Source: Verrucomicrobia bacterium IMCC26134
GTDB taxonomy: Bacteria; Verrucomicrobiota; Verrucomicrobiia; Opitutales; Opitutaceae
Length of the DNA stretch: 64,000 nt
Direction: 5' to 3'
NCBI GenBank assembly: GCA_000972765.1
Contig: CP011265.1
Coordinates: forward strand, 1,178,001 to 1,242,000
Under the pieces are notes generated by a model. The model saw only the letters and a program-made list of their open reading frames with translations, was not told the origin of the DNA and made no database searches. A program made the translations under genes and the position numbers. Shown piece after piece: positions 1-64,000 of the stretch; the first letter of the stretch is position 1; each line of letters starts with the position of its first letter.

Positions 1-929
1 TGGGAAACACCGCGCAGCTCGCCTCCGGGCGCGGAGCGGGTGACCGCCGGCGACCAGGCGGAAGCGTCGAAGCCAGGCGCATCCCAGCCGGATAAATCGA
101 GGCGGGCATCGTGATCCTCGCCGCCGTAGACGCAGCAAAACGTAATCGGTCCGGCAGCGGTGCGCCAGTCGGAGTCAGTGCCTATAAACTCCGTGGTGCC
201 GTCAGCGTAGTCGAGACGCAACCGGGCGATGGCCATGAGCGGTCCGAAGCTGCCGGTGAACTTGGTGTAGCGACCGCCGCTGACGTTATACATGCCGTTG
301 GCAAGGAGGAGACCGAGGACGTTTTCGCCTCGTCGGAGGCCGGCGGTCAGGTCGAAGGTATCGTAGAGGACGGTGCGGCGGTAGTTGGTCCAGCCGGGGG
401 CGAGCAGGGCTTCGCCGATTTTGAGCCCGTTGGCAGTGAGCTCGTAGTGGCCTAGGCCGGTGACGTGCAGCAGCGCGCGTATGAGGCCGGGGCGCACGGT
501 GATGGAGCGGCGCAAACGCACGGTGGCGTCGGCGCCCTCCCGGCCGATCCAGGCGGCGGGCGACCAGTGGGTTGGGGCAAGCACGCCCATGGTCCAGCGG
601 GCGGGCGGGCTCCATGGCGAGGTCACGCCGTCCTGGTCCCAGACTCGGACCGTCCACCAGCAGATCTGATCGGTGGAGAGGGGCGCGCCGGCATAGACGA
701 TGCGGCACGCGGAGTGGTTCTCCAGCCGGCCTGTGTCCCAGAGGTCGCCTTGTCTGGCGGCGAGCAACTCAGGCGCGGAGGCGACGAGCACCTGACAGGC
801 CGTCTGGCGCAGACCCCGTGCGTCTTTGACGACCGCTTCAAGAAACCAGCCGAGAGTCGGATCGGGCCGGTCGATGCCGAGCGGAGCCTCTCGACGGTCG
901 GTTTGCAGGCGAACGGCTTGGAGTGACAT
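1..929 (-). CDS. Alpha-L-rhamnosidase (GH78), N-terminal part, cut by left window edge
   Basis: Reading the minus strand from ATG at 929 gives about 309 codons that stay open to the window edge, so the C-terminal part lies outside. GH78 enzymes remove terminal alpha-L-rhamnose from pectin side chains and plant glycosides. Residues about 5-105 resemble the fibronectin-like domain that opens the family (PLGID, TACQVLVAS, LWDTG, WWTVRVWDQDG). Residues about 130-300 resemble the N-terminal beta-sandwich domain (HVTGLGHYELTANG, YDTFDLTAG, LLANGMYN). The catalytic barrel with its acidic residues is not in view, so activity cannot be judged. No signal peptide is visible, suggesting a cytoplasmic enzyme acting on imported oligosaccharides. 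It is divergent from korA. The family call is confident; the substrate is inference. Confidence 0.88.
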   Translation of the reverse strand, partial: MSLQAVRLQTDRREAPLGIDRPDPTLGWFLEAVVKDARGLRQTACQVLVASAPELLAARQGDLWDTGRLENHSACRIVYAGAPLSTDQICWWTVRVWDQDGVTSPWSPPARWTMGVLAPTHWSPAAWIGREGADATVRLRRSITVRPGLIRALLHVTGLGHYELTANGLKIGEALLAPGWTNYRRTVLYDTFDLTAGLRRGENVLGLLLANGMYNVSGGRYTKFTGSFGPLMAIARLRLDYADGTTEFIGTDSDWRTAAGPITFCCVYGGEDHDARLDLSGWDAPGFDASAWSPAVTRSAPGGELRGVS

Positions 930-1228
930 GAGGGTATGGGGCGGGCGGTGGGGCGGGGGAGAGGCTTGCGACTTCAGCTGATTGAATACGCAGGTGGTTT
1001 AATGCGGATGATTGATGCCGCCTCTGCGGACAGATGCGAGGATGGGTAATTTTTACAGTCATGCAGGAGAGACGATTGCGTTCTCTCCGTCGGGGGTGGC
1101 CTTCAGGAGGAGGACGCCCGGTGCGGGGCTTCGTATTATTCGTTAAACTAATGTCAGGCGCAATTATCGCGCAGTATTTGTGGAAATGGCGGCCTGACTC
1201 CGGACCGATCGAGCATCACGCTACGGCC

Positions 1229-3106
1229 ATGGTCACACCCAATAACCCCACCTCGGGCGACCGGCCCGTCACCCCTCAATCTCTCGCCGTCGAAGCTACC
1301 GTGCCTGATGTCGTAATCCGCCTCGCCGGCGATTCCCAAGACGGCATCCAGGCCGTCGGCGGCTTCCTCGCCCGGCTTGCCGGTCGTTCGGACCAGGAAG
1401 TCATGACTTACATGACGATTCCCTCCACCATCTCGGGCGGCGCCTCGATTTTCCAGGTGCGCATGGGCTCCGGCGACATCCTTTCTGCTGGCGACCGCGC
1501 CGATGTGCTGGTGGCCTTTTATCAGCACAGCTACGACGGCCACCGCGAGTCTTTGCGTCCGGGCGGCGTGCTGCTTTACGACTCGGATCATGTTACAGCC
1601 AACCCCGACGACCACGACGTAACCGCCGTGGGTGTGCCGATGACTTCCGCGACCGTCGAGGCCGTGGGTGGATCGAGCAAGGAGAAGGGAAAAAACATCT
1701 ATGTGCTCGGCCTGCTCGCGCGTATGTTCGACCTGGATGTGCCGAAGCTCACGCAGCTCATTCACGAGCGTTTTGGCGGCAAGACCGAGGACCTCGTGCG
1801 CAACGCCCTTCTGGCCTTCGACGCCGGCTACGCCTACCCGGCGGAGCACCTCCGCCATATCCTTTACCGACTCGAAAAACCCGCTCATCAATCCGGTTCG
1901 AGACCCAACGTCACCTGCGACGGCAACACCGCCCTCGCCTACGGTCTCATCGCCGCAGGCGTGCGTCATGGCGCCGCCTATCCTATCACACCCTGGTCAT
2001 CCATCATGGAGACGCTCCGCACTGAGCTGCCGAAATACGGCGGCGTTTTTGTGCAATGCGAGGACGAGATCGCCGCCGCCTCCACCGCGCTCGGCTTCGC
2101 CTACGGCGGACACCTTTCCATCACCGGTTCCTCCGGCCCCGGTATCTCCTTGAAAATGGAGGCGCTTGGCTGGGCCACCATGGCGGAGATGCCGCTGATT
2201 GTGGTCAATGTGCAGCGTGCCGGCCCCTCCACCGGCATGGCGACCAATATCGAGCAGAGCGATCTGCTCCAGGCTATCTACGGTAGCCACGGCGATTGTC
2301 CGCGCGTCATACTCGCGCCGAAAAACGTCGAGGACTGCTTCTACGTCGCGCTCGAGGCCGGACGTATCGCCCGGGACTACAGCACGCCGGTCATCATTCT
2401 TTCCGACCAGGCCATCGCCACCCGTATCGAGGCCTTCGTTGAGCCCGACCTCGCCGCCTTGATGGGTGCGACCCTGCCCGATGTCGGCCCGCGCGATGCT
2501 TATTACAAACCTTACCCGCTCGACCGCATCACGCACCATGCGCCGCCCGGCTCGGTCATGGCTTCCGGAAAATACCCGATCGCCACCGGCCTCGAGCACG
2601 ATGAACACGGCCACCCCACCGCCAGCCCCGTGTTGCACACCAAGATGACCGCCAAGCGCCGCGAGAAACTCAAAACCCTCGCCGCCACGCTGCCCGCGCC
2701 GGAGCTGGCGGGCGATGAGTCCGGCGACATCCTCCTCGTCGGCTGGGGCTGCACCTACGGTCCGATCCGCGAGGCCATGGCCCGCCTGCGGGCCGGCGGC
2801 ACTCGCGTCGGCCACATGCAGATGCGTCACATCCACCCCCTCGCCCCCGGCCTCGAAGATACCTTCGCCCGCTACCGTCACATCCTCGTGGTGGAGATCA
2901 ACGACGAGGGACTCTACGGCTACGGGCAACTCGCGACCTTGCTGCGCGCCCGCACCTGCAACCCCGCCATCGACTCCATCACCAAGACCGACGGCCTCAC
3001 CTACAAGGTCAGTGAAATCGTCGAACGCGTGGCCCGTAAAACCGGCCTCGCCGACCCCAGCATCGGCCACCGATCCAAGAGCATCCTCGCCGTCAACGTG
3101 CGCTAA
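1229..3106 (+). CDS. korA: 2-oxoacid:ferredoxin oxidoreductase, fused gamma-alpha subunit (KorA type)
   Basis: With KorB this forms the two-subunit enzyme that oxidatively decarboxylates a 2-oxoacid (typically 2-oxoglutarate) to the CoA thioester while reducing ferredoxin. Residues about 27-215 are the gamma domain (VVIRLAGDSQDGIQAVGG, TYMTIPSTISGG). From about residue 230 comes the alpha domain I (GNTALAYGLIAAG, YPITPWSSIME), followed by domain II towards the C-terminus. The frame is open from 1034, but the extra 65 residues have no family character, so ATG 1229 is preferred; ATG 1151 is possible. The 930-1228 gap holds no other gene. korB follows after 85 bases in the same direction. 2-Oxoglutarate specificity is inferred from the fused architecture rather than from a residue I can point to. 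Confidence 0.9.
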   Translation: MVTPNNPTSGDRPVTPQSLAVEATVPDVVIRLAGDSQDGIQAVGGFLARLAGRSDQEVMTYMTIPSTISGGASIFQVRMGSGDILSAGDRADVLVAFYQHSYDGHRESLRPGGVLLYDSDHVTANPDDHDVTAVGVPMTSATVEAVGGSSKEKGKNIYVLGLLARMFDLDVPKLTQLIHERFGGKTEDLVRNALLAFDAGYAYPAEHLRHILYRLEKPAHQSGSRPNVTCDGNTALAYGLIAAGVRHGAAYPITPWSSIMETLRTELPKYGGVFVQCEDEIAAASTALGFAYGGHLSITGSSGPGISLKMEALGWATMAEMPLIVVNVQRAGPSTGMATNIEQSDLLQAIYGSHGDCPRVILAPKNVEDCFYVALEAGRIARDYSTPVIILSDQAIATRIEAFVEPDLAALMGATLPDVGPRDAYYKPYPLDRITHHAPPGSVMASGKYPIATGLEHDEHGHPTASPVLHTKMTAKRREKLKTLAATLPAPELAGDESGDILLVGWGCTYGPIREAMARLRAGGTRVGHMQMRHIHPLAPGLEDTFARYRHILVVEINDEGLYGYGQLATLLRARTCNPAIDSITKTDGLTYKVSEIVERVARKTGLADPSIGHRSKSILAVNVR

Positions 3107-3191
3107 CCCGCCCGCGCTTTTCCCTTATCGTATTTCCAATTTCATAATTCCCGATTTCCGCGTTTTCCCATCACCAGCTTCCCCTTTCCCC
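3107..3191 (+). repeat. Pyrimidine-rich leader before korB (copy 1 of 3)
   Basis: The korA-korB spacer is almost purine-free on the coding strand and ends in TTTCCCC touching the ATG. Its core, CCGATTTCCGCGTTTTCC at 3151-3168, closely resembles spacers read on the minus strand before livG (19597-19665) and yejE (32860-32914). There is no Shine-Dalgarno sequence. Confidence 0.5.
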
Positions 3192-4151
3192 ATGTCCTCC
3201 CTCGAAACTCCCTCCCCCTCCGCTCCCGTCGCTGCCGACGGCATCCGCGCCCCGCTGACCAAGAAGGCACTTACCGCCGACCACCCCACCTGGTGCCCCG
3301 GCTGCGGCGATTTCGCCGTGCTCGCCTCGTTCTACAAGGTCCTCGAAAAACTTAACTACCCGCAGGAGAAGATCGTGACCTTCTCCGGTATCGGCTGCTC
3401 TTCGCGGTTCCCTTATTTCGTCAACACCCACGGCGGACACTACCTCCACGGCCGCTCGCTGCCCTTCGCCGCCGGCATCAGCCTGGGCCGCGACGATCTC
3501 CATGTCTTCGTCTTCGGCGGCGACGGCGACGGTTTCTCCATCGGCGGCAACCACCTCGTTCACACCGCGCGCAAAAACCCCCGTCTCACTTACGTCATCA
3601 TGGACAACTCCGTCTATGGCCTCACCAAGAAGCAGACCTCCCCGACCTCGCCCATCGGCTTCAAGTCCAAGACCGATCCCTGGGGCGCCTACGACCAGCC
3701 CATCAACCCCATGCGCACACTCCTCAACAGCGGCGCCACCTTTGTCGCCCGCTCCCACGCCGGACAGGTCAACCACATGGTCGATATGATGCACCGCGCC
3801 GCCCTGCACGACGGCTTCTCGGTGGTCGAGATCCTCTCCGAGTGCGTGGAGTTCAACGAAGGCGCCTTCGACGCCGCCAGCCCGCGCAAAGGCGGCGCCT
3901 GGCAGACCATCGAGCTGCGCAAAAACGACGGCACCCCCGAGGACGCCGCGCGCCACGATCACAGCGACGAGTTCGCCGCCTTCAAGCTCGCGAACGAACC
4001 CTTTCCCGGCCGCTTCGGGGTTTACTACGAGAACACGACCCGCCCCACGAAGAACGCCCTGGAACAAAAACTCATCGTCGCCAGTCGTGAGAAAACGAAG
4101 AACGCATCCGACCTCGACCTCATGCAAAAAACCTTTGCCCGCCTGCGCTAG
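3192..4151 (+). CDS. korB: 2-oxoacid:ferredoxin oxidoreductase, beta subunit (KorB type)
   Basis: 319 residues. This is the thiamine-diphosphate and iron-sulfur subunit paired with KorA. TPP-binding elements are GDGDG at 110-114 and the downstream MDNSVYG near 137-143. Four cysteines in the positions used for the single [4Fe-4S] cluster of two-subunit enzymes are present: C35 and C38 in WCPGCGDF, C69 in GIGCSS, C218 in SECVEF. The frame is open well upstream inside korA, but ATG 3192 gives the family-length protein and begins directly after a C-rich tract. No ferredoxin or delta subunit gene is adjacent, so the electron acceptor is encoded elsewhere. Confidence 0.93.
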   Translation: MSSLETPSPSAPVAADGIRAPLTKKALTADHPTWCPGCGDFAVLASFYKVLEKLNYPQEKIVTFSGIGCSSRFPYFVNTHGGHYLHGRSLPFAAGISLGRDDLHVFVFGGDGDGFSIGGNHLVHTARKNPRLTYVIMDNSVYGLTKKQTSPTSPIGFKSKTDPWGAYDQPINPMRTLLNSGATFVARSHAGQVNHMVDMMHRAALHDGFSVVEILSECVEFNEGAFDAASPRKGGAWQTIELRKNDGTPEDAARHDHSDEFAAFKLANEPFPGRFGVYYENTTRPTKNALEQKLIVASREKTKNASDLDLMQKTFARLR

Positions 4152-4449
4152 GGAGGGTCGATGGTATCGATTTATCTTCCGTAGATAGTCACCGCGCCGG
4201 CGGTGTAGTGGCTCGGTTTGTTCTGTGACGAAAGCTCATTCAGCCTGCCGAAGTCAGGCGGGATTGCCGGGGCCGACGCGAAAAACCGAGACCACGGTTC
4301 GCTACCAGCCCGACTGCTCAAACCGTCCGTAAAACGAACAAAAAATTAACATAAGCCCCTTCGCGCTAGTTTTATACGCATAGCGGCCTCCCTTTAGTAT
4401 GGGCAAAACACGGCTAGGCGCCTTAGGGTTTTGAGTTCCCCTTAACTCG

Positions 4450-5751
4450 ATGCCCTCGCCTTCCACCCCCCGCCCCAAACTTCTCGGACAATGCTTGGTG
4501 ATGGCCTTTCTCGTGGCGACGCTCACGTCTTGCACCAGCCCGGGGCGGGGCAGTTCTGCGAAACCGGAGAGCAAAACAACGTTTTCCGAACTGAAACTCA
4601 AGGAACTCGACGAGGCCACCTGCAGTTTTGCCGACCGGTATGTTACCTTAATTTCCGATGCCTGTGATCAGGCGGAAAAATTAGCGGCCACGCCTACCGC
4701 GCGCACTCAGGCACTGCGGTTAAAACTGCATCATGCATCCTCCGCGTATGCGATCGCCACCGGTCCCAGCCCCCTCGGCCAGCTCCTTGATCTCTGCAGC
4801 GTCGTCACTCTGAGCAAAATGAACCTGGCGGACGAAGGTCGCGCCAACCTCGTGTTCGGGCCGCTTGGCGGCCCCGTGGTGGCCCGGGCATTCACACAAG
4901 CCCACGACGACATCTGGCGCATGGCGAGTGACTATCTGAATCCCGCTGAAATCGAAGCGGTCCAAGCCGTCATCGTCGAGTGGCGGCGCCAGAATCCTGA
5001 TGTGGCGATGATGGCTTATGTGCGTTTCGATGACTTCGCCAAGGCGCGCGCCGGATTACAACAGGTCCGGCCGCAAATCGGCGGCCTTTTTTCCCAGATC
5101 AGTGAAGCCAACCGCAAACTCGAAAACGCCCAGACTTTCGCACAACGCACATTCTTCTACGCCCAGCGGGTGCCGCGCTTGATGCAGTGGCAGGCCGAGC
5201 GCACCGTGGACGCAATCTTACAGGGTAGCGACGTGCAGCGCGTCATCGGACAGAGTGATGCGTTCACCCGCGCCATGAGCGACGTGGCGGCGGAAGTTAA
5301 AAAAATCGACCAGCGCCAGACCGAACTCTCCGCCCTTTTGACCCAGGTGGATGGCATCGTGCGCGAGTTGAAGGGATTCGGACCGGAAATTCGAGACACC
5401 GTCCAAACAGTCGCAGCGCTCAACGAGCCGGTGAGGCAGAATCTTGTGATCGTTGACCGTATTCTGGCCCGGCAGGCGGAGCAACCGCACGATCCAAACG
5501 CCAAGCCTCTGGATTTGGTCGAGGTGCGCGGGCTTGTCAAAGATGCGACCGCCGCCCTCGCCGAACTACAGCCGATTTTAAAAGAAACCGAAGCCCTGAC
5601 GGCTCCCGGTTTTATCGACGCCCGCCTGCAAAAATTCCATGAAGCGGCCGAACAGCGGGTCGATCATATTTTCTACCGCTCCGCCGAACTGATCGGATTG
5701 GCGTTTCTAGCCGGCCTCACGCTGCTCTGGTATCGGGCCCGACTGCGATAA
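4450..5751 (+). CDS. Lipoprotein with long helical region and C-terminal membrane helix, unknown function
   Basis: 433 residues. A lipoprotein signal runs to the lipobox LTSC with the lipidated Cys at residue 28. The body is helical and charged with coiled-coil character (for example around residues 200-330, MSDVAAEVKKIDQRQTEL). A hydrophobic helix, LIGLAFLAGLTLLWY, sits at the very end followed by basic residues. The protein could thus be held in a membrane at both ends, by the lipid at the N-terminus and the helix at the C-terminus. I do not recognise the family. The 298 bases upstream (4152-4449) hold no gene; a short inverted repeat GCCTG/CAGGC there is too weak to call a terminator. The gene stands alone. 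Confidence 0.75.
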   Translation: MPSPSTPRPKLLGQCLVMAFLVATLTSCTSPGRGSSAKPESKTTFSELKLKELDEATCSFADRYVTLISDACDQAEKLAATPTARTQALRLKLHHASSAYAIATGPSPLGQLLDLCSVVTLSKMNLADEGRANLVFGPLGGPVVARAFTQAHDDIWRMASDYLNPAEIEAVQAVIVEWRRQNPDVAMMAYVRFDDFAKARAGLQQVRPQIGGLFSQISEANRKLENAQTFAQRTFFYAQRVPRLMQWQAERTVDAILQGSDVQRVIGQSDAFTRAMSDVAAEVKKIDQRQTELSALLTQVDGIVRELKGFGPEIRDTVQTVAALNEPVRQNLVIVDRILARQAEQPHDPNAKPLDLVEVRGLVKDATAALAELQPILKETEALTAPGFIDARLQKFHEAAEQRVDHIFYRSAELIGLAFLAGLTLLWYRARLR

Positions 5752-6207
5752 GCAGGGCCTTTGCGATCGACTCATCGGTCCCAGAGTGGTCTCCGAGTCG
5801 AGCTGATGCGCGGCCACCGCATGCACGGTGGAAAGCCTTTCGGCATTGTCGGCACTCCATGGCCTCTGTCATGCAATACACTTCAGTATTTCGAGGTGGC
5901 CTGGACCGCGAATCTTAATCTTGCGCAAAAAGCTTTAATGCCAGCACCTTGAAGATCCTAGGCCCCGAAGCGCATCATGTGATTTGTTTCGGCCTTAAAC
6001 ACTTCGGATATAGGTTCATCAGCCGAATGTAAATTATCGATCAATCAAGCCTACACCCTGGGATGATGCCGACTCACGCAAACCTTTCTCAAAATAATAA
6101 AAGATCGCCATCCATTGTGGTCTTACTTGCGAAACTGTCTTTCTTAGCCCGGGGCTTGCTACGGAACGGATGCTTTTTATAAGACCACTGTCTAAGTTCA
6201 CTCCATA
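5752..6207. other. Intergenic region before the sulfotransferase island
   Basis: No supportable coding sequence. A perfect 6-base inverted repeat, CCACCG/CGGTGG with a 6-base loop at 5814-5831, lies about 60 bases after the lipoprotein stop but lacks a T-run. A+T content rises after about 5870, marking the start of the lower-G+C island. A candidate promoter lies at 6156-6183. Confidence 0.5.
6156..6183 (+). promoter_or_regulatory. Candidate sigma70-type promoter for the sulfotransferase pair
   Basis: TTGCTA at 6156-6161 and TATAAG at 6178-6183 are separated by 16 bases. The expected transcription start is about 15-20 bases before the ATG at 6208, leaving a short leader. This is a sequence match only. 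Confidence 0.4.
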
Positions 6208-6996
6208 ATGATATCTCATCTACACAAATGCATCTTCATCCACATCACAAAATGTGCGGGAAGCTCGGTGGAGCATGGTCTCGGGGTTAAAGATTTTCGA
6301 TCCGCAAATTATGAACACGCCTTCGGATGGTGCCCTAAGCTTAAACTATTTATGCAACATGCGACCCCGCAACAGATGCTGGATACCGGATTGATCAAGC
6401 GGGCGGACTGGGATCAGTATTATAAGTTTATTGTAGTCCGAAACCCGTGGGAACGTGCCTACTCGGACTACTTTTGGGTCATGAGTAATTCTTCCGCAAA
6501 AGGCTCTTTCGACGATTTCATACGCGCTAAAGGCAAGTTTAGTAATATTTTGATAAGAAACCCGGAGGACTTTAGGGGCGAACATCTCTATCAACAAAAA
6601 GATTATTTTTTCGTGGATGGCACCCCAATTCATTACGATAGTATCATACGCTACGAGGCGCTTACCCTGGGTTTGGACACGGTCGCCCAAGATCTGAATT
6701 TGCCCCCGACCGCTTTTGCCTCTCATATAAACCAGTTTCCAAAAAGGATCAGTCATTATTCACATTTTTACTCTGATAAAAGAAAACGATTGGTTGAAAC
6801 TGAATTCAAGCACGACATCTCCTTTTTGAACTACGTGTTTGAGGATCGAAGAACGCCGCTCACCCGCTTGAGAGCATTGACACCTTCCCTTTTCGCCCTA
6901 GGTGGAAGTCAATTTATAAAAATGCGTTATCCAGTTCTGCATCAGCGCCTCAAAGCCGCTAAAAAAAGTCTCTTCAAGGTATCTTATGGGTCTTGA
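6208..6996 (+). CDS. Sulfotransferase, Sulfotransfer_2-like family
   Basis: 262 residues. It probably transfers sulfate from PAPS to a surface carbohydrate. The 5'-phosphosulfate loop is IHITKCAGSS at residues 11-20 and the 3'-phosphate-binding stretch is VVRNPWERAYSDY around residues 75-87; both are typical of the HNK-1/chondroitin-type family. No signal peptide or membrane helix is present, so it acts in the cytoplasm. It has lower G+C and different codon use from the housekeeping genes nearby, in keeping with an acquired polysaccharide island. The next gene starts 11 bases before this one stops. The acceptor is unknown. Confidence 0.85.
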   Translation: MISHLHKCIFIHITKCAGSSVEHGLGVKDFRSANYEHAFGWCPKLKLFMQHATPQQMLDTGLIKRADWDQYYKFIVVRNPWERAYSDYFWVMSNSSAKGSFDDFIRAKGKFSNILIRNPEDFRGEHLYQQKDYFFVDGTPIHYDSIIRYEALTLGLDTVAQDLNLPPTAFASHINQFPKRISHYSHFYSDKRKRLVETEFKHDISFLNYVFEDRRTPLTRLRALTPSLFALGGSQFIKMRYPVLHQRLKAAKKSLFKVSYGS

Positions 6997-7801
6997 TCCT
7001 GGTTCTAGTATTAAAAAGTGGCGGGCTCGATTACTCCGCGCCCAATGCGGCGCGAGACCGGACTTAAAAGTATCGTTTATCGTCGGAGGCGCCCAAAAGA
7101 GCGGCACAACTGCCTTGGACTCCTTCCTTCGCCAGCATCCGGAAATCTACATGCCGCACACCGGCAAAGAAATTCATTTTTTCGACAATGAAAACAATTT
7201 TATAAAGAAGCCGGATCACGGTGCGTATCATTCCCATTTTCACCCGCTTCCCTCGCACCGAGTGATCGGGGAGACGACTCCGATTTATCTGTATTGGGAT
7301 CCAGCGCCCGCTCGAATCTGGAATTATAATCCTGATATTAAATGGATTGTAATTCTCAGGAATCCGGTGGATCGGGCCTACTCAGGCTGGAATATGGAAC
7401 GCAAGCGCTACGCGGATCCAGTCCCCTTCGCCGATGCGGTGGCCCTTGAAACAGAGCGCTGCGCCGCCGCTTTGCCTTTGCAGCATCGCGTATTTTCCTA
7501 CTTGGATCGCGGATACTATGCTCATCAGGTGCGCCGGTTGTTCCGTATATTCGGGCGAAAAAATTGCCTGGTTCTGCTGACGGAGGATCTGGCCACCAAT
7601 CATTCGGCTACCCTGCGGCGGGTGTTTGAATTTCTTGGAGTAGATCCAAACGTGGCCCCGCCCGCCGAAAAAGTGTTCGAGCATGCTTACCCGGACGAGC
7701 TGGATAAGGCCTTGCGCGCCCGTCTCGCCGCCCGTTTTTACTTTGATATCCGGGAATTGGAAACTCTCTTGGGCCGTGATCTTTCGGCGTGGTATTCCTA
7801 G
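6986..7801 (+). CDS. Sulfotransferase, PAPS-dependent, second of the pair
   Basis: 271 residues. It belongs to a different branch from its neighbour, with a heparan-sulfotransferase-like 5'-phosphosulfate loop GGAQKSGTTALDSFLRQHP at about 32-50 and a 3'-phosphate-binding stretch VILRNPVDRAYSGW around 117-130. ETTPIYLYW at about 93-101 is also characteristic. It overlaps the previous gene by 11 bases, implying co-expression. No signal peptide is present. Two distinct sulfotransferases next to glycosyltransferases suggest sulfation of a cell-surface glycan at more than one position; that is inference. The 124 bases downstream to the convergent glycosyltransferase gene hold nothing further. Confidence 0.87.
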   Translation: MGLDPGSSIKKWRARLLRAQCGARPDLKVSFIVGGAQKSGTTALDSFLRQHPEIYMPHTGKEIHFFDNENNFIKKPDHGAYHSHFHPLPSHRVIGETTPIYLYWDPAPARIWNYNPDIKWIVILRNPVDRAYSGWNMERKRYADPVPFADAVALETERCAAALPLQHRVFSYLDRGYYAHQVRRLFRIFGRKNCLVLLTEDLATNHSATLRRVFEFLGVDPNVAPPAEKVFEHAYPDELDKALRARLAARFYFDIRELETLLGRDLSAWYS

Positions 7802-7925
7802 CTTTGGCTTCTCCGGCCCTTTTTCAAAAAACGCCGACGTCCGGAACGGCCAGGGCTATTTATGATAGAGACTGACGGGTTTTAGTGCGCTCCAATCAGA
7901 CGGGAACGGTTGTCGCGATGGCGCT

Positions 7926-8804
7926 TCAAAATTCAAAGGTCCGGCCACGCAATCCTTCCAGAATGGTGCCGCACTTGAGCCCGAACAGGTGGACGAACCT
8001 GTAGGAACGTGGCTTGCTGATGAACCCTGGAAGCGCGCGCAGGGTGTGTTTCCAGGCGCGCAGGGAAGATCGCACCGTAGGCAACTCGATGCCGTTGGTT
8101 CGGTGACGCACATAGAGCTGCACACTGGAGCGACCGTAGGTCACGGCTTGGTTAAAGATGTCGCGGATCGTTGAGCGCGAGCGCCAGGTCACGCGGGCAT
8201 CGGGCGCATAGGCCAACCGGTAGCCGGCGACATGCAGACGGATACACAGGTCGATATCCTCGCCGGCATGAACCGCGAGATCCTGCCAGCCGCCCACCGC
8301 GTCGAGGACACGGCGGTGGATGGCAAAATTTGTTCCGATGGCGCAGTCGAAGCCGCCAAAGCGGAGCAGGAACCGGGTGTCGGCCGGGATTTCGTTGCGA
8401 TTGTGGGCCGGTGGCCGGCCGTCCGGGGTGCGGACGACAAAGCCACCGACCGCATCAGCCTGTTGGAGCGTGGCATTGAGCGCGACGAGCCAGTCAGGGG
8501 CGGGCAGGTCGTCCTGATCGGTGTAGGCAAGCAAATCGGCTTGAGCCTGGCTGGCCCCGAAATTGCGGGCATAGACCTGTCCGGGGTGTTGCGAGCCATC
8601 GACGAGTCGCACATGCGTGAGCCTTTGAGCCTCGATGCGGCGCTTGATGAGTTCACGGCTGTTGTCGCGGGACCCATTGTCCACGTAGATGGCTTCCCAG
8701 ACAAAATCACAGCGTTGGGCGAGCAGGGCATCCATCTGCTCTTCGAGATGCGTTGAGCCGTTGTAGACGGCTATAATGACAGAGATCAGTGGTTTGGCGG
8801 GCAT
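7926..8804 (-). CDS. Glycosyltransferase family 2
   Basis: GT-A fold inverting glycosyltransferase. The N-terminal nucleotide-sugar site is SVIIAVYNG, followed by EAIYVDNGSRDNS. The metal-binding acidic motif is YTDQDDLPAPDW, and the acceptor-side GEDIDLCIRLHVAGY carries the probable catalytic acidic residues. ATG 8804 begins just before the first beta strand; the frame is open to 8858, but the extra 18 residues look non-coding. No membrane segment is evident. It is convergent with the sulfotransferase pair and lies 123 bases after the second GT2 gene on the same strand. Sugar donor and acceptor are unknown; its place in the surface-glycan cluster is inferred from neighbours. Confidence 0.87.
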   Translation of the reverse strand: MPAKPLISVIIAVYNGSTHLEEQMDALLAQRCDFVWEAIYVDNGSRDNSRELIKRRIEAQRLTHVRLVDGSQHPGQVYARNFGASQAQADLLAYTDQDDLPAPDWLVALNATLQQADAVGGFVVRTPDGRPPAHNRNEIPADTRFLLRFGGFDCAIGTNFAIHRRVLDAVGGWQDLAVHAGEDIDLCIRLHVAGYRLAYAPDARVTWRSRSTIRDIFNQAVTYGRSSVQLYVRHRTNGIELPTVRSSLRAWKHTLRALPGFISKPRSYRFVHLFGLKCGTILEGLRGRTFEF

Positions 8805-8927
8805 CGAGGTCTTGGGAGCAGGTGTATAAACGATGGTTGAATAATTTCTAACGAGCAACTCTCAGGCTCTGTCGCGTAGTCTATCCCTTTTCGCCAGCGC
8901 CTAGGCCTCCGCCGTTGAGTTGGGCGG

Positions 8928-9815
8928 TCAAGACGGCGACTCTTGCTGGTGTGCGGTGCTCATTCGGCTTTGATCAGCCTTGGCCTGTCTGAGGGCTTTT
9001 TTCATGCACCAAGTCGACCAGATGGGCAGGGTCAGCGAGCGACAGGAGACATAGGCACCGCGCCCGCCCAGTTGGATAAAGCGGGGCATGAATTGGCGGC
9101 GAAACAGCCGAAGCGTATGCCAGACGGCCCAACGATAGCTAGGGGGTGGAAGGCAGCAACCGGGGATTAAAATGTAGATACCGTGCGCTTCGGCGCGCTT
9201 GCGCAGGAATCCCCACCCGCGGATGAGACGGAGTGGATGAATTACCAACGCCTCGGGCAAAAATAGAATTTCAACCCCCAGCTTGAGGATGCGTTCCTGC
9301 AACTCGACATCCTCCATCGCGGCGGCTGGAAAGCGCTCGTCGAAGCCTCCGATCTTAACATAAAAATCGCGACGAATGCCGATGTTGCACGACCAGAAAA
9401 CGCCCCCGGTTTCGTTGAGCGGGGCCTCTTCGTCCATGCGCTGGTGTGGTCGATCCGCACGAATGCGGCCTTCAGCGGCGAGCAGCGCCGGATCGGTGAA
9501 GGCCGCGGCGTAGGCAGAAAGCAGTTCGGGTTGGGGCAGGCAATCGTCGTCGAGAAAAACTAGCACATCGCCGCGAGCGGCGGCGGCCCCGGTGTTTCGG
9601 TTGGCCGCTGGCCCGCGCCGAGGTCCCTCCACCCAAGTGACATCTGGGAATTCCCCAGCCAGCGCGGTGCGCGCGAGCGAGGTGCGACCATCATCACTTA
9701 CAATAATGGTGTAGTTCTGGCGGGGATAGGTCTGTGCACTTGCCTGCAGCTGGAGCAAACAGGCCCGCAGTAAAACGGGTCGGTCGCAGGTAGGAATGAC
9801 AACACTGAGGTTCAT
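8928..9815 (-). CDS. Glycosyltransferase family 2
   Basis: 295 residues from ATG 9815, chosen because the fold begins at once (MNLSVVIPTCDRP); the frame is open to 9881 but those residues show no homology. Donor-site residues are in TIIVSDDGRTS, the metal motif is VFLDDDCLPQPELL, and the acceptor-side motif is AAMEDVELQERILKLG. The C-terminal third carries amphipathic, arginine-rich helices (LRLFRRQFMPRF) that may contact the membrane. It is divergent from the FkbM methyltransferase and oriented with the other GT2 gene, so the two probably form one unit. The product of the cluster is unknown. Confidence 0.87.
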   Translation of the reverse strand: MNLSVVIPTCDRPVLLRACLLQLQASAQTYPRQNYTIIVSDDGRTSLARTALAGEFPDVTWVEGPRRGPAANRNTGAAAARGDVLVFLDDDCLPQPELLSAYAAAFTDPALLAAEGRIRADRPHQRMDEEAPLNETGGVFWSCNIGIRRDFYVKIGGFDERFPAAAMEDVELQERILKLGVEILFLPEALVIHPLRLIRGWGFLRKRAEAHGIYILIPGCCLPPPSYRWAVWHTLRLFRRQFMPRFIQLGGRGAYVSCRSLTLPIWSTWCMKKALRQAKADQSRMSTAHQQESPS

Positions 9816-9923
9816 GCGTGCTTTTCTAATGATGTAATTGCTTCCTGGATTGCAAGAGGCGAACCAAGGGAGGAGGGTCATGGAAAAGAAGGGGTCACCC
9901 GCCAGTAGAGCCTGTTTTCATTA

Positions 9924-9929
9924 TATAAT
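9924..9929 (+). promoter_or_regulatory. Candidate -10 element upstream of the FkbM methyltransferase gene
   Basis: A perfect TATAAT 31 bases before the ATG at 9961, in a locally A+T-rich stretch. No convincing -35 element is found at 15-19 bases upstream. Confidence 0.3.
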
Positions 9930-9960
9930 TGGCGGGAACTCACTAAACTTCGCTCAAATC

Positions 9961-10677
9961 ATGAAAAAGTTTTTGCTAAGGTATATCCGTCGGTGCGGAT
10001 ATGATTTACATGCGCTGCCCCTGCAATCGCTTTCGTTGCGCGATCTACACTACGATCTGCCTCAATTGGTCGGCAAAGCGGACCCGCTTATATTTGATAT
10101 AGGGGCCAACAAGGGGCAGACCATTGAAAAAATGACGGCGATTTTCCCCAAATGTCGTCTGCGTGCCTTCGAACCGGACATAGAGTTGGCTTCCAAGTTG
10201 GAGGCCAACTACGCCACGCCTCTAATCAAGATTGAACCGTTTGCGCTGGGGGCAAAGGTCTGCCAGAATCAGTTCTTTAGATACGAAAACAATGAATTGA
10301 ATTCGTTTTTGGAATTAACTCCTGATCAGGGCAACCCTTTCGCTGCGGTTCAGGTGAAATCCCAGTCCACGGTCAAGGTTGATACAGTTGACGACTACTG
10401 CCGTGCCAATGGGATTCAGGCGGTGGACGTTCTGAAGATAGACACGCAAGGTTTTGACCTTGAAGTTTTAAAGGGGGCGGAGGCGCTTCTTACGGCTCGA
10501 GCAATCACGGTGGTTTTGGTGGAGGTTAATTTCATGACTCTCTATAAATCCCAATGCACCGCCGGGCAATTGATAGACTGGCTTGGTTCGCTGGGTTATG
10601 CTCCCTTAGCCTTCTATGAGCAAGTGCGGCTCAAGCATGCCTTGTCTTGGGTGAATGCATGCTTTGTTCGGTCTTAA
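9961..10677 (+). CDS. FkbM-family SAM-dependent methyltransferase
   Basis: 238 residues. It probably O-methylates a sugar hydroxyl. The SAM-binding motif I is LIFDIGANKGQT at about 43-54 and the following acidic strand is RLRAFEPD. The family hallmark DVLKIDTQGFDLEVLKG is at about 159-175. ATG 9961 gives a family-length protein; the frame is open to 9838 but the extra segment is not conserved-looking. The predicted cytoplasmic location fits modification of glycan precursors made by the adjacent GT2 proteins. G+C is lower than in the flanking housekeeping genes. The gene stands alone on its strand. Confidence 0.87.
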   Translation: MKKFLLRYIRRCGYDLHALPLQSLSLRDLHYDLPQLVGKADPLIFDIGANKGQTIEKMTAIFPKCRLRAFEPDIELASKLEANYATPLIKIEPFALGAKVCQNQFFRYENNELNSFLELTPDQGNPFAAVQVKSQSTVKVDTVDDYCRANGIQAVDVLKIDTQGFDLEVLKGAEALLTARAITVVLVEVNFMTLYKSQCTAGQLIDWLGSLGYAPLAFYEQVRLKHALSWVNACFVRS

Positions 10678-10810
10678 GGGCATGACCGCTAGGTTTTTTA
10701 AAGACTCTCGGCCTGGAAATTTTACCTGATTTCTATTTTATCAACCACGGTATTGGCGTCGTCCCCACCTATTACGCACCCCTGAATATTAAGCCCCTGA
10801 TTATATCGTA

Positions 10811-11362
10811 TCACTCCTCCGGACACCCTTGCTCGCTTGCAGTATAATACCGTGTCGTGCTTTCGTTTTTCCGCAGCGCTGTGCGCATTTGAACGGGGTA
10901 TGTTTCCCTTTTATTAACTTTATGTCTTTTAAGCTCATCCACGAGATGGGCAAAGAAAAAGCATAAAAAACATGATGTAGTTAATGGAATAAGAATCATG
11001 ACGTTGACTTTATCTTTAGTGAAAACACCCGCCAACAATACGATTAAGCTGCCCAGCATACAAAGAAAACCCAGGGAATTCAGGAAAATGGGCCACCTGG
11101 GCGAATCCGATGCTTCAACCATAATTTCTTTGGCGTCTTCTTTTGTATGGATCGGACGTATTTCTTGCGCCCCAGGCTCAGGGGGAGAATCTGCTTTATG
11201 CTCCGGTTGGATATAAGTGGACAGAGGTTTCCATTCTTCGGGAAATTCGGCGCTAACTAGCGTGTCGTTTTTGATTTCACCTGTAAAAAGCAATGCCTCT
11301 AAATCTGAAAGGTCAAGGGGACCAACGAGCTCATTTTTTGGTGAAGCGTAATAGTATTTCAT
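10811..11362 (-). CDS. GYF_2-domain membrane protein, unknown function
   Basis: 183 residues. The N-terminal 50 residues (MKYYYASPKNELVGPL, then a WKPLS end) fit the GYF_2/DUF4339 fold, a small domain found ahead of membrane segments in many bacterial proteins. Residues 50-85 are a polar linker. Two hydrophobic helices follow (FLNSLGFLCMLGSLIVLLAG and VMILIPLTTSCFLCFFFAHL), separated by a short charged loop, and then a basic tail. The N-terminus is probably cytoplasmic. G+C is low, like the rest of the island. No function can be assigned from sequence. Confidence 0.75.
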   Translation of the reverse strand: MKYYYASPKNELVGPLDLSDLEALLFTGEIKNDTLVSAEFPEEWKPLSTYIQPEHKADSPPEPGAQEIRPIHTKEDAKEIMVEASDSPRWPIFLNSLGFLCMLGSLIVLLAGVFTKDKVNVMILIPLTTSCFLCFFFAHLVDELKRHKVNKRETYPVQMRTALRKNESTTRYYTASEQGCPEE

Positions 11363-12152
11363 GGTTATAGGCTAAACGTATTAGATTAGGCGCACGCTTA
11401 TCCGGCGTCTTATTCGAATTCGTTATTCGAGGTTTGTTACTAGTAATTAAAGTGGATTTCCGGATTCAATAATTCTACGCGTGGCATCCTTGGTCTGATT
11501 TGACTCGGCTTTATAATATAAATTCATTGGGCAAGTAGTATATTTCCCCACTGAAACACCATTTGATCGGGTTTGTTTATAGCCGGTAATTCGATGATTT
11601 TGTCTTTCAACAGTTGGGTTGCTATTTTTTTGAGCCGTTTAGTGAACTTTGATGAATCACGTTAGATTCTTCATGATAAATTTGGTATTCGCAGCTGTCT
11701 TGTTGACCACGAAAGTTGACCCTGGTTAATCGGTCATTTTGGGAGCGGTTTAATGTCGACACGCCGATTTGCTTTCTGTCGGCGCATTGGCGAAATCGGC
11801 CCGGAGTTCATGCCGTCTAGGGTCTTTACTTTATTTGTTTTACACAAGTCAAAGTTCAGTGATTCCGCGTAAAAACGCGTTGTCCCACGGGTATTTGAGA
11901 GCTAAGCCGGAGCGCGGACACGGAGGGCTCGGAGAGGGGACGGGGAAAACCTGAGGCGCGGAAACCTGAAACTTGAGCGGGGGGAGGGCGGAGTTGGAGC
12001 GTTCAGGACGAAACGGCTCTGGCGTTCCGCTACGGGGGCGCTAGCTGGCGAACCCTTGAACACCACGTTCAAAGCCTACCGCGGCGGCCGGGCGGGGCGG
12101 AGAGATGGACACCGGGTTTGCCTGAGCGCGAATGGTTGGCTTGTTTTGGGTC
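11363..12152. other. Long non-coding stretch between the GYF_2 gene and the hicBA remnant
   Basis: About 790 bases with no convincing coding frame on either strand. The first half is A+T-rich. Around 11697-11760 there are repeated GTTGACC-like words (GTTGACCACG, AAGTTGACCC) and then GTCGACACG, reminiscent of insertion-sequence ends but without a transposase. A 7-base inverted pair CCGATTT/AAATCGG follows near 11764-11800. From about 11900 the composition switches to very G-rich. The region looks like old insertion debris. Confidence 0.5.
11914..11937. repeat. CACGGAGG-type dispersed repeat fragment
   Basis: ACACGGAGGGCTCGGAG within this interval resembles the ACCACGGAGGACACGGAG-type intergenic filler that I recall from many environmental genomes. 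A second fragment lies at 12625-12650. The identification is from memory of the motif, not from a search. Confidence 0.4.
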
Positions 12153-12357
12153 ATGAACGAACTCGTTTTCTAAGTCACGCAGGAGGGCGACGGCGGCTTT
12201 GTGGCGGAGGCGTTGGGCTAAAGCGTCATCACTCAAGCCGACACTTGGGACGAACTGCGGTCCAACGTGCGGCGAGGCGGTCACGGCATTTTACTTTGAC
12301 CAGCCTGCTCCCGCCCGGGTGCGCCTGCACTTGGTGCGCCACGAAGTGCTCGCGTGA
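12153..12357 (+). pseudogene. hicB: hicB antitoxin pseudogene (two stops and a frameshift)
   Basis: Starting at ATG 12153 the conceptual product is recognisably a short HicB-family antitoxin of the MNELVF... type: MNELVF-stop-VTQEGDGGFVAEALG-stop-SVITQADTWDELRSNV. After one extra G is removed near 12270-12272 it continues in the next frame as AVTAFYFDQPAPARVR and LHLVRHEVLA, ending at TGA 12355-12357. The lesions are TAA at 12171-12173, TAA at 12219-12221 (both where Glu is expected) and a one-base insertion. The stop overlaps the GTG of hicA as GTGA, the normal coupling in such pairs. The gene cannot make a functional antitoxin as read. Confidence 0.8.
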
Positions 12358-12592
12358 AAATCCCCCGCGATCTTTACGGCCGCGAACTCGCGGCGTTTCT
12401 TTGCCGAGATTGGGGTTATGCCAAGGTGAACCAGGTGGGTAGCCGCATTATCTTGCAGACCGATCAGCCGGGGCATCACCGGGTTTCCATCCTCGACCAA
12501 AAAACGCTGAGACTTGGCACGCTAAACGGCATCTTGCGCGACGTGGCGAAGGCAAAGAAGACCCCCCGTGATGCTTTCTCGGTTCGTTGTAG
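12354..12592 (+). pseudogene. hicA: hicA mRNA-interferase toxin, 3' frameshifted
   Basis: From GTG 12354 the frame encodes a nearly complete HicA/YcfA fold: MKIPRDLYGRELAAFLCRD, then GSRIILQTDQPGHHRVSI, then LRLGTLNGILRDVAKAKKTP. The family's catalytic His is normally in the segment after the GSH/GSR strand; here the GSR position carries Arg, and GHHRVSI keeps two histidines. Near 12576 one base is missing: restoring it gives LGSL and TAG at 12590-12592, the expected end, whereas the actual frame runs on for more than 100 codons against mutS. HicA toxins cleave mRNA. Loss of both the antitoxin and the toxin end suggests the module is dead. Confidence 0.75.
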
Positions 12593-12624
12593 CGCGGTGT
12601 CCTACCGCGATTCAAGCTCCGGAG

Positions 12625-12650
12625 TTTTAACCACGGAGGGCGCTAAGGAA
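12625..12650. repeat. CACGGAGG-type dispersed repeat fragment
   Basis: TTTTAACCACGGAGGGCGC begins here, the second fragment of the CACGGAGG-type filler seen at 11914-11937. It lies between the hicA remnant and the mutS terminator hairpin. Confidence 0.4.
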
Positions 12651-12666
12651 TGCGTTTATTTGAAGC

Positions 12667-12686
12667 GTCCCGCGTGCTCGCGGGAC
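12667..12686 (-). terminator. Hairpin downstream of mutS
   Basis: A perfect 8-base stem GTCCCGCG/CGCGGGAC with a 4-base loop begins 10 bases after the mutS stop on the minus strand. There is no long T-run after it (GCTTCAAAT), so termination strength is uncertain. Confidence 0.5.
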
Positions 12687-12695
12687 ACTCCAAAG

Positions 12696-15278
12696 TCAGA
12701 GCAACTCCAACTGCGCGGTGTCGGCGGGGGCGACGGTGAGTTTTTTCTTGGGCTTGGCCACCGGGGAGGAGGGGAGCTCGACTGCGGTTTCGTCGCCCTC
12801 GAGCTTGGCGAGGATGGCGCGGGCTCGGTCGATCACGCTCGGGGGCAGGCCGGCGAGGCGGGCGACTTGGATACCGAAGCTGCGCTCGGCGGGGCCGGGG
12901 ATGACGCGACGGAGGAAGACGATGTCGTCGTTCCACTCCTTCACCGCCACGCTGTAGTTGCGCAGGCGTGAGAGGTGTTTTTCGAGCTGGGTCAACTCCT
13001 GGTAGTGGGTGGCGAAGAGGGTGCGGGGGCCGCGTTCGGGATCGGCGTGGAGGTGCTCGACGACGGCCCAGGCGATGGAGAGGCCGTCGTAAGTGGAGGT
13101 GCCGCGGCCGATCTCGTCGAGGATGATGAGGGAGCGGTCGGTGGCGTGGTTGAGGATGTTGGCGGTCTCGTTCATCTCGACCATGAAGGTCGAGTTGCCG
13201 CGCGCGAGGTCGTCGCTGGCGCCGACGCGGGAGAAGATGCGGTCCACCAGGCCGAGGCGGCAGGTGGTGGCGGGCACCCAGCTGCCGACGTGGGCCATGA
13301 GGGCGATGAGGGCGATCTGGCGGATGTAGGTGGATTTGCCGGCCATGTTGGGGCCGGTGAGGAGGGCGAGCTGGTCGGCGGTGGCGGAGAGGCGGGTGTC
13401 GTTGGGCACGAAGGCCTGGGAGCCGGCGGGGCGGGAGGGATCGCGGAGCATCTGCTCGACGACGGGGTGGCGGCCGGCGGTGATTTCCAAAACGGCGTCG
13501 TCCACGAACTCGGGCTGGCAATAATCCCACTCGCGGGCGAGCTCGGCCCAGCCGGCGAGGACGTCGAGTTCGGCGAGGGCGTTGGCGGTCTTGGCGAGGG
13601 CGAGGGAGTCGTCGAGCACGGCGGCGACGAGCTCGGCGAAGAGGGTGTGTTCGCGGGCGAGGGCGTTGTCGTCGGCGGAGAGGATCTCTTTTTCTTTCTG
13701 ACGGAGGGCGTCGGTGACGTAGCGCTCGCCGTTCACGGTGGTCTGGCGGCGGATGTAGTCGGCGGGGACGAGGTGGAGGTTGGCCTTGGTGATCTCGATG
13801 TAGTATCCGAAATTATTGGTGAATTTGACCTTGAGGCTGCGGATGCCGGTGCGGGCCTGCTCGGCGGCCTCGAGCTCGGAAAGCCAGGCGCGGTTGCCGG
13901 TCTTGAGGGCGTGGAGGCGGTCGAGCTCGGCGTCATGGCCGGGGCGGATGAGGTTGCCGTCGGCGAGGTCGGCGGGGAGTTCGTCGGCGAGGGCGTTATC
14001 CAGAATTAAACGCAAAGACGCAAAGTCACGAAGCTCGGCGAGGAAGGGATGCAGCGGGGCATCGAAGGATTCCAAGGCCAAGCGCAGATCTGGGAGCTGC
14101 CGGAGGGTGTCGCGGATGCCGCCGAGTTCTCGCGGGTTGCGGAGGCGGTTTTGCAGGCGGCCGAGGATGCGCGGGATGTCGCGGACATTTGCGAGGGCGG
14201 AACGGAGGTCGGCGAGCGGGCCGGGGGCGGAGAGCAGGGCGCCGACGGCCGAGCTGCGTCGGCGGATCTCGTCGAGGTCTTGCGGCGGAGCGGCGAGCCA
14301 GGCCTCGAGCAGGCGGGCGCCGGGGGCGGTGCGGGTGCGGCTGAGGGCGGAGAGGAGGGATCCGGTGCGCTCGCCGCGCGTGGAGGAGAAAATCTCCAGG
14401 TTGCGCAAGGTGGCGGGATCGAGGAGGAGCGTGGCGGCGCTGCGGTGGAGCTGGAGGCGGTGTAGGTTCTCCGGTTTGGCGCAGAGGTTTTCCGTGACGT
14501 AGAGCACGAGGGCGCCGGCCGGGCCGAGGGCGGTGTGGTCCTGCGGGATGCCGAAGCCCTCGAGGTTGAGCACGCCGAGGGTCGAGAGGACGGCGCGAAG
14601 ACCGGTGGCGGGCTCGAACTGGAAGGCGGGCAGCTCGGTGAGGGTGCGGCCGGCGGCGAAGGCGGCGAGGGCGTGGAGGGCGGTCTGCTCGTGCGGGGCG
14701 GAGCGCCATTTATCGAGCAGGCCCTCGGGCAGGACGAGCTCTCGGGGGTCGAGGGCGGTGAGGACGGGGAGCAAGTCCTCGGGGCGCGGATCGGAGGCGA
14801 GGCGGAAGTCGCCGGTGGAGAGATCGAGCCAGGCGGCGTGGAGACCGGCGCGGTCGGCGTGGAGGGCGGCGAGGTAGTGGTTGCGCGAGGCGTCGAGCTG
14901 TTTGGCGTCGAGGGTGGTGCCGGGGGAGAGGATGCGGGTGAGGGCGCGGCGCACGAGTTTGCCGGCGACGGCGGGCTCGGCCTGGTCGCAGATGGCGACC
15001 TTGCGGCCGGCGGCGAGGAGTTTGTTGACGTAGCCGTCGGCGGCGTGGAAGGGCAGGCCGGCCATGGGGTGGTCGCCGCGCTTGGTGAGGGTGAGACCGA
15101 GGAGGCGCGAGGCATCGATGGCGTCGTCGAAGAACAACTCGTAGAAATCGCCGAGGCGGAACAGCAGGAGGGTGTCCTTGGGCAGGCCGCGTCTCACCTC
15201 GAAATACTGCTGGAGCATCGGGGTGAGCTTGGGGGCGGGCTCGGGGGATGCGGCGGCGGAGGGGGACGAGGCTGACAT
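12696..15278 (-). CDS. mutS: DNA mismatch repair protein MutS
   Basis: 860 residues, normal for MutS1. It recognises mismatches and recruits MutL. The mismatch-reading motif is GDFYELF with Phe at residue 45 and Glu at 47. The ATPase has Walker A GPNMAGKS at 642-649 and Walker B/signature DEIGRGTSTYDG at 721-732, followed by FATHYQELTQL. ATG 15278 places the conserved LTPMLQQYF segment at the usual distance from the N-terminus; the frame is open to 15383 but the upstream part is intergenic. At 14009-14034 the gene contains a low-G+C stretch identical in style to a dispersed intergenic repeat, encoding residues about 417-428 (DFASLRLILDN). The reading frame is intact. Confidence 0.96.
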   Translation of the reverse strand: MSASSPSAAASPEPAPKLTPMLQQYFEVRRGLPKDTLLLFRLGDFYELFFDDAIDASRLLGLTLTKRGDHPMAGLPFHAADGYVNKLLAAGRKVAICDQAEPAVAGKLVRRALTRILSPGTTLDAKQLDASRNHYLAALHADRAGLHAAWLDLSTGDFRLASDPRPEDLLPVLTALDPRELVLPEGLLDKWRSAPHEQTALHALAAFAAGRTLTELPAFQFEPATGLRAVLSTLGVLNLEGFGIPQDHTALGPAGALVLYVTENLCAKPENLHRLQLHRSAATLLLDPATLRNLEIFSSTRGERTGSLLSALSRTRTAPGARLLEAWLAAPPQDLDEIRRRSSAVGALLSAPGPLADLRSALANVRDIPRILGRLQNRLRNPRELGGIRDTLRQLPDLRLALESFDAPLHPFLAELRDFASLRLILDNALADELPADLADGNLIRPGHDAELDRLHALKTGNRAWLSELEAAEQARTGIRSLKVKFTNNFGYYIEITKANLHLVPADYIRRQTTVNGERYVTDALRQKEKEILSADDNALAREHTLFAELVAAVLDDSLALAKTANALAELDVLAGWAELAREWDYCQPEFVDDAVLEITAGRHPVVEQMLRDPSRPAGSQAFVPNDTRLSATADQLALLTGPNMAGKSTYIRQIALIALMAHVGSWVPATTCRLGLVDRIFSRVGASDDLARGNSTFMVEMNETANILNHATDRSLIILDEIGRGTSTYDGLSIAWAVVEHLHADPERGPRTLFATHYQELTQLEKHLSRLRNYSVAVKEWNDDIVFLRRVIPGPAERSFGIQVARLAGLPPSVIDRARAILAKLEGDETAVELPSSPVAKPKKKLTVAPADTAQLELL
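14009..14034. repeat. CGCAAAGACGCAAAG-type repeat sequence inside mutS
   Basis: AAACGCAAAGACGCAAAG followed by TCACGAAG stands out as A-rich within a very G+C-rich gene and matches the ACGCAAAGACGCAAAG family of dispersed repeats that I recall from many environmental bacteria. It is in frame and its product aligns with the usual helix of the MutS lever region. Confidence 0.45.
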
Positions 15279-15319
15279 GCAGGCAATGTTTACGGAAGGG
15301 CGGGCCGTAAAAAGCACAA

Positions 15320-15339
15320 AAGGGGCAAAAATGCCCCTT
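15320..15339 (-). terminator. Rho-independent terminator after the PL22 gene
   Basis: An 8-base stem AAGGGGCA/TGCCCCTT with a 4-base loop; on the minus strand it runs into TTTTGTGCTTTTT. It lies 33 bases beyond the stop of the oligogalacturonate lyase gene, so it would close the liv/PL22 operon before mutS. Confidence 0.65.
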
Positions 15340-15372
15340 GCCCCAAAAAAACGGTGCGGATGCTGGCCGTTC

Positions 15373-16671
15373 TTACCGTCCACGACGGGAGTGGAGGGAG
15401 CTTTTCACGGGCCGGGTGCGGACGGGGGTGGCGTCGGCGAGCCAGTATTCCCTCGGCATCTCGAGGGCGTAGGCCTGGGCGGTGCCGTGGAACGTCGCGG
15501 TGAACAGCACCCAACGCTGGTCGGGGGTGAGGTGCGGATTGGGCTCGGCGGTCTTGTAGTCGTTTTGGGCCATGGAGCAGAGCTTGATGGGACGTAGCTC
15601 GCCGTGGTCAGGCACGAGGATGAACATGGCCTGGCGCTCGGGGTGTTCTTTGACGGTGCCGCCGTCGGCGACGAAGAATTTGCCGTCGGGCGACTGGGTG
15701 TAGTGGAGCGAGGCGAAGGAAGGTTTTATCGGGTAGCGGGTGATCGCGCCATCGGCGACGGCGCGGCCCTCGAGGAACTGGTTGCCCGGGGTTTTGCGAT
15801 AGCTGTGGTCATACCAGATGGTGGCGCCGTCGGTGGACCAGAACTCGTGGCCCGCGATCTCGTTGGCCTCGGTGCGCTTGAGCACGACCTGCGGTTGCGA
15901 ACCATCGCCGATGCGAAGCGTCCACATGCGATCAACCTGCGCCCAGGGACCCTCGTGGCAATACATCAGGAGCGACGGATCGGACGGGGAGAACTGGGTG
16001 TGGCCGAGCCAGGTGTTGATGCGGTGGAGTTCGGTGACCTTGCCGGACTTGATGTCGGCGGCGATGAGCAGGTTGGTGTCGTGGCGGTTAAAGGTGTCGC
16101 CGAACGTGGAACCCTGGTTGGGCGGCGTGGTGAGGACGGGCTCGTTTTCGTGCTCCTTGACGAGGCTGCCGGTGCCGACGACGAGAGATTCGTCGGCGTT
16201 GACGGTGAGGCCGCCGGAGCAGGTGATGTCGGCGGGCATGTCGGCGACCTTGCGGGTTTGCAGGTCGAGGATGTTGGTGGCGTAGATGGCGCGGTCGCCG
16301 TCGGAGGTGAAGTAAAGGTTGCCCGATTTCGGCACGAGGACCTGGTTCTTGGTCATCTGCGGGGTGAGCAAGACGAGCGCGCCGGTTTTAAAATCGTAAC
16401 GATAGAGATGCCCGGCGGTGTGTCCGGCGGAGCGGTCGAGGTAGCGGACGATAGTGTAGCGACTGTCGGGGGTGGTGCAGGCCTGGGTAAAATAGATGAC
16501 GCCGGAGGCTTGGTTGGGGACGGTGGAGAGGTGGATGATCTTCGCGCCGGTGTCGGGGTCGGTGAACTCGGCCGGGATCGGAGTGGCGTGCGCGGTGCAG
16601 GCGGCGAACACGGCGAGGCCGGCAGCGCGGCAAAGAGGGAGCGAGAGGATGCGGGACAGAGGATTATACAT
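15373..16671 (-). CDS. Oligogalacturonate lyase-like protein (PL22)
   Basis: 432 residues. PL22 enzymes cleave short oligogalacturonides by beta-elimination to 5-keto-4-deoxyuronate and use a seven-bladed beta-propeller with a metal site of histidines. Motifs that fit are WLGHTQFSPSDPSLLMYCHE, GPWAQVDRMW, IAGHEFWSTDG, YDHSYR, and near the end PNPHLTPDQRWVLFTATFHG. An N-terminal signal peptide (to about ...CTAHA) makes this an exported version, unlike the cytoplasmic enterobacterial Ogl. It lies 100 bases after livF in the same direction and ends at a good terminator, so it is probably the last gene of the liv operon. The family is fairly sure; activity is not proven because metal ligands cannot be verified without alignment. 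Confidence 0.82.
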   Translation of the reverse strand: MYNPLSRILSLPLCRAAGLAVFAACTAHATPIPAEFTDPDTGAKIIHLSTVPNQASGVIYFTQACTTPDSRYTIVRYLDRSAGHTAGHLYRYDFKTGALVLLTPQMTKNQVLVPKSGNLYFTSDGDRAIYATNILDLQTRKVADMPADITCSGGLTVNADESLVVGTGSLVKEHENEPVLTTPPNQGSTFGDTFNRHDTNLLIAADIKSGKVTELHRINTWLGHTQFSPSDPSLLMYCHEGPWAQVDRMWTLRIGDGSQPQVVLKRTEANEIAGHEFWSTDGATIWYDHSYRKTPGNQFLEGRAVADGAITRYPIKPSFASLHYTQSPDGKFFVADGGTVKEHPERQAMFILVPDHGELRPIKLCSMAQNDYKTAEPNPHLTPDQRWVLFTATFHGTAQAYALEMPREYWLADATPVRTRPVKSSLHSRRGR

Positions 16672-16770
16672 GGGGTGGGTAAACTTGGGACGCTGACGGA
16701 GGGGACAGTGTTTCGCGCCGAGCGGCGAATACTCCTGCGGCGAAGTCTTGCAGTTCGCAAGTTTCGCGGG

Positions 16771-17478
16771 TCAACCGCCGAGGTAGGCGGCCTTGAGGCG
16801 GGGGTCGTCGGCGAGCTCGGCGCTGGGGCCGTGGAGGGCGATGCGACCGCTCTCCAGCACGTAGGCGTAGGAGGAGACGGCGAGAGCGAGGCGGGCGTTT
16901 TGCTCGACGAGGAGGATGGGGATGCCCTCGTCGCGGTTGATGGCGACGATGCGCTCAAAAATGCTCTCGATCAGCTTGGGGGCGAGGCCGAGGGAGGGTT
17001 CGTCGAGAAGGAGAAACTTGGGCGCGCTCATGAGTGCGCGACCGATGGCGAGCATCTGTTGTTCGCCGCCGGAGAGGGTGCCGGCGGTCTGGCTCCGGCG
17101 CTCGGCAAGGCGTGGGAAGAGCTGGAAAACGTGGTCGCGGGTCGCGGCGATGGCGGCGCGGTCGGAGCGCAGGTAGGCGCCCAGATCGAGATTAGCCAAG
17201 ACGGTGAGCTCGGGGAAAACCAGCCGCCCCTCCGGCACTTGGCAGAGGCCGCGGCCAACAATGTCGTGCGGCGGCACGTTGGTGAGGTCGCGGCCGTCGA
17301 AGGTGATCCGCCCGCAGGTGGGACGGAGCAGGCCGGAAAGGGTGTGGAGCGTGGTGGTCTTGCCCGCGCCGTTGCCGCCGATGAGCGTCACGATCGCTCC
17401 GGCCGGAACGTTGAAAGAGATGCCGGAGAGGGCGTTGATCGCGCCGTAGGAGACGTGAAGATCGGTGACGGTGAGCAT
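16771..17478 (-). CDS. livF: Branched-chain amino acid-type ABC transporter ATPase LivF
   Basis: 235 residues, the standard LivF length. Walker A GGNGAGKTTT at about 34-43, signature LSGGEQQML, Walker B FLLLDEPSLGLAPKLI, then the H-loop region with VEQNARLALAVSSYAYVLE. It powers uptake with LivG through LivH and LivM. It is separated from livG by a DUF2264 gene, which is unusual. The substrate may not be an amino acid here given the pectin enzymes in the same operon. Confidence 0.92.
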   Translation of the reverse strand: MLTVTDLHVSYGAINALSGISFNVPAGAIVTLIGGNGAGKTTTLHTLSGLLRPTCGRITFDGRDLTNVPPHDIVGRGLCQVPEGRLVFPELTVLANLDLGAYLRSDRAAIAATRDHVFQLFPRLAERRSQTAGTLSGGEQQMLAIGRALMSAPKFLLLDEPSLGLAPKLIESIFERIVAINRDEGIPILLVEQNARLALAVSSYAYVLESGRIALHGPSAELADDPRLKAAYLGG

Positions 17479-17505
17479 GGAGCGTGGCGGTTGGAAAAGC
17501 GGCTT

Positions 17506-18774
17506 TTAGCGCGGGCTTTTCAGCGCATGGTCGGCGGGGAGATTTTCGCCGGACCAGATTTTTTCCCACGACGTCTTCTCGGCGGGATTGCGCCAAAAAG
17601 GATCGGAAGACGGCAGGCCGAGCGGCAGGAACGCGACGCTGCAAAGGTAGAGGCTGCCGGTCGAAATATAGGTCTCGCCGAGGCCGGGCTGGTGACCGGC
17701 GAGGCCGATGCGCAGCCAGCCGCCGGCGTCGAAAGTGCCCGCTGCTTCCAGGGTGCGGCGGATGACCGAGGTGAGGGCTACACGGGCCTGCGCGGCGGTA
17801 ACGCCGGCGGGCAGGGCTCGTCGCAGGGCGGCGAGGGCCAGTCCTTGAAACGCGCCGCAACGGTAGGCGATGGAGCGGCCGATGGCCGGATAGCTGCCGT
17901 CGGGCGCGATCATCCGTTCCTGGATGGCAGCGAAGCGGGTGAGGCGCTCGCGGGACTGATCGCGAAATTTGGCCATCGCGGGGGATTCCTCGCCGAGCAC
18001 GTCGAGTGCCTCGACCAGCATGGGCTGGATTACGAAGGCGTTGTAGTAATCACAGTGAAACTCGGGGCCGTCGCCGTAGATGCCGTCGCCGAGATACCAG
18101 GCGGCGTGTTTGTTGATGCCATTGAGCAGGCGGGCATCGTCGCGGCCGGCGCCGACGCGATGGAGGAAAACCTCGATGCTGGTGGCGAAGAGCAGCCAGT
18201 TGCTCTCGTAGGGCTTGATCGGGCGGGTGGATTTGAGCGCTGCGATGAGGTTGGCCTGCACGCGCGGGTCGAGCGGCTGCCAGAGCGCGGCGGGGGCGCG
18301 GAGCAATGCCTGGGCGAGAAACGCGGCGTCCACGAGGGGTTGCCCGCCCTTGGTGAAGTTGAGGAAGTCGGGCGAGGCGGGGTCGGTGGCGGCGTCGAGG
18401 GCGAGGCGGGCGAGCGAGGCGAGGCGGCTGCGCTCGGCGCCCTCGGCGGTGGTGTCGGAGGGGAGTTCCAGCCACGGGGCCAGACCGGCGAGCACGCGCG
18501 CAAAAGCCTCGAGATGCGTGTAGTCGGGGCGATCCTTCACGCCGGGGGCGGACTCCACCGGCATGGTGGCTTTGAGGCGGCGGGTGGCGAGGGTGCCGAG
18601 GACGGGGTCGGCGAGGCGGGTGGCGAGGGCGCACCAGAGCGAGCGCGTATCCGCATCGTTGTGACCGGCAGGAGGGGAAGATGCGGCTGCGCGGGGTTGC
18701 TCGTCGGCCGCGGCGCTCGCGCCAGCGAGCAAGCCGACGGTGGAATACTCTATAAAGGAGCGGCGGGTGAGCAT
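17506..18774 (-). CDS. DUF2264 protein with Tat-like signal
   Basis: 422 residues. The N-terminus MLTRRSFIEYSTVGLLAGASA carries a twin-arginine-type motif (RRSFIEY) before a hydrophobic segment. The body fits DUF2264, an alpha-helical presumably (alpha/alpha)-barrel family: YTHLEAFARVLAGLAPWLEL, SNWLLFATSIEVFLHRVG, and YLGDGIYGDGPEFHCDYYN. That last segment, with its run of acidic and aromatic residues, resembles active sites of barrel-type glycosidases and lyases. DUF2264 proteins are commonly seen in polysaccharide-utilisation loci; the biochemical function is unknown to me. It sits between livG and livF, 27 to 30 bases from each, so it is part of that operon. Confidence 0.82.
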   Translation of the reverse strand: MLTRRSFIEYSTVGLLAGASAAADEQPRAAASSPPAGHNDADTRSLWCALATRLADPVLGTLATRRLKATMPVESAPGVKDRPDYTHLEAFARVLAGLAPWLELPSDTTAEGAERSRLASLARLALDAATDPASPDFLNFTKGGQPLVDAAFLAQALLRAPAALWQPLDPRVQANLIAALKSTRPIKPYESNWLLFATSIEVFLHRVGAGRDDARLLNGINKHAAWYLGDGIYGDGPEFHCDYYNAFVIQPMLVEALDVLGEESPAMAKFRDQSRERLTRFAAIQERMIAPDGSYPAIGRSIAYRCGAFQGLALAALRRALPAGVTAAQARVALTSVIRRTLEAAGTFDAGGWLRIGLAGHQPGLGETYISTGSLYLCSVAFLPLGLPSSDPFWRNPAEKTSWEKIWSGENLPADHALKSPR

Positions 18775-18804
18775 GGCGGGTCGGGGTGGTAGCAGCCGGT
18801 GGGC

Positions 18805-19596
18805 CTAGTGATGGAAAAGCGCCGTGGCGTGCTCGGATCCGAGGTAGGCCTCGATCACCGCGGGATTCTGCCGGATGCCGTCCGGCGAACCTTCGGCGAT
18901 CTTTTTGCCGTGATCCAGCACGGCGATACGCTGGCAGACCCCCATCACGACACGCATGGAGTGTTCGACGAGCAGGATGGTCAGGTTGAACTCGCGGTGG
19001 ACGCGCTGGATCAGGGCGACGAGGTCGATTTTTTCCTGCGGATTCAGGCCGGCGGCGGGTTCGTCGAGCAGCAGCAGGCGAGGGCGGGTGGCGAGGGCGC
19101 GGACGATTTCGAGGCGGCGTTGTTCGCCGTAGGGCAGGCTGAGGGCGGGGGCGTCGCGGAAACGGGACAAGTTGAAAAGATCGAGCAGCTCGTCGGCGCG
19201 GGCGGTGATGGCGTCCTCGCTCTCGCGGAAGGCGCGCAGGCGGACCAAGGACTGCAAGGGCGAGGCGGTGCGGTGGAGGTTGCCGGCGGCGCGCACATGA
19301 TCGAGGACGCTAAGCGAGCCGAAGAGGCGGATGTTTTGAAACGTGCGGGCGATGCCCGCGGCCACGATACGGTGGGGGGCCATGCCGGCGAGGGGACGGC
19401 CGCCGAAGCTCACGGTGCCGGAGGCGGGCGGGTAGAGCCCGGTGATGAGGTTGAAGGCGGTGGTCTTGCCTGCGCCGTTGGGGCCGATGAGCCCCACCAG
19501 CTCGCGCTCGTGCAGCGTCAGGTCGAGGGCATCCACGGCGGTGAGTCCGCCGAAGCGGACGGTGGCCTGTGAAAGCTGGAGGAGCGGGGCGGACAT
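18805..19596 (-). CDS. livG: Branched-chain amino acid-type ABC transporter ATPase LivG
   Basis: 263 residues. Walker A GPNGAGKTTAFN at about 37-48, signature LSLPYGEQRRLEI, Walker B LLLLDEPAAGLNPQEK, and VEHSMRVVMGVCQRIAVLDHG; the ARTFQNIRLF segment is typical of LivG. The start ATG 19596 follows CCTCTTCCCC rather than a Shine-Dalgarno. It works with LivF on the LivH-LivM pore. Confidence 0.93.
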   Translation of the reverse strand: MSAPLLQLSQATVRFGGLTAVDALDLTLHERELVGLIGPNGAGKTTAFNLITGLYPPASGTVSFGGRPLAGMAPHRIVAAGIARTFQNIRLFGSLSVLDHVRAAGNLHRTASPLQSLVRLRAFRESEDAITARADELLDLFNLSRFRDAPALSLPYGEQRRLEIVRALATRPRLLLLDEPAAGLNPQEKIDLVALIQRVHREFNLTILLVEHSMRVVMGVCQRIAVLDHGKKIAEGSPDGIRQNPAVIEAYLGSEHATALFHH

Positions 19597-19665
19597 GGGG
19601 AAGAGGCTGAAACGCGTAAAAACGGAAAAGCTGAAATTTGGAAAAAGGAAAACCGGAGCGGGTGG
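19597..19665 (-). repeat. Pyrimidine-rich leader before livG (copy 2 of 3)
   Basis: On the minus strand the livM-livG spacer is pyrimidine-rich (TTTTTCCAAATTTCAGCTTT, then TCCGTTTTTACGCGTTTC) and ends TCTTCCCC directly before ATG. It shares its order of words with the spacers before korB and yejE. Confidence 0.5.
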
Positions 19666-20622
19666 TTAGACGGGAGCGCGGGACTTGGCGCGGCGGACGG
19701 TGAAGTTAAACAAGCCCTGCGGGCGAAGCAGCATGAGCGCGATGAGCAGGGCGGCGTAGAGCACGAGACGGTATTCGGCGACCGGGCGGAGGAACTCGGG
19801 AAGCAAGGTGAGCAGAATGGCGGCGAGGATGACGCCGAGGGTGTTGCCCAGGCCCCCGAGGATGACCATCACCACGATTTCTATGCTACGGGTGAAATCG
19901 AAACCGGCCGGCGTGATGGTGAGCTTGAAATGGGCGAAAAGTGAGCCGGCGACGCCGGCGAAAAACGCGCCCACGGTGAAGGCGACGACCTTGTAGCGGG
20001 CGGGATGGAGGCCGGTGGCGGCGGCGGCGATCTCGTCGTCGCGCACGGCGCGGAAACCGAGTCCATAGCTGGAGCGCACAAGACAGCCGACGGTGAAAAC
20101 GGTGGTGGCGACGGCGGCGATGACCCAGAACGGCGTGGTGTAGGGAGGGATACCGTTGAGGCCGAGCGCGCCGCCGAGGGGCTCGAAGTTTTGCAGCAGC
20201 ACGCGAATAATCTCGCCGAAGCCTAGAGTGACGAGGGCGAGGTAGTCGCCGCGCAGGCGCAGCGAAGGGATGCCTACGAGCAGGCCGGCAAGGGCAGCGG
20301 CGGCACCGCCTGCCATCAGTGCACCGAAAAACAAGGCGTTTTCGGCGAAGCCTCCCTGGGCGGGTGAATCACCGATCAGGCGTGGACCTAGGAAGAGTGA
20401 GACGGCGGTGGCGGCGTAGGCGCCGACGGCCATGAAGCCCGCGTGGCCGAGGGAAAACTGTCCGGTGTGGCCGGCGATGAGATTGAGCGAGACGGCGAGG
20501 ATGACGTTGATGCCGACACCGATGAGCACATCGAGATGGTAGGGATCGAGGTGGCCCGAGAATGCCGAGACAAGCCAGGCGACGCCGAGGGCGAGGAGAA
20601 GGCTGAGATGGGGCTTGGGCAT
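19666..20622 (-). CDS. livM: Branched-chain amino acid-type ABC transporter permease LivM
   Basis: 318 residues with about nine to ten hydrophobic helices. The family signature is near the N-terminus (VNVILAVSLNLIAGHTGQFS, then LGHAGFMAVGAYAA) and the EAA-like cytoplasmic loop is GLGFRAVRDDEIAAAATG. It pairs with LivH to form the pore. The start lies 15 bases after livH ends. Confidence 0.93.
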   Translation of the reverse strand: MPKPHLSLLLALGVAWLVSAFSGHLDPYHLDVLIGVGINVILAVSLNLIAGHTGQFSLGHAGFMAVGAYAATAVSLFLGPRLIGDSPAQGGFAENALFFGALMAGGAAAALAGLLVGIPSLRLRGDYLALVTLGFGEIIRVLLQNFEPLGGALGLNGIPPYTTPFWVIAAVATTVFTVGCLVRSSYGLGFRAVRDDEIAAAATGLHPARYKVVAFTVGAFFAGVAGSLFAHFKLTITPAGFDFTRSIEIVVMVILGGLGNTLGVILAAILLTLLPEFLRPVAEYRLVLYAALLIALMLLRPQGLFNFTVRRAKSRAPV

Positions 20623-20637
20623 GAGCGAGAGGCAGGG

Positions 20638-21528
20638 TCAGACTTTTTCGACGCGGGGTTTGCCAAGCAGACCGGCGGGACGGAAAAGCAGGAAGAGAAT
20701 GAGCAGGGCGAAGGCGATGGCGTCTTTGTAAGTTGAATACTCGCTGCCGCCGACGAAGGTCTCGACCAGACCGAGAAGCAGGCCGCCGAGGGCCGCGCCC
20801 GGGATGCTGCCGATGCCGCCGAGGATTGCGGCGATAAACGCCTTCAAGCCCGGCAGCACGCCCATGAACGGGTCGATGGACGGGTAGTTGGTGGCGTAGA
20901 GCACGCCGCCGGCCCCGGCCAGGGCGGAGCCGATCACGAAGGCGAAACGGATGACGACATCGTTGTTGATTCCCATCAGGCGGGCGGCGCGCGGGTTTTG
21001 GGAAACGGCGCGCAGGGCCGCGCCCATCTTGGTGCGGAAGACGATGAAACGCAGGGCGACGGCGAGCACGAGGGCGACCAGCAGAACGACCACCTGGTTG
21101 CTGGAGAAATCCAAGCCGCCGGCGGAAAGCGCGCGGGCGGGGAAAACCGCGGGGAAGGCGCGCGGCGCGGCGCCGAACACCAACTGGCCTAGTGCTTGGA
21201 GCAGGCAGGATACGCCGATGGCGGTGATGAGGACGTTGAGCGTGGGCGCGTTGCGCAGCGGGCGGTAGGCGAAGCGCTCGATCAAGGCGCCGAGCACGGC
21301 GCAGATCAGCATGGCGCCAAGGACGACCAGCACACCGCCAAGGATGGTGTCCGCGGGCACGAGCGGGGCGAGGTAGAGGCCGGCGAAAGCCCCGACCATG
21401 AAGACATCAGAGTGGGCGAAGTTGATGAAGCGCAGCACGCCATAGACCATCGTGTAGCCTAGGGCGAGTAGCGCGTAAATCGCGCCGAGGGAGAGGCCGT
21501 TGACGAGCTGTTGGAGGAATTCGGTCAA
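20638..21528 (-). CDS. livH: Branched-chain amino acid-type ABC transporter permease LivH
   Basis: 296 residues. The typical N-terminus is FLQQLVNGLSLGAIYALLAL, then GYTMVYGVLRFINFAHSD. The EAA-like loop is KMGAALRAVSQNPRAARLMG and the C-terminal signature is ILGGIGSIPGAALGGLLLG. About eight membrane helices. It follows livK by 48 bases. Confidence 0.93.
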   Translation of the reverse strand: MTEFLQQLVNGLSLGAIYALLALGYTMVYGVLRFINFAHSDVFMVGAFAGLYLAPLVPADTILGGVLVVLGAMLICAVLGALIERFAYRPLRNAPTLNVLITAIGVSCLLQALGQLVFGAAPRAFPAVFPARALSAGGLDFSSNQVVVLLVALVLAVALRFIVFRTKMGAALRAVSQNPRAARLMGINNDVVIRFAFVIGSALAGAGGVLYATNYPSIDPFMGVLPGLKAFIAAILGGIGSIPGAALGGLLLGLVETFVGGSEYSTYKDAIAFALLILFLLFRPAGLLGKPRVEKV

Positions 21529-21576
21529 GACGGCGGAAGGAGCTGGGGGCGAGGAGCTGGAGTCCGGGTGCAGGGC

Positions 21577-22698
21577 TTAAGGCGCGACGCTTTGGACAAA
21601 TTTGAATTTACCGTTCTGAACGGTGATGATGCTGGCGGCTTTAGAGGCGTTGCGGTCGGCGTCCAGCGTGGTGATGCCGGTGACTCCGGCGTAGCCCTTG
21701 GTGGCGGCGAGGGCGTCGCGCACGGCGGCGGCTTCGACGGTCTTGGCGCGGGTGATGGCATCGGCCAGCACCATGGCGGAATCGTAGCCGAGGGCGGCCA
21801 TGGCGTCGGGAGTCTCGCCGTTCCAACGGGCGCGGAAGGCGGCGACAAAGGACTGGACCTTGGGCGAGGAGTCCTCCGGCGAGTAGTGAGTGGAGTAATA
21901 CGTGCCGTTCATGGCGGCGCCGCCGATTTCCAGCAGTTGAGGGGCTTCCCAGCCATCGCCGCCGAAGAGCGGGAGGGTGAGGCCGAGTTCGCGGGCCTGG
22001 CGGGTGATGAGGGCGGCCTCGGTGTAGTAGCCGGGCACGAAGATGGCGTCCACGCCGGCGGCGCGGATGGCGGTAAGCTGGGCTTTAAAATCCTTGTCCC
22101 CCTCGGCGAACTTTTGCTCGAGCGCGATCTCGCCGCCGTCGGCGACGAAGCGTTCCTTGAAATACTTGGCCAGACCGACGGAGTAGGCGGAGGAGACGGA
22201 GGTGACGACGGCGACGCGTTTGGCCTTTAGGTTTTCCTTGGCATACTTGGCCATGACGGTGCCCTGGAACGGATCGATGAAGCACACGCGGAAAATGTAG
22301 TCGCCGACGGCGGTGACCTTGGGGTTGGTGGACGAGGGCGAGATCATCGGGATCTTCGCGCGCTGGGCGATGGGGGCCATCTCGAGGGAACGGCTGGAGG
22401 CTACCTCTCCGAGGAGGGCGACGACCTTTTCACGGGAGACAAGCTTGCGGGCGACGGTGGCGGATTCGCCGGCCTTGGACTGGTTATCCTCGGTGAGAAG
22501 TTCGACCGGGCGGCCGAGCACGCCGCCGGCGGCGTTGAGTTGCTCGATCGCAAGCAAGGTGCCCTGATGGGACGCGTTGCCGAAGGCGGCCTCCTTGCCC
22601 GTAAGCGAGGCGACCTCGCCGACCTTGATCGGCTCTGCGGCGGTGAGCGCGGTGACGGCGAAGAAGGGGAGGAGAGAGGCGAAGAGGAATGATTTCAT
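21577..22698 (-). CDS. livK: ABC transporter periplasmic substrate-binding protein (LivK/Leu-Ile-Val-BP family)
   Basis: 373 residues from ATG 22698. A signal peptide ends near LTAAE, then PIKVGEVASLTGKEAAFG opens the type I periplasmic-binding fold of the Leu/Ile/Val family. EVASSRSLEMAPIAQ, MISPSSTNPKVT and FVPGYYTEAALITRQ are conserved landmarks. The open frame extends to 22764, but only the shorter start gives a signal peptide at the N-terminus. It is the first gene of the liv operon. The ligand is unknown: this family binds amino acids, but also aromatic acids, urea and other compounds. Confidence 0.92.
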   Translation of the reverse strand: MKSFLFASLLPFFAVTALTAAEPIKVGEVASLTGKEAAFGNASHQGTLLAIEQLNAAGGVLGRPVELLTEDNQSKAGESATVARKLVSREKVVALLGEVASSRSLEMAPIAQRAKIPMISPSSTNPKVTAVGDYIFRVCFIDPFQGTVMAKYAKENLKAKRVAVVTSVSSAYSVGLAKYFKERFVADGGEIALEQKFAEGDKDFKAQLTAIRAAGVDAIFVPGYYTEAALITRQARELGLTLPLFGGDGWEAPQLLEIGGAAMNGTYYSTHYSPEDSSPKVQSFVAAFRARWNGETPDAMAALGYDSAMVLADAITRAKTVEAAAVRDALAATKGYAGVTGITTLDADRNASKAASIITVQNGKFKFVQSVAP

Positions 22699-22837
22699 GG
22701 GTGGGATTAGGGAAAACGCAGCAAAGGCATGGTTAGGATGCAAAGATGTAATGCGAGCTGACAACCTAAGATCACGCCGAATGAGCCGGAATCAGCAGTC
22801 ATTAATCCACAACTGGACGCCTGTCTGGCAGGCTTTA

Positions 22838-25800
22838 TCAGGGGGCGAGAGTAATCGTGAGCCGGAGGAAGCGCCGGGGCTGGGTCGATAACGGGGTGGT
22901 ATCGATGAAGGTGACGGAACCGGCGACGCCCGTATTGTAGGGGTTGTTCGCAGTTGTAACCGTGCTCCAGGTTCCGCCGGTGAAATCGTCGCGTCCCTCC
23001 ACGGTGTAGGTGAGTTTGGCGTCGGCGATGGTGGTGTAACTTAGAGTCAGGCGACCGTTATTGGTGCCGAGTATGACAGGGCTGTTATCTGCGACAGCGG
23101 GACTGGTGCCGGTGGCGTATTCGAGCAGGTTGGCAGCGCCGTCGCCATCGAAGTCGAAGGTGTCGGCGGCGTAACCTAAGTTGGCGTAGGTGCCAAAGTA
23201 ATTGGTGCGCCACAACTCGACTGCGGGGCGAGGGGTCCAGACAAGACTGGTGCCGGCGGCGCTCTGCGAGAGCGAGAAAGTGCCGTAGTTGGATGCGGGG
23301 CGGGCCGCCGTGTCAGTGGTGATGGTGCCGAGGGTGAAGGAGCCGCTCTGGGGGGCGGCGATGACCGGCCAGGTGCGGATGGAGGACCAGAAAGGATCGG
23401 TGAAACGCACGCCGCCGCTGGAGCGGTTGAGAATCAGGTTCATGGGCACGGTCCCCTTGATGACGACTAAGGGCGTGGTGACGCGATCGGCTCCGGTGAT
23501 GGAGTTGGAGGCGGGTTCCCACTCCAGTCGGCTCTGGTCGTCAAAGGTGAGGTTGCCGGTGATGGTGAGTGTGCCTGCGCCCTCGTTGCCGGGGGCGAGA
23601 GTGCCGAGCACGGTGAGAGGACCGTTGACGGTGCCGGAGCCTGAAAGCGATTGGGAGGCGGGGACCTTGTAGCCGACGGAGACACTGGCGACGTCCAAGG
23701 TGGCGCCGGTGGACACGACGAGACCGGATGAATTCGGGAATGCGGCGGCAAGTCCGATTTGCAGCGTGCCGCGGGAGACGAGGACGGGTCCGCTGAGGGA
23801 TTGGGCGGAGGCGAGGGACAGGAGGCCGGTGCCGTTTTTGGTTAACGAAGCAGCGCCGCCGATCACACCGGTGCCGCCGAAAGTGAAGGTGCCGTTGGTG
23901 GTGATGGTGACGGAGGAGGGGGAAAGCGAGCCGGCGAGCTCGATATCGGTGATGGCGGTGGTGTCATTAAACGTAACGCTGTCGCCGGTCCGAAAAACAT
24001 CCGGGGATGCGCCGTTGCTCCAGTTGGCGGATTGCAGGATGTCCCAGAAAGTGCCGGTGGTGCCGGTCCAGACGAGACTGGCGGGGCTGCGGGCGGTGAG
24101 GACGAGGCCGTTGTTGGTGAAGTTGGCAGGCAGGGACGGGGTGGCGTCGATGAGATCGAGCACGCCGTTGTTGATGAAAGCGCCGCTGACTGCGAGGGCG
24201 GCGCCGGAGGTGAGGCGAAGCAGGCCGTTATTGGTGACTGCCCCGTTGACCGTCAGGTTGCCCGAGTCGCAGAAGGCCTGGCCATCGAGGACGAGGGCGG
24301 CGTTGAGCGTGCCGGGGCCCAGATAGTTGGCGCCTTCCGCGACATGGGCGGTGGCGGCGGTGAGGGTGCCGTTGACCTGGAGCGTGCCGCCCGGGGCTAC
24401 CTCCACGACGGCGGCGGTGCCGTGGGTGAGGGAGCCGGTGACGCGCAGCGTGCCGTTCTCGACGGTGGAGGTGCCGTTGATGAGGCCGGTGCCGGACAAG
24501 GTCCAGGTGCCGGAGCCGGTTTTGGCGAGATTGGTGAAGCCGTTGGTCTGCTCGCCGATGGAGCCGGCGAAGGTGGCGTCGGTATTGATGCCGCCGATAC
24601 GATAGGTGATCTGGCGGCCGCCGATGGCGCCGCCCTTGATGGAGGCGGAGGCCGCGCCGGAGAGTTCGCCGAAGGAGACGAAAGTGCCGAGGCCCTGGTT
24701 TAGATTACCGGCGTAGTAGGCGGAGACGCCGGCGCCGAGGTTGACGGCGGCGGAAGGCATGCCGGGCCAGGAGTAGTCGAGGGCCATGCGGAAGTCGGCG
24801 GTGGTGCCGGTGGTGGCGTTCAGGCGGCCGGTGAAGCCGGACCAATCACCGAAGATGCCGGCGCGGACGGAGCCGTTGACCAAGGGATAGTTCAAGGTGC
24901 CGCCGCCGGTGAGTTTGCCGGTCAAGGAGGAGCGCCAGGCCGGGGCGAAGGTGGCGGTGGCGCCGGAGGGCACGTCGATGTTCCAGGGAGCGGTGACGGT
25001 CACGCTGGTGCTGCTGGCGAACATCGAGAGGGTGCCGCCGTTGAGGGTGACGGCGCTGGAGCCAAGGGCGGTGGAGTTGGCGGCGTCGTTGGCGAAGGTC
25101 AGCGTGCCGGCGTTGATGACAGTCTGGCCGGAGTAGGAGTTGGCGGAGGACAGGGTGAGTTTGGCGGTGCCGGATTTGGTCAGGCCGGCTTGCCCAGTGA
25201 GATCTCCGGTGCCGGTAAAAATGTAGTCCTTGGTGGCGTTGACGGTGACGGAATTCGATTCGAGCGAACCGGTCAGGGTGATCGAGGTGGTGTTGGCGCC
25301 GGAGGAGTCAAAGATGACGGCGTCGCCGGTGCCGTAGGCGGTGGCGTTTGAAGAAGCGAGGAAACTAGCGGTGGTGCCGGCGTCCCACGTGTTGGCGGCG
25401 GCGGTGGTGCCGCCTTTCCACGTGAGGGTGCGACCGGAGGACGGGGGTGGAGGCGGGAAGGCGGGCAGCTCCATGCCCAAGTAGTCATACATGACGTGCG
25501 AGGAAGTCTCGGAGGTGTTTTGCGAGAGGGTGAACGCATTGGCGCCGACCCGGAGGCGTGAGGTGGGGATGGAAACTTTGACGACCGAATATTTCGCGTG
25601 GATGCCCTGGCGGAGGAGGGCGTTGCCGCCGTCGTTTGACGGGGAGATGCGAGTGAAGGCGTTGGCTTCGTCGTTGAGGGTGAGGTAGAGGCGGGCGTAG
25701 TTGGAGCTGGCGATGCCAATGGTGAGGACGGCGTTGCCGGTGGACGGGACGGCGGGAAGGTTGAAGTTCAGTTTCCAGTTCCAAGAGCCCCAGGTGGTGA

Positions 25801-27421
25801 CGCCGTTGTTGGTGGTGGGGTAGGCGCTGTGGACGTAGTTCAGGCCCGTGGCGGGGTTGTCGGTGCCGATGTTAAAGATGAGCGGATTGGGGAACTCGGC
25901 CGGGTAGACGTCCCAGAGGTAGGGGGTGAAGTAGTCGTCGCCATGGCGCCAGTCGCGCGCGGTGCGATCGGCGGTGCCGAGCTCCCAGGCGAGGCTGGCT
26001 CCGCTGCGGGGGACGGTCCAGGTGAGCGTGCCCTGATTGTTGACGGTGTTGGCGGTGACGGTGACGGCCAGTTTTGAAAACTCGCCGACGGTGCCATCGT
26101 TGTAGGCGTAGAGCGTGTAGGCGCCGGGGCGGACGGCTGGGAGGGTAAAGTTGCCGGAAGTGTCGGCGCGGGTCCAGTATTGGTATTTTTTGCCCTGATA
26201 CTGCCAGTTGCCGTCGGTGTCCTCGGGGGCGGCGAGGCCGATGTAGGCGTTGGCAGAGGAGACGGAGGGTTTGAGCGAATCGGTGATGACGAGTTTGCCG
26301 GTGACGGTGCCGCGGCCCGAGGCGGCGGGGTGGTCGGTGGTGGTGAGCCAGGAGTAGGGCCAGGCGGCCTTCTCGGCCGTGACCTGGGCTTGAGCGTCGG
26401 CCCAGAGGGCGTTGCCGGCGTTGGAGGCGGCGGCGGAGGCGTTGCAGTAGAGCAGGAAAGGACCGTAGAGCTTGCGCCAGGTTTCGCCGGCCGCGACGGA
26501 CGTGCCGGAGCCATCGTAGTGGTTTCGGCCAAAGTGCATGAGGATGTAGCTCTCGGAGGTGGTAAGGTCCTGCTTGGTGGGGCCGTCGTTGAAGTAATCG
26601 TGGCCGCCCAGGACGAACCAGACGCCCTTCTTCGCGATGTTGCTGGCGTGGCCCCAGGTGCCGATTTCGGAGTAGCGGGCGGAGTAGGAGTATTTGCCGT
26701 CGTAAAGGCCGGCGCGGACGCCGGTGGTGAGTTTCACGATCTCGGCGATGCCGGTGGGCAACGCCTGCTGGTAATCGTAGTAGGAAGGCATTTCCCAGTT
26801 GCGGGCGGCGTCCACGTAGGCGCGTTCGAAGGTGAAGGTGGTGGAGGTTCGCGGGAGTTTCCAGACGATGCGCCACTCGCCGACGGAGGCGGCTGGGTAG
26901 GTCGAAGGATGGTCGAGGATGGCGAAGGCGTAGAGGCCGGTGTCTCCCCGGCGCAGCACGTAGTGGAGGTCGATATCGAAAACGTGTTTATAGCCGGCGG
27001 TGGAGTTCCAGGTGCGTTTACAGGAGATTTCGATGTGGTCGGTGGTGCTGGAGACCACGGAGTAGACGCAGCCGCTGGGTTGCTCGTAGGACGTGCCGCC
27101 GTCCATGCTGTAGTAGATCGGGTTGGCCGTATCCACCATCTGGGTGCCGTTGAGTTTGTAGGAGGTGACCTTGCCGGAGGCTTTGTCGATCACAGCCTGT
27201 ATGACCCCGTTGTCCAGGGTGGCAGTGGTCGAGGTGGTGGTGAGCACGACATTCGCGCCCACGCCCGCGGCGCCGCCGCCGGCGTCGTTGGCGTGCAGCG
27301 CACTGGTGACGAGGAACAGGCTGACGAACAGGATTAAGAACGAGAGGCCTGCGCGGGTGAGATCGGAGAGCCGGGCGACGAGTCGCGCGAAAACGTCCGA
27401 TGTGATGAGGGGGTAAGGCAT
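22838..27421 (-). CDS. PL4 rhamnogalacturonan lyase with C-terminal autotransporter-associated beta-strand repeats
   Basis: 1527 residues, exported (hydrophobic signal around 24-44). PL4 cleaves the rhamnogalacturonan-I backbone by beta-elimination. Residues about 55-365 form the catalytic beta-sandwich domain; K243 in DGKYSYSARYS and H296/H301 in HFGRNHYDG are the likely counterparts of the catalytic Lys and His. Residues 370-465 are the FnIII-like second domain (GTVTGKLVITD). Residues 475-655 are the carbohydrate-binding third domain (NPLIFNIGTDNP, YDYLGMELPAF). Then come about 750 residues of beta-helical repeats, with at least three PATR motifs (LTKSGTAKLTLSSANSYSGQ, LAKTGSGTWTLSG, LTKNGTGLLSLASAQSLSGP). 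The C-terminal domain contains FDFDGDGAANLLEYATG. No outer-membrane barrel is seen. Such a long passenger on a PL4 enzyme is unusual. Confidence 0.87.
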   Translation of the reverse strand: MPYPLITSDVFARLVARLSDLTRAGLSFLILFVSLFLVTSALHANDAGGGAAGVGANVVLTTTSTTATLDNGVIQAVIDKASGKVTSYKLNGTQMVDTANPIYYSMDGGTSYEQPSGCVYSVVSSTTDHIEISCKRTWNSTAGYKHVFDIDLHYVLRRGDTGLYAFAILDHPSTYPAASVGEWRIVWKLPRTSTTFTFERAYVDAARNWEMPSYYDYQQALPTGIAEIVKLTTGVRAGLYDGKYSYSARYSEIGTWGHASNIAKKGVWFVLGGHDYFNDGPTKQDLTTSESYILMHFGRNHYDGSGTSVAAGETWRKLYGPFLLYCNASAAASNAGNALWADAQAQVTAEKAAWPYSWLTTTDHPAASGRGTVTGKLVITDSLKPSVSSANAYIGLAAPEDTDGNWQYQGKKYQYWTRADTSGNFTLPAVRPGAYTLYAYNDGTVGEFSKLAVTVTANTVNNQGTLTWTVPRSGASLAWELGTADRTARDWRHGDDYFTPYLWDVYPAEFPNPLIFNIGTDNPATGLNYVHSAYPTTNNGVTTWGSWNWKLNFNLPAVPSTGNAVLTIGIASSNYARLYLTLNDEANAFTRISPSNDGGNALLRQGIHAKYSVVKVSIPTSRLRVGANAFTLSQNTSETSSHVMYDYLGMELPAFPPPPPSSGRTLTWKGGTTAAANTWDAGTTASFLASSNATAYGTGDAVIFDSSGANTTSITLTGSLESNSVTVNATKDYIFTGTGDLTGQAGLTKSGTAKLTLSSANSYSGQTVINAGTLTFANDAANSTALGSSAVTLNGGTLSMFASSTSVTVTAPWNIDVPSGATATFAPAWRSSLTGKLTGGGTLNYPLVNGSVRAGIFGDWSGFTGRLNATTGTTADFRMALDYSWPGMPSAAVNLGAGVSAYYAGNLNQGLGTFVSFGELSGAASASIKGGAIGGRQITYRIGGINTDATFAGSIGEQTNGFTNLAKTGSGTWTLSGTGLINGTSTVENGTLRVTGSLTHGTAAVVEVAPGGTLQVNGTLTAATAHVAEGANYLGPGTLNAALVLDGQAFCDSGNLTVNGAVTNNGLLRLTSGAALAVSGAFINNGVLDLIDATPSLPANFTNNGLVLTARSPASLVWTGTTGTFWDILQSANWSNGASPDVFRTGDSVTFNDTTAITDIELAGSLSPSSVTITTNGTFTFGGTGVIGGAASLTKNGTGLLSLASAQSLSGPVLVSRGTLQIGLAAAFPNSSGLVVSTGATLDVASVSVGYKVPASQSLSGSGTVNGPLTVLGTLAPGNEGAGTLTITGNLTFDDQSRLEWEPASNSITGADRVTTPLVVIKGTVPMNLILNRSSGGVRFTDPFWSSIRTWPVIAAPQSGSFTLGTITTDTAARPASNYGTFSLSQSAAGTSLVWTPRPAVELWRTNYFGTYANLGYAADTFDFDGDGAANLLEYATGTSPAVADNSPVILGTNNGRLTLSYTTIADAKLTYTVEGRDDFTGGTWSTVTTANNPYNTGVAGSVTFIDTTPLSTQPRRFLRLTITLAP

Positions 27422-27599
27422 CGAGGATGAAGGCTCCCGACGGGGTGGGGGTTCTATCTAGGGCAATGAAGAGACAAGCTGGATTTCAGCAAGGGACGCA
27501 GCAATGATTCAGCATGAGGCCGTTCGGCTAAAATAGGCACCGCGTCGCTATCTTACAGTTCGCGTTGAGGAGACGAACCACGCCCGAAGGGCCGTTCAA

Positions 27600-28583
27600 C
27601 TACAAGTCGTAGTGACAGGCCACTTCGTGGGCGGGGCGGGCGGGGGCTGGTGTGCGCAAGGCCGGTTTCTCGGTGCGGCAGCGGTCAGTGGCGTGCGGGC
27701 AGCGGGGGTGGAAGGGGCAACCGCCCGGCGGATTAATGGGGGAGGGGACGTCACCTTTGAGCACAATACGCGTCGACTGGCGGCGCGGTTCGGGCACGGG
27801 GATCGCGGAGATGAGGGCCCGGGTGTAGGGGTGGGCGGCGCGACGGTAAAGGGTGTCGGCATCGGCCGTCTCGACGATGTGGCCGAGATACATGACGGCG
27901 ATGCGATCGGAGACGTGTTTCACGACGGCGAGATCGTGGGCGATGAAGAGGTAGGCGAGGCCGAGTTCGCGTTGCAGGTCGAGCAACAGATTGAGCACCT
28001 GGCCCTGGATGGAGACGTCGAGGGCGGAGACGGGTTCGTCGCAGATGATGAGCTTGGGGTTCAGGGCGAGGGCGCGGGCGATGCCGATGCGCTGGCGCTG
28101 GCCGCCGGAGAACTCGAAGGGGAACCGGTCGGCGGAGGAGGCGGGCAGGCCGACGCGCTCGAGCAGGGCGGCGATGCGAGCGGGGCGGTCGGCGGCGGTG
28201 CCGATGCGGTGGATGATGAAGGGCTCGGCGAGGAGTTCGCCGACGGAGTGGCGGGCGTTGAGCGATTCACCGGGATCTTGGAAAACCATCTGAATCTCGC
28301 GGCGGAGGGGCTTGAGCTGGCGGGGCGAGAGCAGGGCGAGATCGGTGCCGTTAAAAAGGATCTTTCCTGTCGTGGGGCGGTGGAGCCGGACGAGGGATTT
28401 GCCGAGGGTGGACTTGCCGCAACCGGACTCGCCTACGAGCCCGAGCGTCTCGCCGGAGCGGAGCGTAAGGGAGACGCCGTCCACGGCGCGGCACCAGGCG
28501 CGGGCCTTTAACCAGACGCCGCCTCGCACGGGGAAGTGCATGCGCAGGTCGCGGACATCGAGGAGGGGGGCGGAGGCGGACAT
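27600..28583 (-). CDS. Peptide-type ABC transporter ATPase (DppF/OppF family)
   Basis: 327 residues. Walker [11 protein letters not shown]-loop [16 protein letters not shown], signature [15 protein letters not shown], Walker [17 protein letters not shown]. The C-terminal cysteine cluster of the oligopeptide family ([16 protein letters not shown]) is present; in relatives it binds an iron-sulfur cluster. It is the last gene of the five-gene Yej/Dpp-type operon starting at 33937, 55 bases after the DppD-type gene. The 178 bases downstream to the PL4 start hold no gene. Confidence 0.92.
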
Positions 28584-28638
28584 GGAATAGGAGAGCGAGG
28601 ACGAATTTATTTAAAGGGGGATGCGGCGTTTTTTGCGG

Positions 28639-29652
28639 TCAGTCGCGATTATAGGCCGAGCTGGAGCCTGACGTTCCCGGGGGAAGTTCGCGCCAGCGGT
28701 GGCAGGCGGCGGTATGGCCGGCGGTGATGGTTTCGAGGGGCGGCTGGGTGGCGCAGACGGGGGCGACCCACGGGCAGCGGTTGGCGAATCGGCAGCCGGC
28801 GGGCATTTCGGCGAGGCCGGGCACCAGGCCGGGGATGGTGGCGAGGCGGGACTTGCGCTCGGCTTCCAGACGCGGAATGGCGGAGAGCAGGCCGCGCGTG
28901 TAGGGGTGCGAAGGACGGGTGAAAATCTCTTCGACCGGGCCCTGTTCCGCGATGCGTCCGGCATACATGACTACGACCTCATCGCACATCTCGGCGACGA
29001 CGCCCAGATCGTGGGTGATGAGCAGGATGGCCATGCCGAGTTCGCGTTGAAGCGAGCGCAGCAGGTCGAGGATCTGGGCCTGGATGGTGACGTCGAGGGC
29101 GGTGGTGGGCTCGTCGGCGATGAGCAAGGCGGGGTTGCAGGCGAGGGCCATCGCGATGACGACGCGCTGCCTCATGCCTCCGGAGAGTTGGTGCGGATAT
29201 TCCTGGGCGCGGATTTCGGGGGAGGGGATGCCGACCTTGGCGAGCATATCCACGGCGAGGCGGGCGGCCTCGGTTTTGTCGCGGGTGCGGTGAAGGAGGA
29301 AGACCTCGGCGAGCTGGCGGCCGATCCGGTGGACGGGGTTCAGGGCGGTCATCGGTTCCTGAAAGACCATTCCGATGCGACCGCCGCGGATGCGGAGCAC
29401 GTCGGCGGGGGTGGCGGTTGCGAGGTTGGCGCCCTCGAAGTGAATGGAGCCGCCTACGATGCGGCCGGAGGGTTGGGGCAGGAGTCGGAGCAGGGATAGG
29501 GCGGTGACACTCTTGCCGCAGCCGGATTCGCCAACGAGGCCGAGGGTGCGGCCGCGAGGGATGGAAAAACTGATGCCGTCCACGGCGCGGAGCAGGCCGG
29601 CGTCGGTGTCGAAGGCGACGGAGAGGTCGCGGACGTTCAGGAGTTCAGACAT
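28639..29652 (-). CDS. Peptide-type ABC transporter ATPase (DppD/OppD family)
   Basis: 337 residues. Walker [17 protein letters not shown]-loop [17 protein letters not shown], signature [15 protein letters not shown], Walker [17 protein letters not shown], and the C-terminal Cys cluster [14 protein letters not shown]. In YejF these two ATPase halves are fused into one polypeptide; here they are separate genes, as in Dpp/Opp systems. It lies between the YejA-type binding-protein gene and the DppF-type gene. Confidence 0.92.
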
Positions 29653-29692
29653 CGGATGAGGGCGTTAAGCAAGTAGATGCGGCGCGGAGGGG

Positions 29693-31756
29693 CTACTCCT
29701 TGGGTTTCCACTGGTCATAGGTGCGGACGGAGGAGGGGAAAGCTTTGGAATCATCACGACGGGCGGCGAGGGTCCCGGGTTTTTGAGACTCATCGAGCCA
29801 GTGGACGTTTTGCTCGAGGGCGTCGGTGGAGAAGCGGGCATTGAAGTTCTCCGGGAAGTGGACCCAGCGCCAGGTAGCGATGCGATAGAACGGCATGACG
29901 AAACCGGGCGAAAAGGAGGCCTCGTCGTAGAAGATTTCTTCCATCTTGCGGGCCATGACACGCATCTCGTCGAGGTTTTCGGAGGTATCGTAGCGGGTGA
30001 TGAGGGCGTCGATTTCGGGGATGGCGAGGCTTTGGAGATTGTTGGTCTGGACCTTGGGTTTGCGGACGGGGTTGGGGGTGGTGCCGTCCGGGAGGTAGGG
30101 CTGGTCGTAGGCGTTCACCGAGTGGTAGTTTTCCCAATAGCGGGGGAAAAGCTCCACGCCCACGTTGAAGGCCGAGAAGGTGATGTCGTGGTTTTTTTCC
30201 TGCACCTTTTTCCAAGCGGCCGAGGCGTCGAGGATCTCGACCTGGAAATCGAGACCGGCCTTGCGGGCCTCCTGCTGGAGAATGGTGAGCACGGGGGCGA
30301 GGGATTCGTAGCCGGAGGTGAGGGTGACGGAGAGGCGCTGGCCGGCGGCGTTCACGAGGATGCCGTCCGGTCCCCGTTTGGTGAAGCCGGCCTTGGCGAA
30401 GTGCTCGGCGGCGAGGGCGAGATCGAAAGAACGGGCGCGGAGCGTCGGGTGGCTCATGTCGCCGAAGCCTTCGGAAGGGGTGTTGAGGCGGGTGTAGTCG
30501 CCGCGGAAATACTGGGCGATGACGAGCGCCCAGTTGGAGGCGTATTGGATGCCGAGACGGACCTCGCGTTCGGAGAGGAGGGGGCGGGCGGTGTTCATCC
30601 ACAGGCCGTAGTTGGGGCGGGGAATGTCGTTGTAGAAAGTGGACTTGGCGATGAGGCCGCGGGTGACGAGCGGGGCGTTATCGGGCAGGCGCTCGTAATT
30701 ATACTCGGCGAGGTTCATGCCGAAGGCGTCGAGATCGCCGGCGAGGAAGGATTCCCAGGCGGTGGTGGTCTCGCGGATGACGCGGAGGCGAATCTGGGCG
30801 GGGTTGAAACGGTAACGAAACTGGACTTTGTCGTTGGCCCACCAGTTGGGGAGACGCTCGAAGGAGATGTGGTTGCGATTGGTCGCGGTGCGTTTCAGTT
30901 CGTTATCGGTGAGGATGTAGGCACCGGTGGTAGGGGCGAAACGCCAGTTGTAGCGGGTGACGTAATCCTCGCCGACCTCGCGGTAGAAGTGGCTCGGGGT
31001 CGGGGTGAGTTCGAGCACGCGGCTCAGGAGATCGGGGCGAGCGTCTTTGAGCGTGATGGCGAAGGTGAGGTCGTCGTAGCGGGTGATACGGGTGTAGTTT
31101 TCCCCGATGCCGTAGAAGTTGTTATACCACGGGGCTTGAATGTAGGTGCTTTGGTTGAGCCAGAACATGAAAAGCACATCGTCGCTGGTGACGGCGGGGC
31201 CGTCGCTCCAGCGTGCGGCGGGGTCGATGCGGACGTAGACGGTTTTGGCGGGTAGATCGACGGCCCACTGGCTGGCGACGCCCGGGAAAAAACGATGAGG
31301 GCCGGCGACGTCGGGGTGCAGTTGACCGAATTTCAAGAAAATATCGTCCTGAAGGTAGGTGCGGAAACCGCTGTTGGAGTCGGGTCCGAGGATACGAAGG
31401 GTGCGGGGGAAATCCTGGATGCGGCCCTGCCAGGTGCCGCCGCGTTTGCGGGCGGGGGAGCCGAGTTCGGGGAGCGGGCCGCCGTCGGTCCAGGAGAGGC
31501 CGGGGGGAAGGTCGGCGGGGGCTTTGAAGACGAAGAAGTCGGGGTGCGCCTTGTAATAGGCGGCGACCTCGGCGGAGTTGTCGCGGGCGGGGTTGGACGC
31601 GTGGGGGGCGGGGGATGCCGAAGCGGCGGCGGGGGCAGTGGAGGTGGGCGCGTCGGAGGCGGGTTTGGCGCAGGCGGCGAGCAAGAGGGTCGCGGCGAGC
31701 AGGATGGTGTTTTTAACGAAGCAATGCGTGGAGCGGGCGGAGGAGCGGGTGGACAT
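29693..31756 (-). CDS. yejA: Extracellular solute-binding protein family 5, YejA-like lipoprotein
   Basis: 687 residues. The lipobox LAAC puts the lipidated Cys near residue 29. The protein belongs to the large SBP_bac_5 group and looks like YejA (VRIDPAARWSDGPAVTSDD, RVIRETTTAWESFLAGDLDA, FNVGVELFPRYWENYHS). YejA-type proteins bind oligopeptides or peptide-nucleotide antibiotics; oligosaccharide ligands also occur in family 5. Its stop lies 41 bases before the DppD-type gene and its start 6 bases after yejE ends. With a PL4 lyase gene downstream, an oligosaccharide ligand is possible but unproven. Confidence 0.88.
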   Translation of the reverse strand: MSTRSSARSTHCFVKNTILLAATLLLAACAKPASDAPTSTAPAAASASPAPHASNPARDNSAEVAAYYKAHPDFFVFKAPADLPPGLSWTDGGPLPELGSPARKRGGTWQGRIQDFPRTLRILGPDSNSGFRTYLQDDIFLKFGQLHPDVAGPHRFFPGVASQWAVDLPAKTVYVRIDPAARWSDGPAVTSDDVLFMFWLNQSTYIQAPWYNNFYGIGENYTRITRYDDLTFAITLKDARPDLLSRVLELTPTPSHFYREVGEDYVTRYNWRFAPTTGAYILTDNELKRTATNRNHISFERLPNWWANDKVQFRYRFNPAQIRLRVIRETTTAWESFLAGDLDAFGMNLAEYNYERLPDNAPLVTRGLIAKSTFYNDIPRPNYGLWMNTARPLLSEREVRLGIQYASNWALVIAQYFRGDYTRLNTPSEGFGDMSHPTLRARSFDLALAAEHFAKAGFTKRGPDGILVNAAGQRLSVTLTSGYESLAPVLTILQQEARKAGLDFQVEILDASAAWKKVQEKNHDITFSAFNVGVELFPRYWENYHSVNAYDQPYLPDGTTPNPVRKPKVQTNNLQSLAIPEIDALITRYDTSENLDEMRVMARKMEEIFYDEASFSPGFVMPFYRIATWRWVHFPENFNARFSTDALEQNVHWLDESQKPGTLAARRDDSKAFPSSVRTYDQWKPKE

Positions 31757-31761
31757 GGCGA

Positions 31762-32859
31762 TCAGCGATAAAGGGTGAATTTTTTGGGGTCGAAGGCCTC
31801 GCGGACGGCCTCGCCGACGAACGTGACGAGGATGAGCACGAGGGTCATGGCGGAGAAAGCGGAGAGGACGATCCAGGGTGCGAGGGTGAGTTGTTTGGTG
31901 CCCTGGCTGAGCAGCTCGCCCCAGCTTGGGGTGGGAACGGGAAGCCCGAAACCGAGGAAATCAAGCGCGGTGAGCGAACCGATGGCGCCTGCGACGGTGA
32001 AGGGCACGAAGGTGACGAGGGTGGCGGCGGTGTTGGGTAGAATGTGGTGTAAAATGATCCGGCTATCGCTCGCGCCGAGCACACGGGCGGCGGCGACGTA
32101 GTCGCGGGCTTTTTCCTTATACGTCTCGGTGCGCATGTAGTAGGTCAGGCCCATCCAGCCGAAAGCGACGTTGATGGCCACGAGCCAACCGAGGCCCGGC
32201 TTGATGAGAGAGGCGACGATGATGACGATGTAGAGAAAGGGGATGTTGGACCAAATTTCGATCAGCCGTTGCACGAGCAGGTCGAAGGTGCCGCCGTAGT
32301 AGCCCATCGCGCAGCCGAGGATGATGCCCAGACCGTAGACGCCGGCGACGAACCAGACGGAAAAAATGAGGGCGTGGCGGAAGCCGTAGACGAGGCGTCC
32401 GAGAATGTCGCGATTCTGGGTGTCGGTGCCGAGGAAGTGGCGCTGGGCGAGGTCGGGTGCGCGGGGTTTGAAGTATTGGCCGGCGTAGCAGTTTTCGATC
32501 GGGTTGAACGGGACGACGGGGAGCAGGATAAAGTCTCCGCGGGCCCGGGCGGCGGCGGCCGTGGCGAGGGTGGTGGCGTCGGCGGAGGCGTGTGGATGGA
32601 GGCGGGCGCGGAGATCGCGGTAGTCAGTCTCCCATTCGTAATCGAGACCGAAGGTTTTGCCCGGGAGCATCGCGCCGTAGGTGGGGAAAAACCAACGGCC
32701 ATCGTGCCGGACGGCGAGGGCGCGGTGGTTGATAAAGAGTTCGGCGACGCAGGCGAAGAGCACGAGCGCGACGAGCAGCAGAAACGACCAGTAACCGCGC
32801 CGGAGCGAGCGGAAGCGCCGGAGTTTTTTACGGGTGATCGGATTGGGGAGGAAGGACAT
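31762..32859 (-). CDS. yejE: ABC transporter permease, YejE-like
   Basis: 365 residues from ATG 32859; the frame is open to 33069, but those residues are antisense-like to yejB. Basic N-terminus, then the first helix YWSFLLLVALVLFACVAEL. A long periplasmic insertion of about 110 residues (WFFPTYGAMLPGKTFGLDY, PFNPIENCYAG) is typical of YejE. Then RHFLGTDTQNRDILGRLVYG leads into the permease core with EAA loop YVAAARVLGASDSRIILHHI. About six helices. Confidence 0.9.
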   Translation of the reverse strand: MSFLPNPITRKKLRRFRSLRRGYWSFLLLVALVLFACVAELFINHRALAVRHDGRWFFPTYGAMLPGKTFGLDYEWETDYRDLRARLHPHASADATTLATAAAARARGDFILLPVVPFNPIENCYAGQYFKPRAPDLAQRHFLGTDTQNRDILGRLVYGFRHALIFSVWFVAGVYGLGIILGCAMGYYGGTFDLLVQRLIEIWSNIPFLYIVIIVASLIKPGLGWLVAINVAFGWMGLTYYMRTETYKEKARDYVAAARVLGASDSRIILHHILPNTAATLVTFVPFTVAGAIGSLTALDFLGFGLPVPTPSWGELLSQGTKQLTLAPWIVLSAFSAMTLVLILVTFVGEAVREAFDPKKFTLYR

Positions 32860-32914
32860 CGGACGGAAAACGCGAAAAATCGGAAAAGGGAAAAGCTGGA
32901 AACGGAAGGGGGGA
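32860..32914 (-). repeat. Pyrimidine-rich leader before yejE (copy 3 of 3)
   Basis: On the minus strand the yejB-yejE spacer reads TTCCGTTTCCAGCTTTTCCC, then TTTTCCGATTTTTCGCG and TTTTCC before the ATG. It is the clearest match to the korB copy (CCGATTT..CGCGTTTTCC). Confidence 0.5.
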
Positions 32915-33937
32915 TCAGTTGAAGCGGATGCGCGGGTCGAGCAGGGCGACGAGCAGATCGGAGAGGATGTTGCCGATGAGGAGCAGCGCGGAGGAAATGA
33001 GCAGGATGCCGAGCACGACGGGATAGTCGCGATCGACGAGGGATTTGAAACCCAGCAGGCCCATGCCATCGATATCGAAAACCACCTCGACCAGAAATGA
33101 ACCGGTGAGGACGAGGCCTATGTTTTGACCAAAGGTGGTGGCCAGGGGGATGAGGGAGTTTCGCAGGGCGTGGCGGAAGACGGCGGTGCGGAAGGGCACG
33201 CCCTTGGCGACGGCGGTGCGCATGTAGTCTGCGGCGAGGTTGTCCATGAGGTGGTTCTTCATGAGCAAGGTGGTGAAGGCGAAGCCCCCGACCATGTAGG
33301 CGGTGAGCGGGAGGGCGGTGTGGCGTAAGAGGTCAAGGGCCTTGGCGGCGAGTCCGAGCTCGGTGAAGTTGTCGCTCACGAAACCACCGAGCGGGAACCA
33401 CTCCAGGCGGGCGGCGAAGACGAAGAGCAGCAGACTACCCAGCACATAGCCCGGGACGGCGTAGCCGGCGAAAACCACGACCGAGGTAAGGTTGTCCATC
33501 GGCGTGCGATGGCGCACGGCCTTGACGATGCCGAGGGGAAGGCAGACCGCGTAGGTGAGGATCGTGGTGAGCAGGCCGTAGTAAATCGAGACGGAGAGCT
33601 TGGAGGCGATAACGGTCCAGACGGGCTGGTGGTAGATGTAGGAGTCGCCGAGGTCGCCGCGCACGACCTTGCCGGTCCATGAGGCGTAGGCGGAATACCA
33701 GGGCTTATCGAAACCGTAGAAACGCTTGAGCTGCTCGAGTTGCTCGGCGGAGAGGGAGGTGTTGGAGCCTGCGGATACCATTGAGCGGCCGCCGGCGGGG
33801 TCGACTTGGCGGGCCTCGGCGAGGGCGCGTTCGATGGGACCTCCGGGGACCAGACGGGTGATGAAAAAAACGATCAACGTGATCCCCAGCAGAGTGGGGG
33901 GAATCAGGAGAAGGCGTCTGATGAAGTAGTCCCGCAT
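32915..33937 (-). CDS. yejB: ABC transporter permease, YejB-like
   Basis: 340 residues. It opens with FIRRLLLIPPTLLGITLIVF and RLVPGGPIERAL, then the long periplasmic stretch with YGFDKPWYSAYASWTGKVV and GDLGDSYIYHQPVW. The permease core includes DYMRTAVAKGVPFRTAVFRH (EAA loop). About six helices. It is the first gene of the operon yejB-yejE-yejA-dppD-dppF. The 137 bases upstream to the next gene on the same strand show no clear promoter. Confidence 0.91.
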   Translation of the reverse strand: MRDYFIRRLLLIPPTLLGITLIVFFITRLVPGGPIERALAEARQVDPAGGRSMVSAGSNTSLSAEQLEQLKRFYGFDKPWYSAYASWTGKVVRGDLGDSYIYHQPVWTVIASKLSVSIYYGLLTTILTYAVCLPLGIVKAVRHRTPMDNLTSVVVFAGYAVPGYVLGSLLLFVFAARLEWFPLGGFVSDNFTELGLAAKALDLLRHTALPLTAYMVGGFAFTTLLMKNHLMDNLAADYMRTAVAKGVPFRTAVFRHALRNSLIPLATTFGQNIGLVLTGSFLVEVVFDIDGMGLLGFKSLVDRDYPVVLGILLISSALLLIGNILSDLLVALLDPRIRFN

Positions 33938-34074
33938 GAGTTGTCGGAGGCCGTGGCCGGTGTGAAGCTTGCGGAGACGGCGACGAAGGGGACAGCGCGA
34001 AATGCAGGTGGTGCCGGGAAAGCGTGGAAAATCGGCCGTGTTGCCAGCCCCGAGTCCCGTAGGCGTGAGGACGC

Positions 34075-34998
34075 TCAGCGGAGCGCGGGATGTTCGGCGA
34101 GCAGGAGGAGATCACGCATCTGCATCTGCCTGGAGTAATCCAGGCCGACGGTGGTGCTCAGGCTGCGCACGGCGGTGGCATATTCGCGAAGACGATAATC
34201 GAGGGTGAGCACGGTGGGGTCGTTGGGCAGGAGATGCCGAGGGGGGAGGGAGGCGGCGATGCGTTCGAGGCTTCCGGCTATGGCCTCAAGGATGACGGGG
34301 TTGTCTTTGACCAAGTCGAGCAGGGCGCGACGCGCGGCGACGGAGACGGTGTCGGAACTGGATAGAATGATGAGCACGCGACGCGGTGAGGTGGTGAGCT
34401 CCTCGGGGCTCTGGCGAGTCTCGGTTACGGTGCGGTTGGTTTGCGCGATCGAAGGCTGGGCGTCCGGGGAGGGCTGGACGACGATGCCGTCATAGATAAA
34501 AGTCGGCGGGTTTACGATGGTGGTGGAACTCGTGGACTTGCTGGTGGTGCGGTAGGTGAGCGGGACCTTGACGGTGAGCGGGGTGTCGAGGGTGCGGCGG
34601 AGTTCGGCCCCGGCCTGGCCGGGGGTGAGCAGACTGGCGAAGAGCCCCAGATTGACGGGCTGGGGGCTGCGTAGAAAACGGGCGCGCTGGCGTGCGGCCT
34701 CGAGTGAAGGCTGTTCGGTGCGGAGCAGGTTGAGGTCGAAACGATCCCAGGCCACGAGCTGGAGTTTGGACTCGGGGGTGGTGACAACGAGCAGCCCTTC
34801 GGGACGGGCCTCCCAGATGCCGGCGAACTCGACGGAGCGACCGTTGGCACCGCTAAGCCGGACTGCGCCGGTGTAGGCGGCACCGTTTTTATTAAGGACG
34901 GGAGATTCGGGGGGCGGCTGGGCGACTGCGGCGGTGACGGAGCAGGCGATCAAGGCAATAAAAAGCAGGCAGGCGCGTCGGAGCGGTGGGGAGCGCAT
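34075..34998 (-). CDS. Exported protein of unknown function
   Basis: 307 residues with a signal peptide ending near AAVAQ. The first ~70 mature residues (GAAYTGAVRLSGANGRSVEF, WEARPEGLLVVTT, LVAWDRFDLNLL) look like a small beta-rich segment. The middle has a low-complexity linker (TTSKSTSSTTIV) and the C-terminal third is helical (RRALLDLVKDNPVILEAIAG). I do not recognise the family. It lies between the TPR gene and yejB on the same strand. Confidence 0.7.
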   Translation of the reverse strand: MRSPPLRRACLLFIALIACSVTAAVAQPPPESPVLNKNGAAYTGAVRLSGANGRSVEFAGIWEARPEGLLVVTTPESKLQLVAWDRFDLNLLRTEQPSLEAARQRARFLRSPQPVNLGLFASLLTPGQAGAELRRTLDTPLTVKVPLTYRTTSKSTSSTTIVNPPTFIYDGIVVQPSPDAQPSIAQTNRTVTETRQSPEELTTSPRRVLIILSSSDTVSVAARRALLDLVKDNPVILEAIAGSLERIAASLPPRHLLPNDPTVLTLDYRLREYATAVRSLSTTVGLDYSRQMQMRDLLLLAEHPALR

Positions 34999-35081
34999 GG
35001 AGGTATGCTGGCATCTGGGCCGGAAGGAGCAAGAGCGGGCTGCGGAAGCGGTCGGGCGTCCCGACGGAGAGCCTGATCCGA

Positions 35082-35561
35082 TTAGCGGCGCACAAGCGCT
35101 CGCAACGTGCGTTGATGGGCGGCGAGTCCGATGTCCCCGCTCGTTTCCAGCAAGGTATCGAGCAAGAGGGCGAAGGCCTCGTCTTTCAGTCCCGCCCGGA
35201 GTCGCGCGATGGCGAGCAAGGCGGCGAACTCGGCGTGGTCGGGGAACTGGACGCGGGCGTATTCCAAGGCGGATACGGCCTCGGCGTCACGATCGAGTCG
35301 AAGCAGGCAAACGGCGCGACCTGCCAGGGTGTTGGCCTGCTCGGCGGGGGAGGCGATTCCGAGGGCGAGGGCGCGTTCATAGGCGGACAGGGCCTCGGTA
35401 TGGGCGCCTTGAGACGAGAAGGTGAAGGCCTGCTCGGCGGCGATTTCGGGCACGTTGGGGTGGCGGGCGTCGAGCTCGCGCAATGCGGCGAGCACGTGAT
35501 CGGTTTTGCCGCCGTGGCGGGAACCGACAATGGCGTCGAGGGCGGGTTTCCAGTCTGACAT
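35082..35561 (-). CDS. Small tetratricopeptide-repeat protein
   Basis: 159 residues from ATG 35561 (MSDWKPAL); ATG 35588 is an alternative. Three to four TPR-like helix pairs are visible: HVLAALRELDARHPNVPEIA, EALSAYERALALG, LAGRAVCLLRLDRDAEAVSA, then FAALLAIARLRAGLKDEAF. No signal peptide, so it is probably a cytoplasmic scaffold. It follows the greA terminator on the same strand. Partner unknown. Confidence 0.75.
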   Translation of the reverse strand: MSDWKPALDAIVGSRHGGKTDHVLAALRELDARHPNVPEIAAEQAFTFSSQGAHTEALSAYERALALGIASPAEQANTLAGRAVCLLRLDRDAEAVSALEYARVQFPDHAEFAALLAIARLRAGLKDEAFALLLDTLLETSGDIGLAAHQRTLRALVRR

Positions 35562-35686
35562 GGCGGGTAGCGAGTCACCAGAGGGCATCGAAGTCGACCC
35601 AGCTTTGGTCGTAGATACAAGTAAGGCGAGTGAAGGAAGGAACGAAGCAGGCGGAGGGCGCAGGCCTGCGGTCCAACCACAAAAAA

Positions 35687-35712
35687 GCCAAAACCACCGG
35701 AGTGGTTTTGGC
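35687..35712 (-). terminator. Strong Rho-independent terminator after greA
   Basis: An 11-base perfect stem GCCAAAACCAC/GTGGTTTTGGC with a CGGA loop (TCCG on the minus strand), followed on the minus strand by TTTTTTG. It lies 44 bases beyond the greA stop. The clearest terminator in the window. Confidence 0.9.
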
Positions 35713-35755
35713 GATAGGCAGGCCTGAGGCGGCTCGAAGGCGCGTGTTGACGGCC

Positions 35756-37603
35756 TCAGAGCGAGTCGGCGTAACGGGCGATGCTTGAGAGGGTGTAGGT
35801 CTCCTCGTCGCGACCGATCTTCACCTTGACGGTTTCGCCGGGCTTTTTGCCAAGCAGAGCCTGGCCGAGCGGGGTTTTGTAAGAAACGATGTTCTTGTCG
35901 GGCACGCTGTCCCAGGCGCCGAGGATGGTGTAGCGCACGCTCTTCTTGGTCGAAGCGACGGTGAGCTCGACCACGCTGCCCACGCCGACTTGATCGACGC
36001 TGGCTTCTTTGAAGTCGGAGATACGGGCGCGGCTGAGATCCTTCTCGAGCTGGCCTTTCTGGGCCATGAGCACGGTCTGGTCCTGCTTGGCCATCTTGTA
36101 TTCGGAGTTCTCCTTCAAGTCGCCGTGTTCGCGCGCGGTGGCGATGGCCTTGGAGTTGTCGGGGATCTTCTTGGAGACGATGGTCTCGTATTCCTCGCGC
36201 TTGCGCTCGTAGCTCTCGCGGGAAACGAGGAGTTGCTCCTCCTTGGAGTCGCCCTCGCCGGCGATGACGGACTGGATGGCGGGGAAGAGTTTGATGAAGC
36301 GGGCGAGCAGTGACTTCTTGGTGAGGTCCTCGAAGCCTTGGTTGAGAAGGAGGGCGTTCGCGAGGTCGCGGGCGGTTTCGCCGTTGGCCGAGGCGAGGAG
36401 GTCGGGGATGAGTTCGGCGTCCTCGCTGAGGGCGTCGCCGAGCGGGATGCGGCGGGCGGAGGCGGCTTGCAGGGCCTCGTAGTCGATGGCGTAGAATATA
36501 GCGCTGAAGAGACGCGGCGAGATCATGTCACCGAGCAGCTTCGAGAATTTTTTGGAGTGGCGGTTTTTAACGATCCAGTGGAGGACCGGGGCGCGGAGGT
36601 TTTGCTCGGCCATCCAGCGTTTGAAGGTGGTGGAGAGCTCTTCGCCGTGACCGTTCTCGATCAGGAAATTGATGCACTCGGTGGTGAACTTGCCTTGGGA
36701 GACCTTGAGCAAGTTGATGATGATGTCGCGGTGCTCGAGGGGGTGGGCTTCCTTGAGGAGTTCGAGGAAATCGGATTGGAACTGGACGGGCAGCTTCTCG
36801 ACGATGCCGGGGAGGTCCCGAACGTTAGATACCAAAGAGGCTTGGGAGGGTTCGAGGGTAGAGGCGTCGACGCCGGCCAGTTTGGCGAGGCGGTCGCGGA
36901 CACTCGCACCGTAGAGACGCTCGGCGGAGTCGAGCTGGTTGCTGGTCTTTACCGCCTCGGTGACGGCGGTGAGGATGGTGGGGAGATCGGCTTTGATTTC
37001 CTGTTTGCCGGCCGTATCGACGAGCTTCTCGGCCAGGAGGATGCGGCGGCGGGCGGATCGGGTGGAGTTGAAGGACTCGGTGAGTTCGTCCTCGGTGGAG
37101 ACGGGAATGTCACGCAGGAAGTAGCACTCGGTCTTCTTGACCGGCACGGCGATGCGAGGGTCTTTGGCGACGGCCTTTTTGGCGGTGGCCCACCACTTTT
37201 TGAACTTTTCCTCGCCGAGGACCTGGGCGAATACGATCTCCAGTTCGATGGCGGTGGCGGCGTTGTTGGGGTAGGCGGCGAGCGCCTCGATGACGAGCTG
37301 GGCGGGGTTCTCGGCGATGAGTTTATTGATGACGGCGGGCTCGGTCACTTTGCGGACGAGCAGATGATTGCCGGGCAGCACGTCCAGAGTGGTGGCACAG
37401 AAAGTGGGGTCCATCGACTGGCCCTTCTTGGTGGCGAAGTCGATGATCAGGCGGTGTGAGGCCTCGTCGTAGCTTTGGATTTGGCCAAAGCCCCAGCTGC
37501 GGTGGACGCAGTAGGCGCCCGTTTTCATCGCCTCAAGTTTAGCTTTGGCGGTCTTGAGAGACGGGTTTTTGGCGATGAGCGAGGAGACGGCTTCGGGAGT
37601 CAT
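35756..37603 (-). CDS. greA: GreA-type transcription elongation factor with a large N-terminal extension
   Basis: 615 residues, about four times the usual 158. The C-terminal ~165 residues are a complete GreA: coiled coil from about 455 to 530 with tip motif REHGDLKENSEY at 491-502, then the FKBP-like domain (VSYKTPLGQALLGKKPGE) to the end. GreA rescues backtracked RNA polymerase by stimulating transcript cleavage, using the acidic tip. Residues about 30-90 (VHRSWGFGQIQ, LIIDFATKKGQSM) look like a small Tudor/SH3-like domain, and residues 95-450 are all-helical with HEAT-like character. It is divergent from rsmB and followed by a strong terminator. The extension's role is unknown. Confidence 0.9.
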   Translation of the reverse strand: MTPEAVSSLIAKNPSLKTAKAKLEAMKTGAYCVHRSWGFGQIQSYDEASHRLIIDFATKKGQSMDPTFCATTLDVLPGNHLLVRKVTEPAVINKLIAENPAQLVIEALAAYPNNAATAIELEIVFAQVLGEEKFKKWWATAKKAVAKDPRIAVPVKKTECYFLRDIPVSTEDELTESFNSTRSARRRILLAEKLVDTAGKQEIKADLPTILTAVTEAVKTSNQLDSAERLYGASVRDRLAKLAGVDASTLEPSQASLVSNVRDLPGIVEKLPVQFQSDFLELLKEAHPLEHRDIIINLLKVSQGKFTTECINFLIENGHGEELSTTFKRWMAEQNLRAPVLHWIVKNRHSKKFSKLLGDMISPRLFSAIFYAIDYEALQAASARRIPLGDALSEDAELIPDLLASANGETARDLANALLLNQGFEDLTKKSLLARFIKLFPAIQSVIAGEGDSKEEQLLVSRESYERKREEYETIVSKKIPDNSKAIATAREHGDLKENSEYKMAKQDQTVLMAQKGQLEKDLSRARISDFKEASVDQVGVGSVVELTVASTKKSVRYTILGAWDSVPDKNIVSYKTPLGQALLGKKPGETVKVKIGRDEETYTLSSIARYADSL

Positions 37604-37727
37604 GGCGTAGGTATTTACAGGCAGGATTGGTCATCTAAGCGGATGTAACGGCCGGGTGTCAACCGTCGTGGCGACCAATGCTTTCAAGATTGCGTTGCGC
37701 GGGGCTGACGGGAGGGTCTGCACCCTT

Positions 37728-39017
37728 ATGAATGAAGACAATGCGATGATTCAGTCCGATGCATGGCCGGTAGCGGCGCGCCTTTTGGTGCGCTGGCTCG
37801 ACGAAGAGGTGCGTGCGGACGCATTGCTCGACACGGTGCAGCTGAGCGGCGGAGCGCGGGCGCGTTGCCAGCATTTATTTTACGGATCGATCCGTAACTA
37901 CGGCCGTATAGAGGCGGTGGTGGCGACGCTGGTGCGCCTGCGCCCCCGCACACGGGTGATGGCGGTCTTGCTGCTTGCCGGCTATGAATTGATCGAAGGC
38001 GGAGGCGAGGGACTCGCCGCCAAGGTCGGCCACCATGCGGTGGCGCAGACCAAAAAGCTGGCGAGCGAATCCGAGGCGCGTCTGGTCAATGCCGTGGTGC
38101 GCAAGCTCGCCGAGGCGCTCGCGGCCCAGGAAGTGCCTGGCAAACTGGCCACGGCTGCACAGCTGGGAAATTACTTTTCCCATCCTGACTGGCTGGTGGA
38201 ACGCTGGCTCGCGCAGTTTGGCGCCGAAGGCACCCGTTCCCTGCTCGAGTGGAACCAGCAGCCCGCGCCGGTTCACGCCCGCTGGCGCGGTCCCGGCGAG
38301 CCTACCGCTGAAGAGAAGGTCTGGCTCGAGGCGACGTCTTGGCCGGATCATTTTGTGGTCAAGGGAGGTCACTGGCCCGAGGTTGGCCGCGCGCTTTCGG
38401 CGGGACGGGTCTATTTGCAGGACCCCGGCACCCGTCTGGCGGTGGAGCTGCTCGATCCGAAAGCCGACGAACGCATCATCGACGCCTGCGCCGCACCTGG
38501 CGGCAAGAGCCTCGCCATGGCCGACCGCATGGGCACAGGCCAGCTCGTGGCACTCGACGTGCCGGGCGCACGCCAGGACCGTCTGGCGGAAAACCTTTCT
38601 CGGGTGCCGTCCGGTGTCTCGGCCAAGCGCATCGAGGGCGACCTGCGCCGCGCATCCAGCCTGATGGGCATGGTGCCGGGGACCTTTGACGCGGTGCTGG
38701 TGGATGCTCCTTGCACCAACACCGGAGTGATGCGCCATCGCGTGGACGTGAAATGGCGCCTGCAACCGGCGGATTTTGGCAAACACGCCAAGCAGCAGGT
38801 CGAACTCCTCGAAGGCGCGGCCCGCTGGTTGAGGCCCGGCGGCCGCCTCGTTTACAGCACGTGCAGCATCGATGCGGATGAGAATGCAGGTGTGGTGGCG
38901 GCGTTTCTTCGCACCGCGCCCGGAGCGGACTACAAGCTCGTTCGCGAGGTCGTGGCGCTGCCTTGGGTGGCGGGTCACGACGGCGCGGGCGTCGCCGTGC
39001 TGGTAAAAAAGGCCTGA
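37728..39017 (+). CDS. rsmB: RsmB/NOL1/NOP2-family RNA (cytosine-5) methyltransferase
   Basis: 429 residues. It methylates a cytosine C5 in rRNA, probably 16S C967 if orthologous to E. coli RsmB. The N-terminal ~130 residues are the NusB-like RNA-binding domain (LLVRWLDEEVRADALLD, RVMAVLLLAGYELI). The Rossmann core has motif I IDACAAPGGKS, and the two characteristic cysteines lie in DAPCTNTG and YSTCSIDADEN. Start uncertain: GTG 37656, ATG 37728 (after a GGAGG) and ATG 37746 are all in frame; 37728 is chosen. It is convergent with proC across 33 bases. Confidence 0.9.
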   Translation: MNEDNAMIQSDAWPVAARLLVRWLDEEVRADALLDTVQLSGGARARCQHLFYGSIRNYGRIEAVVATLVRLRPRTRVMAVLLLAGYELIEGGGEGLAAKVGHHAVAQTKKLASESEARLVNAVVRKLAEALAAQEVPGKLATAAQLGNYFSHPDWLVERWLAQFGAEGTRSLLEWNQQPAPVHARWRGPGEPTAEEKVWLEATSWPDHFVVKGGHWPEVGRALSAGRVYLQDPGTRLAVELLDPKADERIIDACAAPGGKSLAMADRMGTGQLVALDVPGARQDRLAENLSRVPSGVSAKRIEGDLRRASSLMGMVPGTFDAVLVDAPCTNTGVMRHRVDVKWRLQPADFGKHAKQQVELLEGAARWLRPGGRLVYSTCSIDADENAGVVAAFLRTAPGADYKLVREVVALPWVAGHDGAGVAVLVKKA

Positions 39018-39050
39018 TTTACGCAGTCCGCGCGGATTTGCGGATGATTT

Positions 39051-39863
39051 TTATTCCTGCGCGCTCAGCTCGGCCGAACGGGCTTTGGCGGCGAGGGCGG
39101 TGTCGCGCAAGATACCGCGAAAATCCCGTGCGGCCATGACTTGCAGGCCGGCGTAAGTGGTGCCGTTGGGCGAGGTCACCTGATTGCGCAAGTCCTCGGG
39201 CTCGGCCCCGGTGGCCGCCATGAGTTTGGCGGCGCCCAGCACGGTTTCCAGCGAGAGCAGGGCGGAGGCTTCGCGGCTGAGTCCGGCGGCGATGCCCGCT
39301 TCGCGCAGCGCCGCGGTGAACTCGAAGACAAAAGCGGGACCGCAACCGCTGACCGCCATGAGCGCGTCGATTTGTTCCTCGGGCAGTTCGATCTCGCGTC
39401 CGACGGCGCCAAGCAAGGTGGTGACGGTGGCGCGATCCTCCGCCGCGAGGGCACGGGCCGCGCACCAGCCGGTGATACCCGCCCCGATGGCGGCGGGGGT
39501 GTTGGGCATCGTGCGCACGATGTTTCTCGCCTCGGGAAAAGTGCGGGCGAGCCGGACCAGGGTCTTGGCGGCGAGCACGGAGATAACGAGTTTGCCGCGG
39601 GTGAGCTCGGCCAGACGAGGGTCGGCTTTGGCCAGGTGCTGGGGCTTGAAGGCCACGACCACGAGGTCGGCATGTTGCAATAAATCGTCGAGGTTCGTCG
39701 CGAGACGTATGCCGGTGCGCGCGGCGAGGGTTGCTGCGCTGGGTCCGGCGCCGCCCAGGCAGGCAATATGAGCCGGAGCGACGACGCCGCGCGCGAGAAG
39801 TCCGTCCACGATGGCGGAGGCCATGCGACCGGCGCCGAGAAATGCGATCTGGAGTGATGACAT
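39051..39863 (-). CDS. proC: Pyrroline-5-carboxylate reductase
   Basis: 270 residues. Reduces pyrroline-5-carboxylate to proline with NAD(P)H. The N-terminal dinucleotide-binding motif is FLGAGRMASAIVDGLL and VVAFKPQHL is typical. The C-terminal dimerisation domain carries ALMAVSGCGPAFVFEFTAAL and the family signature region EDLRNQVTSPNGTTYAGL. It lies 22 bases downstream of the Rbs-type ATPase gene on the same strand and may share its transcript, although functionally unrelated. Confidence 0.95.
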   Translation of the reverse strand: MSSLQIAFLGAGRMASAIVDGLLARGVVAPAHIACLGGAGPSAATLAARTGIRLATNLDDLLQHADLVVVAFKPQHLAKADPRLAELTRGKLVISVLAAKTLVRLARTFPEARNIVRTMPNTPAAIGAGITGWCAARALAAEDRATVTTLLGAVGREIELPEEQIDALMAVSGCGPAFVFEFTAALREAGIAAGLSREASALLSLETVLGAAKLMAATGAEPEDLRNQVTSPNGTTYAGLQVMAARDFRGILRDTALAAKARSAELSAQE

Positions 39864-39885
39864 AAAATTGGGCGCGCCGGCGCGC

Positions 39886-41388
39886 TTAAGCGGCGGAGGC
39901 GTGATCGACGCCCGCCATCAGGCGCATGAGGGCGGCTTCGCCGAAGTCGGCGCGGGGGACTTCGCCGGCGAGGCGGCCGTTGCGCAGCACCAAGATGCGG
40001 GTGCACAGGCCCAGCAGCTCGGGCAACTCGGAGGAGACGACGAGCAGTGCCTTGCCTTCGCAGGCCAGCTCGTCGAGGAGGGCGTAGATCTCGGCCTTGG
40101 CACCGACGTCCACGCCGCGGGTGGGTTCGTCGATGAGCAACACGTCGCAATCTCGCGCCAGCCATTTGGCGAGGGCGATCTTCTGCTGGTTGCCGCCGGA
40201 GAGGCCGCCGACAATCGTTTCCAACGATGGCGCCTTCACCCGGAGGCGTTTTTGGTATCGGTCGGCCAGGGTGCGTTCGGCGCCGCGGCGCACCCAGCCG
40301 AGGCGTGATAAAACGGGAAGCGAGGCGAGGGCGGTGTTTTCACGGCAGTTCAGGCCGAGGACGAGGCCCTGGCGTTTGCGGTCCTCGGGCAGGAGGCCGA
40401 TCCGGGCGTCGAGGGCGGCTTCGATAGAGCGGGGGGCGATGGGGCGGTCGTTCACCAGCACGCTACCGGTGGCGGCGGGGTCGAGGCCGAAGACAGCCTG
40501 CACGGTCTCGCTGCGGCCAGCCCCGACCAGGCCGGCCAGACCGACGATCTCACCGGCGCGCACGGACAGAGAGATGTTGGAAAACTTTGTTGGAGAGGAG
40601 AGGGCTTCGATGCGCAAGCGTTCGGGGCCGGCGGGACGGGAAAGGTGGGCGGGGGTCTGGACGCGGAGTTCGCGGCCGATCATCTGGGAAACGACACGCG
40701 AAGGCGTGGTGGCGGCGATGGCTTCGGTGGCGACGTGGCGACCGTCGCGCAGGACGGTGATGTGGTCGCACAGCTCAAAGAGCTCGGACATGCGGTGCGA
40801 GACGTAGATGAGGGTGAGGCCGCGGGCCTTGAGTTTGCGGACAAGACTGAAGAGCTCGTGGGTTTCTCCGGCGGAGAGGGAGCTGGAGGGCTCGTCCATG
40901 ACGATGACCTGCGCGCCGGTGCCGACGGCGGCGGCGATCTGGACGAGCTGTTCTTTGCCGGTGGACAGGGTTCCGATGAGGGCTTCGGGGTCGACGTCGG
41001 CGTGGATGGAGGCGAGCATCTCGGTGGCGCGGGCGAGCAGGGCGGCGCGGTCCACGAAGCCGCCGGCGCGGAGGGGCAGGTCGCCGAGACAAAGGTTCTC
41101 GGCGACCGACAGGTTCGGGCAGAACGCCAGCTCCTGATGCACCATCGCGATGCCGAGCTGGCGTGCAGCCAGAGGGTCGGCGGGGGCGATCGGTTTGCCG
41201 TCGAGGCGGATCTCGCCGGCGTCGGCGGTGTAAACGCCGGCGAGGATTTTCCCCAGGGTGCTCTTGCCCGCGCCGTTCTCTCCGATCAGGGCGTGGCAGG
41301 TGCCGCGCGGGATGGAGAACGAGACCCCGTCGAGCGCAAGCACGCCGGGGAAGCGTTTGGTGACGGCACGGAACTCGATGTAGGACAC
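39886..41388 (-). CDS. Sugar ABC transporter ATPase, RbsA/MglA type
   Basis: 500 residues with two fused ATPase domains. Domain 1: Walker A GENGAGKST at about 36-44, signature LSTGKEQLVQIAAA, Walker B VIVMDEPSSSLSAGET. Domain 2 (from about 245) has the usual degenerate P-loop (GLVGAGRSETVQAVFG) and LSGGNQQKIALAKWLARD with LLIDEPTRGVDVG. It drives monosaccharide import with the downstream-numbered permease and binding protein (operon order permease, binding protein, ATPase). The sugar is unknown; xylose, arabinose or rhamnose would fit the neighbours. Confidence 0.93.
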   Translation of the reverse strand: MSYIEFRAVTKRFPGVLALDGVSFSIPRGTCHALIGENGAGKSTLGKILAGVYTADAGEIRLDGKPIAPADPLAARQLGIAMVHQELAFCPNLSVAENLCLGDLPLRAGGFVDRAALLARATEMLASIHADVDPEALIGTLSTGKEQLVQIAAAVGTGAQVIVMDEPSSSLSAGETHELFSLVRKLKARGLTLIYVSHRMSELFELCDHITVLRDGRHVATEAIAATTPSRVVSQMIGRELRVQTPAHLSRPAGPERLRIEALSSPTKFSNISLSVRAGEIVGLAGLVGAGRSETVQAVFGLDPAATGSVLVNDRPIAPRSIEAALDARIGLLPEDRKRQGLVLGLNCRENTALASLPVLSRLGWVRRGAERTLADRYQKRLRVKAPSLETIVGGLSGGNQQKIALAKWLARDCDVLLIDEPTRGVDVGAKAEIYALLDELACEGKALLVVSSELPELLGLCTRILVLRNGRLAGEVPRADFGEAALMRLMAGVDHASAA

Positions 41389-41437
41389 GCGAGAAGAGAG
41401 CAGGCGGAGCGGCGGGGCGGAATGAAGGGACGCCGGT

Positions 41438-42409
41438 TTAGCGCTTGGGCAGCCAGGTTTCCCAGTTCTTGGCGAAGGCGTCCACGGTGTCTTTCGTGAC
41501 GGGGATGAGGGCGCTCACGTCGACAACGGAAGCGGGGTCCTTCTTGAGGACGATCTTGTTGATGAGGTGCTCCACGGAGCGGTAGCCCCACTGGTAGCAT
41601 TGCTGGGCGAGGAGGACGGGGACGTGTCCGGAGCGGATGTAGGCGAGCTGGGCGGGGAGGGCGTCAACGGAGACGCATTGGACGGTGCCGGGCGCCCACT
41701 TGAGGGCGTTCTCGGTGAAGAGCGGCCAGCCGCCGATCATGGCCCAACCGGTGATGTCGGGATTGGCCTGCATGACCTGCTCGACCTTGGCGGCGGAGTC
41801 CTGCGGGGTCTCTTTGTGGTAATAGACGTCGCGGATGGTGATACCGGGGTAGTTCTTGGCCTCTTCGCGGGCGCCCTGGACGCGTTTCTGGAGGTTGGGT
41901 GCGGTCTGGTTGCCGGCGAGGATGGCGACGATGCCCTGGCCGTGCATGACCTTGGCGAGCTCGAGCATGGTCTGGCGGCCGCACTCGATGTCGTTGACTC
42001 CATAGGTCACGAAGCGCTTGGAGGCGGGGGCATCGGAGTCGAAAGTGGCGACGGGAACGCCGTTTTCGACCGCGCGGTCGATGGTGGCGGTGAGTTTGTT
42101 GGCGTCGGTGCAGGAGACGGCGATGCCCTCGGCGCCGGCGAGCACGAGCTGTTCGATGGCCTCGGCCTGTTTCTGGGCGTCTTCCTCGTTGGGGGTGCGC
42201 CAGTCGATTTTGATTTTGAGACCGAGCTGCTGACCAAGGGTTTTGGCGGCATCCTCGGCGCCCACGCGGGCGGCCTGGAAGACGGGGTTGCCTTGGGACT
42301 TGGCAACGAGGCCGAGGGTGATCTCGCGCTCGGCGGCGCGGGAGGAAAGGGCGAGGGCGGCGGCGGCGAGGAGGCCGGCCGCGAGTTGGAGGAGTCGGTT
42401 GGTTTTCAT
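41438..42409 (-). CDS. Periplasmic sugar-binding protein, RbsB type
   Basis: 323 residues. Signal peptide ending near LSSRAAE, then REITLGLVAKSQGNPVFQAA opens a type I periplasmic-binding fold. AEGIAVSCTDANKLT, PVATFDSDAPASKRFVTYG and GYRSVEHLINKIVLKKDP are landmarks. It is the second gene of the Rbs-type operon; ATG follows CTACCC directly. The ligand cannot be read from sequence. Confidence 0.92.
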   Translation of the reverse strand: MKTNRLLQLAAGLLAAAALALSSRAAEREITLGLVAKSQGNPVFQAARVGAEDAAKTLGQQLGLKIKIDWRTPNEEDAQKQAEAIEQLVLAGAEGIAVSCTDANKLTATIDRAVENGVPVATFDSDAPASKRFVTYGVNDIECGRQTMLELAKVMHGQGIVAILAGNQTAPNLQKRVQGAREEAKNYPGITIRDVYYHKETPQDSAAKVEQVMQANPDITGWAMIGGWPLFTENALKWAPGTVQCVSVDALPAQLAYIRSGHVPVLLAQQCYQWGYRSVEHLINKIVLKKDPASVVDVSALIPVTKDTVDAFAKNWETWLPKR

Positions 42410-42449
42410 GGGTAGTTCAGGGACAGGGGAAAGGAGGGGGCGAAGAAAC

Positions 42450-43556
42450 TCAGGCGCGGGTGAGGCGGCGCTTGGCGAGCCAGGTGTTGACGTTGTCGAG
42501 CACGACCGCGGCTATGACGACGGCGCCGATGATGATCTGGCTGTAGTTTTGATCAATGCCGAGGATGACGATGCCGCTGGCGATCATCTGGATTATCAGG
42601 GCGCCCAGGACGACGCCGAGGGCGGAGCCGCGGCCGCCGGTGAGGCTGCAACCACCCACGACGGACGCGGCGATGACGTTGAGCTCGTAGCCTTGGCCGT
42701 CGCCCGAGGTGGCGGCGCCATAATAGCCGAGCGAGAGCACGGCGGATACGCCTGCGGCGAGACCGGCGAGGACATAGACGCCGAGCTTGACGCGGCCGAC
42801 GCGGATGCCGCTGAAGCGGGCGGCCTGCTCATTGCCTCCGATGGCATAAACACGGCGACCGGCGGCGAGGCGGGAGAGGTAAATCCAGCCCAGCACGGTG
42901 ACGAGCACCATGATCACAAGGGGGACGACACTCAGCCCGTTGCCGAGTTCGAAGCGGACGAGCTCGCGGAAAGCGGCAGGGAAACCGCCGATCGACTGGC
43001 CCTTGGTGGTGACGAAGGCGATGCCGCGCAGGATGGCCATCGCGCCCAGGGTGATGATGAAAGGATGCACTCCGAGGGCCACGATGAGGCCGCCGTTGGC
43101 CAGTCCGCAAAGCGCACCGGCGCCAAGACAGGTGAGGGCTCCGAGCGCGCAGGCGGCGAGCGGTGCGAGTGCGATGCCCTCGGGGCCGAAGTGATTCAAC
43201 ACCATAGCTCCCAGGACGGAGGCGAGAGCGTAGATCGAGCCGACGGATAGATCGATGCCTCCGGAGATGATCACGATGGCCATGCCCACCGCCATGATGG
43301 CGATGAAGCTCGTGTCCTTGGCAAGCTGGGCGAGGTTCTGGGCGTTGAGAAACTTGTTCTTTGCCTCGAAAGCGGGCGAACGGTTACCCTGATCATCGGT
43401 GGCAAAGACACGCTGGCGGGTGCCGTCGGCGGCCTTTTCGAACTTCGGTGTGCGCACCGTGCCGGCGAAGGCAGTCAGCAACACACCGAGCACCAAAATG
43501 ACGACGAGCAGGCCGCTTTCCTGAAAGCGGAAGAGAGTGCGTAGAAACGGGGGCAT
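42450..43556 (-). CDS. Sugar ABC transporter permease, RbsC type
   Basis: 368 residues from ATG 43556 (MPPFLRTLFRFQESG); ATG 43589 is an in-frame alternative. About nine to ten helices. After the first helix there is a hydrophilic insertion of about 55 residues (GTVRTPKFEKAADGTRQRVF, then NKFLNAQNLAQ), longer than in E. coli RbsC. The permease core has MAIVIISGGIDLSVGS and AIGGNEQAARFSGIRV. It is the first gene of the Rbs-type operon and divergent from the GH10 gene, so the 164-base gap probably holds both promoters. Confidence 0.92.
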   Translation of the reverse strand: MPPFLRTLFRFQESGLLVVILVLGVLLTAFAGTVRTPKFEKAADGTRQRVFATDDQGNRSPAFEAKNKFLNAQNLAQLAKDTSFIAIMAVGMAIVIISGGIDLSVGSIYALASVLGAMVLNHFGPEGIALAPLAACALGALTCLGAGALCGLANGGLIVALGVHPFIITLGAMAILRGIAFVTTKGQSIGGFPAAFRELVRFELGNGLSVVPLVIMVLVTVLGWIYLSRLAAGRRVYAIGGNEQAARFSGIRVGRVKLGVYVLAGLAAGVSAVLSLGYYGAATSGDGQGYELNVIAASVVGGCSLTGGRGSALGVVLGALIIQMIASGIVILGIDQNYSQIIIGAVVIAAVVLDNVNTWLAKRRLTRA

Positions 43557-43720
43557 GCGGGGGCGGTGAGTTTTAAGTCCTGCGAACATAGCGCAAGTTC
43601 TCGATGCGGTCAGGCGCGCTTTTTATGCACTCACTTAAGACTCAGTGCACTAAGGGGAGGGGACAGGCATAGGCGGATGATTTATTCAGGGGGATTAACT
43701 CGACTGCCTCGGGCTGGACG

Positions 43721-45010
43721 GTGAAGGTGCGTTTTTTTCACCCCGTGATTTTTATGGCCACTACCTCGGTCGCTTCAGGTTCGTTCGCCGCAATGACCAT
43801 ATTCCCGCACCAAACTATTTCACAAGGCGGTGATTTGTTTGAAAAAGCCGGGGCACTGGATCGGACGCTTCGTGGTTTGAGAAGGGTGGCGGCGGTTCTG
43901 GTCGTATCGCTCGTCATTGGCGCAAAGCTGGGCGCGGCCGCAGTTCCGGAGAAGGGCGCCAACCTAAAGGATGTTTATGGAAAGGCCTTCTTGATCGGAG
44001 CGGCGATGAACCGGGATGAGGTGAGCGGACGTTCCCCAGCGGCGGAGCGTATCGTATGTGCGCACTACAACACGATAACGCCCGAAAACGACATGAAGTG
44101 GGACTCGCTTCAACCTCGAGCCGGAGAGTTTAACTTCGCCTCGGCTGATCGCTACGTGGAGTTCGGTCGAAAGCATGGTTTGGCCGTGATTGGGCACACC
44201 CTCGTCTGGCACTCGCAAACTCCCGCTTGGGTTTTTACGGGGCCTGACGGCAAGCCCGCCTCGCGCGAGCTGCTCCTTGCACGCATGGAGGCGCACATCC
44301 AAACCGTCGTCGGCCGTTATCGAGGCAAGATCAAGGGCTGGGATGTAGTAAACGAGGCCGTTTCCGACGGACCGGAAATGCTGCGCCCATCGCCGTGGTT
44401 GACTATCATTGGCGCGGACTTTCTGGAGAAGGCCTATGAATTCGCTCATGCAGCCGATCCCGATGCCGAGCTTTATTACAACGACTACTCACTCGAAAAC
44501 GACCGTAAGCGCGAAAATGCGATCCAGCTGCTGAAAAACCTCAAGGCCAAGGGCGTGTTTCTCACCGGTGTTGGCCTGCAGGGACACTACAATCTACATT
44601 GGCCAGAAACCGTCGAGATCGACCGCACGATCCGTGCGTTCGCTGAACTCGGGCTCAAGGTCATGATCACCGAGCTCGATATCGACGTCCTGCCTCGGGC
44701 CTGGAACGACAACTCGGCCGACGTCGGCAAGTCCTACGCCTCCGACCCCCAACTCAACCCCTACGTTGAAGGGCTCCCGCATGTGCAGCAGGAGCGTTTG
44801 AGTGCGCGCTACGGCGAACTATTCGCTGTTTTTTTGAAAAACCAAAAGGACCTCACCCGGGTGACCTTCTGGGGCGTGGCGGATGGCGGCTCCTGGCTCA
44901 ATCACTTCCCGGTCAGGGGCCGCACCAATTACCCGCTACTCTTCGATCGTGGCTACAGGCCGAAGCCGGCTTACGAGGCCGTGCTTCAGGCTGCTTCGCT
45001 TAACAAGTAA
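43721..45010 (+). CDS. Endo-1,4-beta-xylanase (GH10)
   Basis: Up to 429 residues. Retaining xylanase, cleaving the beta-1,4-xylan backbone. Numbered from GTG 43721, the acid/base is E212 in WDVVNEAVSD and the nucleophile is E318 in MITELDID. NTITPENDMKWDSLQP and GHTLVWHSQTPAW are hallmark subsite motifs, and TFWGVADGGSWLN forms part of the aglycone side. The hydrophobic stretch VAAVLVVSLVIGAKLGAAA at about 56-74 looks like a signal peptide, so the true start is probably later than 43721 (ATG 43793 or TTG 43835). It is convergent with the esterase gene over 32 bases. Confidence 0.94.
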   Translation: MKVRFFHPVIFMATTSVASGSFAAMTIFPHQTISQGGDLFEKAGALDRTLRGLRRVAAVLVVSLVIGAKLGAAAVPEKGANLKDVYGKAFLIGAAMNRDEVSGRSPAAERIVCAHYNTITPENDMKWDSLQPRAGEFNFASADRYVEFGRKHGLAVIGHTLVWHSQTPAWVFTGPDGKPASRELLLARMEAHIQTVVGRYRGKIKGWDVVNEAVSDGPEMLRPSPWLTIIGADFLEKAYEFAHAADPDAELYYNDYSLENDRKRENAIQLLKNLKAKGVFLTGVGLQGHYNLHWPETVEIDRTIRAFAELGLKVMITELDIDVLPRAWNDNSADVGKSYASDPQLNPYVEGLPHVQQERLSARYGELFAVFLKNQKDLTRVTFWGVADGGSWLNHFPVRGRTNYPLLFDRGYRPKPAYEAVLQAASLNK

Positions 45011-45042
45011 AACGTGTGGCGGAGTTTGTCCGCGACTGGCGT

Positions 45043-46554
45043 TCAACGTGGATTTGCCGGCGCGCTTTCGATCACGGGGCGCGTGAGGGTGAGCGGCCAG
45101 GCGTCGGTGCGGAAGGGGACGGCGGGCAGTCCGGAGGCGTTGACCAAGTTGGCGGGCGGAGTCTCCTGCCAGGCGAAACGGGCGGCCACTGGCTGCGGAA
45201 CATCGGGACAGGTCAGGATGATCTTGGCGGCATCGATCCTGGCGGTCGCGGGGTGGTAAACTTGATCGGCGCCAGCCATCGAAAATCCGGTCGGGGCCAG
45301 ACCGTCGCGAGTGCGCAGGCCGTCGGCATGGCCGAAGCTCAACTCGAGGGTGACGCCGTTCGCGTGTAATTCGGCGAAGGTCGGCCCGTGCGCGGTGATG
45401 TCGGTGCGCCCGTAGGTCTCGTTCAACGCCAGACGCGAGAGACGCAGCCCGACGTCACGTTTGTTGGTCGGGTGGATGTCGTGGTAATTGGCGACGAGGT
45501 CGGTGGTGACGATGTAGCCGGTTTGGGGAGCGGAGAGCGCGCGTTCCTGCTGTTCCCAGAAAGCGGGCAGAGCCTCGGCGGTGACGGGAAACTTTTCCCA
45601 TTTCGAGTAGTCCATCGGCGCGAGCAACACACCGTAGAACGGCGCCTCAGGCAAAGCCCAGGCCTTGCGCCAGCTCGCGATGAGAGCGGCTTGTTTCGCG
45701 GAGTAGAGCGTGATGTCGCCGTTCATCAGGTTGGTCTCGCCCTGATACCAGAGGAAGCCGCGCAGAGCGAACGGCGCGTAGGGAGCGACCATGCGCTGGT
45801 AGAGCTCGGTCGGCTGCACCCCTTTTACCCAGGCTTGCAGTTCACGTTTATCGAGCCCGGCGAGCGGCCCGGCGAAGGCTTCAACGGGCATCCAAGCGTC
45901 GATGAAGGTGCCGCCGAAGCTCGAATGGACGAGGCCGACGGGCACGCCTAGCGTCTGGTGGATCTGGCGACCGAAATAGTAGGCGGCGGCGGAAAACTCC
46001 GAATCGCGCAGGGTATCCGGCGAGCAGGCCAGCCACCGGTTGAGTGCCGGGGCGCCGGTTTTTTGGTTCGAGCGCGTCACCTGGAAGAGACGCAAGCTCG
46101 GGGTGTGCGCGGCGGCGGTCTCAAGTTCGTAATCGTCGGTGGGCTTCTGGCCCTTTCGCGGACCGAGCTGTTTTTCCATGTTGGACTGGCCGGAGCAGAA
46201 CCAGACTTCACCCACCAGCACGTCGGAAAAAACCACGGTATTGTCGCCGCGCACCGTGAACTCTCGCGGCTCTATGCTGGCTTCAAGAGCGCCGAGTGTC
46301 ACGCGCCAGTGGCCGCTCGTATCGGCGGCGGTGGTTTTATTCTGACCGGCGAACTCCACTGTAATCGACTCGCCCGGTCTGGCCTCGCCCCAGACGGGAA
46401 CGGGCAGTTCGCGTTGCAACACCATGTGGTCGCCGAAGGGCTTCGCGCACTGGACTTCGGCGGACAGGGAGGCGGTGAGCGCGACGAGGATGCAGGCCGC
46501 GGCAAGTTGCCGGGCGGGGCACGGACGGAAATGAAGCGAATACGTTTTAATCAC
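45043..46554 (-). CDS. Sialate O-acetylesterase-like SGNH esterase
   Basis: 503 residues with a signal peptide (LAAACILVALTASLSAE). SGNH hydrolase removing acetyl groups from carbohydrates; in this setting acetyl-xylan or acetyl-pectin oligomers are more likely substrates than sialic acid, but that is inference. Nucleophile S124 in SGQSNM, glycine block SSFGGTFIDAW, FLWYQGETN, and the Asp-His end DIHPTNKRDVG. An N-terminal beta-sandwich precedes the catalytic domain (MVLQRELPVPVWGEARPGE). Start appears to be GTG. The gene begins 18 bases after the GH141-like gene ends, so the two are probably co-transcribed. Confidence 0.88.
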   Translation of the reverse strand: MIKTYSLHFRPCPARQLAAACILVALTASLSAEVQCAKPFGDHMVLQRELPVPVWGEARPGESITVEFAGQNKTTAADTSGHWRVTLGALEASIEPREFTVRGDNTVVFSDVLVGEVWFCSGQSNMEKQLGPRKGQKPTDDYELETAAAHTPSLRLFQVTRSNQKTGAPALNRWLACSPDTLRDSEFSAAAYYFGRQIHQTLGVPVGLVHSSFGGTFIDAWMPVEAFAGPLAGLDKRELQAWVKGVQPTELYQRMVAPYAPFALRGFLWYQGETNLMNGDITLYSAKQAALIASWRKAWALPEAPFYGVLLAPMDYSKWEKFPVTAEALPAFWEQQERALSAPQTGYIVTTDLVANYHDIHPTNKRDVGLRLSRLALNETYGRTDITAHGPTFAELHANGVTLELSFGHADGLRTRDGLAPTGFSMAGADQVYHPATARIDAAKIILTCPDVPQPVAARFAWQETPPANLVNASGLPAVPFRTDAWPLTLTRPVIESAPANPR

Positions 46555-46571
46555 CGGAGTAAGGGGGCGGT

Positions 46572-48464
46572 TTATCTGGCAGAAGGTTTGGCGGGCATGG
46601 GCAGCAGATCCCGATACGCTGGTTCAAGGCCGGCGGCTTCGCGGATGGCGTCGGAAACCGAGGGACCGTTGTTTTCCCAAGTGACGCCGAAACCCTTCGT
46701 ATTAAAAAGGCGCTGGTCGGTCGCGGTCCAGTTGTCGCGCACCGTCATGTAAGACGAGCCTTCGTCTAGGTAGAGATGGCCCCAGTGAGGTTTTTCGGCG
46801 TAGGGGTTCAGCGTGACTTCGCCGACGACATTTTCAGTGATCCTGGTGCCCGGCGATGAGGAGAGGTGGTAGATGCCGCCGAAGTCGTAGAGGATTTGTC
46901 CGAAGCGGGTGATGCGGTTGGCGTGGACCCAATTGTCGCGCTGGGCGGTGGAGAGGTAGGTCCAGCCCCAGCCGAGGCTGATACCGGAGTAGGGCAGGTC
47001 GATGAGCTCGTTGTGCTCGATGACAGACTCACGGATGTAACCGGCGGCGATGCCGAGGCAGCCCCAGTCTTCGTTGGCGCAGTCGGAAATGAAGTTGTTG
47101 GCGATGCGCAAACGTGCAGACACCTCGCGGTCGTCGGCAGGATTGTAGGGCATGTGCGTCTCGATGCCGCCGTCCTGGAATTTGCCGAGCTGGAGGCCGT
47201 TGCCGGCGATGTCGCGGAAGACGCAGCCCTCGACCGTCAGGTCGCGGAGGCCGTGCTCGGCGTCGAGGCCGGCAGAGCCGAGGTGGTCGAAGTGGCAGCG
47301 CTCGAAGCGGATGTTTTGCGCGGCCCAGAGACGCACGGCGCCCGGCGGTCGGCCGAGCCAGGCTTGGTTTTCGAGACCTTTTTTCTCTGGCGTGCCGGCC
47401 GGCAGCATCTTGTAGGCCTCGGTCATGTAGAAACCGGCTTGATGCGGAACGTGACCGAAGAGAGCAGGGCGCATCCAAGCGGTATGGGCGAAACTCAGGC
47501 CCTTGAATTCGACGTGATGCACGGGGCGGTCGAGGGTGCCGGCGACGTCGAGCAAGGTTTCCTGCAGGGGCACGATTGCAGTGGCGCGGGCCATGTCTTC
47601 ACCGGGTCGAGGCCAGTAGTAGATGCGACGGGCGCTGACGTCGTGATACCACTCGCCGGCGGCGTCGAGCAGGCAGAGTGCGTTTTGCAAGAAAAACGGC
47701 GCGCGGTAGCTCTCGGTCATGATTGGCGCCGGCCACGGATGCTCGAACTGCACGCGGCTTTCGGGCTGGTGAAAACGCAAGCGGACGACGTCGCCATCGC
47801 GGGTAAACTCACGAATCCGCAGGAGTGCGATTTCCCACTGCTGGTAGATCACCATTTCCAGTCCGGTGAGATCGCCGGTGAGTCCGGGCCGGGCGGGAAT
47901 CGAAGTGGTTTCGTTAACCTTGTCCCAAGTGAGCAAGCGGTCCATCTCGCCTCGGTTGGGGCTGCGGGCTCGGACTGCTTTGTGGTCGTCGATCCAGAGC
48001 TGGCGAAACTCGCGCAAGCGTTCGCCGACAAGCGGGGCCTCGGCGACCCAGACCTCACCGGCGGAGGCGGCCGGCAGTCCGGGAGCGTCGCCGGCTACTT
48101 TCTTCCAAGTGGAAACAGGAAGGCCGCCGCATAACACGGGTTGCTCGCCGGGTGCGGCTTCAAATCGGGTCGGACTCTGTGCGGTGCCGGAGTCCTCCGG
48201 ACGCAGGCCCCAGGCCTCGTTCAAGGCATAGGTTCCGCCGCGCAGGATGATTCGCACCGGTTCGTTCATCGGGGCGGTCGCCAACCGGCGCAGTTCGCGG
48301 GCCCGGCGCTGGGCGGCGGCGAGCGAAAGGGGATCGTCGGCGGTGCCGGCGGATTTTTCGCCGCCTTTCGGTGCGGCCCAGAAATCGGCCGCATGGATGG
48401 AGGATAGGGTCGAGTCGGCGAAAAGGCCGGCTGCGATGACCAAGGGTAGGAGGCTCATCTTCAT
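46572..48464 (-). CDS. Exported right-handed beta-helix protein, GH141-like
   Basis: 630 residues from ATG 48464, giving an immediate signal peptide (MSLLPLVIAAGLFADST). The frame is open much further upstream, but that part is antisense to the Gfo/Idh gene. The N-terminal region (VRIILRGGTYALNEAWGLRP, FEAAPGEQPVLCGG, LWIDDHKAVRARSPN) and the beta-helix with GSAGLDAEHGLRDL, NGLQLGKFQDGG and YSGISLGWGWTYLS resemble GH141, a family including alpha-L-fucosidase and xylanase activities on pectin and glucuronoxylan. The catalytic residues cannot be placed without alignment. Co-oriented with the esterase gene and divergent from the Gfo/Idh gene. Confidence 0.75.
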   Translation of the reverse strand: MKMSLLPLVIAAGLFADSTLSSIHAADFWAAPKGGEKSAGTADDPLSLAAAQRRARELRRLATAPMNEPVRIILRGGTYALNEAWGLRPEDSGTAQSPTRFEAAPGEQPVLCGGLPVSTWKKVAGDAPGLPAASAGEVWVAEAPLVGERLREFRQLWIDDHKAVRARSPNRGEMDRLLTWDKVNETTSIPARPGLTGDLTGLEMVIYQQWEIALLRIREFTRDGDVVRLRFHQPESRVQFEHPWPAPIMTESYRAPFFLQNALCLLDAAGEWYHDVSARRIYYWPRPGEDMARATAIVPLQETLLDVAGTLDRPVHHVEFKGLSFAHTAWMRPALFGHVPHQAGFYMTEAYKMLPAGTPEKKGLENQAWLGRPPGAVRLWAAQNIRFERCHFDHLGSAGLDAEHGLRDLTVEGCVFRDIAGNGLQLGKFQDGGIETHMPYNPADDREVSARLRIANNFISDCANEDWGCLGIAAGYIRESVIEHNELIDLPYSGISLGWGWTYLSTAQRDNWVHANRITRFGQILYDFGGIYHLSSSPGTRITENVVGEVTLNPYAEKPHWGHLYLDEGSSYMTVRDNWTATDQRLFNTKGFGVTWENNGPSVSDAIREAAGLEPAYRDLLPMPAKPSAR

Positions 48465-48565
48465 CGGGTATGAGGCATGCGCGCGGGGCGCGAGGATGTG
48501 AAGTGTTTTTGCCGATGAACTTAGTATCGAGGTGATTTTAACCAGCAAACGGCTAGCTTTGTTTG

Positions 48566-48571
48566 TATAAT
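48566..48571 (+). promoter_or_regulatory. Candidate -10 element before the Gfo/Idh gene
   Basis: A perfect TATAAT lies in the A+T-rich divergent gap, 70 bases before ATG 48642. A second -10-like word, TATACT at 48579-48584, overlaps the same promoter region. No good -35 element is visible for either. The element is a match in an otherwise G+C-rich neighbourhood. Confidence 0.35.
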
Positions 48572-48641
48572 CGTAGCATATACTCTCGCACGTCCAAGAT
48601 ACACTCTTCGGGCGGCGTGTTTCCTCTTCTCTTATTACCCC

Positions 48642-49736
48642 ATGAAAAAACTTGGTTTGGGCGTTCTTGGCCTCGGTGAAGGCCGCAGCATTATCTCCGC
48701 CGGTCTTAGCAGTCCGAACTGGCGCGTCGTTGCCCTGTGTGACGTCAACGAGCAACTCGGCCGCGAGCGACTTGCGGAATTTAAGCTGCCTGCCAAGGCC
48801 TACACCAAAAACTACGACGACATGCTCGCCGATCCGAGCATAGACGTGATCGGTATCTACACGCCCGACCATCTGCACGCGGAGCATGTCATGCGCGCGC
48901 TTCAAGCGGGCAAGCACGTGGTTTGCACAAAGCCCTTCATCGACAGTCTGGCCTCGGCTCGTAAGGTCCTCGCCGCGGTGGAAAAGAGCGGTCGTCATGT
49001 CATGGTCGGCCAGAGTTCGCGTCACTTCGCCCCCTTTGCCCGTCAGCGCGAACACTACGAAAAAGGTGTTCTCGGGGATCTTATCTGTGTCGAGGCCTGC
49101 TACAACGCCGACCATCGCTGGTTTCTCGCCAAGCCCTGGGCGCGCAAGGCCGAGTTCAAATGGCTCTACGGCGGCCTCAGTCACCCGGTGGATTTCGTGC
49201 GCTGGTATCTGCCCCGCATCACCGAGGTGTCGGGTTACGCATTGCTCAGCCCCAACGGCAAGAAGCACGGTCTCGTCCATGCCGACACATTTCAATTTGT
49301 CATGCGCGACGCCGAGGGGCGGGTGGCGCGAGTGAGCGGCGCCTACTCCGGCCCTGTCGTCCCCAATGTTCGCGACAGCAACATGAGTTGCGTGCTGCGC
49401 GGCAGTAAGGGCGCAAGTCAGGGAGACTACTACGATCTGCGCTATGCGTGGAAAACCGACACCCAGTCGGCGATGGAAACGTTTGAGGATCAGGACGCCC
49501 ATTTCTTCCGCTTTGGCGGGCATTCGCACCATGCCGGCGAATACCAAAACTACCTCGACTACTTCGCGCGTTGCCTTGCCAAGGGCGTGGCGCCGAAGCC
49601 CGACGCGACCGAGGGCATCGTCACCGTGGCGCTCATGCAGGCCATGGACGAGGCGGCGGCCTCCGGAAAACCGGTCAAGGTCCGCGACGTGCTGGCTCGC
49701 TACAAGCTCGCGAGTCTTTTTCCAGGCACACCTTAA
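48642..49736 (+). CDS. Gfo/Idh/MocA-family oxidoreductase
   Basis: 364 residues. NAD(P)-dependent oxidation or reduction of a sugar or inositol derivative in the cytoplasm. The dinucleotide-binding N-terminus is LGVLGLGEGRSI (a GLGEG variant of the usual GxGxxG). K97 in VVCTKPF corresponds to the catalytic-region Lys of the EKP motif, with Thr in place of Glu. GGLSHPVDFVRWYLP is the substrate-side helix. The C-terminal domain is standard. It heads a three-gene unit with the GPH transporter (63 bases later) and the TIM-barrel protein. ATG follows TTATTACCCC directly. Confidence 0.9.
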   Translation: MKKLGLGVLGLGEGRSIISAGLSSPNWRVVALCDVNEQLGRERLAEFKLPAKAYTKNYDDMLADPSIDVIGIYTPDHLHAEHVMRALQAGKHVVCTKPFIDSLASARKVLAAVEKSGRHVMVGQSSRHFAPFARQREHYEKGVLGDLICVEACYNADHRWFLAKPWARKAEFKWLYGGLSHPVDFVRWYLPRITEVSGYALLSPNGKKHGLVHADTFQFVMRDAEGRVARVSGAYSGPVVPNVRDSNMSCVLRGSKGASQGDYYDLRYAWKTDTQSAMETFEDQDAHFFRFGGHSHHAGEYQNYLDYFARCLAKGVAPKPDATEGIVTVALMQAMDEAAASGKPVKVRDVLARYKLASLFPGTP

Positions 49737-49799
49737 GTCGCTGCGTCGGTCGTCGACGTATGCTCCGCATCACTACCCCGCTTTCTGTTGTTACCCCAC

Positions 49800-51146
49800 A
49801 TGAGTAAAACCACCTCCACCGTCCGCCTTAGCTATGCCGCGAGCGACATCGCATGCCAGTTGGTTTTCGCACCGATCTCGTTTTACCTGCTGAAATTCTA
49901 CACTGACGTCTATGGATTGGCTGCCGGCGTCGCGGGCACGATCATGCTGGTCGCGCGTTTCGTGGATGCAATCGATGCGCCTCTCTGGGGCATTCTCTTC
50001 GAACGGACCAGGAGTCGCTGGGGTAAAATCCGCCCTTGGTTCCTCTGGCTCTGTGGCCCTTTCGCGATTTTCGGCGTATTAACTTTTCTGACGCCTGACC
50101 TGGCAGGGAACGCAAAGATCATCTACGCGGCCGGCACCTACATCATCGTCAATATCCTCTACACCGGCATCAACACCCCGGTTACCGCGATCTTGTCCGC
50201 CCTGACCGACAACCCTCAGGAGCGGGTCGTGCTGACGTGCTTCCGTATGTTCGGCTCCAAGCTGGGCGTGCTTATCGTCAATCTCACGGCCATGAAACTG
50301 GTCGGCTGGCTGGGCGATGGCGACGACCGCAAGGGTTATCTGCTTACCGTCCCGATCTACGCCGCCGTGGCGGTCGGTATGTTCCTCATCGCCTTTCGCA
50401 ACTTGAAGGAAGTCGTCAAATCCCAGGAGAAGCCCCAGCCCACCCTCAAGGGGTTCGGAGCGCTCCGGGGAAACTGGCCGTGGTGGATCATCGCGAGCAG
50501 CAGCCTTTTGTTCTGGATCGCGTTTATCTCGCGCGTCGCCGCCGCGCCCTACTTTTTTGAATACACTCTGGGCCGCAAGGACCTCATCCCGCTCGCCTTC
50601 GCCCTCGACTTCATCTCGCTGGGCACGGTGCTTTGCCTTCCGTGGATGTGCCGGACCTGGTCGAAAGGAACAGTCTGGGCCGCCGGGCTCGCCGGCATGA
50701 TTGTCGGACAGCTCATCATGGGTTGGGGGCTGGCCCATGGGAACTCACTCCCAATCATCATGACGGGCTGGACTCTGGGCTTTCTCGCCAGCGGAGCCGC
50801 CATGGCCATGCCTTTCTCGGTGATTTCCGACAGCGTCGACTACGGCGAATGGAAGACAGGTATCCGAGCCGCCGGCTTGCTCGCAGCCATTGGAGCCGCG
50901 TTCTGCCTAAAAGCCGGGGCCGGCCTCGGCGGCGCGATCCCCGGCTGGATATTGCAGGCCTGCGACTACGTGCCGAACACCGCCCAATCTGCGTCGGTGC
51001 TTCGCGGTATCGAGTTCAGCGTGGTATGGCTGCCGGCGGCTTGCTTCCTCTTCAGTCTTATCCCGGTGCTTTTCTACCGCCGGTTCGAGTCACAAGAACC
51101 CCGAATCCGCGAGGAGCTGGAGCAACGCAGGGCCGCCGTGGCATGA
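49800..51146 (+). CDS. GPH-family (glycoside-pentoside-hexuronide) MFS symporter
   Basis: 448 residues from ATG 49800. Twelve hydrophobic helices. Family marks: the N-terminal LSYAASDIACQLVFAPISFY, FVDAIDAPLWGILFERTRSR after helix 2 (position of the RTxxRWGKxRPW motif, here RSRWGKIRPW), and the seventh-eighth helix region with SVDYGEWKTGIRAAGLLAA. It imports a (di)saccharide or uronide with a cation. Its stop overlaps the next start as ATGA, so translation is coupled. Xylo-oligosaccharide or glucuronide uptake would fit the xylanase context. Confidence 0.9.
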   Translation: MSKTTSTVRLSYAASDIACQLVFAPISFYLLKFYTDVYGLAAGVAGTIMLVARFVDAIDAPLWGILFERTRSRWGKIRPWFLWLCGPFAIFGVLTFLTPDLAGNAKIIYAAGTYIIVNILYTGINTPVTAILSALTDNPQERVVLTCFRMFGSKLGVLIVNLTAMKLVGWLGDGDDRKGYLLTVPIYAAVAVGMFLIAFRNLKEVVKSQEKPQPTLKGFGALRGNWPWWIIASSSLLFWIAFISRVAAAPYFFEYTLGRKDLIPLAFALDFISLGTVLCLPWMCRTWSKGTVWAAGLAGMIVGQLIMGWGLAHGNSLPIIMTGWTLGFLASGAAMAMPFSVISDSVDYGEWKTGIRAAGLLAAIGAAFCLKAGAGLGGAIPGWILQACDYVPNTAQSASVLRGIEFSVVWLPAACFLFSLIPVLFYRRFESQEPRIREELEQRRAAVA

Positions 51147-52012
51147 GGTGCTCAGCTTTGTTGATTTGTCTGCTCGGCGTTGCGGCGAATGCGTTCGCCA
51201 CCGACGTTCCGCGCTACCGTGTCGGTGTCTGCGACTGGATGATCCTCAAACGCCAGAAACTCGGCGCCTTTCAGCTCACCAAAGACATCGGAGCCGATGG
51301 CGTCGAAGTGGACATGGGCGGCTTGGGTGAGCGTCCGACTTTCGACAGCAAACTGGGCGATCCCGTCGTGCGCGAGCAGTTCCTCGCCAAGGCTCGCGAG
51401 CTCGGTCTGGGCATCTCGTCCCTCGCGATGTCGGGGTTCTACGCCCAGTCCTTCGCTGAACGCGAAGGCGTTGACCGCATGGTGCAGGACACGATTGATA
51501 CCGCAAAAGCGATGGGTGTTTCGGTTCTCTTTCTTCCGCTCGGCGTGCAAGGAGATCTCGTGAAACATCCCGAGTTGAGCACTGTGGTTGTCGAGCGCCT
51601 CAAGACCGCCGGCAAACGAGCCGAAGCGGCGGGCGTGGTGATCGGCATCGAGACCGCGCTCGATGCGGCGGGCGAGGCGGCTTTGCTCGACGAGATCGGT
51701 TCGCCGGCGGTGAAAAGTTATTTCAACCTCGCCAACGCATTCCAAAACAAGCGCGACGTGTGCGCCGAGTTAAGGACTCTCGGGAGGAAACGCATCGTGC
51801 AGATTCACGCCTCCAATACCGATGGCGTCTGGCTGCAGCACGACCCGCAGGTGAACCTTCCGAAAATCAAGGCGACCCTGGACGAGCTGGGCTGGAGCGG
51901 CTGGCTGGTGATCGAGCGCTCGCGGGATGCGACACGCACCGGAGCGAAGGACGTGAAATACAACTTCGGCGCGAATGCGGCGTATCTGAAGCAGGTGTTT
52001 CAAAAACCGTAG
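51143..52012 (+). CDS. Exported TIM-barrel sugar isomerase/epimerase-like protein
   Basis: 289 residues from ATG 51143, which overlaps the transporter stop. The body fits the AP-endonuclease-2/xylose isomerase-like TIM barrel: DIGADGVEVDMGGLGE, LGLGISSLAMSGFYAQ, GVVIGIETALDAAGEA (metal Glu candidate), VKSYFNLANAFQ, RIVQIHASNTDG (metal His candidate), and GWLVIERSRD. It begins with a clear signal peptide (MRCSALLICLLGVAANAFA), so it is exported, which is odd for a family that mostly acts on cytoplasmic sugars. Likely substrate unknown. Confidence 0.85.
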   Translation: MRCSALLICLLGVAANAFATDVPRYRVGVCDWMILKRQKLGAFQLTKDIGADGVEVDMGGLGERPTFDSKLGDPVVREQFLAKARELGLGISSLAMSGFYAQSFAEREGVDRMVQDTIDTAKAMGVSVLFLPLGVQGDLVKHPELSTVVVERLKTAGKRAEAAGVVIGIETALDAAGEAALLDEIGSPAVKSYFNLANAFQNKRDVCAELRTLGRKRIVQIHASNTDGVWLQHDPQVNLPKIKATLDELGWSGWLVIERSRDATRTGAKDVKYNFGANAAYLKQVFQKP

Positions 52013-52227
52013 AGACGACACGAGCCCTGATGGTTGGGGATGCCTCCTTTTGCCACTGCTTTGTGTGCGGCGTCCTGACTCCGTCTTTCGCCATTTGTTG
52101 GTGCGGGCCCTAGATTACCCTATCAGGGTTTCTGTCATTTGTTCGTTTGATTCGCGCTCACCTTTTCAATCTGTGGAGCGACTTGATGGGGTAGTATTTC
52201 GATTTTGGTCGCGTAGAACTCTCGGGC

Positions 52228-52920
52228 TTAGGTCCCCAGATGGCCGTAGCCGCCCAAATAGTCTGCGCGATTTGGAGGGCTGATAAAACCGGTGATGCGA
52301 ATGGCGATCCCGTGGTCGGGAATCTGAATGTTTTCTGGTAGGTCCGTCTTGGCCTCAGAATAAGGTCGCAGCCACCACCACTTACCCTCGCCGGCTCCGC
52401 GTGGAAGAAAACCGCTGTGTTCGAATGCCACTGTCCACACGCCCTCGGCGACTAATGCTTCGTAGCCGACGGCTTTCATCGTCTCGGTGAGTTTCTCTGG
52501 ATGTTCTCGCCGAAATTGCTGCCCGGCATGGAACCCGTGCCAGTTGGCGTCCTAGTCGCCGCCTACGATGCCTCCGTCTGGGTTGTTTAGGCCGTCGAAG
52601 TAGCCCTGAATAAATTCCAATCGGATTTTATCACGATGAGGTGTGCGCGTCTCATAAGGCAGGGATTAAAAATAGCGGTCGGCTGGCTTCAGAAGTTCAA
52701 GTGGGCCACGCCTCTCTATAAGCTGCCGTCGACAGTAATTGGCGTGGTATGGTTTATCGGATTCATCAGCCACCCTTGAGCCCTCGGCTTTGAAGCCGTT
52801 AGGATACGTTTGGTAGTAGGTCTCCATGCTCATCGAACCGGTTCCATCTATCAGTTCCGGCACGAGCAGGAGCGCAATTGCGAGGCTCGTTGCGGCAAGG
52901 AATGCGCTGGTGGTTTTCAT
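52228..52920 (-). pseudogene. Small exported-protein gene with two in-frame stops, unknown function
   Basis: From ATG 52920 one frame covers 231 codons to 52228, interrupted by TAA at 52666-52668 and TAG at 52552-52554. The N-terminus is a signal peptide (MKTTSAFLAATSLAIALLLV). Between the stops the frame reads sensibly (RLEFIQGYFDGLNNPDGGIV) and after the second stop (DANWHGFHAGQQFRREHPEK, then SGFLPRGAGEGKWWWLRPYS) to IAIRITGFISPPNRADYL. Coding character is kept in one frame on both sides of each stop, so this is a recently inactivated gene rather than chance. The first stop could instead end an 84-residue product. I do not recognise the family. The 215 bases on its left (52013-52227) hold nothing. 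Confidence 0.65.
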
Positions 52921-53025
52921 CGTTATTTAGTGTTACGCGAACGATGTAGAATCGCGATGATGTTGGCCGAGCCGAACAACAACCCAAGCCTGTGTCGAAT
53001 TCAGTTTCGGCGGAATGCGGCCTAG

Positions 53026-55572
53026 CTACGGTTTGACGATGCCGAGGATGAGGAAGGCGCCGGTATCGCGGACTTCGAGGGTGTGGCGGCCGGCGGGGTA
53101 GTCGAAGGCGTGGACGGTGACGGAGGGGAGCGTATCGAATTTCACCGCGTCCACGATGAAGGGCTCGGCGCCACCGCGCTCGGCGGCGGTGGCGTCGGTT
53201 TCGAGGGTGGGCGGCTTGCGCCACTCGGGGCCGGTGGCATTGAAGTAGCCGATGAGCACACGCACGGGTTCGGCGCATTCGAACTCGATGCGAGGGCGCG
53301 TGCCGGTGCGCGGCAGGGCGATGCCCTGCAGGGCGGCGAGCTCGGGGGCGACGCTAGTGAAGGTGGCGGGAGAATCAGGGAACGCGGTGTTGCCGACTTG
53401 CACGGTGTAGGTCGGCACGCCGGGTGTGAGCAGCTTCCACGGGGCGGGTGTGAGCGGGGCGTGGGTTCGGCCTTTGGCCGTAGCGGGGTCTTTGAGCGCG
53501 GCAACTTGGGCGCGGAAGTCGGTCAGCTCCTGTTCGTAGATGGGGAGCAGTTGCGCCCAATGGTAGTTCGCGGCCTGACCGTTCTTGCCACCGGGCACCG
53601 GAATGCGGCGCTGGGCGGTCTGCATCGAGTTGGCGGCTTTGTAGGCGTCCTTCGTCAACGCGGTGAGCGTGCGGTAGGCGTCGAGGCTGACGGCGAGAAA
53701 GCGCTCGGCGCTCTCCATGTCAGCGAGATCGTGGCTCCGGTTGTAGCGCAGGACGGCCATGGCGGCGTTGGTCTTCGCAACGTAGTTTTCTGACATGGCT
53801 CGGATGGCATGGACGTCGTTGCGCAGACGGGCGAACTCTTCGCTGTTGTTTGTCACCAACGGCGCGGCGCTATCAATGGCGGCGACGGCGTCGGCGGAGA
53901 ACGCGAGCACTTCGGCGTTGATGGAGACGGGTGTTTCGCCCTCGTGCGGGAGTTTCTTCCATTCGCGTTCAGCGTAGTCTTTCAGGCGCTCGCCGGGCGG
54001 CGACTGCGATTCCCAGAGCTCGGGGAACTCGCGGTATTTCTCGGGACGGACAAGCGCGTCGAGCGTCATGCCGAGCGCGAGGGTCTGGCGGTTGCCCTCG
54101 GTGATTCCGTAACGGCGGAGGAGGCGCGGGGCGCATTCGCCGGCGGCGTTGTAGGCTTCGAGAATCTTTGCGGCGGCCGGCGAGCCGTAGTGGTCGGCGA
54201 GGCGCCCGGTCCAGTAGGCGTGTTCGCCGGCGGCGTCGCGATCGGGGTTCCATGCGTAGCGTGCCCAGGCCTCGAACCAAATCCAGTCGCGTTCCCACTG
54301 CTTGAGCGGGGTGGAGGTGATGTCGGGTGATACGGGCCAGTCCCAGTAGAACAGAGGGTAGAGATGAAGGCCGCGGGCGCCGAGCCGGTCGCGCATGGCG
54401 AGGACGGATTTCTGGATGAAATCGGTCGCGCCGTAGCGAAAGGGTTCGAGGTTCGCGAGGATGTGGACGTTGGCGATGTGGGTGGAGCCGACGCGACTCA
54501 TCGTCTGGTGGAGCTGCTGGCGAACGCCACGCGGCTCCCAGGTGGTCAGCGACTCGCCGTTGAATTTCGCCTCGGTGTAGAGGTTTTTGTAAACCTTGAG
54601 CGCCTCGGGCATGACGAGGGTGGCGTCGGTCGCATGGGTTCGGAGCACGACGGGCGGCTCGACGGTGAGACCGGCGGCCTTCATGCCCTCCTTCACGCCG
54701 GGGAGGATGACCTCGGTCATCCAGCGGGTCTGGGCGCTTTGTTCCTGGAGGGCCTCGCCCAGGCAGGGCATGAGACCGACGTGGGGGAACTCGCGCACGA
54801 AGGCGGCGATGGATTTGCGCGTGTAGTCGGCGGCGAGGTCGTTCCACGCATGGAGCTGCGAGTCGAGGCCGTGTTTTTCGGCGAGTGGCTTGGAAATCAG
54901 GATGCTGTAGAATTGCTGGACGAGCCAGATTCCGCGCCGGTCACATTCGGCGGTGAGCCAGCGAAACATCTCCACGTTGCGCTCGAAGACCTCGGGGGAG
55001 ACCTCGACGGCCTCGGGGTAGTCGGGCAGGCGCACGAGCGAGGCGAACGGGTGCCCGTTCCAGAGGTAGAGGGTGTTCATCCTCAAGTCGGCCAGGTAGT
55101 CGAGGTATTCGGTCCAGTAGGCCTTGTCGTAAAAGAACGGGAACTCTTCCGGCGTGTAGGGGTATTCGTAAACTTTTCGGCCGGGCAGGTAGTAAGTCTT
55201 CTGCATGCCGATGCAGGTGCCGCGCAGGACCATGGTCGGTGCGTCGGTAATATTTAAAGGAGCTCGGGAAAAGTCGCCGTCGCAGCGAATGCGCTGGGCC
55301 AGTTCCAGGCAGCCGTAGAGCTGGCCGGTGTCATCCGCGCCGCTGATGGCGATGGTGCCATCCGGGCTCGTCGTGATGGAAAATCCCTCTGGGCGCAGGA
55401 CGCCTTGAGCCGGGCCAACCACGATGCGGGGTGCGTCTTTGGAGAGCGAAGATCTCAGTCGTTCGATGCCGTAGCGCACGCGCGTAGAGGCGTCCGGGGA
55501 GGAGACAATTTCGCCGTGCAGCACGGAGGCCGCCAGCGTAGCGAACAGCAGGGCAAGGAGGCGGAGCTTCAT
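53026..55572 (-). CDS. Exported glycoside-hydrolase-like TIM-barrel protein (GH67/GH20-like N-terminus)
   Basis: 848 residues with a signal peptide (LRLLALLFATLAASVLHGE). The N-terminal domain ends in the fold common to GH67, GH20 and GH84 enzymes (ISGADDTGQLYGCLELAQRI). The TIM barrel follows from about 125 to 450 (EYLDYLADLRMNTLYLWNGH, FPHVGLMPCLGEALQEQ, LYPLFYWDWPVSPD), with acidic residues such as E in CLGEALQEQ available for catalysis. A helical domain and a C-terminal beta domain complete it. The substrate is unknown; an acid-sugar-releasing activity would suit the operon, as a guess. It is the last gene of the seven-gene operon; its start overlaps the previous stop as ATGA. Confidence 0.72.
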   Translation of the reverse strand: MKLRLLALLFATLAASVLHGEIVSSPDASTRVRYGIERLRSSLSKDAPRIVVGPAQGVLRPEGFSITTSPDGTIAISGADDTGQLYGCLELAQRIRCDGDFSRAPLNITDAPTMVLRGTCIGMQKTYYLPGRKVYEYPYTPEEFPFFYDKAYWTEYLDYLADLRMNTLYLWNGHPFASLVRLPDYPEAVEVSPEVFERNVEMFRWLTAECDRRGIWLVQQFYSILISKPLAEKHGLDSQLHAWNDLAADYTRKSIAAFVREFPHVGLMPCLGEALQEQSAQTRWMTEVILPGVKEGMKAAGLTVEPPVVLRTHATDATLVMPEALKVYKNLYTEAKFNGESLTTWEPRGVRQQLHQTMSRVGSTHIANVHILANLEPFRYGATDFIQKSVLAMRDRLGARGLHLYPLFYWDWPVSPDITSTPLKQWERDWIWFEAWARYAWNPDRDAAGEHAYWTGRLADHYGSPAAAKILEAYNAAGECAPRLLRRYGITEGNRQTLALGMTLDALVRPEKYREFPELWESQSPPGERLKDYAEREWKKLPHEGETPVSINAEVLAFSADAVAAIDSAAPLVTNNSEEFARLRNDVHAIRAMSENYVAKTNAAMAVLRYNRSHDLADMESAERFLAVSLDAYRTLTALTKDAYKAANSMQTAQRRIPVPGGKNGQAANYHWAQLLPIYEQELTDFRAQVAALKDPATAKGRTHAPLTPAPWKLLTPGVPTYTVQVGNTAFPDSPATFTSVAPELAALQGIALPRTGTRPRIEFECAEPVRVLIGYFNATGPEWRKPPTLETDATAAERGGAEPFIVDAVKFDTLPSVTVHAFDYPAGRHTLEVRDTGAFLILGIVKP

Positions 55573-57383
55573 GGCGAGGGTGTGATGACGACGTCGTCGA
55601 TCAGGAAGGAGGCGGCGGGGACTTTTGCATCCGCTCCGGGCAGATCGCGACCGCCGTAACCGCGTTCGCGATACGGGCCGGTGCGGAAGGAAAGGCGTTC
55701 CACGGTTTTGACCGGATCGGTGAAGAAAGCAGGGCGGGACAGCGGTGATTTCCCGTCCACCAGCAGGGCGCAGCGGTCGGCATCGATGGCGGCGGGGATT
55801 TCGAGCACAAACTTATGCCAGCTTAACTCGGTGTAGACGCCGCCGTCGATCCACTGCGCCTCATGGCAAACCCACACATGACCGTCCTCGCCCAGCGCGA
55901 TGCGCACGGGCCGGGCGCCCTTGGCGTCGAGCAAGTCGATTTCCAGACGGGCATTATTCTGTCGGGCGAAGATGCTGAATGATATTTTCACCCCGTGGGT
56001 GGCCGGGAAAACGCGGACGGCGCGAGCGTAGTCGTAGGGATCTTCGTCGCGAAGCTCTAGCACGTTGGTTCGCGGTCCGCAGATTTCATCGGTGACCGCT
56101 GCCCTGACGCGCACGGGCGCCCAGAGCGGCGAGTAGATGTTCCATCCGGCGGGCAGGGCGCCGGGCTTGGTCGCCTCAAAGTCGTCGTGGATGGGGCCGG
56201 TGACCGCGGTCGTGACCGGCACGGGCACGCGGGCGACCCAGATGTCCTCTTTGTTGACGGAGTAGGTCAGCCAGAAGGTGGAGGTGGCGTCGGGTCCCGC
56301 CTTGGGGGGATTGCCGGCTTCAATCCCGCGCACGTATTGCGGCCCCATGTTTTTGAGGTAGCCGCCGAATCGCTGGTCGGGCAACTCGCTGTGGATGGAT
56401 GCGAGTCCTTTGAAGGTCGCGCTGTCCTCGCTGGTGGTAACGGCGAGCGGGTAGCGGTTGCGATTGGTCGGGTTGAAAATCAGCGCGTAGCGACCATCGG
56501 CAGTGTTTTGTAGCCAGTATTTCGAGGCGTTGTTCGGAAGATTGGCGGCGAATTTTTTTTCGCTCCAGCTCTCGCCTTGGTTGGTCGTGGTGGCGACCAG
56601 GCGGTTTTTCCAAATGCCGAGGGTGGAGCCGTCGGGACGGGTGACGTAGGAGAGGGCCTTGCCCTTCACGCGATAGAAGCCGGACTCGTCGAGCTGATCT
56701 TCCTCCCACCATTGCGCGGTCACGAGTTTATCGGCCAGTAAGGCGTCGCAGGCGGAGACAAAACCGGGGTCAGGCGCGGCGGAGTAGAGCTGGTAGGGAA
56801 GCGGTAAATCAGGGAAGTCGCGCTTCGTATTGAGACGTATAAAATAGAGGTCGCCAAACGAGCCGTCGGCGTGGATATCGCGCACGGCGCGACCTAGGCC
56901 TTTGCCATCGTTGGGAGAAGGCGGCGTGCCGTAGAAGGAAAGGGCAAGCAGACGACCGTCTGGCGCCACGTAGAAGCCCATGCGCTGGTGGGCAATGGTG
57001 TGCGTGCCATCGGGCAGGGTGATGGCGGGAAAGAGGATGCGCGGTGCGTCCCACGTAAGGCCGTCGGCCGAGGTGGTGAGCGAGGTCACAGTGGGGTTGT
57101 CGTGCTCGTTGACCGCGCCGCTGAGGTATTCGAGGTAAAAACGTCCCCGCCAGTAAGCGAGCATGGGGGCGTGGATGTAGGTGTCGGTCAGGCCGTCGGC
57201 GTGGGCGGACGCGGTGCGGTTGGCGCGAAAAACCTGGATGTTTTGCACACCTGCGACGGGTTGAAGTCCGCCGTCGGCTGTAGGTGCGACCTCGGCCGGG
57301 CCGGTGTAAATCACCGGAGGCACCGGTTCCGACGCATGGAGGGCGAGGGGAAGAAGTAACGCGAGAGGGAGGCGCGGGCTCAT
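55569..57383 (-). CDS. Exported sialidase-like beta-propeller protein with C-terminal lectin-like domain
   Basis: 604 residues with a signal peptide (LPLALLLPLALHASE). Residues about 30-400 look like a six-bladed sialidase-fold propeller (YIHAPMLAYWRGRFYLEYLS, TSLTTSADGLTWD, ATTTNQGESWSEKKF). The Asp-box motif SxDxGxTW is degenerate (SADGLTWD, TNQGESWS). Residues 405-600 form a concanavalin/LamG-like beta domain (HDDFEATKPGALPAGWNIYS). Sialic acid is an unlikely substrate in this setting; related propellers act on rhamnose or uronic acid linkages. It overlaps pdxA at its start and the GH-like gene at its end, each by 4 bases. Confidence 0.75.
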   Translation of the reverse strand: MSPRLPLALLLPLALHASEPVPPVIYTGPAEVAPTADGGLQPVAGVQNIQVFRANRTASAHADGLTDTYIHAPMLAYWRGRFYLEYLSGAVNEHDNPTVTSLTTSADGLTWDAPRILFPAITLPDGTHTIAHQRMGFYVAPDGRLLALSFYGTPPSPNDGKGLGRAVRDIHADGSFGDLYFIRLNTKRDFPDLPLPYQLYSAAPDPGFVSACDALLADKLVTAQWWEEDQLDESGFYRVKGKALSYVTRPDGSTLGIWKNRLVATTTNQGESWSEKKFAANLPNNASKYWLQNTADGRYALIFNPTNRNRYPLAVTTSEDSATFKGLASIHSELPDQRFGGYLKNMGPQYVRGIEAGNPPKAGPDATSTFWLTYSVNKEDIWVARVPVPVTTAVTGPIHDDFEATKPGALPAGWNIYSPLWAPVRVRAAVTDEICGPRTNVLELRDEDPYDYARAVRVFPATHGVKISFSIFARQNNARLEIDLLDAKGARPVRIALGEDGHVWVCHEAQWIDGGVYTELSWHKFVLEIPAAIDADRCALLVDGKSPLSRPAFFTDPVKTVERLSFRTGPYRERGYGGRDLPGADAKVPAASFLIDDVVITPSP

Positions 57384-58390
57384 GGGCGCGGGGTGGTCGC
57401 GTTTGCGGCGAGGATGGCGGCGAGCTTGAGCGCCTCGATGAGGCTGCGCGGATCGCCGCGACCGGTGCCGGCGTTGGTGAAATCAGTGCCGTGTTCGACG
57501 GAGGTGCGGATGATGGGGAGCCCGAGGGTGACGTTTACGCCGCGCCAGATGCCGAGCATCTTGGCGGCGACGTGGCCTTGGTCGTGATACATGGCGACGG
57601 CGCCGTCGAATTCGCCTTGCAGGGTGCGGAAAAAAACCGTGTCGCCCGGCCAGGGACCCGAGGCGTCCAGGCCGAGGGCGCGGGCCTGGGCGATGGCGGG
57701 GGCGATGTATTTCTCCTCTTCGTCGCCGAACAGACCACCCTCACCGGCGTGGGGATTCAGGCCTGCGACGGCGAGCTTGGGTTTTTCGATGCCCAGACGG
57801 CGCACGGCGTCGTGGGTGAGTTGGAGGACTTTAAGGATGCGTTCCGGGCGCACGCGGTCGATGGCTTGGCGGAGGGATACGTGAGTAGAGACATGGGTGA
57901 CGCGCAGCTTGTCGGCCACGAGCATCATGGTGGCGCCCGGGGCCTTGCAGACCTCGGCCAGCAAGCCGGTGTGGCCGTCGAAATGGTGGCCGGCGGCGTT
58001 GAGCGCGGCCTTGTTGAGGGCTGAGGTGACGATGGCGCCGACCCGTCCGGCGAGGGCGAGCTCGGCGGCGGTTTTGACGTATTCATAGGCGGCGTGACCG
58101 GCCATGGGACTGACTTTGCCAACGGCAAGATTGGTGAGATCGACATTTTTCAAGTCGAGCACATCGAGCACGTCCGGATCGAAGCGGGCGGCCTCGGGGG
58201 CGGAGACGGCGTTGAGCCGCAGCTTGGTGCCGGTGTAGGTTTGGGCGCGGTCGAGGGTGGCGGCGTCGCCGACGATGAGCATGCGGCCCAGGGCTCGCAC
58301 CTCGGGTTGAGCGAGGGCTTTGAGGATGATCTCAGGGCCGGTGCCGGCAGGATCGCCTAGAGTGATGGCTATGATTGGCAGGGTGCTCAT
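57380..58390 (-). CDS. PdxA-family 4-phospho-acid dehydrogenase (PdxA2-like)
   Basis: 336 residues. PdxA oxidises 4-hydroxythreonine-4-phosphate; the PdxA2 branch oxidatively decarboxylates D-threonate- or D-erythronate-4-phosphate to dihydroxyacetone phosphate. Metal and substrate motifs: GHTGLLAEVCKAPGATMM, VTHVSTHVSLRQAI, NPHAGEGGLFGDEE, and MYHDQGHVAAKMLG. The first motif has GHTG where PdxA proteins often have GHTE. The adjacent DUF1537 kinase (3 bases away) makes the PdxA2 role far more likely than vitamin B6 synthesis. Its stop overlaps the propeller gene. Confidence 0.88.
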   Translation of the reverse strand: MSTLPIIAITLGDPAGTGPEIILKALAQPEVRALGRMLIVGDAATLDRAQTYTGTKLRLNAVSAPEAARFDPDVLDVLDLKNVDLTNLAVGKVSPMAGHAAYEYVKTAAELALAGRVGAIVTSALNKAALNAAGHHFDGHTGLLAEVCKAPGATMMLVADKLRVTHVSTHVSLRQAIDRVRPERILKVLQLTHDAVRRLGIEKPKLAVAGLNPHAGEGGLFGDEEEKYIAPAIAQARALGLDASGPWPGDTVFFRTLQGEFDGAVAMYHDQGHVAAKMLGIWRGVNVTLGLPIIRTSVEHGTDFTNAGTGRGDPRSLIEALKLAAILAANATTPRP

Positions 58391-58393
58391 GGG

Positions 58394-59512
58394 TCAGGAA
58401 AACAGGTGGGGGTAGAGGCTTTGGAGTTCGGCGGGCCAAGGGTAGCTGCCGGGTTTCAGGGTTATGGTTATCGCATGGTCGTCCGGTTGCAAACTTACCA
58501 CGCCCGGGCCCCAGACCCTGCGCACAGAGAGGCGATTCCATCCCAGCGCGCTCAGCACGGTCGCGGCGGTGGCTCCTCCGGCGATGAGGAGGTGGCGAAA
58601 GGCGCCGGCATCTCGCAGGGCAAGGGCGAGTCCAGCGAAACCAGTTGCGATTTGGGCCGGAGCCGCCGGGTCGTTTAGGGTCAGTTTGGTGGCGGAGACA
58701 GCGGCGGCGCCGCGCTGACGCAGGGCCAGGGCGACCCGTGTTACCGGAGGGGGGCGAAGGCCGTTGAAGAGCAGTGCGGCTTGTCCGGCGATCGAGGCGG
58801 TGGTGCCGTGGAGCAGCAATGCCGGGCCGGCAGGGGATTCGCCACTCGAGGGTCTCCGGCGGTCAGGGATTCGACTCGCCAGCCAGGCGCGAAAAAAATC
58901 CGCGCCACCGGCCGGCAGGGTGTGTTTGTCAACGGCGAGGACCCACTGGGCGGTTTCGGCGGCGCAATGGTGTTCACCCACGATTACCCCGCGGGTCGGC
59001 AGCGGGGATTTGGGGTTGAGATAATGCACGTCGGCACGTCCAGCGGCGTGGAGCAAATCGAGCACCTCGGCGCTGCGGGCCGGGTGGTGTGGATCGCGAG
59101 CGAAGGGGGTTTGGTCGATTGCTTGTCCGTCGATGTAGCAACGACCTTTATGGATGGTTCGGCCGAGTGAAGGGTTGCCCGCGACCAGCACTGTGCGCTG
59201 GAGACCGAAGGCTGCGGCGCAGGCGGAGAGTTCTGCAAGCACGGGGCCGCGCAGAACGGAATCGGTTTTTTTAAACACCCCCGAGTGCGGCCGTGCACTG
59301 AGCCGCGCGGCTCGGCTTTTCACCCGCCCGGCGGCGCGGCCGGGCGTGACGAGCCTGGTGTTGGTATCGAGCACCAGCACATCGGTCTCGATCGCTGCAC
59401 GCGGCACCTTGGTGACGACCACGACTCGCAATCCTGCCTTGTGCGCGAGAGCGCCGACCTCGGCGGCGCCGGTCAGGTCGTCTGCGAGCACGATGATTGG
59501 GCGGCACGCCAT
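58394..59512 (-). CDS. Four-carbon acid sugar kinase family protein (DUF1537, DtnK-like)
   Basis: 372 residues. These kinases phosphorylate D-threonate, D-erythronate or 3-oxo-tetronate at the 4-position. N-terminal substrate domain: IVLADDLTGAAEVG at about 7-20 and VFKKTDSVLRGPVLAEL near 80-96. C-terminal nucleotide-binding domain: LLIAGGATAATVLSALGW. The order kinase-PdxA with a 3-base gap is the arrangement known for threonate/erythronate catabolism to DHAP. No transcription regulator for the pathway is adjacent. Confidence 0.88.
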   Translation of the reverse strand: MACRPIIVLADDLTGAAEVGALAHKAGLRVVVVTKVPRAAIETDVLVLDTNTRLVTPGRAAGRVKSRAARLSARPHSGVFKKTDSVLRGPVLAELSACAAAFGLQRTVLVAGNPSLGRTIHKGRCYIDGQAIDQTPFARDPHHPARSAEVLDLLHAAGRADVHYLNPKSPLPTRGVIVGEHHCAAETAQWVLAVDKHTLPAGGADFFRAWLASRIPDRRRPSSGESPAGPALLLHGTTASIAGQAALLFNGLRPPPVTRVALALRQRGAAAVSATKLTLNDPAAPAQIATGFAGLALALRDAGAFRHLLIAGGATAATVLSALGWNRLSVRRVWGPGVVSLQPDDHAITITLKPGSYPWPAELQSLYPHLFS

Positions 59513-59520
59513 CGGAAAAT

Positions 59521-60420
59521 TCAGCCGAGTTGGCGGAGTTCGGAACGGACGGCCTCCTGATCGGCGGGGCTGAGTGGCAGCAGGGGAGGAATCATGTCGG
59601 CACCGCAGAGGCTGCGCAGGCCGAGGCCGGCTTTGAGTGCGGCGAGGGACTGGCCGAGAGTGCGATTGCGTTGGAAGACCGCGCCCAAGGTATCGAGCTG
59701 CTGCTGGAGTTTTTCTGCGGCAGTCCAGTCACCCGCCTCGGCGGCGTTAAACAGACTGCTCCAACGCTCGGGGTAGAGATTTCCCGAGCTGGGCACGAGT
59801 CCGTCGAAACCGAGCCGAAGCGCGGGAACGGAGTGGGCGGCGATGCCCATGAACAGCGAAAAGTCCGCGCGACCGCCGAAGCGTTTCGCGGTCTCCTCGC
59901 GCCGGCCCGCAGTCCCCTCGGAGTCCTTCAGGCCGGTGATGTTCGGGCGTTGGCTCAGGGCTTCGATCACATCGTAGGGAATGGACATGCCGGTGGTGGC
60001 GGGCATGTTGTAAACCATCAGCGGGCCGCGGATACCGTCGGACAGTCGCTCGAAGTAGGCCTGGATTTCGACAGGCTCCAACTTGAAGTAGTTCGGCAGG
60101 ATGCCGACGGCGGCGTCAGCTCCGAGTGCGAGGTAGGCATTGGCCGCCTCGATGGAATCGCTCACGCAGTTGGAAGCTGCGCAGGCGAAGACGGGGGTGC
60201 GTTTGGCGGCGGTTTTGACCGCGATTTCAACGTAGCGCCGACGCAAGGCGAGGGGGAGCGAGGCGACCTCGCCGGTCGTGCCGAGCACGAGCATGCCGCA
60301 ACCGTTGGAAGCGAGGTGGTCGACCAGGCGGGCGGCGGCGGCCTCGTCGAGCTCGCCGGCGGCGTTGACTGGAGTCACCAGCGGGACGATGACGCCGCGG
60401 TGTTTGGGAGATGTTTTCAT
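59521..60420 (-). CDS. DapA-superfamily lyase (aldolase or dehydratase)
   Basis: 299 residues. Class I Schiff-base TIM barrel. LGTTGE at 46-51 binds the 2-oxoacid carboxylate, Y137 in VYNMPATTG and K165 in GLKDSEG are the catalytic Tyr and Lys. Members include dihydrodipicolinate synthase, N-acetylneuraminate lyase, 2-keto-3-deoxygluconate aldolase and 5-keto-4-deoxyglucarate dehydratase. In this operon a sugar-acid aldolase or dehydratase is most plausible; lysine biosynthesis is unlikely. It is 10 bases from the Fe-ADH gene and 8 bases from the kinase gene. Which reaction it catalyses cannot be read from the sequence. Confidence 0.88.
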   Translation of the reverse strand: MKTSPKHRGVIVPLVTPVNAAGELDEAAAARLVDHLASNGCGMLVLGTTGEVASLPLALRRRYVEIAVKTAAKRTPVFACAASNCVSDSIEAANAYLALGADAAVGILPNYFKLEPVEIQAYFERLSDGIRGPLMVYNMPATTGMSIPYDVIEALSQRPNITGLKDSEGTAGRREETAKRFGGRADFSLFMGIAAHSVPALRLGFDGLVPSSGNLYPERWSSLFNAAEAGDWTAAEKLQQQLDTLGAVFQRNRTLGQSLAALKAGLGLRSLCGADMIPPLLPLSPADQEAVRSELRQLG

Positions 60421-60429
60421 GGTGATAAA

Positions 60430-61563
60430 TCAGTAGGCGGCTTCGTAAATGCGAAGGGCGTCAGGGCGCGTGATTTCGCGCGGGTTGTTCTTGAGGAGGC
60501 GGGTAACGCCGAGGCCGGCGTCGGCGATGCGTGGCAGGGCTGCGCGTGGAATGCCGTGGGCGGAGAGGCCCGCTTTAATGCCGCAGTCGGCGATGAGCTG
60601 TTCCAGCCGATCGGGCAGAGCTTCGATGGAAGCGGCGCCGAGAGCTTCGGCCAGCGAGGCGTGGCGGTCCGGCATTGCGGGTAAGTTAAAACGCACCACA
60701 TGCGGCAGCAGGAGTGCGATCGACAGGCCATGCGCGAGGTGAAATTCGCCACCGAGCGGGTAGGCGAGGGCGTGGACCCCTGCGGTGTTCACGGGACCGA
60801 GCCCCAGGCCGCCGTAGAGACTGCCGAGCGCCACGGCGGAGCGGGCGCTGAGATCGGTGCCGTCACTGACGGCGCGGGCCAGGTGGGCGCCAATCAGCCT
60901 TACGCCCTCGAGAGAGTGGAGATCAACCGCCGGATGCGCGGCGAGGTTGGCGTAGGTTTCAAGGCAATGGGTGAGCGCGTCGATGCCGGTGGTCGCGGTC
61001 AACGCGGGAGGCAAGGACAGCATCAGCGCCGGATCGATGATGGCGGCATCGGGCACGAGGGCGGGGCTGATCACGGCCTTTTTGGCGAGGGCGACTTCGT
61101 CGAGAAGCAGGGCGTTGGGCGAGACCTCGCTCCCTGTGCCGGCGGTGGTGGGCACGCAGACTAAAGTGGTGCGGCGTCCGGCGAGAATATTTATGCCGTA
61201 AAATGCGAGGATGGGTTCGGTCCGGTCGTGCAACGCGGCCACGAGTTTGGCGACGTCGAGCACGCTGCCGCCGCCCACGGCAAGCACCAGATCCGGCACG
61301 AATGCACGGGCGAAGGACCGGATCTTTTCGGCGCAGGCGGTGGTGGGCTCGGGCGGCACGCCGGTGGCGATTTCCACCACGGCAGACTGGGCGCGCAATG
61401 CGTCAGCGAGCGTGCTTGCCTGCGCCAGGACCGACGGGGAGGTTAAAAGGAAAATCCTGCGACTACCGTTAGCATGCAAGAAGGCGATGAGAGCAGGAAT
61501 GGCACAGCCGGTGCCAAAGGTGATTTGCGGGGGCTGACGGAGCGTGACTGAGGTGGGCGACAT
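60430..61563 (-). CDS. Iron-containing (group III) alcohol dehydrogenase
   Basis: 377 residues. NAD(P)-dependent reduction of an aldehyde or oxidation of an alcohol. Nucleotide site VGGGSVLDVAK at about 96-106 and CVPTTAGTGSEVSPNALL. Metal ligands by comparison with FucO are D195 and H199 in GIDALTHCLE, H264 in AGVHALAYPL and H278 in FHLAHGLS. It follows the symporter gene by 2 bases. In the operon it may reduce a short aldehyde released by the lyase, or oxidise the imported sugar alcohol or acid; both are inference. Confidence 0.92.
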   Translation of the reverse strand: MSPTSVTLRQPPQITFGTGCAIPALIAFLHANGSRRIFLLTSPSVLAQASTLADALRAQSAVVEIATGVPPEPTTACAEKIRSFARAFVPDLVLAVGGGSVLDVAKLVAALHDRTEPILAFYGINILAGRRTTLVCVPTTAGTGSEVSPNALLLDEVALAKKAVISPALVPDAAIIDPALMLSLPPALTATTGIDALTHCLETYANLAAHPAVDLHSLEGVRLIGAHLARAVSDGTDLSARSAVALGSLYGGLGLGPVNTAGVHALAYPLGGEFHLAHGLSIALLLPHVVRFNLPAMPDRHASLAEALGAASIEALPDRLEQLIADCGIKAGLSAHGIPRAALPRIADAGLGVTRLLKNNPREITRPDALRIYEAAY

Positions 61564-61565
61564 GG

Positions 61566-63119
61566 TCAGCCGGTCTTGGATGCTTGTTGGGCATGGGAGC
61601 GGAAGGTGAGACGGTCCACGTTTTCAGGGCGCCACCCGCCGAAAAGACGGCTGGAGACGTAACCGGTGATAAACAGCACTAGGTGGCCGAAAACACCGAT
61701 GAGGATCGGGTTCATTTCAAAATTGATGCCGAGGTCGACAAGGTGGTGCTTCGGTTCGGTGGCAACCGCCCATGCGGTGAAAAGAAGACAGCACGCCATG
61801 CCAATATAGCAACCGCGTCGCGTGGCACGACGAGTGAGGAAGCCGAGGCAGAACAAGCCGAGCGTTCCGCCCGAGAGAATCGCGGCGATGGTGATGGCGC
61901 GTTCCATGACCGGCGCAGCGCCTTTATCCGGGATGAGCAGAATGGCGGAACCTGCGGCGAGCAGCCCGCCGACGCCGACCATGATGCGACCGAAGAGGAG
62001 CCGGGAGCGTTCAGGGCTATTCGGCAGAAGAAGGGAGAAGTAGTCGGTGGTGACCACGGTGGCCACGCTGGTGAGATCTGAGCTGACGGTAGACATCGCG
62101 GCGGCGAGGATCGCGGCGGACACAAGTCCTAGCACGCCGGCCGGAAGGTAGTTGATCATGAAATAGGGCATGATGCTGTCGCCCAGCTCGGGTGGCTGGA
62201 TCTTCGCGAGGCTGAAAAAACCGTAGAAGCAGGCGCCGATGAACATGAACGTGAAAAACACCGGCACGCAGATGAGCGCGCCGGAAATGGCTGCGCGGCT
62301 CGCCTCGGCGTCAGTGCGTGCGAGCAGGTAGCGTTGCACGAGATGCTGGTCGGTGACGTAGCGGCGGCACCATTGGATGGCGGCGGTCAGGGTGAATAGC
62401 CAAGTGGTCGTCGTGGTCGTGTCGAACAGGCTGGCCCATGAAAAATCCCAGGACCCGAGTGTCATTCGTCCGCCGCGCCAGGCTTCGCCGACGACGGCGA
62501 ACGGGGCGCCCGCCTCCGGCGCGAACAGCAGCCTAATCAGCACGAAGGAACCGCCGAGGATGAGCACCGTGCCCTGCACGACGTCGGTCCAGACCACAGC
62601 CTTGATGCCTCCGAACATGGTGTAGGCAGCGGTGAAGAGCGCCACGCCGACTATGACTGTCCGCAGCTCCCAACCGGTGAGCACATTGATGGCGATGGCG
62701 GTGGTGAAGAGTGTGACACCGATGTCGAACAGTCTGTCACCCAAGAATCCGAATGAGGTGTAGAGTCGACCTCCCAGCCCGAAGCGCTGGCCGATGTATT
62801 CGTAGGCGCTCATGCGCACGACGCGTCGGTAGAACGGAACGATGAATTTGGCGACGAGGAGTAGCACGAAGGGCAGGATCAGATGGGGCACCACGAAGAT
62901 GAGTCCCTTCTGGAACGAGGTGCCCGGGTGGCCGACAAAGGTGCCGGTGCCTATGATCGTCCCCATGAGCGTGAAGGAGACGACCCAACCGGGAATACTG
63001 CGTCCTCCCGTGAAGTATTCCTCGGTGTTCTTCTGGCGGCGCGAGACCGCGATACCGAGGCCGGCGACAATCAGCGCATAGATGCCGATGACGATAAAAT
63101 CGAGCGTGTGAAGTGACAT
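61566..63119 (-). CDS. Sodium:solute symporter (SSS family)
   Basis: 517 residues, about 13 membrane helices, the SSS length. N-terminal LHTLDFIVIGIYALIVAGLG, then RRQKNTEEYFTGGRSIPGW and the GTFVGHPGTSFQKGL loop. The core has FTAAYTMFGGIKAVVWTDVV and LAAAMSTVSSDLTSVATVV, which holds the sodium-site Ser/Thr pair. It imports an organic solute with sodium; sugars, sugar acids and sialic acids are known ligands in the family. First gene of the seven-gene operon; its ATG is preceded by CACCCCCC. Confidence 0.92.
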   Translation of the reverse strand: MSLHTLDFIVIGIYALIVAGLGIAVSRRQKNTEEYFTGGRSIPGWVVSFTLMGTIIGTGTFVGHPGTSFQKGLIFVVPHLILPFVLLLVAKFIVPFYRRVVRMSAYEYIGQRFGLGGRLYTSFGFLGDRLFDIGVTLFTTAIAINVLTGWELRTVIVGVALFTAAYTMFGGIKAVVWTDVVQGTVLILGGSFVLIRLLFAPEAGAPFAVVGEAWRGGRMTLGSWDFSWASLFDTTTTTTWLFTLTAAIQWCRRYVTDQHLVQRYLLARTDAEASRAAISGALICVPVFFTFMFIGACFYGFFSLAKIQPPELGDSIMPYFMINYLPAGVLGLVSAAILAAAMSTVSSDLTSVATVVTTDYFSLLLPNSPERSRLLFGRIMVGVGGLLAAGSAILLIPDKGAAPVMERAITIAAILSGGTLGLFCLGFLTRRATRRGCYIGMACCLLFTAWAVATEPKHHLVDLGINFEMNPILIGVFGHLVLFITGYVSSRLFGGWRPENVDRLTFRSHAQQASKTG

Positions 63120-63565
63120 GGGGGGTGAAATCTAAGCCGCGCCGAGGGGGTGAATGGAGGCGCCACGTATCGACCAGAGGAGTGGACAAGGTAGAGGCAA
63201 TCTTAGAATACGATAGGTGAAATCGACCGAAAATAATTTACGCATAGGCTACTTGAACTCGCTTTACGCCCCGGGATCGAGGTTTGCCGGGTGGTGACTT
63301 TTATTAGTCGCTGCCCAGCCGTGATTCGGCCGTATGGCGGAGTTAGCTGAAACGCTGCTCGTGCTGCTTCGCTGGTGGACGATTTGCGCTGGTGGCGTTA
63401 CGATGCTGGGAGTAATATTTTAAAATGCGGGAGAGACTTTCGCTGACTTACGCTATTTTGACAGGTTAAGTCTTCCAGGACGTCTCGCCTATTCTGCCCC
63501 TCTTAGTTTAGAATGGCGTTTCGTTTTCTCTTAGACTGCCACCTGCCGCCCCGACCTCTCACGTC
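63120..63565. other. Divergent intergenic region between the seven-gene operon and the GH63-like gene
   Basis: About 446 bases with no coding frame I can support. It should contain promoters for both sides. A TTGACA word occurs around 63456 but no -10 sits at the right distance, and a TATTCT word on the minus strand near 63205 has only a weak -35. No clear operator palindrome or riboswitch was seen. Confidence 0.5.
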
Positions 63566-64000
63566 ATGTTTGATTCGTTTCCTATTTTTTACACCCGCAC
63601 ATCAGGCCTGTTATCGATGCTTATCGGCCTCGTTTTTTTTACGGATTCAGGGTTTTCGGCTGGGCCGACGGTGTTGGAATACGCTGCGTTCTCGCATCAC
63701 GTGGAGAAGTTCAATGCCATGGAGCCTGAGCTTGTCCTTAACCATGTGCCTGACGCCCAGGCCTGGGATTGGCTGAAGGTCAACGTGCCAATCTTCGAGT
63801 GCCCCGACCCGCAAATCGAGGAGATCTATTGGTTTCGCTGGTGGGCGCTGCGCAAACAACTGCGGCGCGACGCCGGCAGCGGACGATTTGTTTTTGGCGA
63901 ATTCATCAACCGCCCCAGGCCGGTCAGCAGCGCGCTGGGGCATCATTTGATGGAGGGACGCTGGTTGCGCGATCAGCATTATCACGACGACTACGTGCTT
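63566..64000 (+). CDS. Exported GH63-like glycosidase, N-terminal part, cut by right window edge
   Basis: From ATG 63566, 145 codons stay open to the last base. Signal peptide SGLLSMLIGLVFFTDSGFSA, then VLEYAAFSHHVEKFN. IFECPDPQIEEIYWFRWWAL, FVFGEFINRPRPVSSALGHH and MEGRWLRDQHYHDDYVL match the start of the (alpha/alpha)6-barrel glycosidases annotated as GH63-like or mannosylglycerate-hydrolase type. The catalytic residues would come later and are outside the window. ATG 63617 is an alternative start. Divergent from the seven-gene operon. Confidence 0.78.
   Translation, partial: MFDSFPIFYTRTSGLLSMLIGLVFFTDSGFSAGPTVLEYAAFSHHVEKFNAMEPELVLNHVPDAQAWDWLKVNVPIFECPDPQIEEIYWFRWWALRKQLRRDAGSGRFVFGEFINRPRPVSSALGHHLMEGRWLRDQHYHDDYVL

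Follow-up and report, generated by a model that had tools for sequence, protein, structure and literature searches.

Which sugar acid is served by an operon that sets two exported polysaccharide-active proteins beside a kinase and a dehydrogenase of the kind known from D-threonate breakdown? The question arises from seven ORFs, every one with an ATG start, that form a minus-strand run at 53026-63119 of the window, the whole 64,000-nucleotide stretch of the Verrucomicrobia bacterium IMCC26134 genome that was analysed. In order, they specify an SSS symporter, an iron-type alcohol dehydrogenase (Fe-ADH), a DapA-family protein, a DUF1537 protein, PdxA, a propeller and a TIM-barrel protein (Table 1). 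Gaps of 2, 9, 8 and 3 bases separate the first five in turn, and 4-base overlaps join PdxA to the propeller and the propeller to the TIM-barrel protein. The ORF calls and the Pfam families (SSF, Fe-ADH, DHDPS, SBD_N/NBD_C for DUF1537, PdxA, and Beta-prop_BT_1020 with Sialidase-like_CBM and BNR_2) bear out the tight spacing and order described in a first-pass annotation.

That the operon frees and catabolises Dha (3-deoxy-D-lyxo-2-heptulosarate) from side chain D of the pectin rhamnogalacturonan II (RG-II) is, in our judgement, probable. It is the GH143-type propeller, the GH138-like barrel and a divergent pectin-type operon that together allow the acid sugar to be named as Dha of RG-II. According to passages of PMC12168206, Dha in plants has been reported only from RG-II, and none of the literature matches listed described a microbial route for its use. 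What the operon offers is a proposal for one that has no missing steps, balances its redox and makes a specific stereochemical prediction.

Table 1. Features of the operon and of the adjoining divergent region, in window coordinates
Feature	Coordinates	Strand	Basis
SSS-family sodium:solute symporter, predicted to import Dha	61566..63119	-	PF00474, TIGR00813
Iron-type alcohol dehydrogenase, predicted to reduce the C4 aldehyde acid to D-threonate	60430..61563	-	PF00465/PF25137
Lyase of the DapA superfamily, predicted to split Dha into pyruvate and a C4 aldehyde acid	59521..60420	-	PF00701
DUF1537 kinase, proposed D-threonate 4-kinase	58394..59512	-	PF07005, PF17042
PdxA2-like dehydrogenase, predicted to oxidise and decarboxylate D-threonate 4-phosphate to DHAP	57380..58390	-	PF04166
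Exported beta-propeller of GH143 type, predicted to hydrolyse Dha from RG-II side chain D	55569..57383	-	PF24067, BT_1020 alignment
Exported GH138-like alpha-galacturonidase	53026..55572	-	NF049878 score, 6hzf match
Divergent intergenic region with possible operator	63120..63565	.	Comparison by eye, three related sequences
Start of divergent pectin-type operon (MGH1-like GH)	63566..64000	+	Reading into flanking genome sequence

Proposed release from the polymer

The propeller scores 260.5 bits to PF24067 Beta-prop_BT_1020 (Pfam cut-off 27), and its residues 17-595 match residues 21-604 of BT_1020 (PDB 5mqr) at E=1.9e-107; this BT_1020-like sequence places it with GH143, the Dha hydrolases, and release of Dha is its predicted activity. 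Its N-terminus, judged by eye, resembles a signal peptide. Passages of PMC6811678 describe GH143 as a five-bladed propeller that removes Dha from RG-II, with a Tyr-Glu pair as nucleophile. Among 13 sequences the invariant columns, candidates for such a pair and for carboxylate-binding arginines, include Y69, Y350, E93, E379, D205, R53, R56, R134, R352 and R385; by eye, E93, R134, D205, R352, E379 and Y69 are matched in BT_1020, and position 350 pairs with Y. The Bacteroides thetaiotaomicron protein combines a GH143 Dha hydrolase with a GH142 beta-L-arabinofuranosidase, and its N-terminal propeller and CBM region (21-604) covers nearly the whole window propeller. The latter, however, has 604 aa, is without the GH142 half and is housed in a metabolic operon. 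The missing GH142 half counts against Dha as the substrate, since side chain D terminates in beta-L-Araf.

Could a sialidase-like propeller and a lyase of the DapA/NanA superfamily point instead to a sialic-acid (Neu5Ac-type) operon of sialidase, symporter and NanA-like lyase? Transport of sialic acid does occur in the SSS family, but the propeller groups with BT_1020, the lyase reaches 86-97 bits to NanA models against cut-offs of 281-382, and there is no ManNAc kinase or epimerase among the seven genes. We regard such a function as very improbable.

The TIM-barrel protein, which by eye carries a signal peptide, draws no hit from Pfam at E<=0.1. It reaches 1044.6 bits to the NCBIfam alpha-D-galacturonidase model NF049878, below the equivalog cut-off of 1300, and matches BPa0997 (PDB 6hzf), which we take to be a GH138 family alpha-galacturonidase, at E=3e-224. 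Glu361 of BPa0997, mutated (E361S) in one of 6hze/6hzg and catalytic to judge from the molecule name, is preserved within an aligned NGESLTT motif; the sub-cut-off score and a catabolic module for neighbours set the window protein apart. Does the operon then serve galacturonate, freed by GH138, imported by the symporter and passed to the DapA-family protein as a keto-deoxy sugar acid dehydratase or aldolase? A GH138-like gene does lie inside it, and 5-dehydro-4-deoxyglucarate dehydratase belongs to the DapA superfamily. Nevertheless this is decidedly unlikely: GH138 went unseen in 12 of the 21 core loci considered below, some stretches stopping early, the lyase scores 75.3 to KdgD against a cut-off of 373.95, Pfam detects neither a uronate dehydrogenase nor an isomerase among the operon's products, and the kinase and PdxA2 would be left without a role. 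With Dha as the substrate, the exported GH143 would liberate it from side chain D while GH138 would trim galacturonate at other places on the polymer.

Beyond the window the divergent operon continues with DUF6298, apiosidase-like, BT_3657-like, SSS, BNR_2 and GH78-type rhamnosidase genes. The divergent intergenic region has TATTACTnCCnGnATCGTAA in common with L050 and L052, and this may be an operator (three related sequences, compared by eye with no control).

A proposed route from Dha to DHAP

The symporter (PF00474, 147 bits; TIGR00813, 203.9, exceeding the cut-off of 184) would take up Dha; we infer that substrate, as we do each catalytic step in this organism, from family membership and gene company. 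It is the least conserved part of the operon, falling from 96% to 35% identity among core loci, with a match (E<=1e-20) in 14 of the 20 others; in Pantoea, Roseomonas and Methylobacterium identity is 21-23%, and elsewhere SLC13 or ABC transporters are found.

A retro-aldol cleavage of Dha by the DapA-type lyase (PF00701, 169 bits) would give pyruvate and a C4 aldehyde acid. Its landmarks are GTTGE at 47-51, Y137 and K165, which we take to be the pyruvate-aldolase loop of the DapA superfamily, the catalytic Tyr and the Schiff-base Lys; K165, Y137, G47, T48 and G50 are invariant in 11 sequences. A superfamily precedent for a pyruvate aldolase acting on a C7 dioic acid is the 2,4-dihydroxyhept-2-ene-1,7-dioate aldolase of TIGR02313, whose products are pyruvate and a C4 semialdehyde acid, though at 127 bits against a cut-off of 396.7 the likeness is one of chemistry and not of membership. 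A lysine-biosynthetic DHDPS was also considered. The score to TIGR00674 dapA is 145.1 (cut-off 206.15), Thr142 aligns to an arginine of the genome's own DapA, and dap context is lacking; a lysine role is unlikely because a separate dapA exists, scoring 358.4 bits, over the cut-off, and adjoining dapB. In E. coli and S. meliloti the lyase retains an arginine that is missing from the window lyase, which leaves the binding of the distal carboxylate unaccounted for.

The iron dehydrogenase would use NADH to reduce the C4 aldehyde acid to D-threonate. The Asp/His positions of its motifs GIDALTH and GVHALAYPLGGEFHLAHG, presumably the iron ligands, are kept across the compared set save in prematurely ending sequences. 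The first-pass annotation had given this enzyme the aldehyde half of the split sugar, which fits, but the aldehyde half is better seen as the precursor of D-threonate than as a side product, and so a single linear path results.

Alternatively, two sugars may be involved, with the lyase and iron dehydrogenase acting on Kdo of RG-II side chain C (Kdo to pyruvate and D-arabinose, then reduction to the alditol) and the kinase and PdxA2 on free D-threonate or D-erythronate. Kdo is also present in RG-II, according to passages of PMC12282258, and kinase and PdxA occur without the other two genes within ~10 kb in G271 and G099, and without them nearby on an E. coli plasmid (L136); such pairs also count against the Dha reading. 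A division of this kind is unlikely, as Kdo would leave no acid half, the linear Dha path employs all the genes, and the four stand together with GH143 or a COG4692 sialidase-like protein, in varying order, in 34 collected loci (21 + 13, partly non-independent).

Returning to Dha, the DUF1537 kinase would convert D-threonate to D-threonate 4-phosphate, which the PdxA2-like enzyme would oxidise and decarboxylate to DHAP and CO2, regenerating NADH. A kinase immediately ahead of a PdxA2-like dehydrogenase is also the arrangement of the D-threonate pathway, in which DtnK and PdxA2 take D-threonate to DHAP and CO2; DUF1537 kinases were reportedly the subject of Zhang et al. 2016, a reference that appears in PMC9997740. 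Unlike that pathway, the window module is tied to pectin hydrolases, and has an upstream lyase and iron dehydrogenase by which D-threonate would derive from a C7 ulosarate. Its kinase is divergent: PF07005 (116 bits) and PF17042 (35 bits) are both over cut-off and the motifs ADDxTGA and KxDS occur in 28 compared sequences, yet the top NCBIfam match, D-threonate kinase (DtnK, NF047819), is at 107.7 bits against a cut-off of 450.

Is the PdxA protein (PF04166, 337 bits) rather a vitamin B6 enzyme? Passages of PMC12928451 propose PLP metabolism for an E. coli kinase-PdxA gene pair, and passages of PMC9997740 describe PdxA2 as able to catalyse the PdxA reaction. NCBIfam alone would say PdxA: the only cut-off passed is that of general PdxA, TIGR00557, and the top model is PdxA NF002992 (362 bits, cut-off 470), ahead of D-threonate 4-phosphate dehydrogenase NF002891 (336 bits, cut-off 583). 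However, the structures rank otherwise, with 306 bits to PdxA2 2hi1, 293 to D-threonate-4-P dehydrogenase 6e85 and 204 to PdxA 1ps7, leaving the operon copy ~100 bits nearer PdxA2 than 1ps7, and the setting is one of polysaccharide degradation. A B6 role is most improbable because a separate pdxA exists, at G000:C1:1482752, closest to 1ps7-type structures and also over TIGR00557; the catabolic role put forward earlier stands.

The route would sum to Dha + ATP giving pyruvate + DHAP + CO2 + ADP. In Fischer bookkeeping the D-lyxo configuration yields D-threonate, the atoms balance and the whole is redox-neutral. The earlier outline, in which exported proteins release an acid sugar that is imported, split and led by kinase and PdxA to DHAP, fits these findings.

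Recurrence of the four genes

Counting the window, 21 distinct loci have Fe-ADH, DapA-type lyase, kinase and PdxA in the neighbourhood of GH143; 15 come from a set of 80 GH143 loci and 5 more from a set of 17. Two of them, L088 and (by kinship) L045, are beyond the window's class. Against the Dha reading, 64 of the 80 have at most one of these genes, a count that leaves out L055 because its sequence stops short, and 9 of 20 genomes with a GH143 locus have no kinase match. The linkage crosses phyla. In the Bacteroidota a Paludibacter row reads MGH1-like, GH78, DapA, SSS, FeADH, PdxA, kinase, GH28, esterase-like, GH95, GH106, and that genome also encodes GH143 at another locus; in E. coli, Alphaproteobacteria and Enterococcus the four families accompany a different, COG4692 sialidase-like protein. 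The catabolic genes do occur together, beyond what chance would give, in 20 distinct loci other than the window. Of the exact set of seven, for which the annotation knew no named pathway, the four metabolic genes recur, but the symporter is distant, replaced or unseen in several loci and GH138 was seen in 9 of 21, some stretches being truncated.

Escherichia coli and other carriers

What of the four genes where there is no GH143? E. coli carries the operon in 1044 of 5426 complete genomes (C_RS03545-C_RS03585 in CFT073), and there the kinase (533.4, cut-off 450) and dehydrogenase (681.6, cut-off 583) do exceed the NCBIfam D-threonate kinase and D-threonate-4-P dehydrogenase cut-offs. Passages of PMC12928451 place it, as 'GR 6', between nagE and glnS. 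It shares with the window a DapA-family protein, Fe-ADH, the two D-threonate enzymes, a sialidase-like protein and a transporter. In contrast, the transporter is of SLC13 type, YhcH-type protein, TerC and DeoR are added, the lyase is about 24-26% identical to the window's, and the sialidase-like protein, of COG4692/BNR_2 type, is akin to the window propeller over a 45-residue BNR stretch only.

A wider proposal, which we put forward tentatively and at somewhat less than an even chance, is that lyase, iron dehydrogenase, DUF1537 kinase and PdxA2 make up a general bacterial Dha pathway, in at least four phyla and ~1/5 of complete E. coli genomes, and a natural origin of D-threonate, with the COG4692 sialidase-like proteins of E. 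coli, rhizobia and Enterococcus as a second, unrecognised Dha-glycosidase family, intracellular and acting on imported Dha oligosaccharides. Its odds are lowered slightly by the distance of the lyases from outside Verrucomicrobiota and Bacteroidota, which share only ~23-29% identity with that of the window (E. coli 24%, S. meliloti 23%; other Alphaproteobacteria 26-29%, measured against whichever of two references was closer); we infer that they may perform the same reaction. If true, the source of D-threonate in nature would be accounted for, a so far unexplained E. coli operon would gain a function and the vitamin B6 synthesis suggested for it would be corrected. The E. coli operon also has a relative of N-acetylneuraminate anomerase (90.5 bits, cut-off 160).

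The operon and its exported proteins

The first-pass annotation had proposed a seven-gene minus-strand operon in which exported polysaccharide-active proteins supply an acid-sugar route to DHAP; its gene order is borne out by the gene layout and by Pfam and NCBIfam, and its outline was right, the evidence being the named families of the exported proteins and the co-occurrence of a metabolic core of four genes (iron-type alcohol dehydrogenase, DapA-family lyase, DUF1537 kinase and PdxA2-like dehydrogenase). The substrate left open in that outline can now be put forward by name, 3-deoxy-D-lyxo-2-heptulosarate (Dha) of rhamnogalacturonan II (RG-II) chain D, and the steps arranged as a linear, testable pathway. 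The enzyme families are already known; what is new is the combination, the substrate and the cross-phylum spread, and among the matches listed in the open-access literature there was no account of Dha catabolism.

Coordinates of the operon, its surroundings and related loci
Feature	Location	Strand	Content
Operon	53026-63119	-	SSS symporter, iron-type alcohol dehydrogenase, DapA-superfamily lyase, DUF1537 kinase, PdxA-family dehydrogenase, BT_1020-like propeller, alpha-D-galacturonidase-matching protein; gaps 2, 9, 8, 3 bases and two 4-base overlaps
Stretch upstream of symporter	63120-63565		TATTACTnCCnGnATCGTAA and GTATTCTAAG(A/G)TTGC, common to the window and loci L050 and L052 (by eye)
Genes converging on operon 3′ end	48642-52012	+	Gfo/Idh/MocA oxidoreductase, GPH-type MFS sugar transporter, xylose-isomerase-like TIM barrel
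Divergent second operon	63566-64000, continuing beyond the window (L155:567-12698)	+	MGH1-like hydrolase, DUF6298, apiosidase-like, BT_3657-like, second SSS symporter, BNR_2, GH78-type rhamnosidase
Second PdxA	1482752 (host genome)		Adjoins hexapeptide acyltransferase
Second DUF1537 kinase	near 546128 (G000:C1, host genome)		Best match 3-oxo-isoapionate kinase OiaK
That kinase with its neighbours	L156:3686-9385		Galactarate/altronate-dehydratase-type protein, SDR, enolase-superfamily protein, RuBisCO-like protein
E. coli CFT073 COG4692/BNR_2 protein	L138:15475-16644		No signal peptide by eye

Residues 17–595 of the propeller align to 21–604 of the 1108-residue chain of BT_1020 (5mqr). According to PMC6811678, CAZy family GH143 was set up for a Bacteroides thetaiotaomicron enzyme with two sites, which takes first L-arabinofuranose and next Dha off RG-II chain D; its Dha site is a five-bladed propeller and contains a Tyr-Glu pair. 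As the GH142 arabinofuranosidase residues of BT_1020 lie at 694–1019 (PMC7263609), the window propeller corresponds to the Dha-hydrolase half, and sialic acid is an unlikely substrate for the operon. The last gene matches BPa0997 at E=3e-224, with the Glu that was mutated there (E361S) conserved, and scores 1044.6 against the NCBIfam alpha-D-galacturonidase model, i.e., below the cut-off of 1300. That the operon serves galacturonate is also improbable. GH138 acts on a different RG-II side chain from that which carries Dha. The window proteins are taken to function in the manner of D-threonate kinase, PdxA2 and GH138, and NCBIfam membership is not claimed for those scoring below a cut-off. GH138, GH140 and GH143 have been reported independently in an Opitutaceae isolate from duckweed culture (PMC12613999).

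A proposed route from Dha to D-threonate

For Dha, the lyase, acting as a pyruvate aldolase, would break the C3-C4 bond and so release pyruvate and a four-carbon aldehyde acid, whose reduction, with renumbering from the old C7 carboxylate, would yield D-threonate from the D-lyxo form; by the same stereochemical bookkeeping D-xylo also leads to D-threonate, and D-ribo and D-arabino to L-erythronate. A D-threonate pathway via the DtnK/PdxA2 pair is established, and D-threonate is the substrate of that pair in the NCBIfam model names. Atoms balance across the proposed route, and the NADH consumed by the dehydrogenase would be regenerated by PdxA2. A division in which one part of the gene set handles Kdo and the other, separately, D-threonate is unlikely beside this single route from Dha.

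Within the DapA superfamily there is precedent for C7 dioic acids, as DHDPS joins pyruvate to a C4 semialdehyde, and TIGR02313 is a heptene-dioate aldolase, though the window lyase reaches only 127 bits against its cut-off of 396.7. That lyase retains GTTGE 47–51, Y137 and K165. The arginine which in DHDPS binds the distal carboxylate is present in the host's own DapA (YSIPGRCG) and is retained in the E. coli and Sinorhizobium meliloti lyases; the GH143-linked lyases compared have threonine at that position, or alanine in L071. In the 28 sequences compared, the motifs of kinase, dehydrogenase and PdxA are conserved, except where an aligned piece is cut short and in the C-terminal part of the kinase, whose motifs are weaker.

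Could these enzymes instead be biosynthetic? The host genome, one contig of 4.0 Mb and 100% complete, has a second PdxA that is closest to PdxA 1ps7 and shares 35% identity with the one in the operon, and a separate DapA (358.4 bits) that adjoins DapB, so the operon enzymes are free for catabolism. The second, more 1ps7-like PdxA disfavours the vitamin B6 role which the first-pass annotation had named as its own refuter for kinase and PdxA, and which we regard as unlikely. A lysine-biosynthesis role for the operon lyase is made unlikely by the host's own dapA beside dapB.

Co-occurrence of the core with GH143

A search of the species collection with GH143 alignment A1 gave 286 confirmed stretches, and 15 of the best 80 have all four core genes together on one stretch (L050-L054, L056, L062, L066, L068-L073, L088). 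PF24067 matched 38 of 387 genomes of the phylum at E<=0.001, many weakly, and 9 of the 17 loci from that search have the full core; 4 of these 9 duplicate the 80-locus set (L034, L037, L039 and L043 lie on contigs already represented by L069, L068, L050 and L051, and are counted once). Recounted over the best 80 of 286 plus the 17, there are 20 distinct full-core GH143 loci and the window. Among the best 80 of 286, the 24 loci with GH143 at least 52% identical to that of the window comprise 14 with the full core, 9 without any core gene (L057-L061, L063-L065 and L067, the last a stretch of only 4.4 kb) and L055, which ends too early, while the other 56 have the full core in L088 only and one core gene in six. 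L088 (titled as Verrucomicrobia subdivision 3) and L045 (same phylum only) are outliers with other gene orders.

Approached from the kinase (E<=1e-30, 13/387 genomes), GH143 is beside the full core in 10 of the 13; G292 has symporter, Fe-ADH, DapA, PdxA and kinase but lacks GH143, and in G271 and G099 kinase and PdxA stand alone within the 20 kb examined. Among 20 genomes whose GH143 locus is not beside the core, a kinase match is absent from 9; of the remaining 11, G119 has the core at L034 and G398 at L182, and in G399 and G400, the two others examined, no core was found near the kinase. Linkage of GH143 and core is not strict. What had been put forward as seven co-occurring genes stands as a four-gene core beside GH143 in 21 loci, window included, with a symporter and a GH138 gene that are not constant. 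In G398, a Paludibacter (Bacteroidota), GH143 is at L097 and the core is on another contig, where the row MGH1-like, GH78, DapA, SSS, Fe-ADH, PdxA, kinase, GH28, esterase-like, GH95 and GH106 gives the core a pectin-type setting in a second phylum.

The core in E. coli, rhizobia and others

PMC12928451 describes an unexplained E. coli region that encodes COG4692, NanQ-like, DapA, Fe-ADH, DtnK-like and PdxA2-like proteins; it points to a comparable cluster in S. meliloti and gives the kinase/PdxA2 pair a part in PLP synthesis. The region is in CFT073. Of 5426 complete E. coli genomes, 1044 match a 6.5 kb query that runs from the sialidase-like protein to PdxA2, and in 1043 the match covers at least 80% of its length; the laboratory control strain ATCC 25922 carries the operon at 100% identity. 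Its kinase and dehydrogenase pass the NCBIfam D-threonate cut-offs. Identity to the window proteins is 26% for the lyase, 34% for Fe-ADH, 30% for the kinase (N-terminal part) and 47% for PdxA2, so a common function is inferred from the shared gene set and not from sequence closeness; resemblance of the sialidase-like protein to the window GH143 is limited to a 45-residue BNR stretch. The YhcH protein scores 90.5 bits against N-acetylneuraminate anomerase, whose cut-off is 160, a kinship that would suit a cyclic ulosonic acid needing opening before the aldolase. With no signal peptide seen by eye, the E. coli COG4692 protein may act inside the cell, and COG4692/BNR_2 proteins are candidates for a new Dha- or Kdo-glycosidase family.

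All four core families are in 13 of the 16 COG4692-type loci examined, a sample biased by the 5 reached via core genes or the paper; for the 11 picked by COG4692 alone, opened for taxonomic spread from 40 listed rows of 313 records, the figure is 8 (the L186 PdxA match being in two frames). Two COG4692 loci, L192 and L193, have none of the four, and on the Pantoea stewartii plasmid L183 three were found, with no kinase within the 17 kb stretch; PdxA2, Fe-ADH, DapA, SSS, sialidase-like and YhcH genes are grouped there, and the kinase is possibly lost or elsewhere. Six plasmid loci were reached via core-gene matches, and four (L134, L135, L140 and L141, its kinase matches split over two frames) have the core and COG4692; L136 has kinase and PdxA only, L142 has these with a DapA-like gene 8 kb away, and neither has COG4692 or Fe-ADH. 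Longest-ORF calling misses genes in GC-rich DNA, and therefore statements there rest on tblastn. Genes in the records of S. chiapasense, Enterococcus, Methylobacterium and S. meliloti 1021 pSymB, which come without a gene table, were likewise located by tblastn; the set used leaves out the S. meliloti 1021 pSymA stretch. The 313 COG4692 plasmid records are mostly from plant-associated genera (Rhizobium 128, Sinorhizobium 78, Pantoea 27, Agrobacterium 17). Transporters beside the core are SSS in Pantoea, Roseomonas and Methylobacterium, ABC in rhizobia, Agrobacterium and Azospirillum, and SLC13 in E. coli and Enterococcus. In Paenibacillus rhizosphaerae (L094) GH143, GH138-like and COG4692-type genes share one locus without the core.

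Surroundings of the operon and a second kinase

A promoter scan gave 1 site, where shuffled sequence averaged 1.9; terminator-like sites numbered 24 against 10.6 in shuffled sequence, nearly all within the seven genes. The two shared motifs upstream of the symporter, noted by eye, are a possible operator and promoter element, and the genes converging on the operon are probably another sugar module. The apiosidase-like protein of the divergent operon is of DUF5060 type, with 4n0r the nearest structure. In 13 of the 21 core loci, window included, the core has an MGH1-like gene next to it on the other strand, and MGH1-like, DUF6298 and/or apiosidase-like genes are near GH143 also in six loci titled as Planctomycetota (L103, L107, L111, L117, L119, L126). 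DUF6298 (in Pfam a domain-of-unknown-function family) and MGH1-like proteins accompany GH143 in both Verrucomicrobiota and Planctomycetota, and DUF6298 may be a pectin enzyme.

Apiose is a sugar of RG-II. The host's second DUF1537 kinase matches OiaK at 365.6 bits, with the cut-off of 700 not reached; its gene set would fit apiose catabolism, which is a possible role for that locus.
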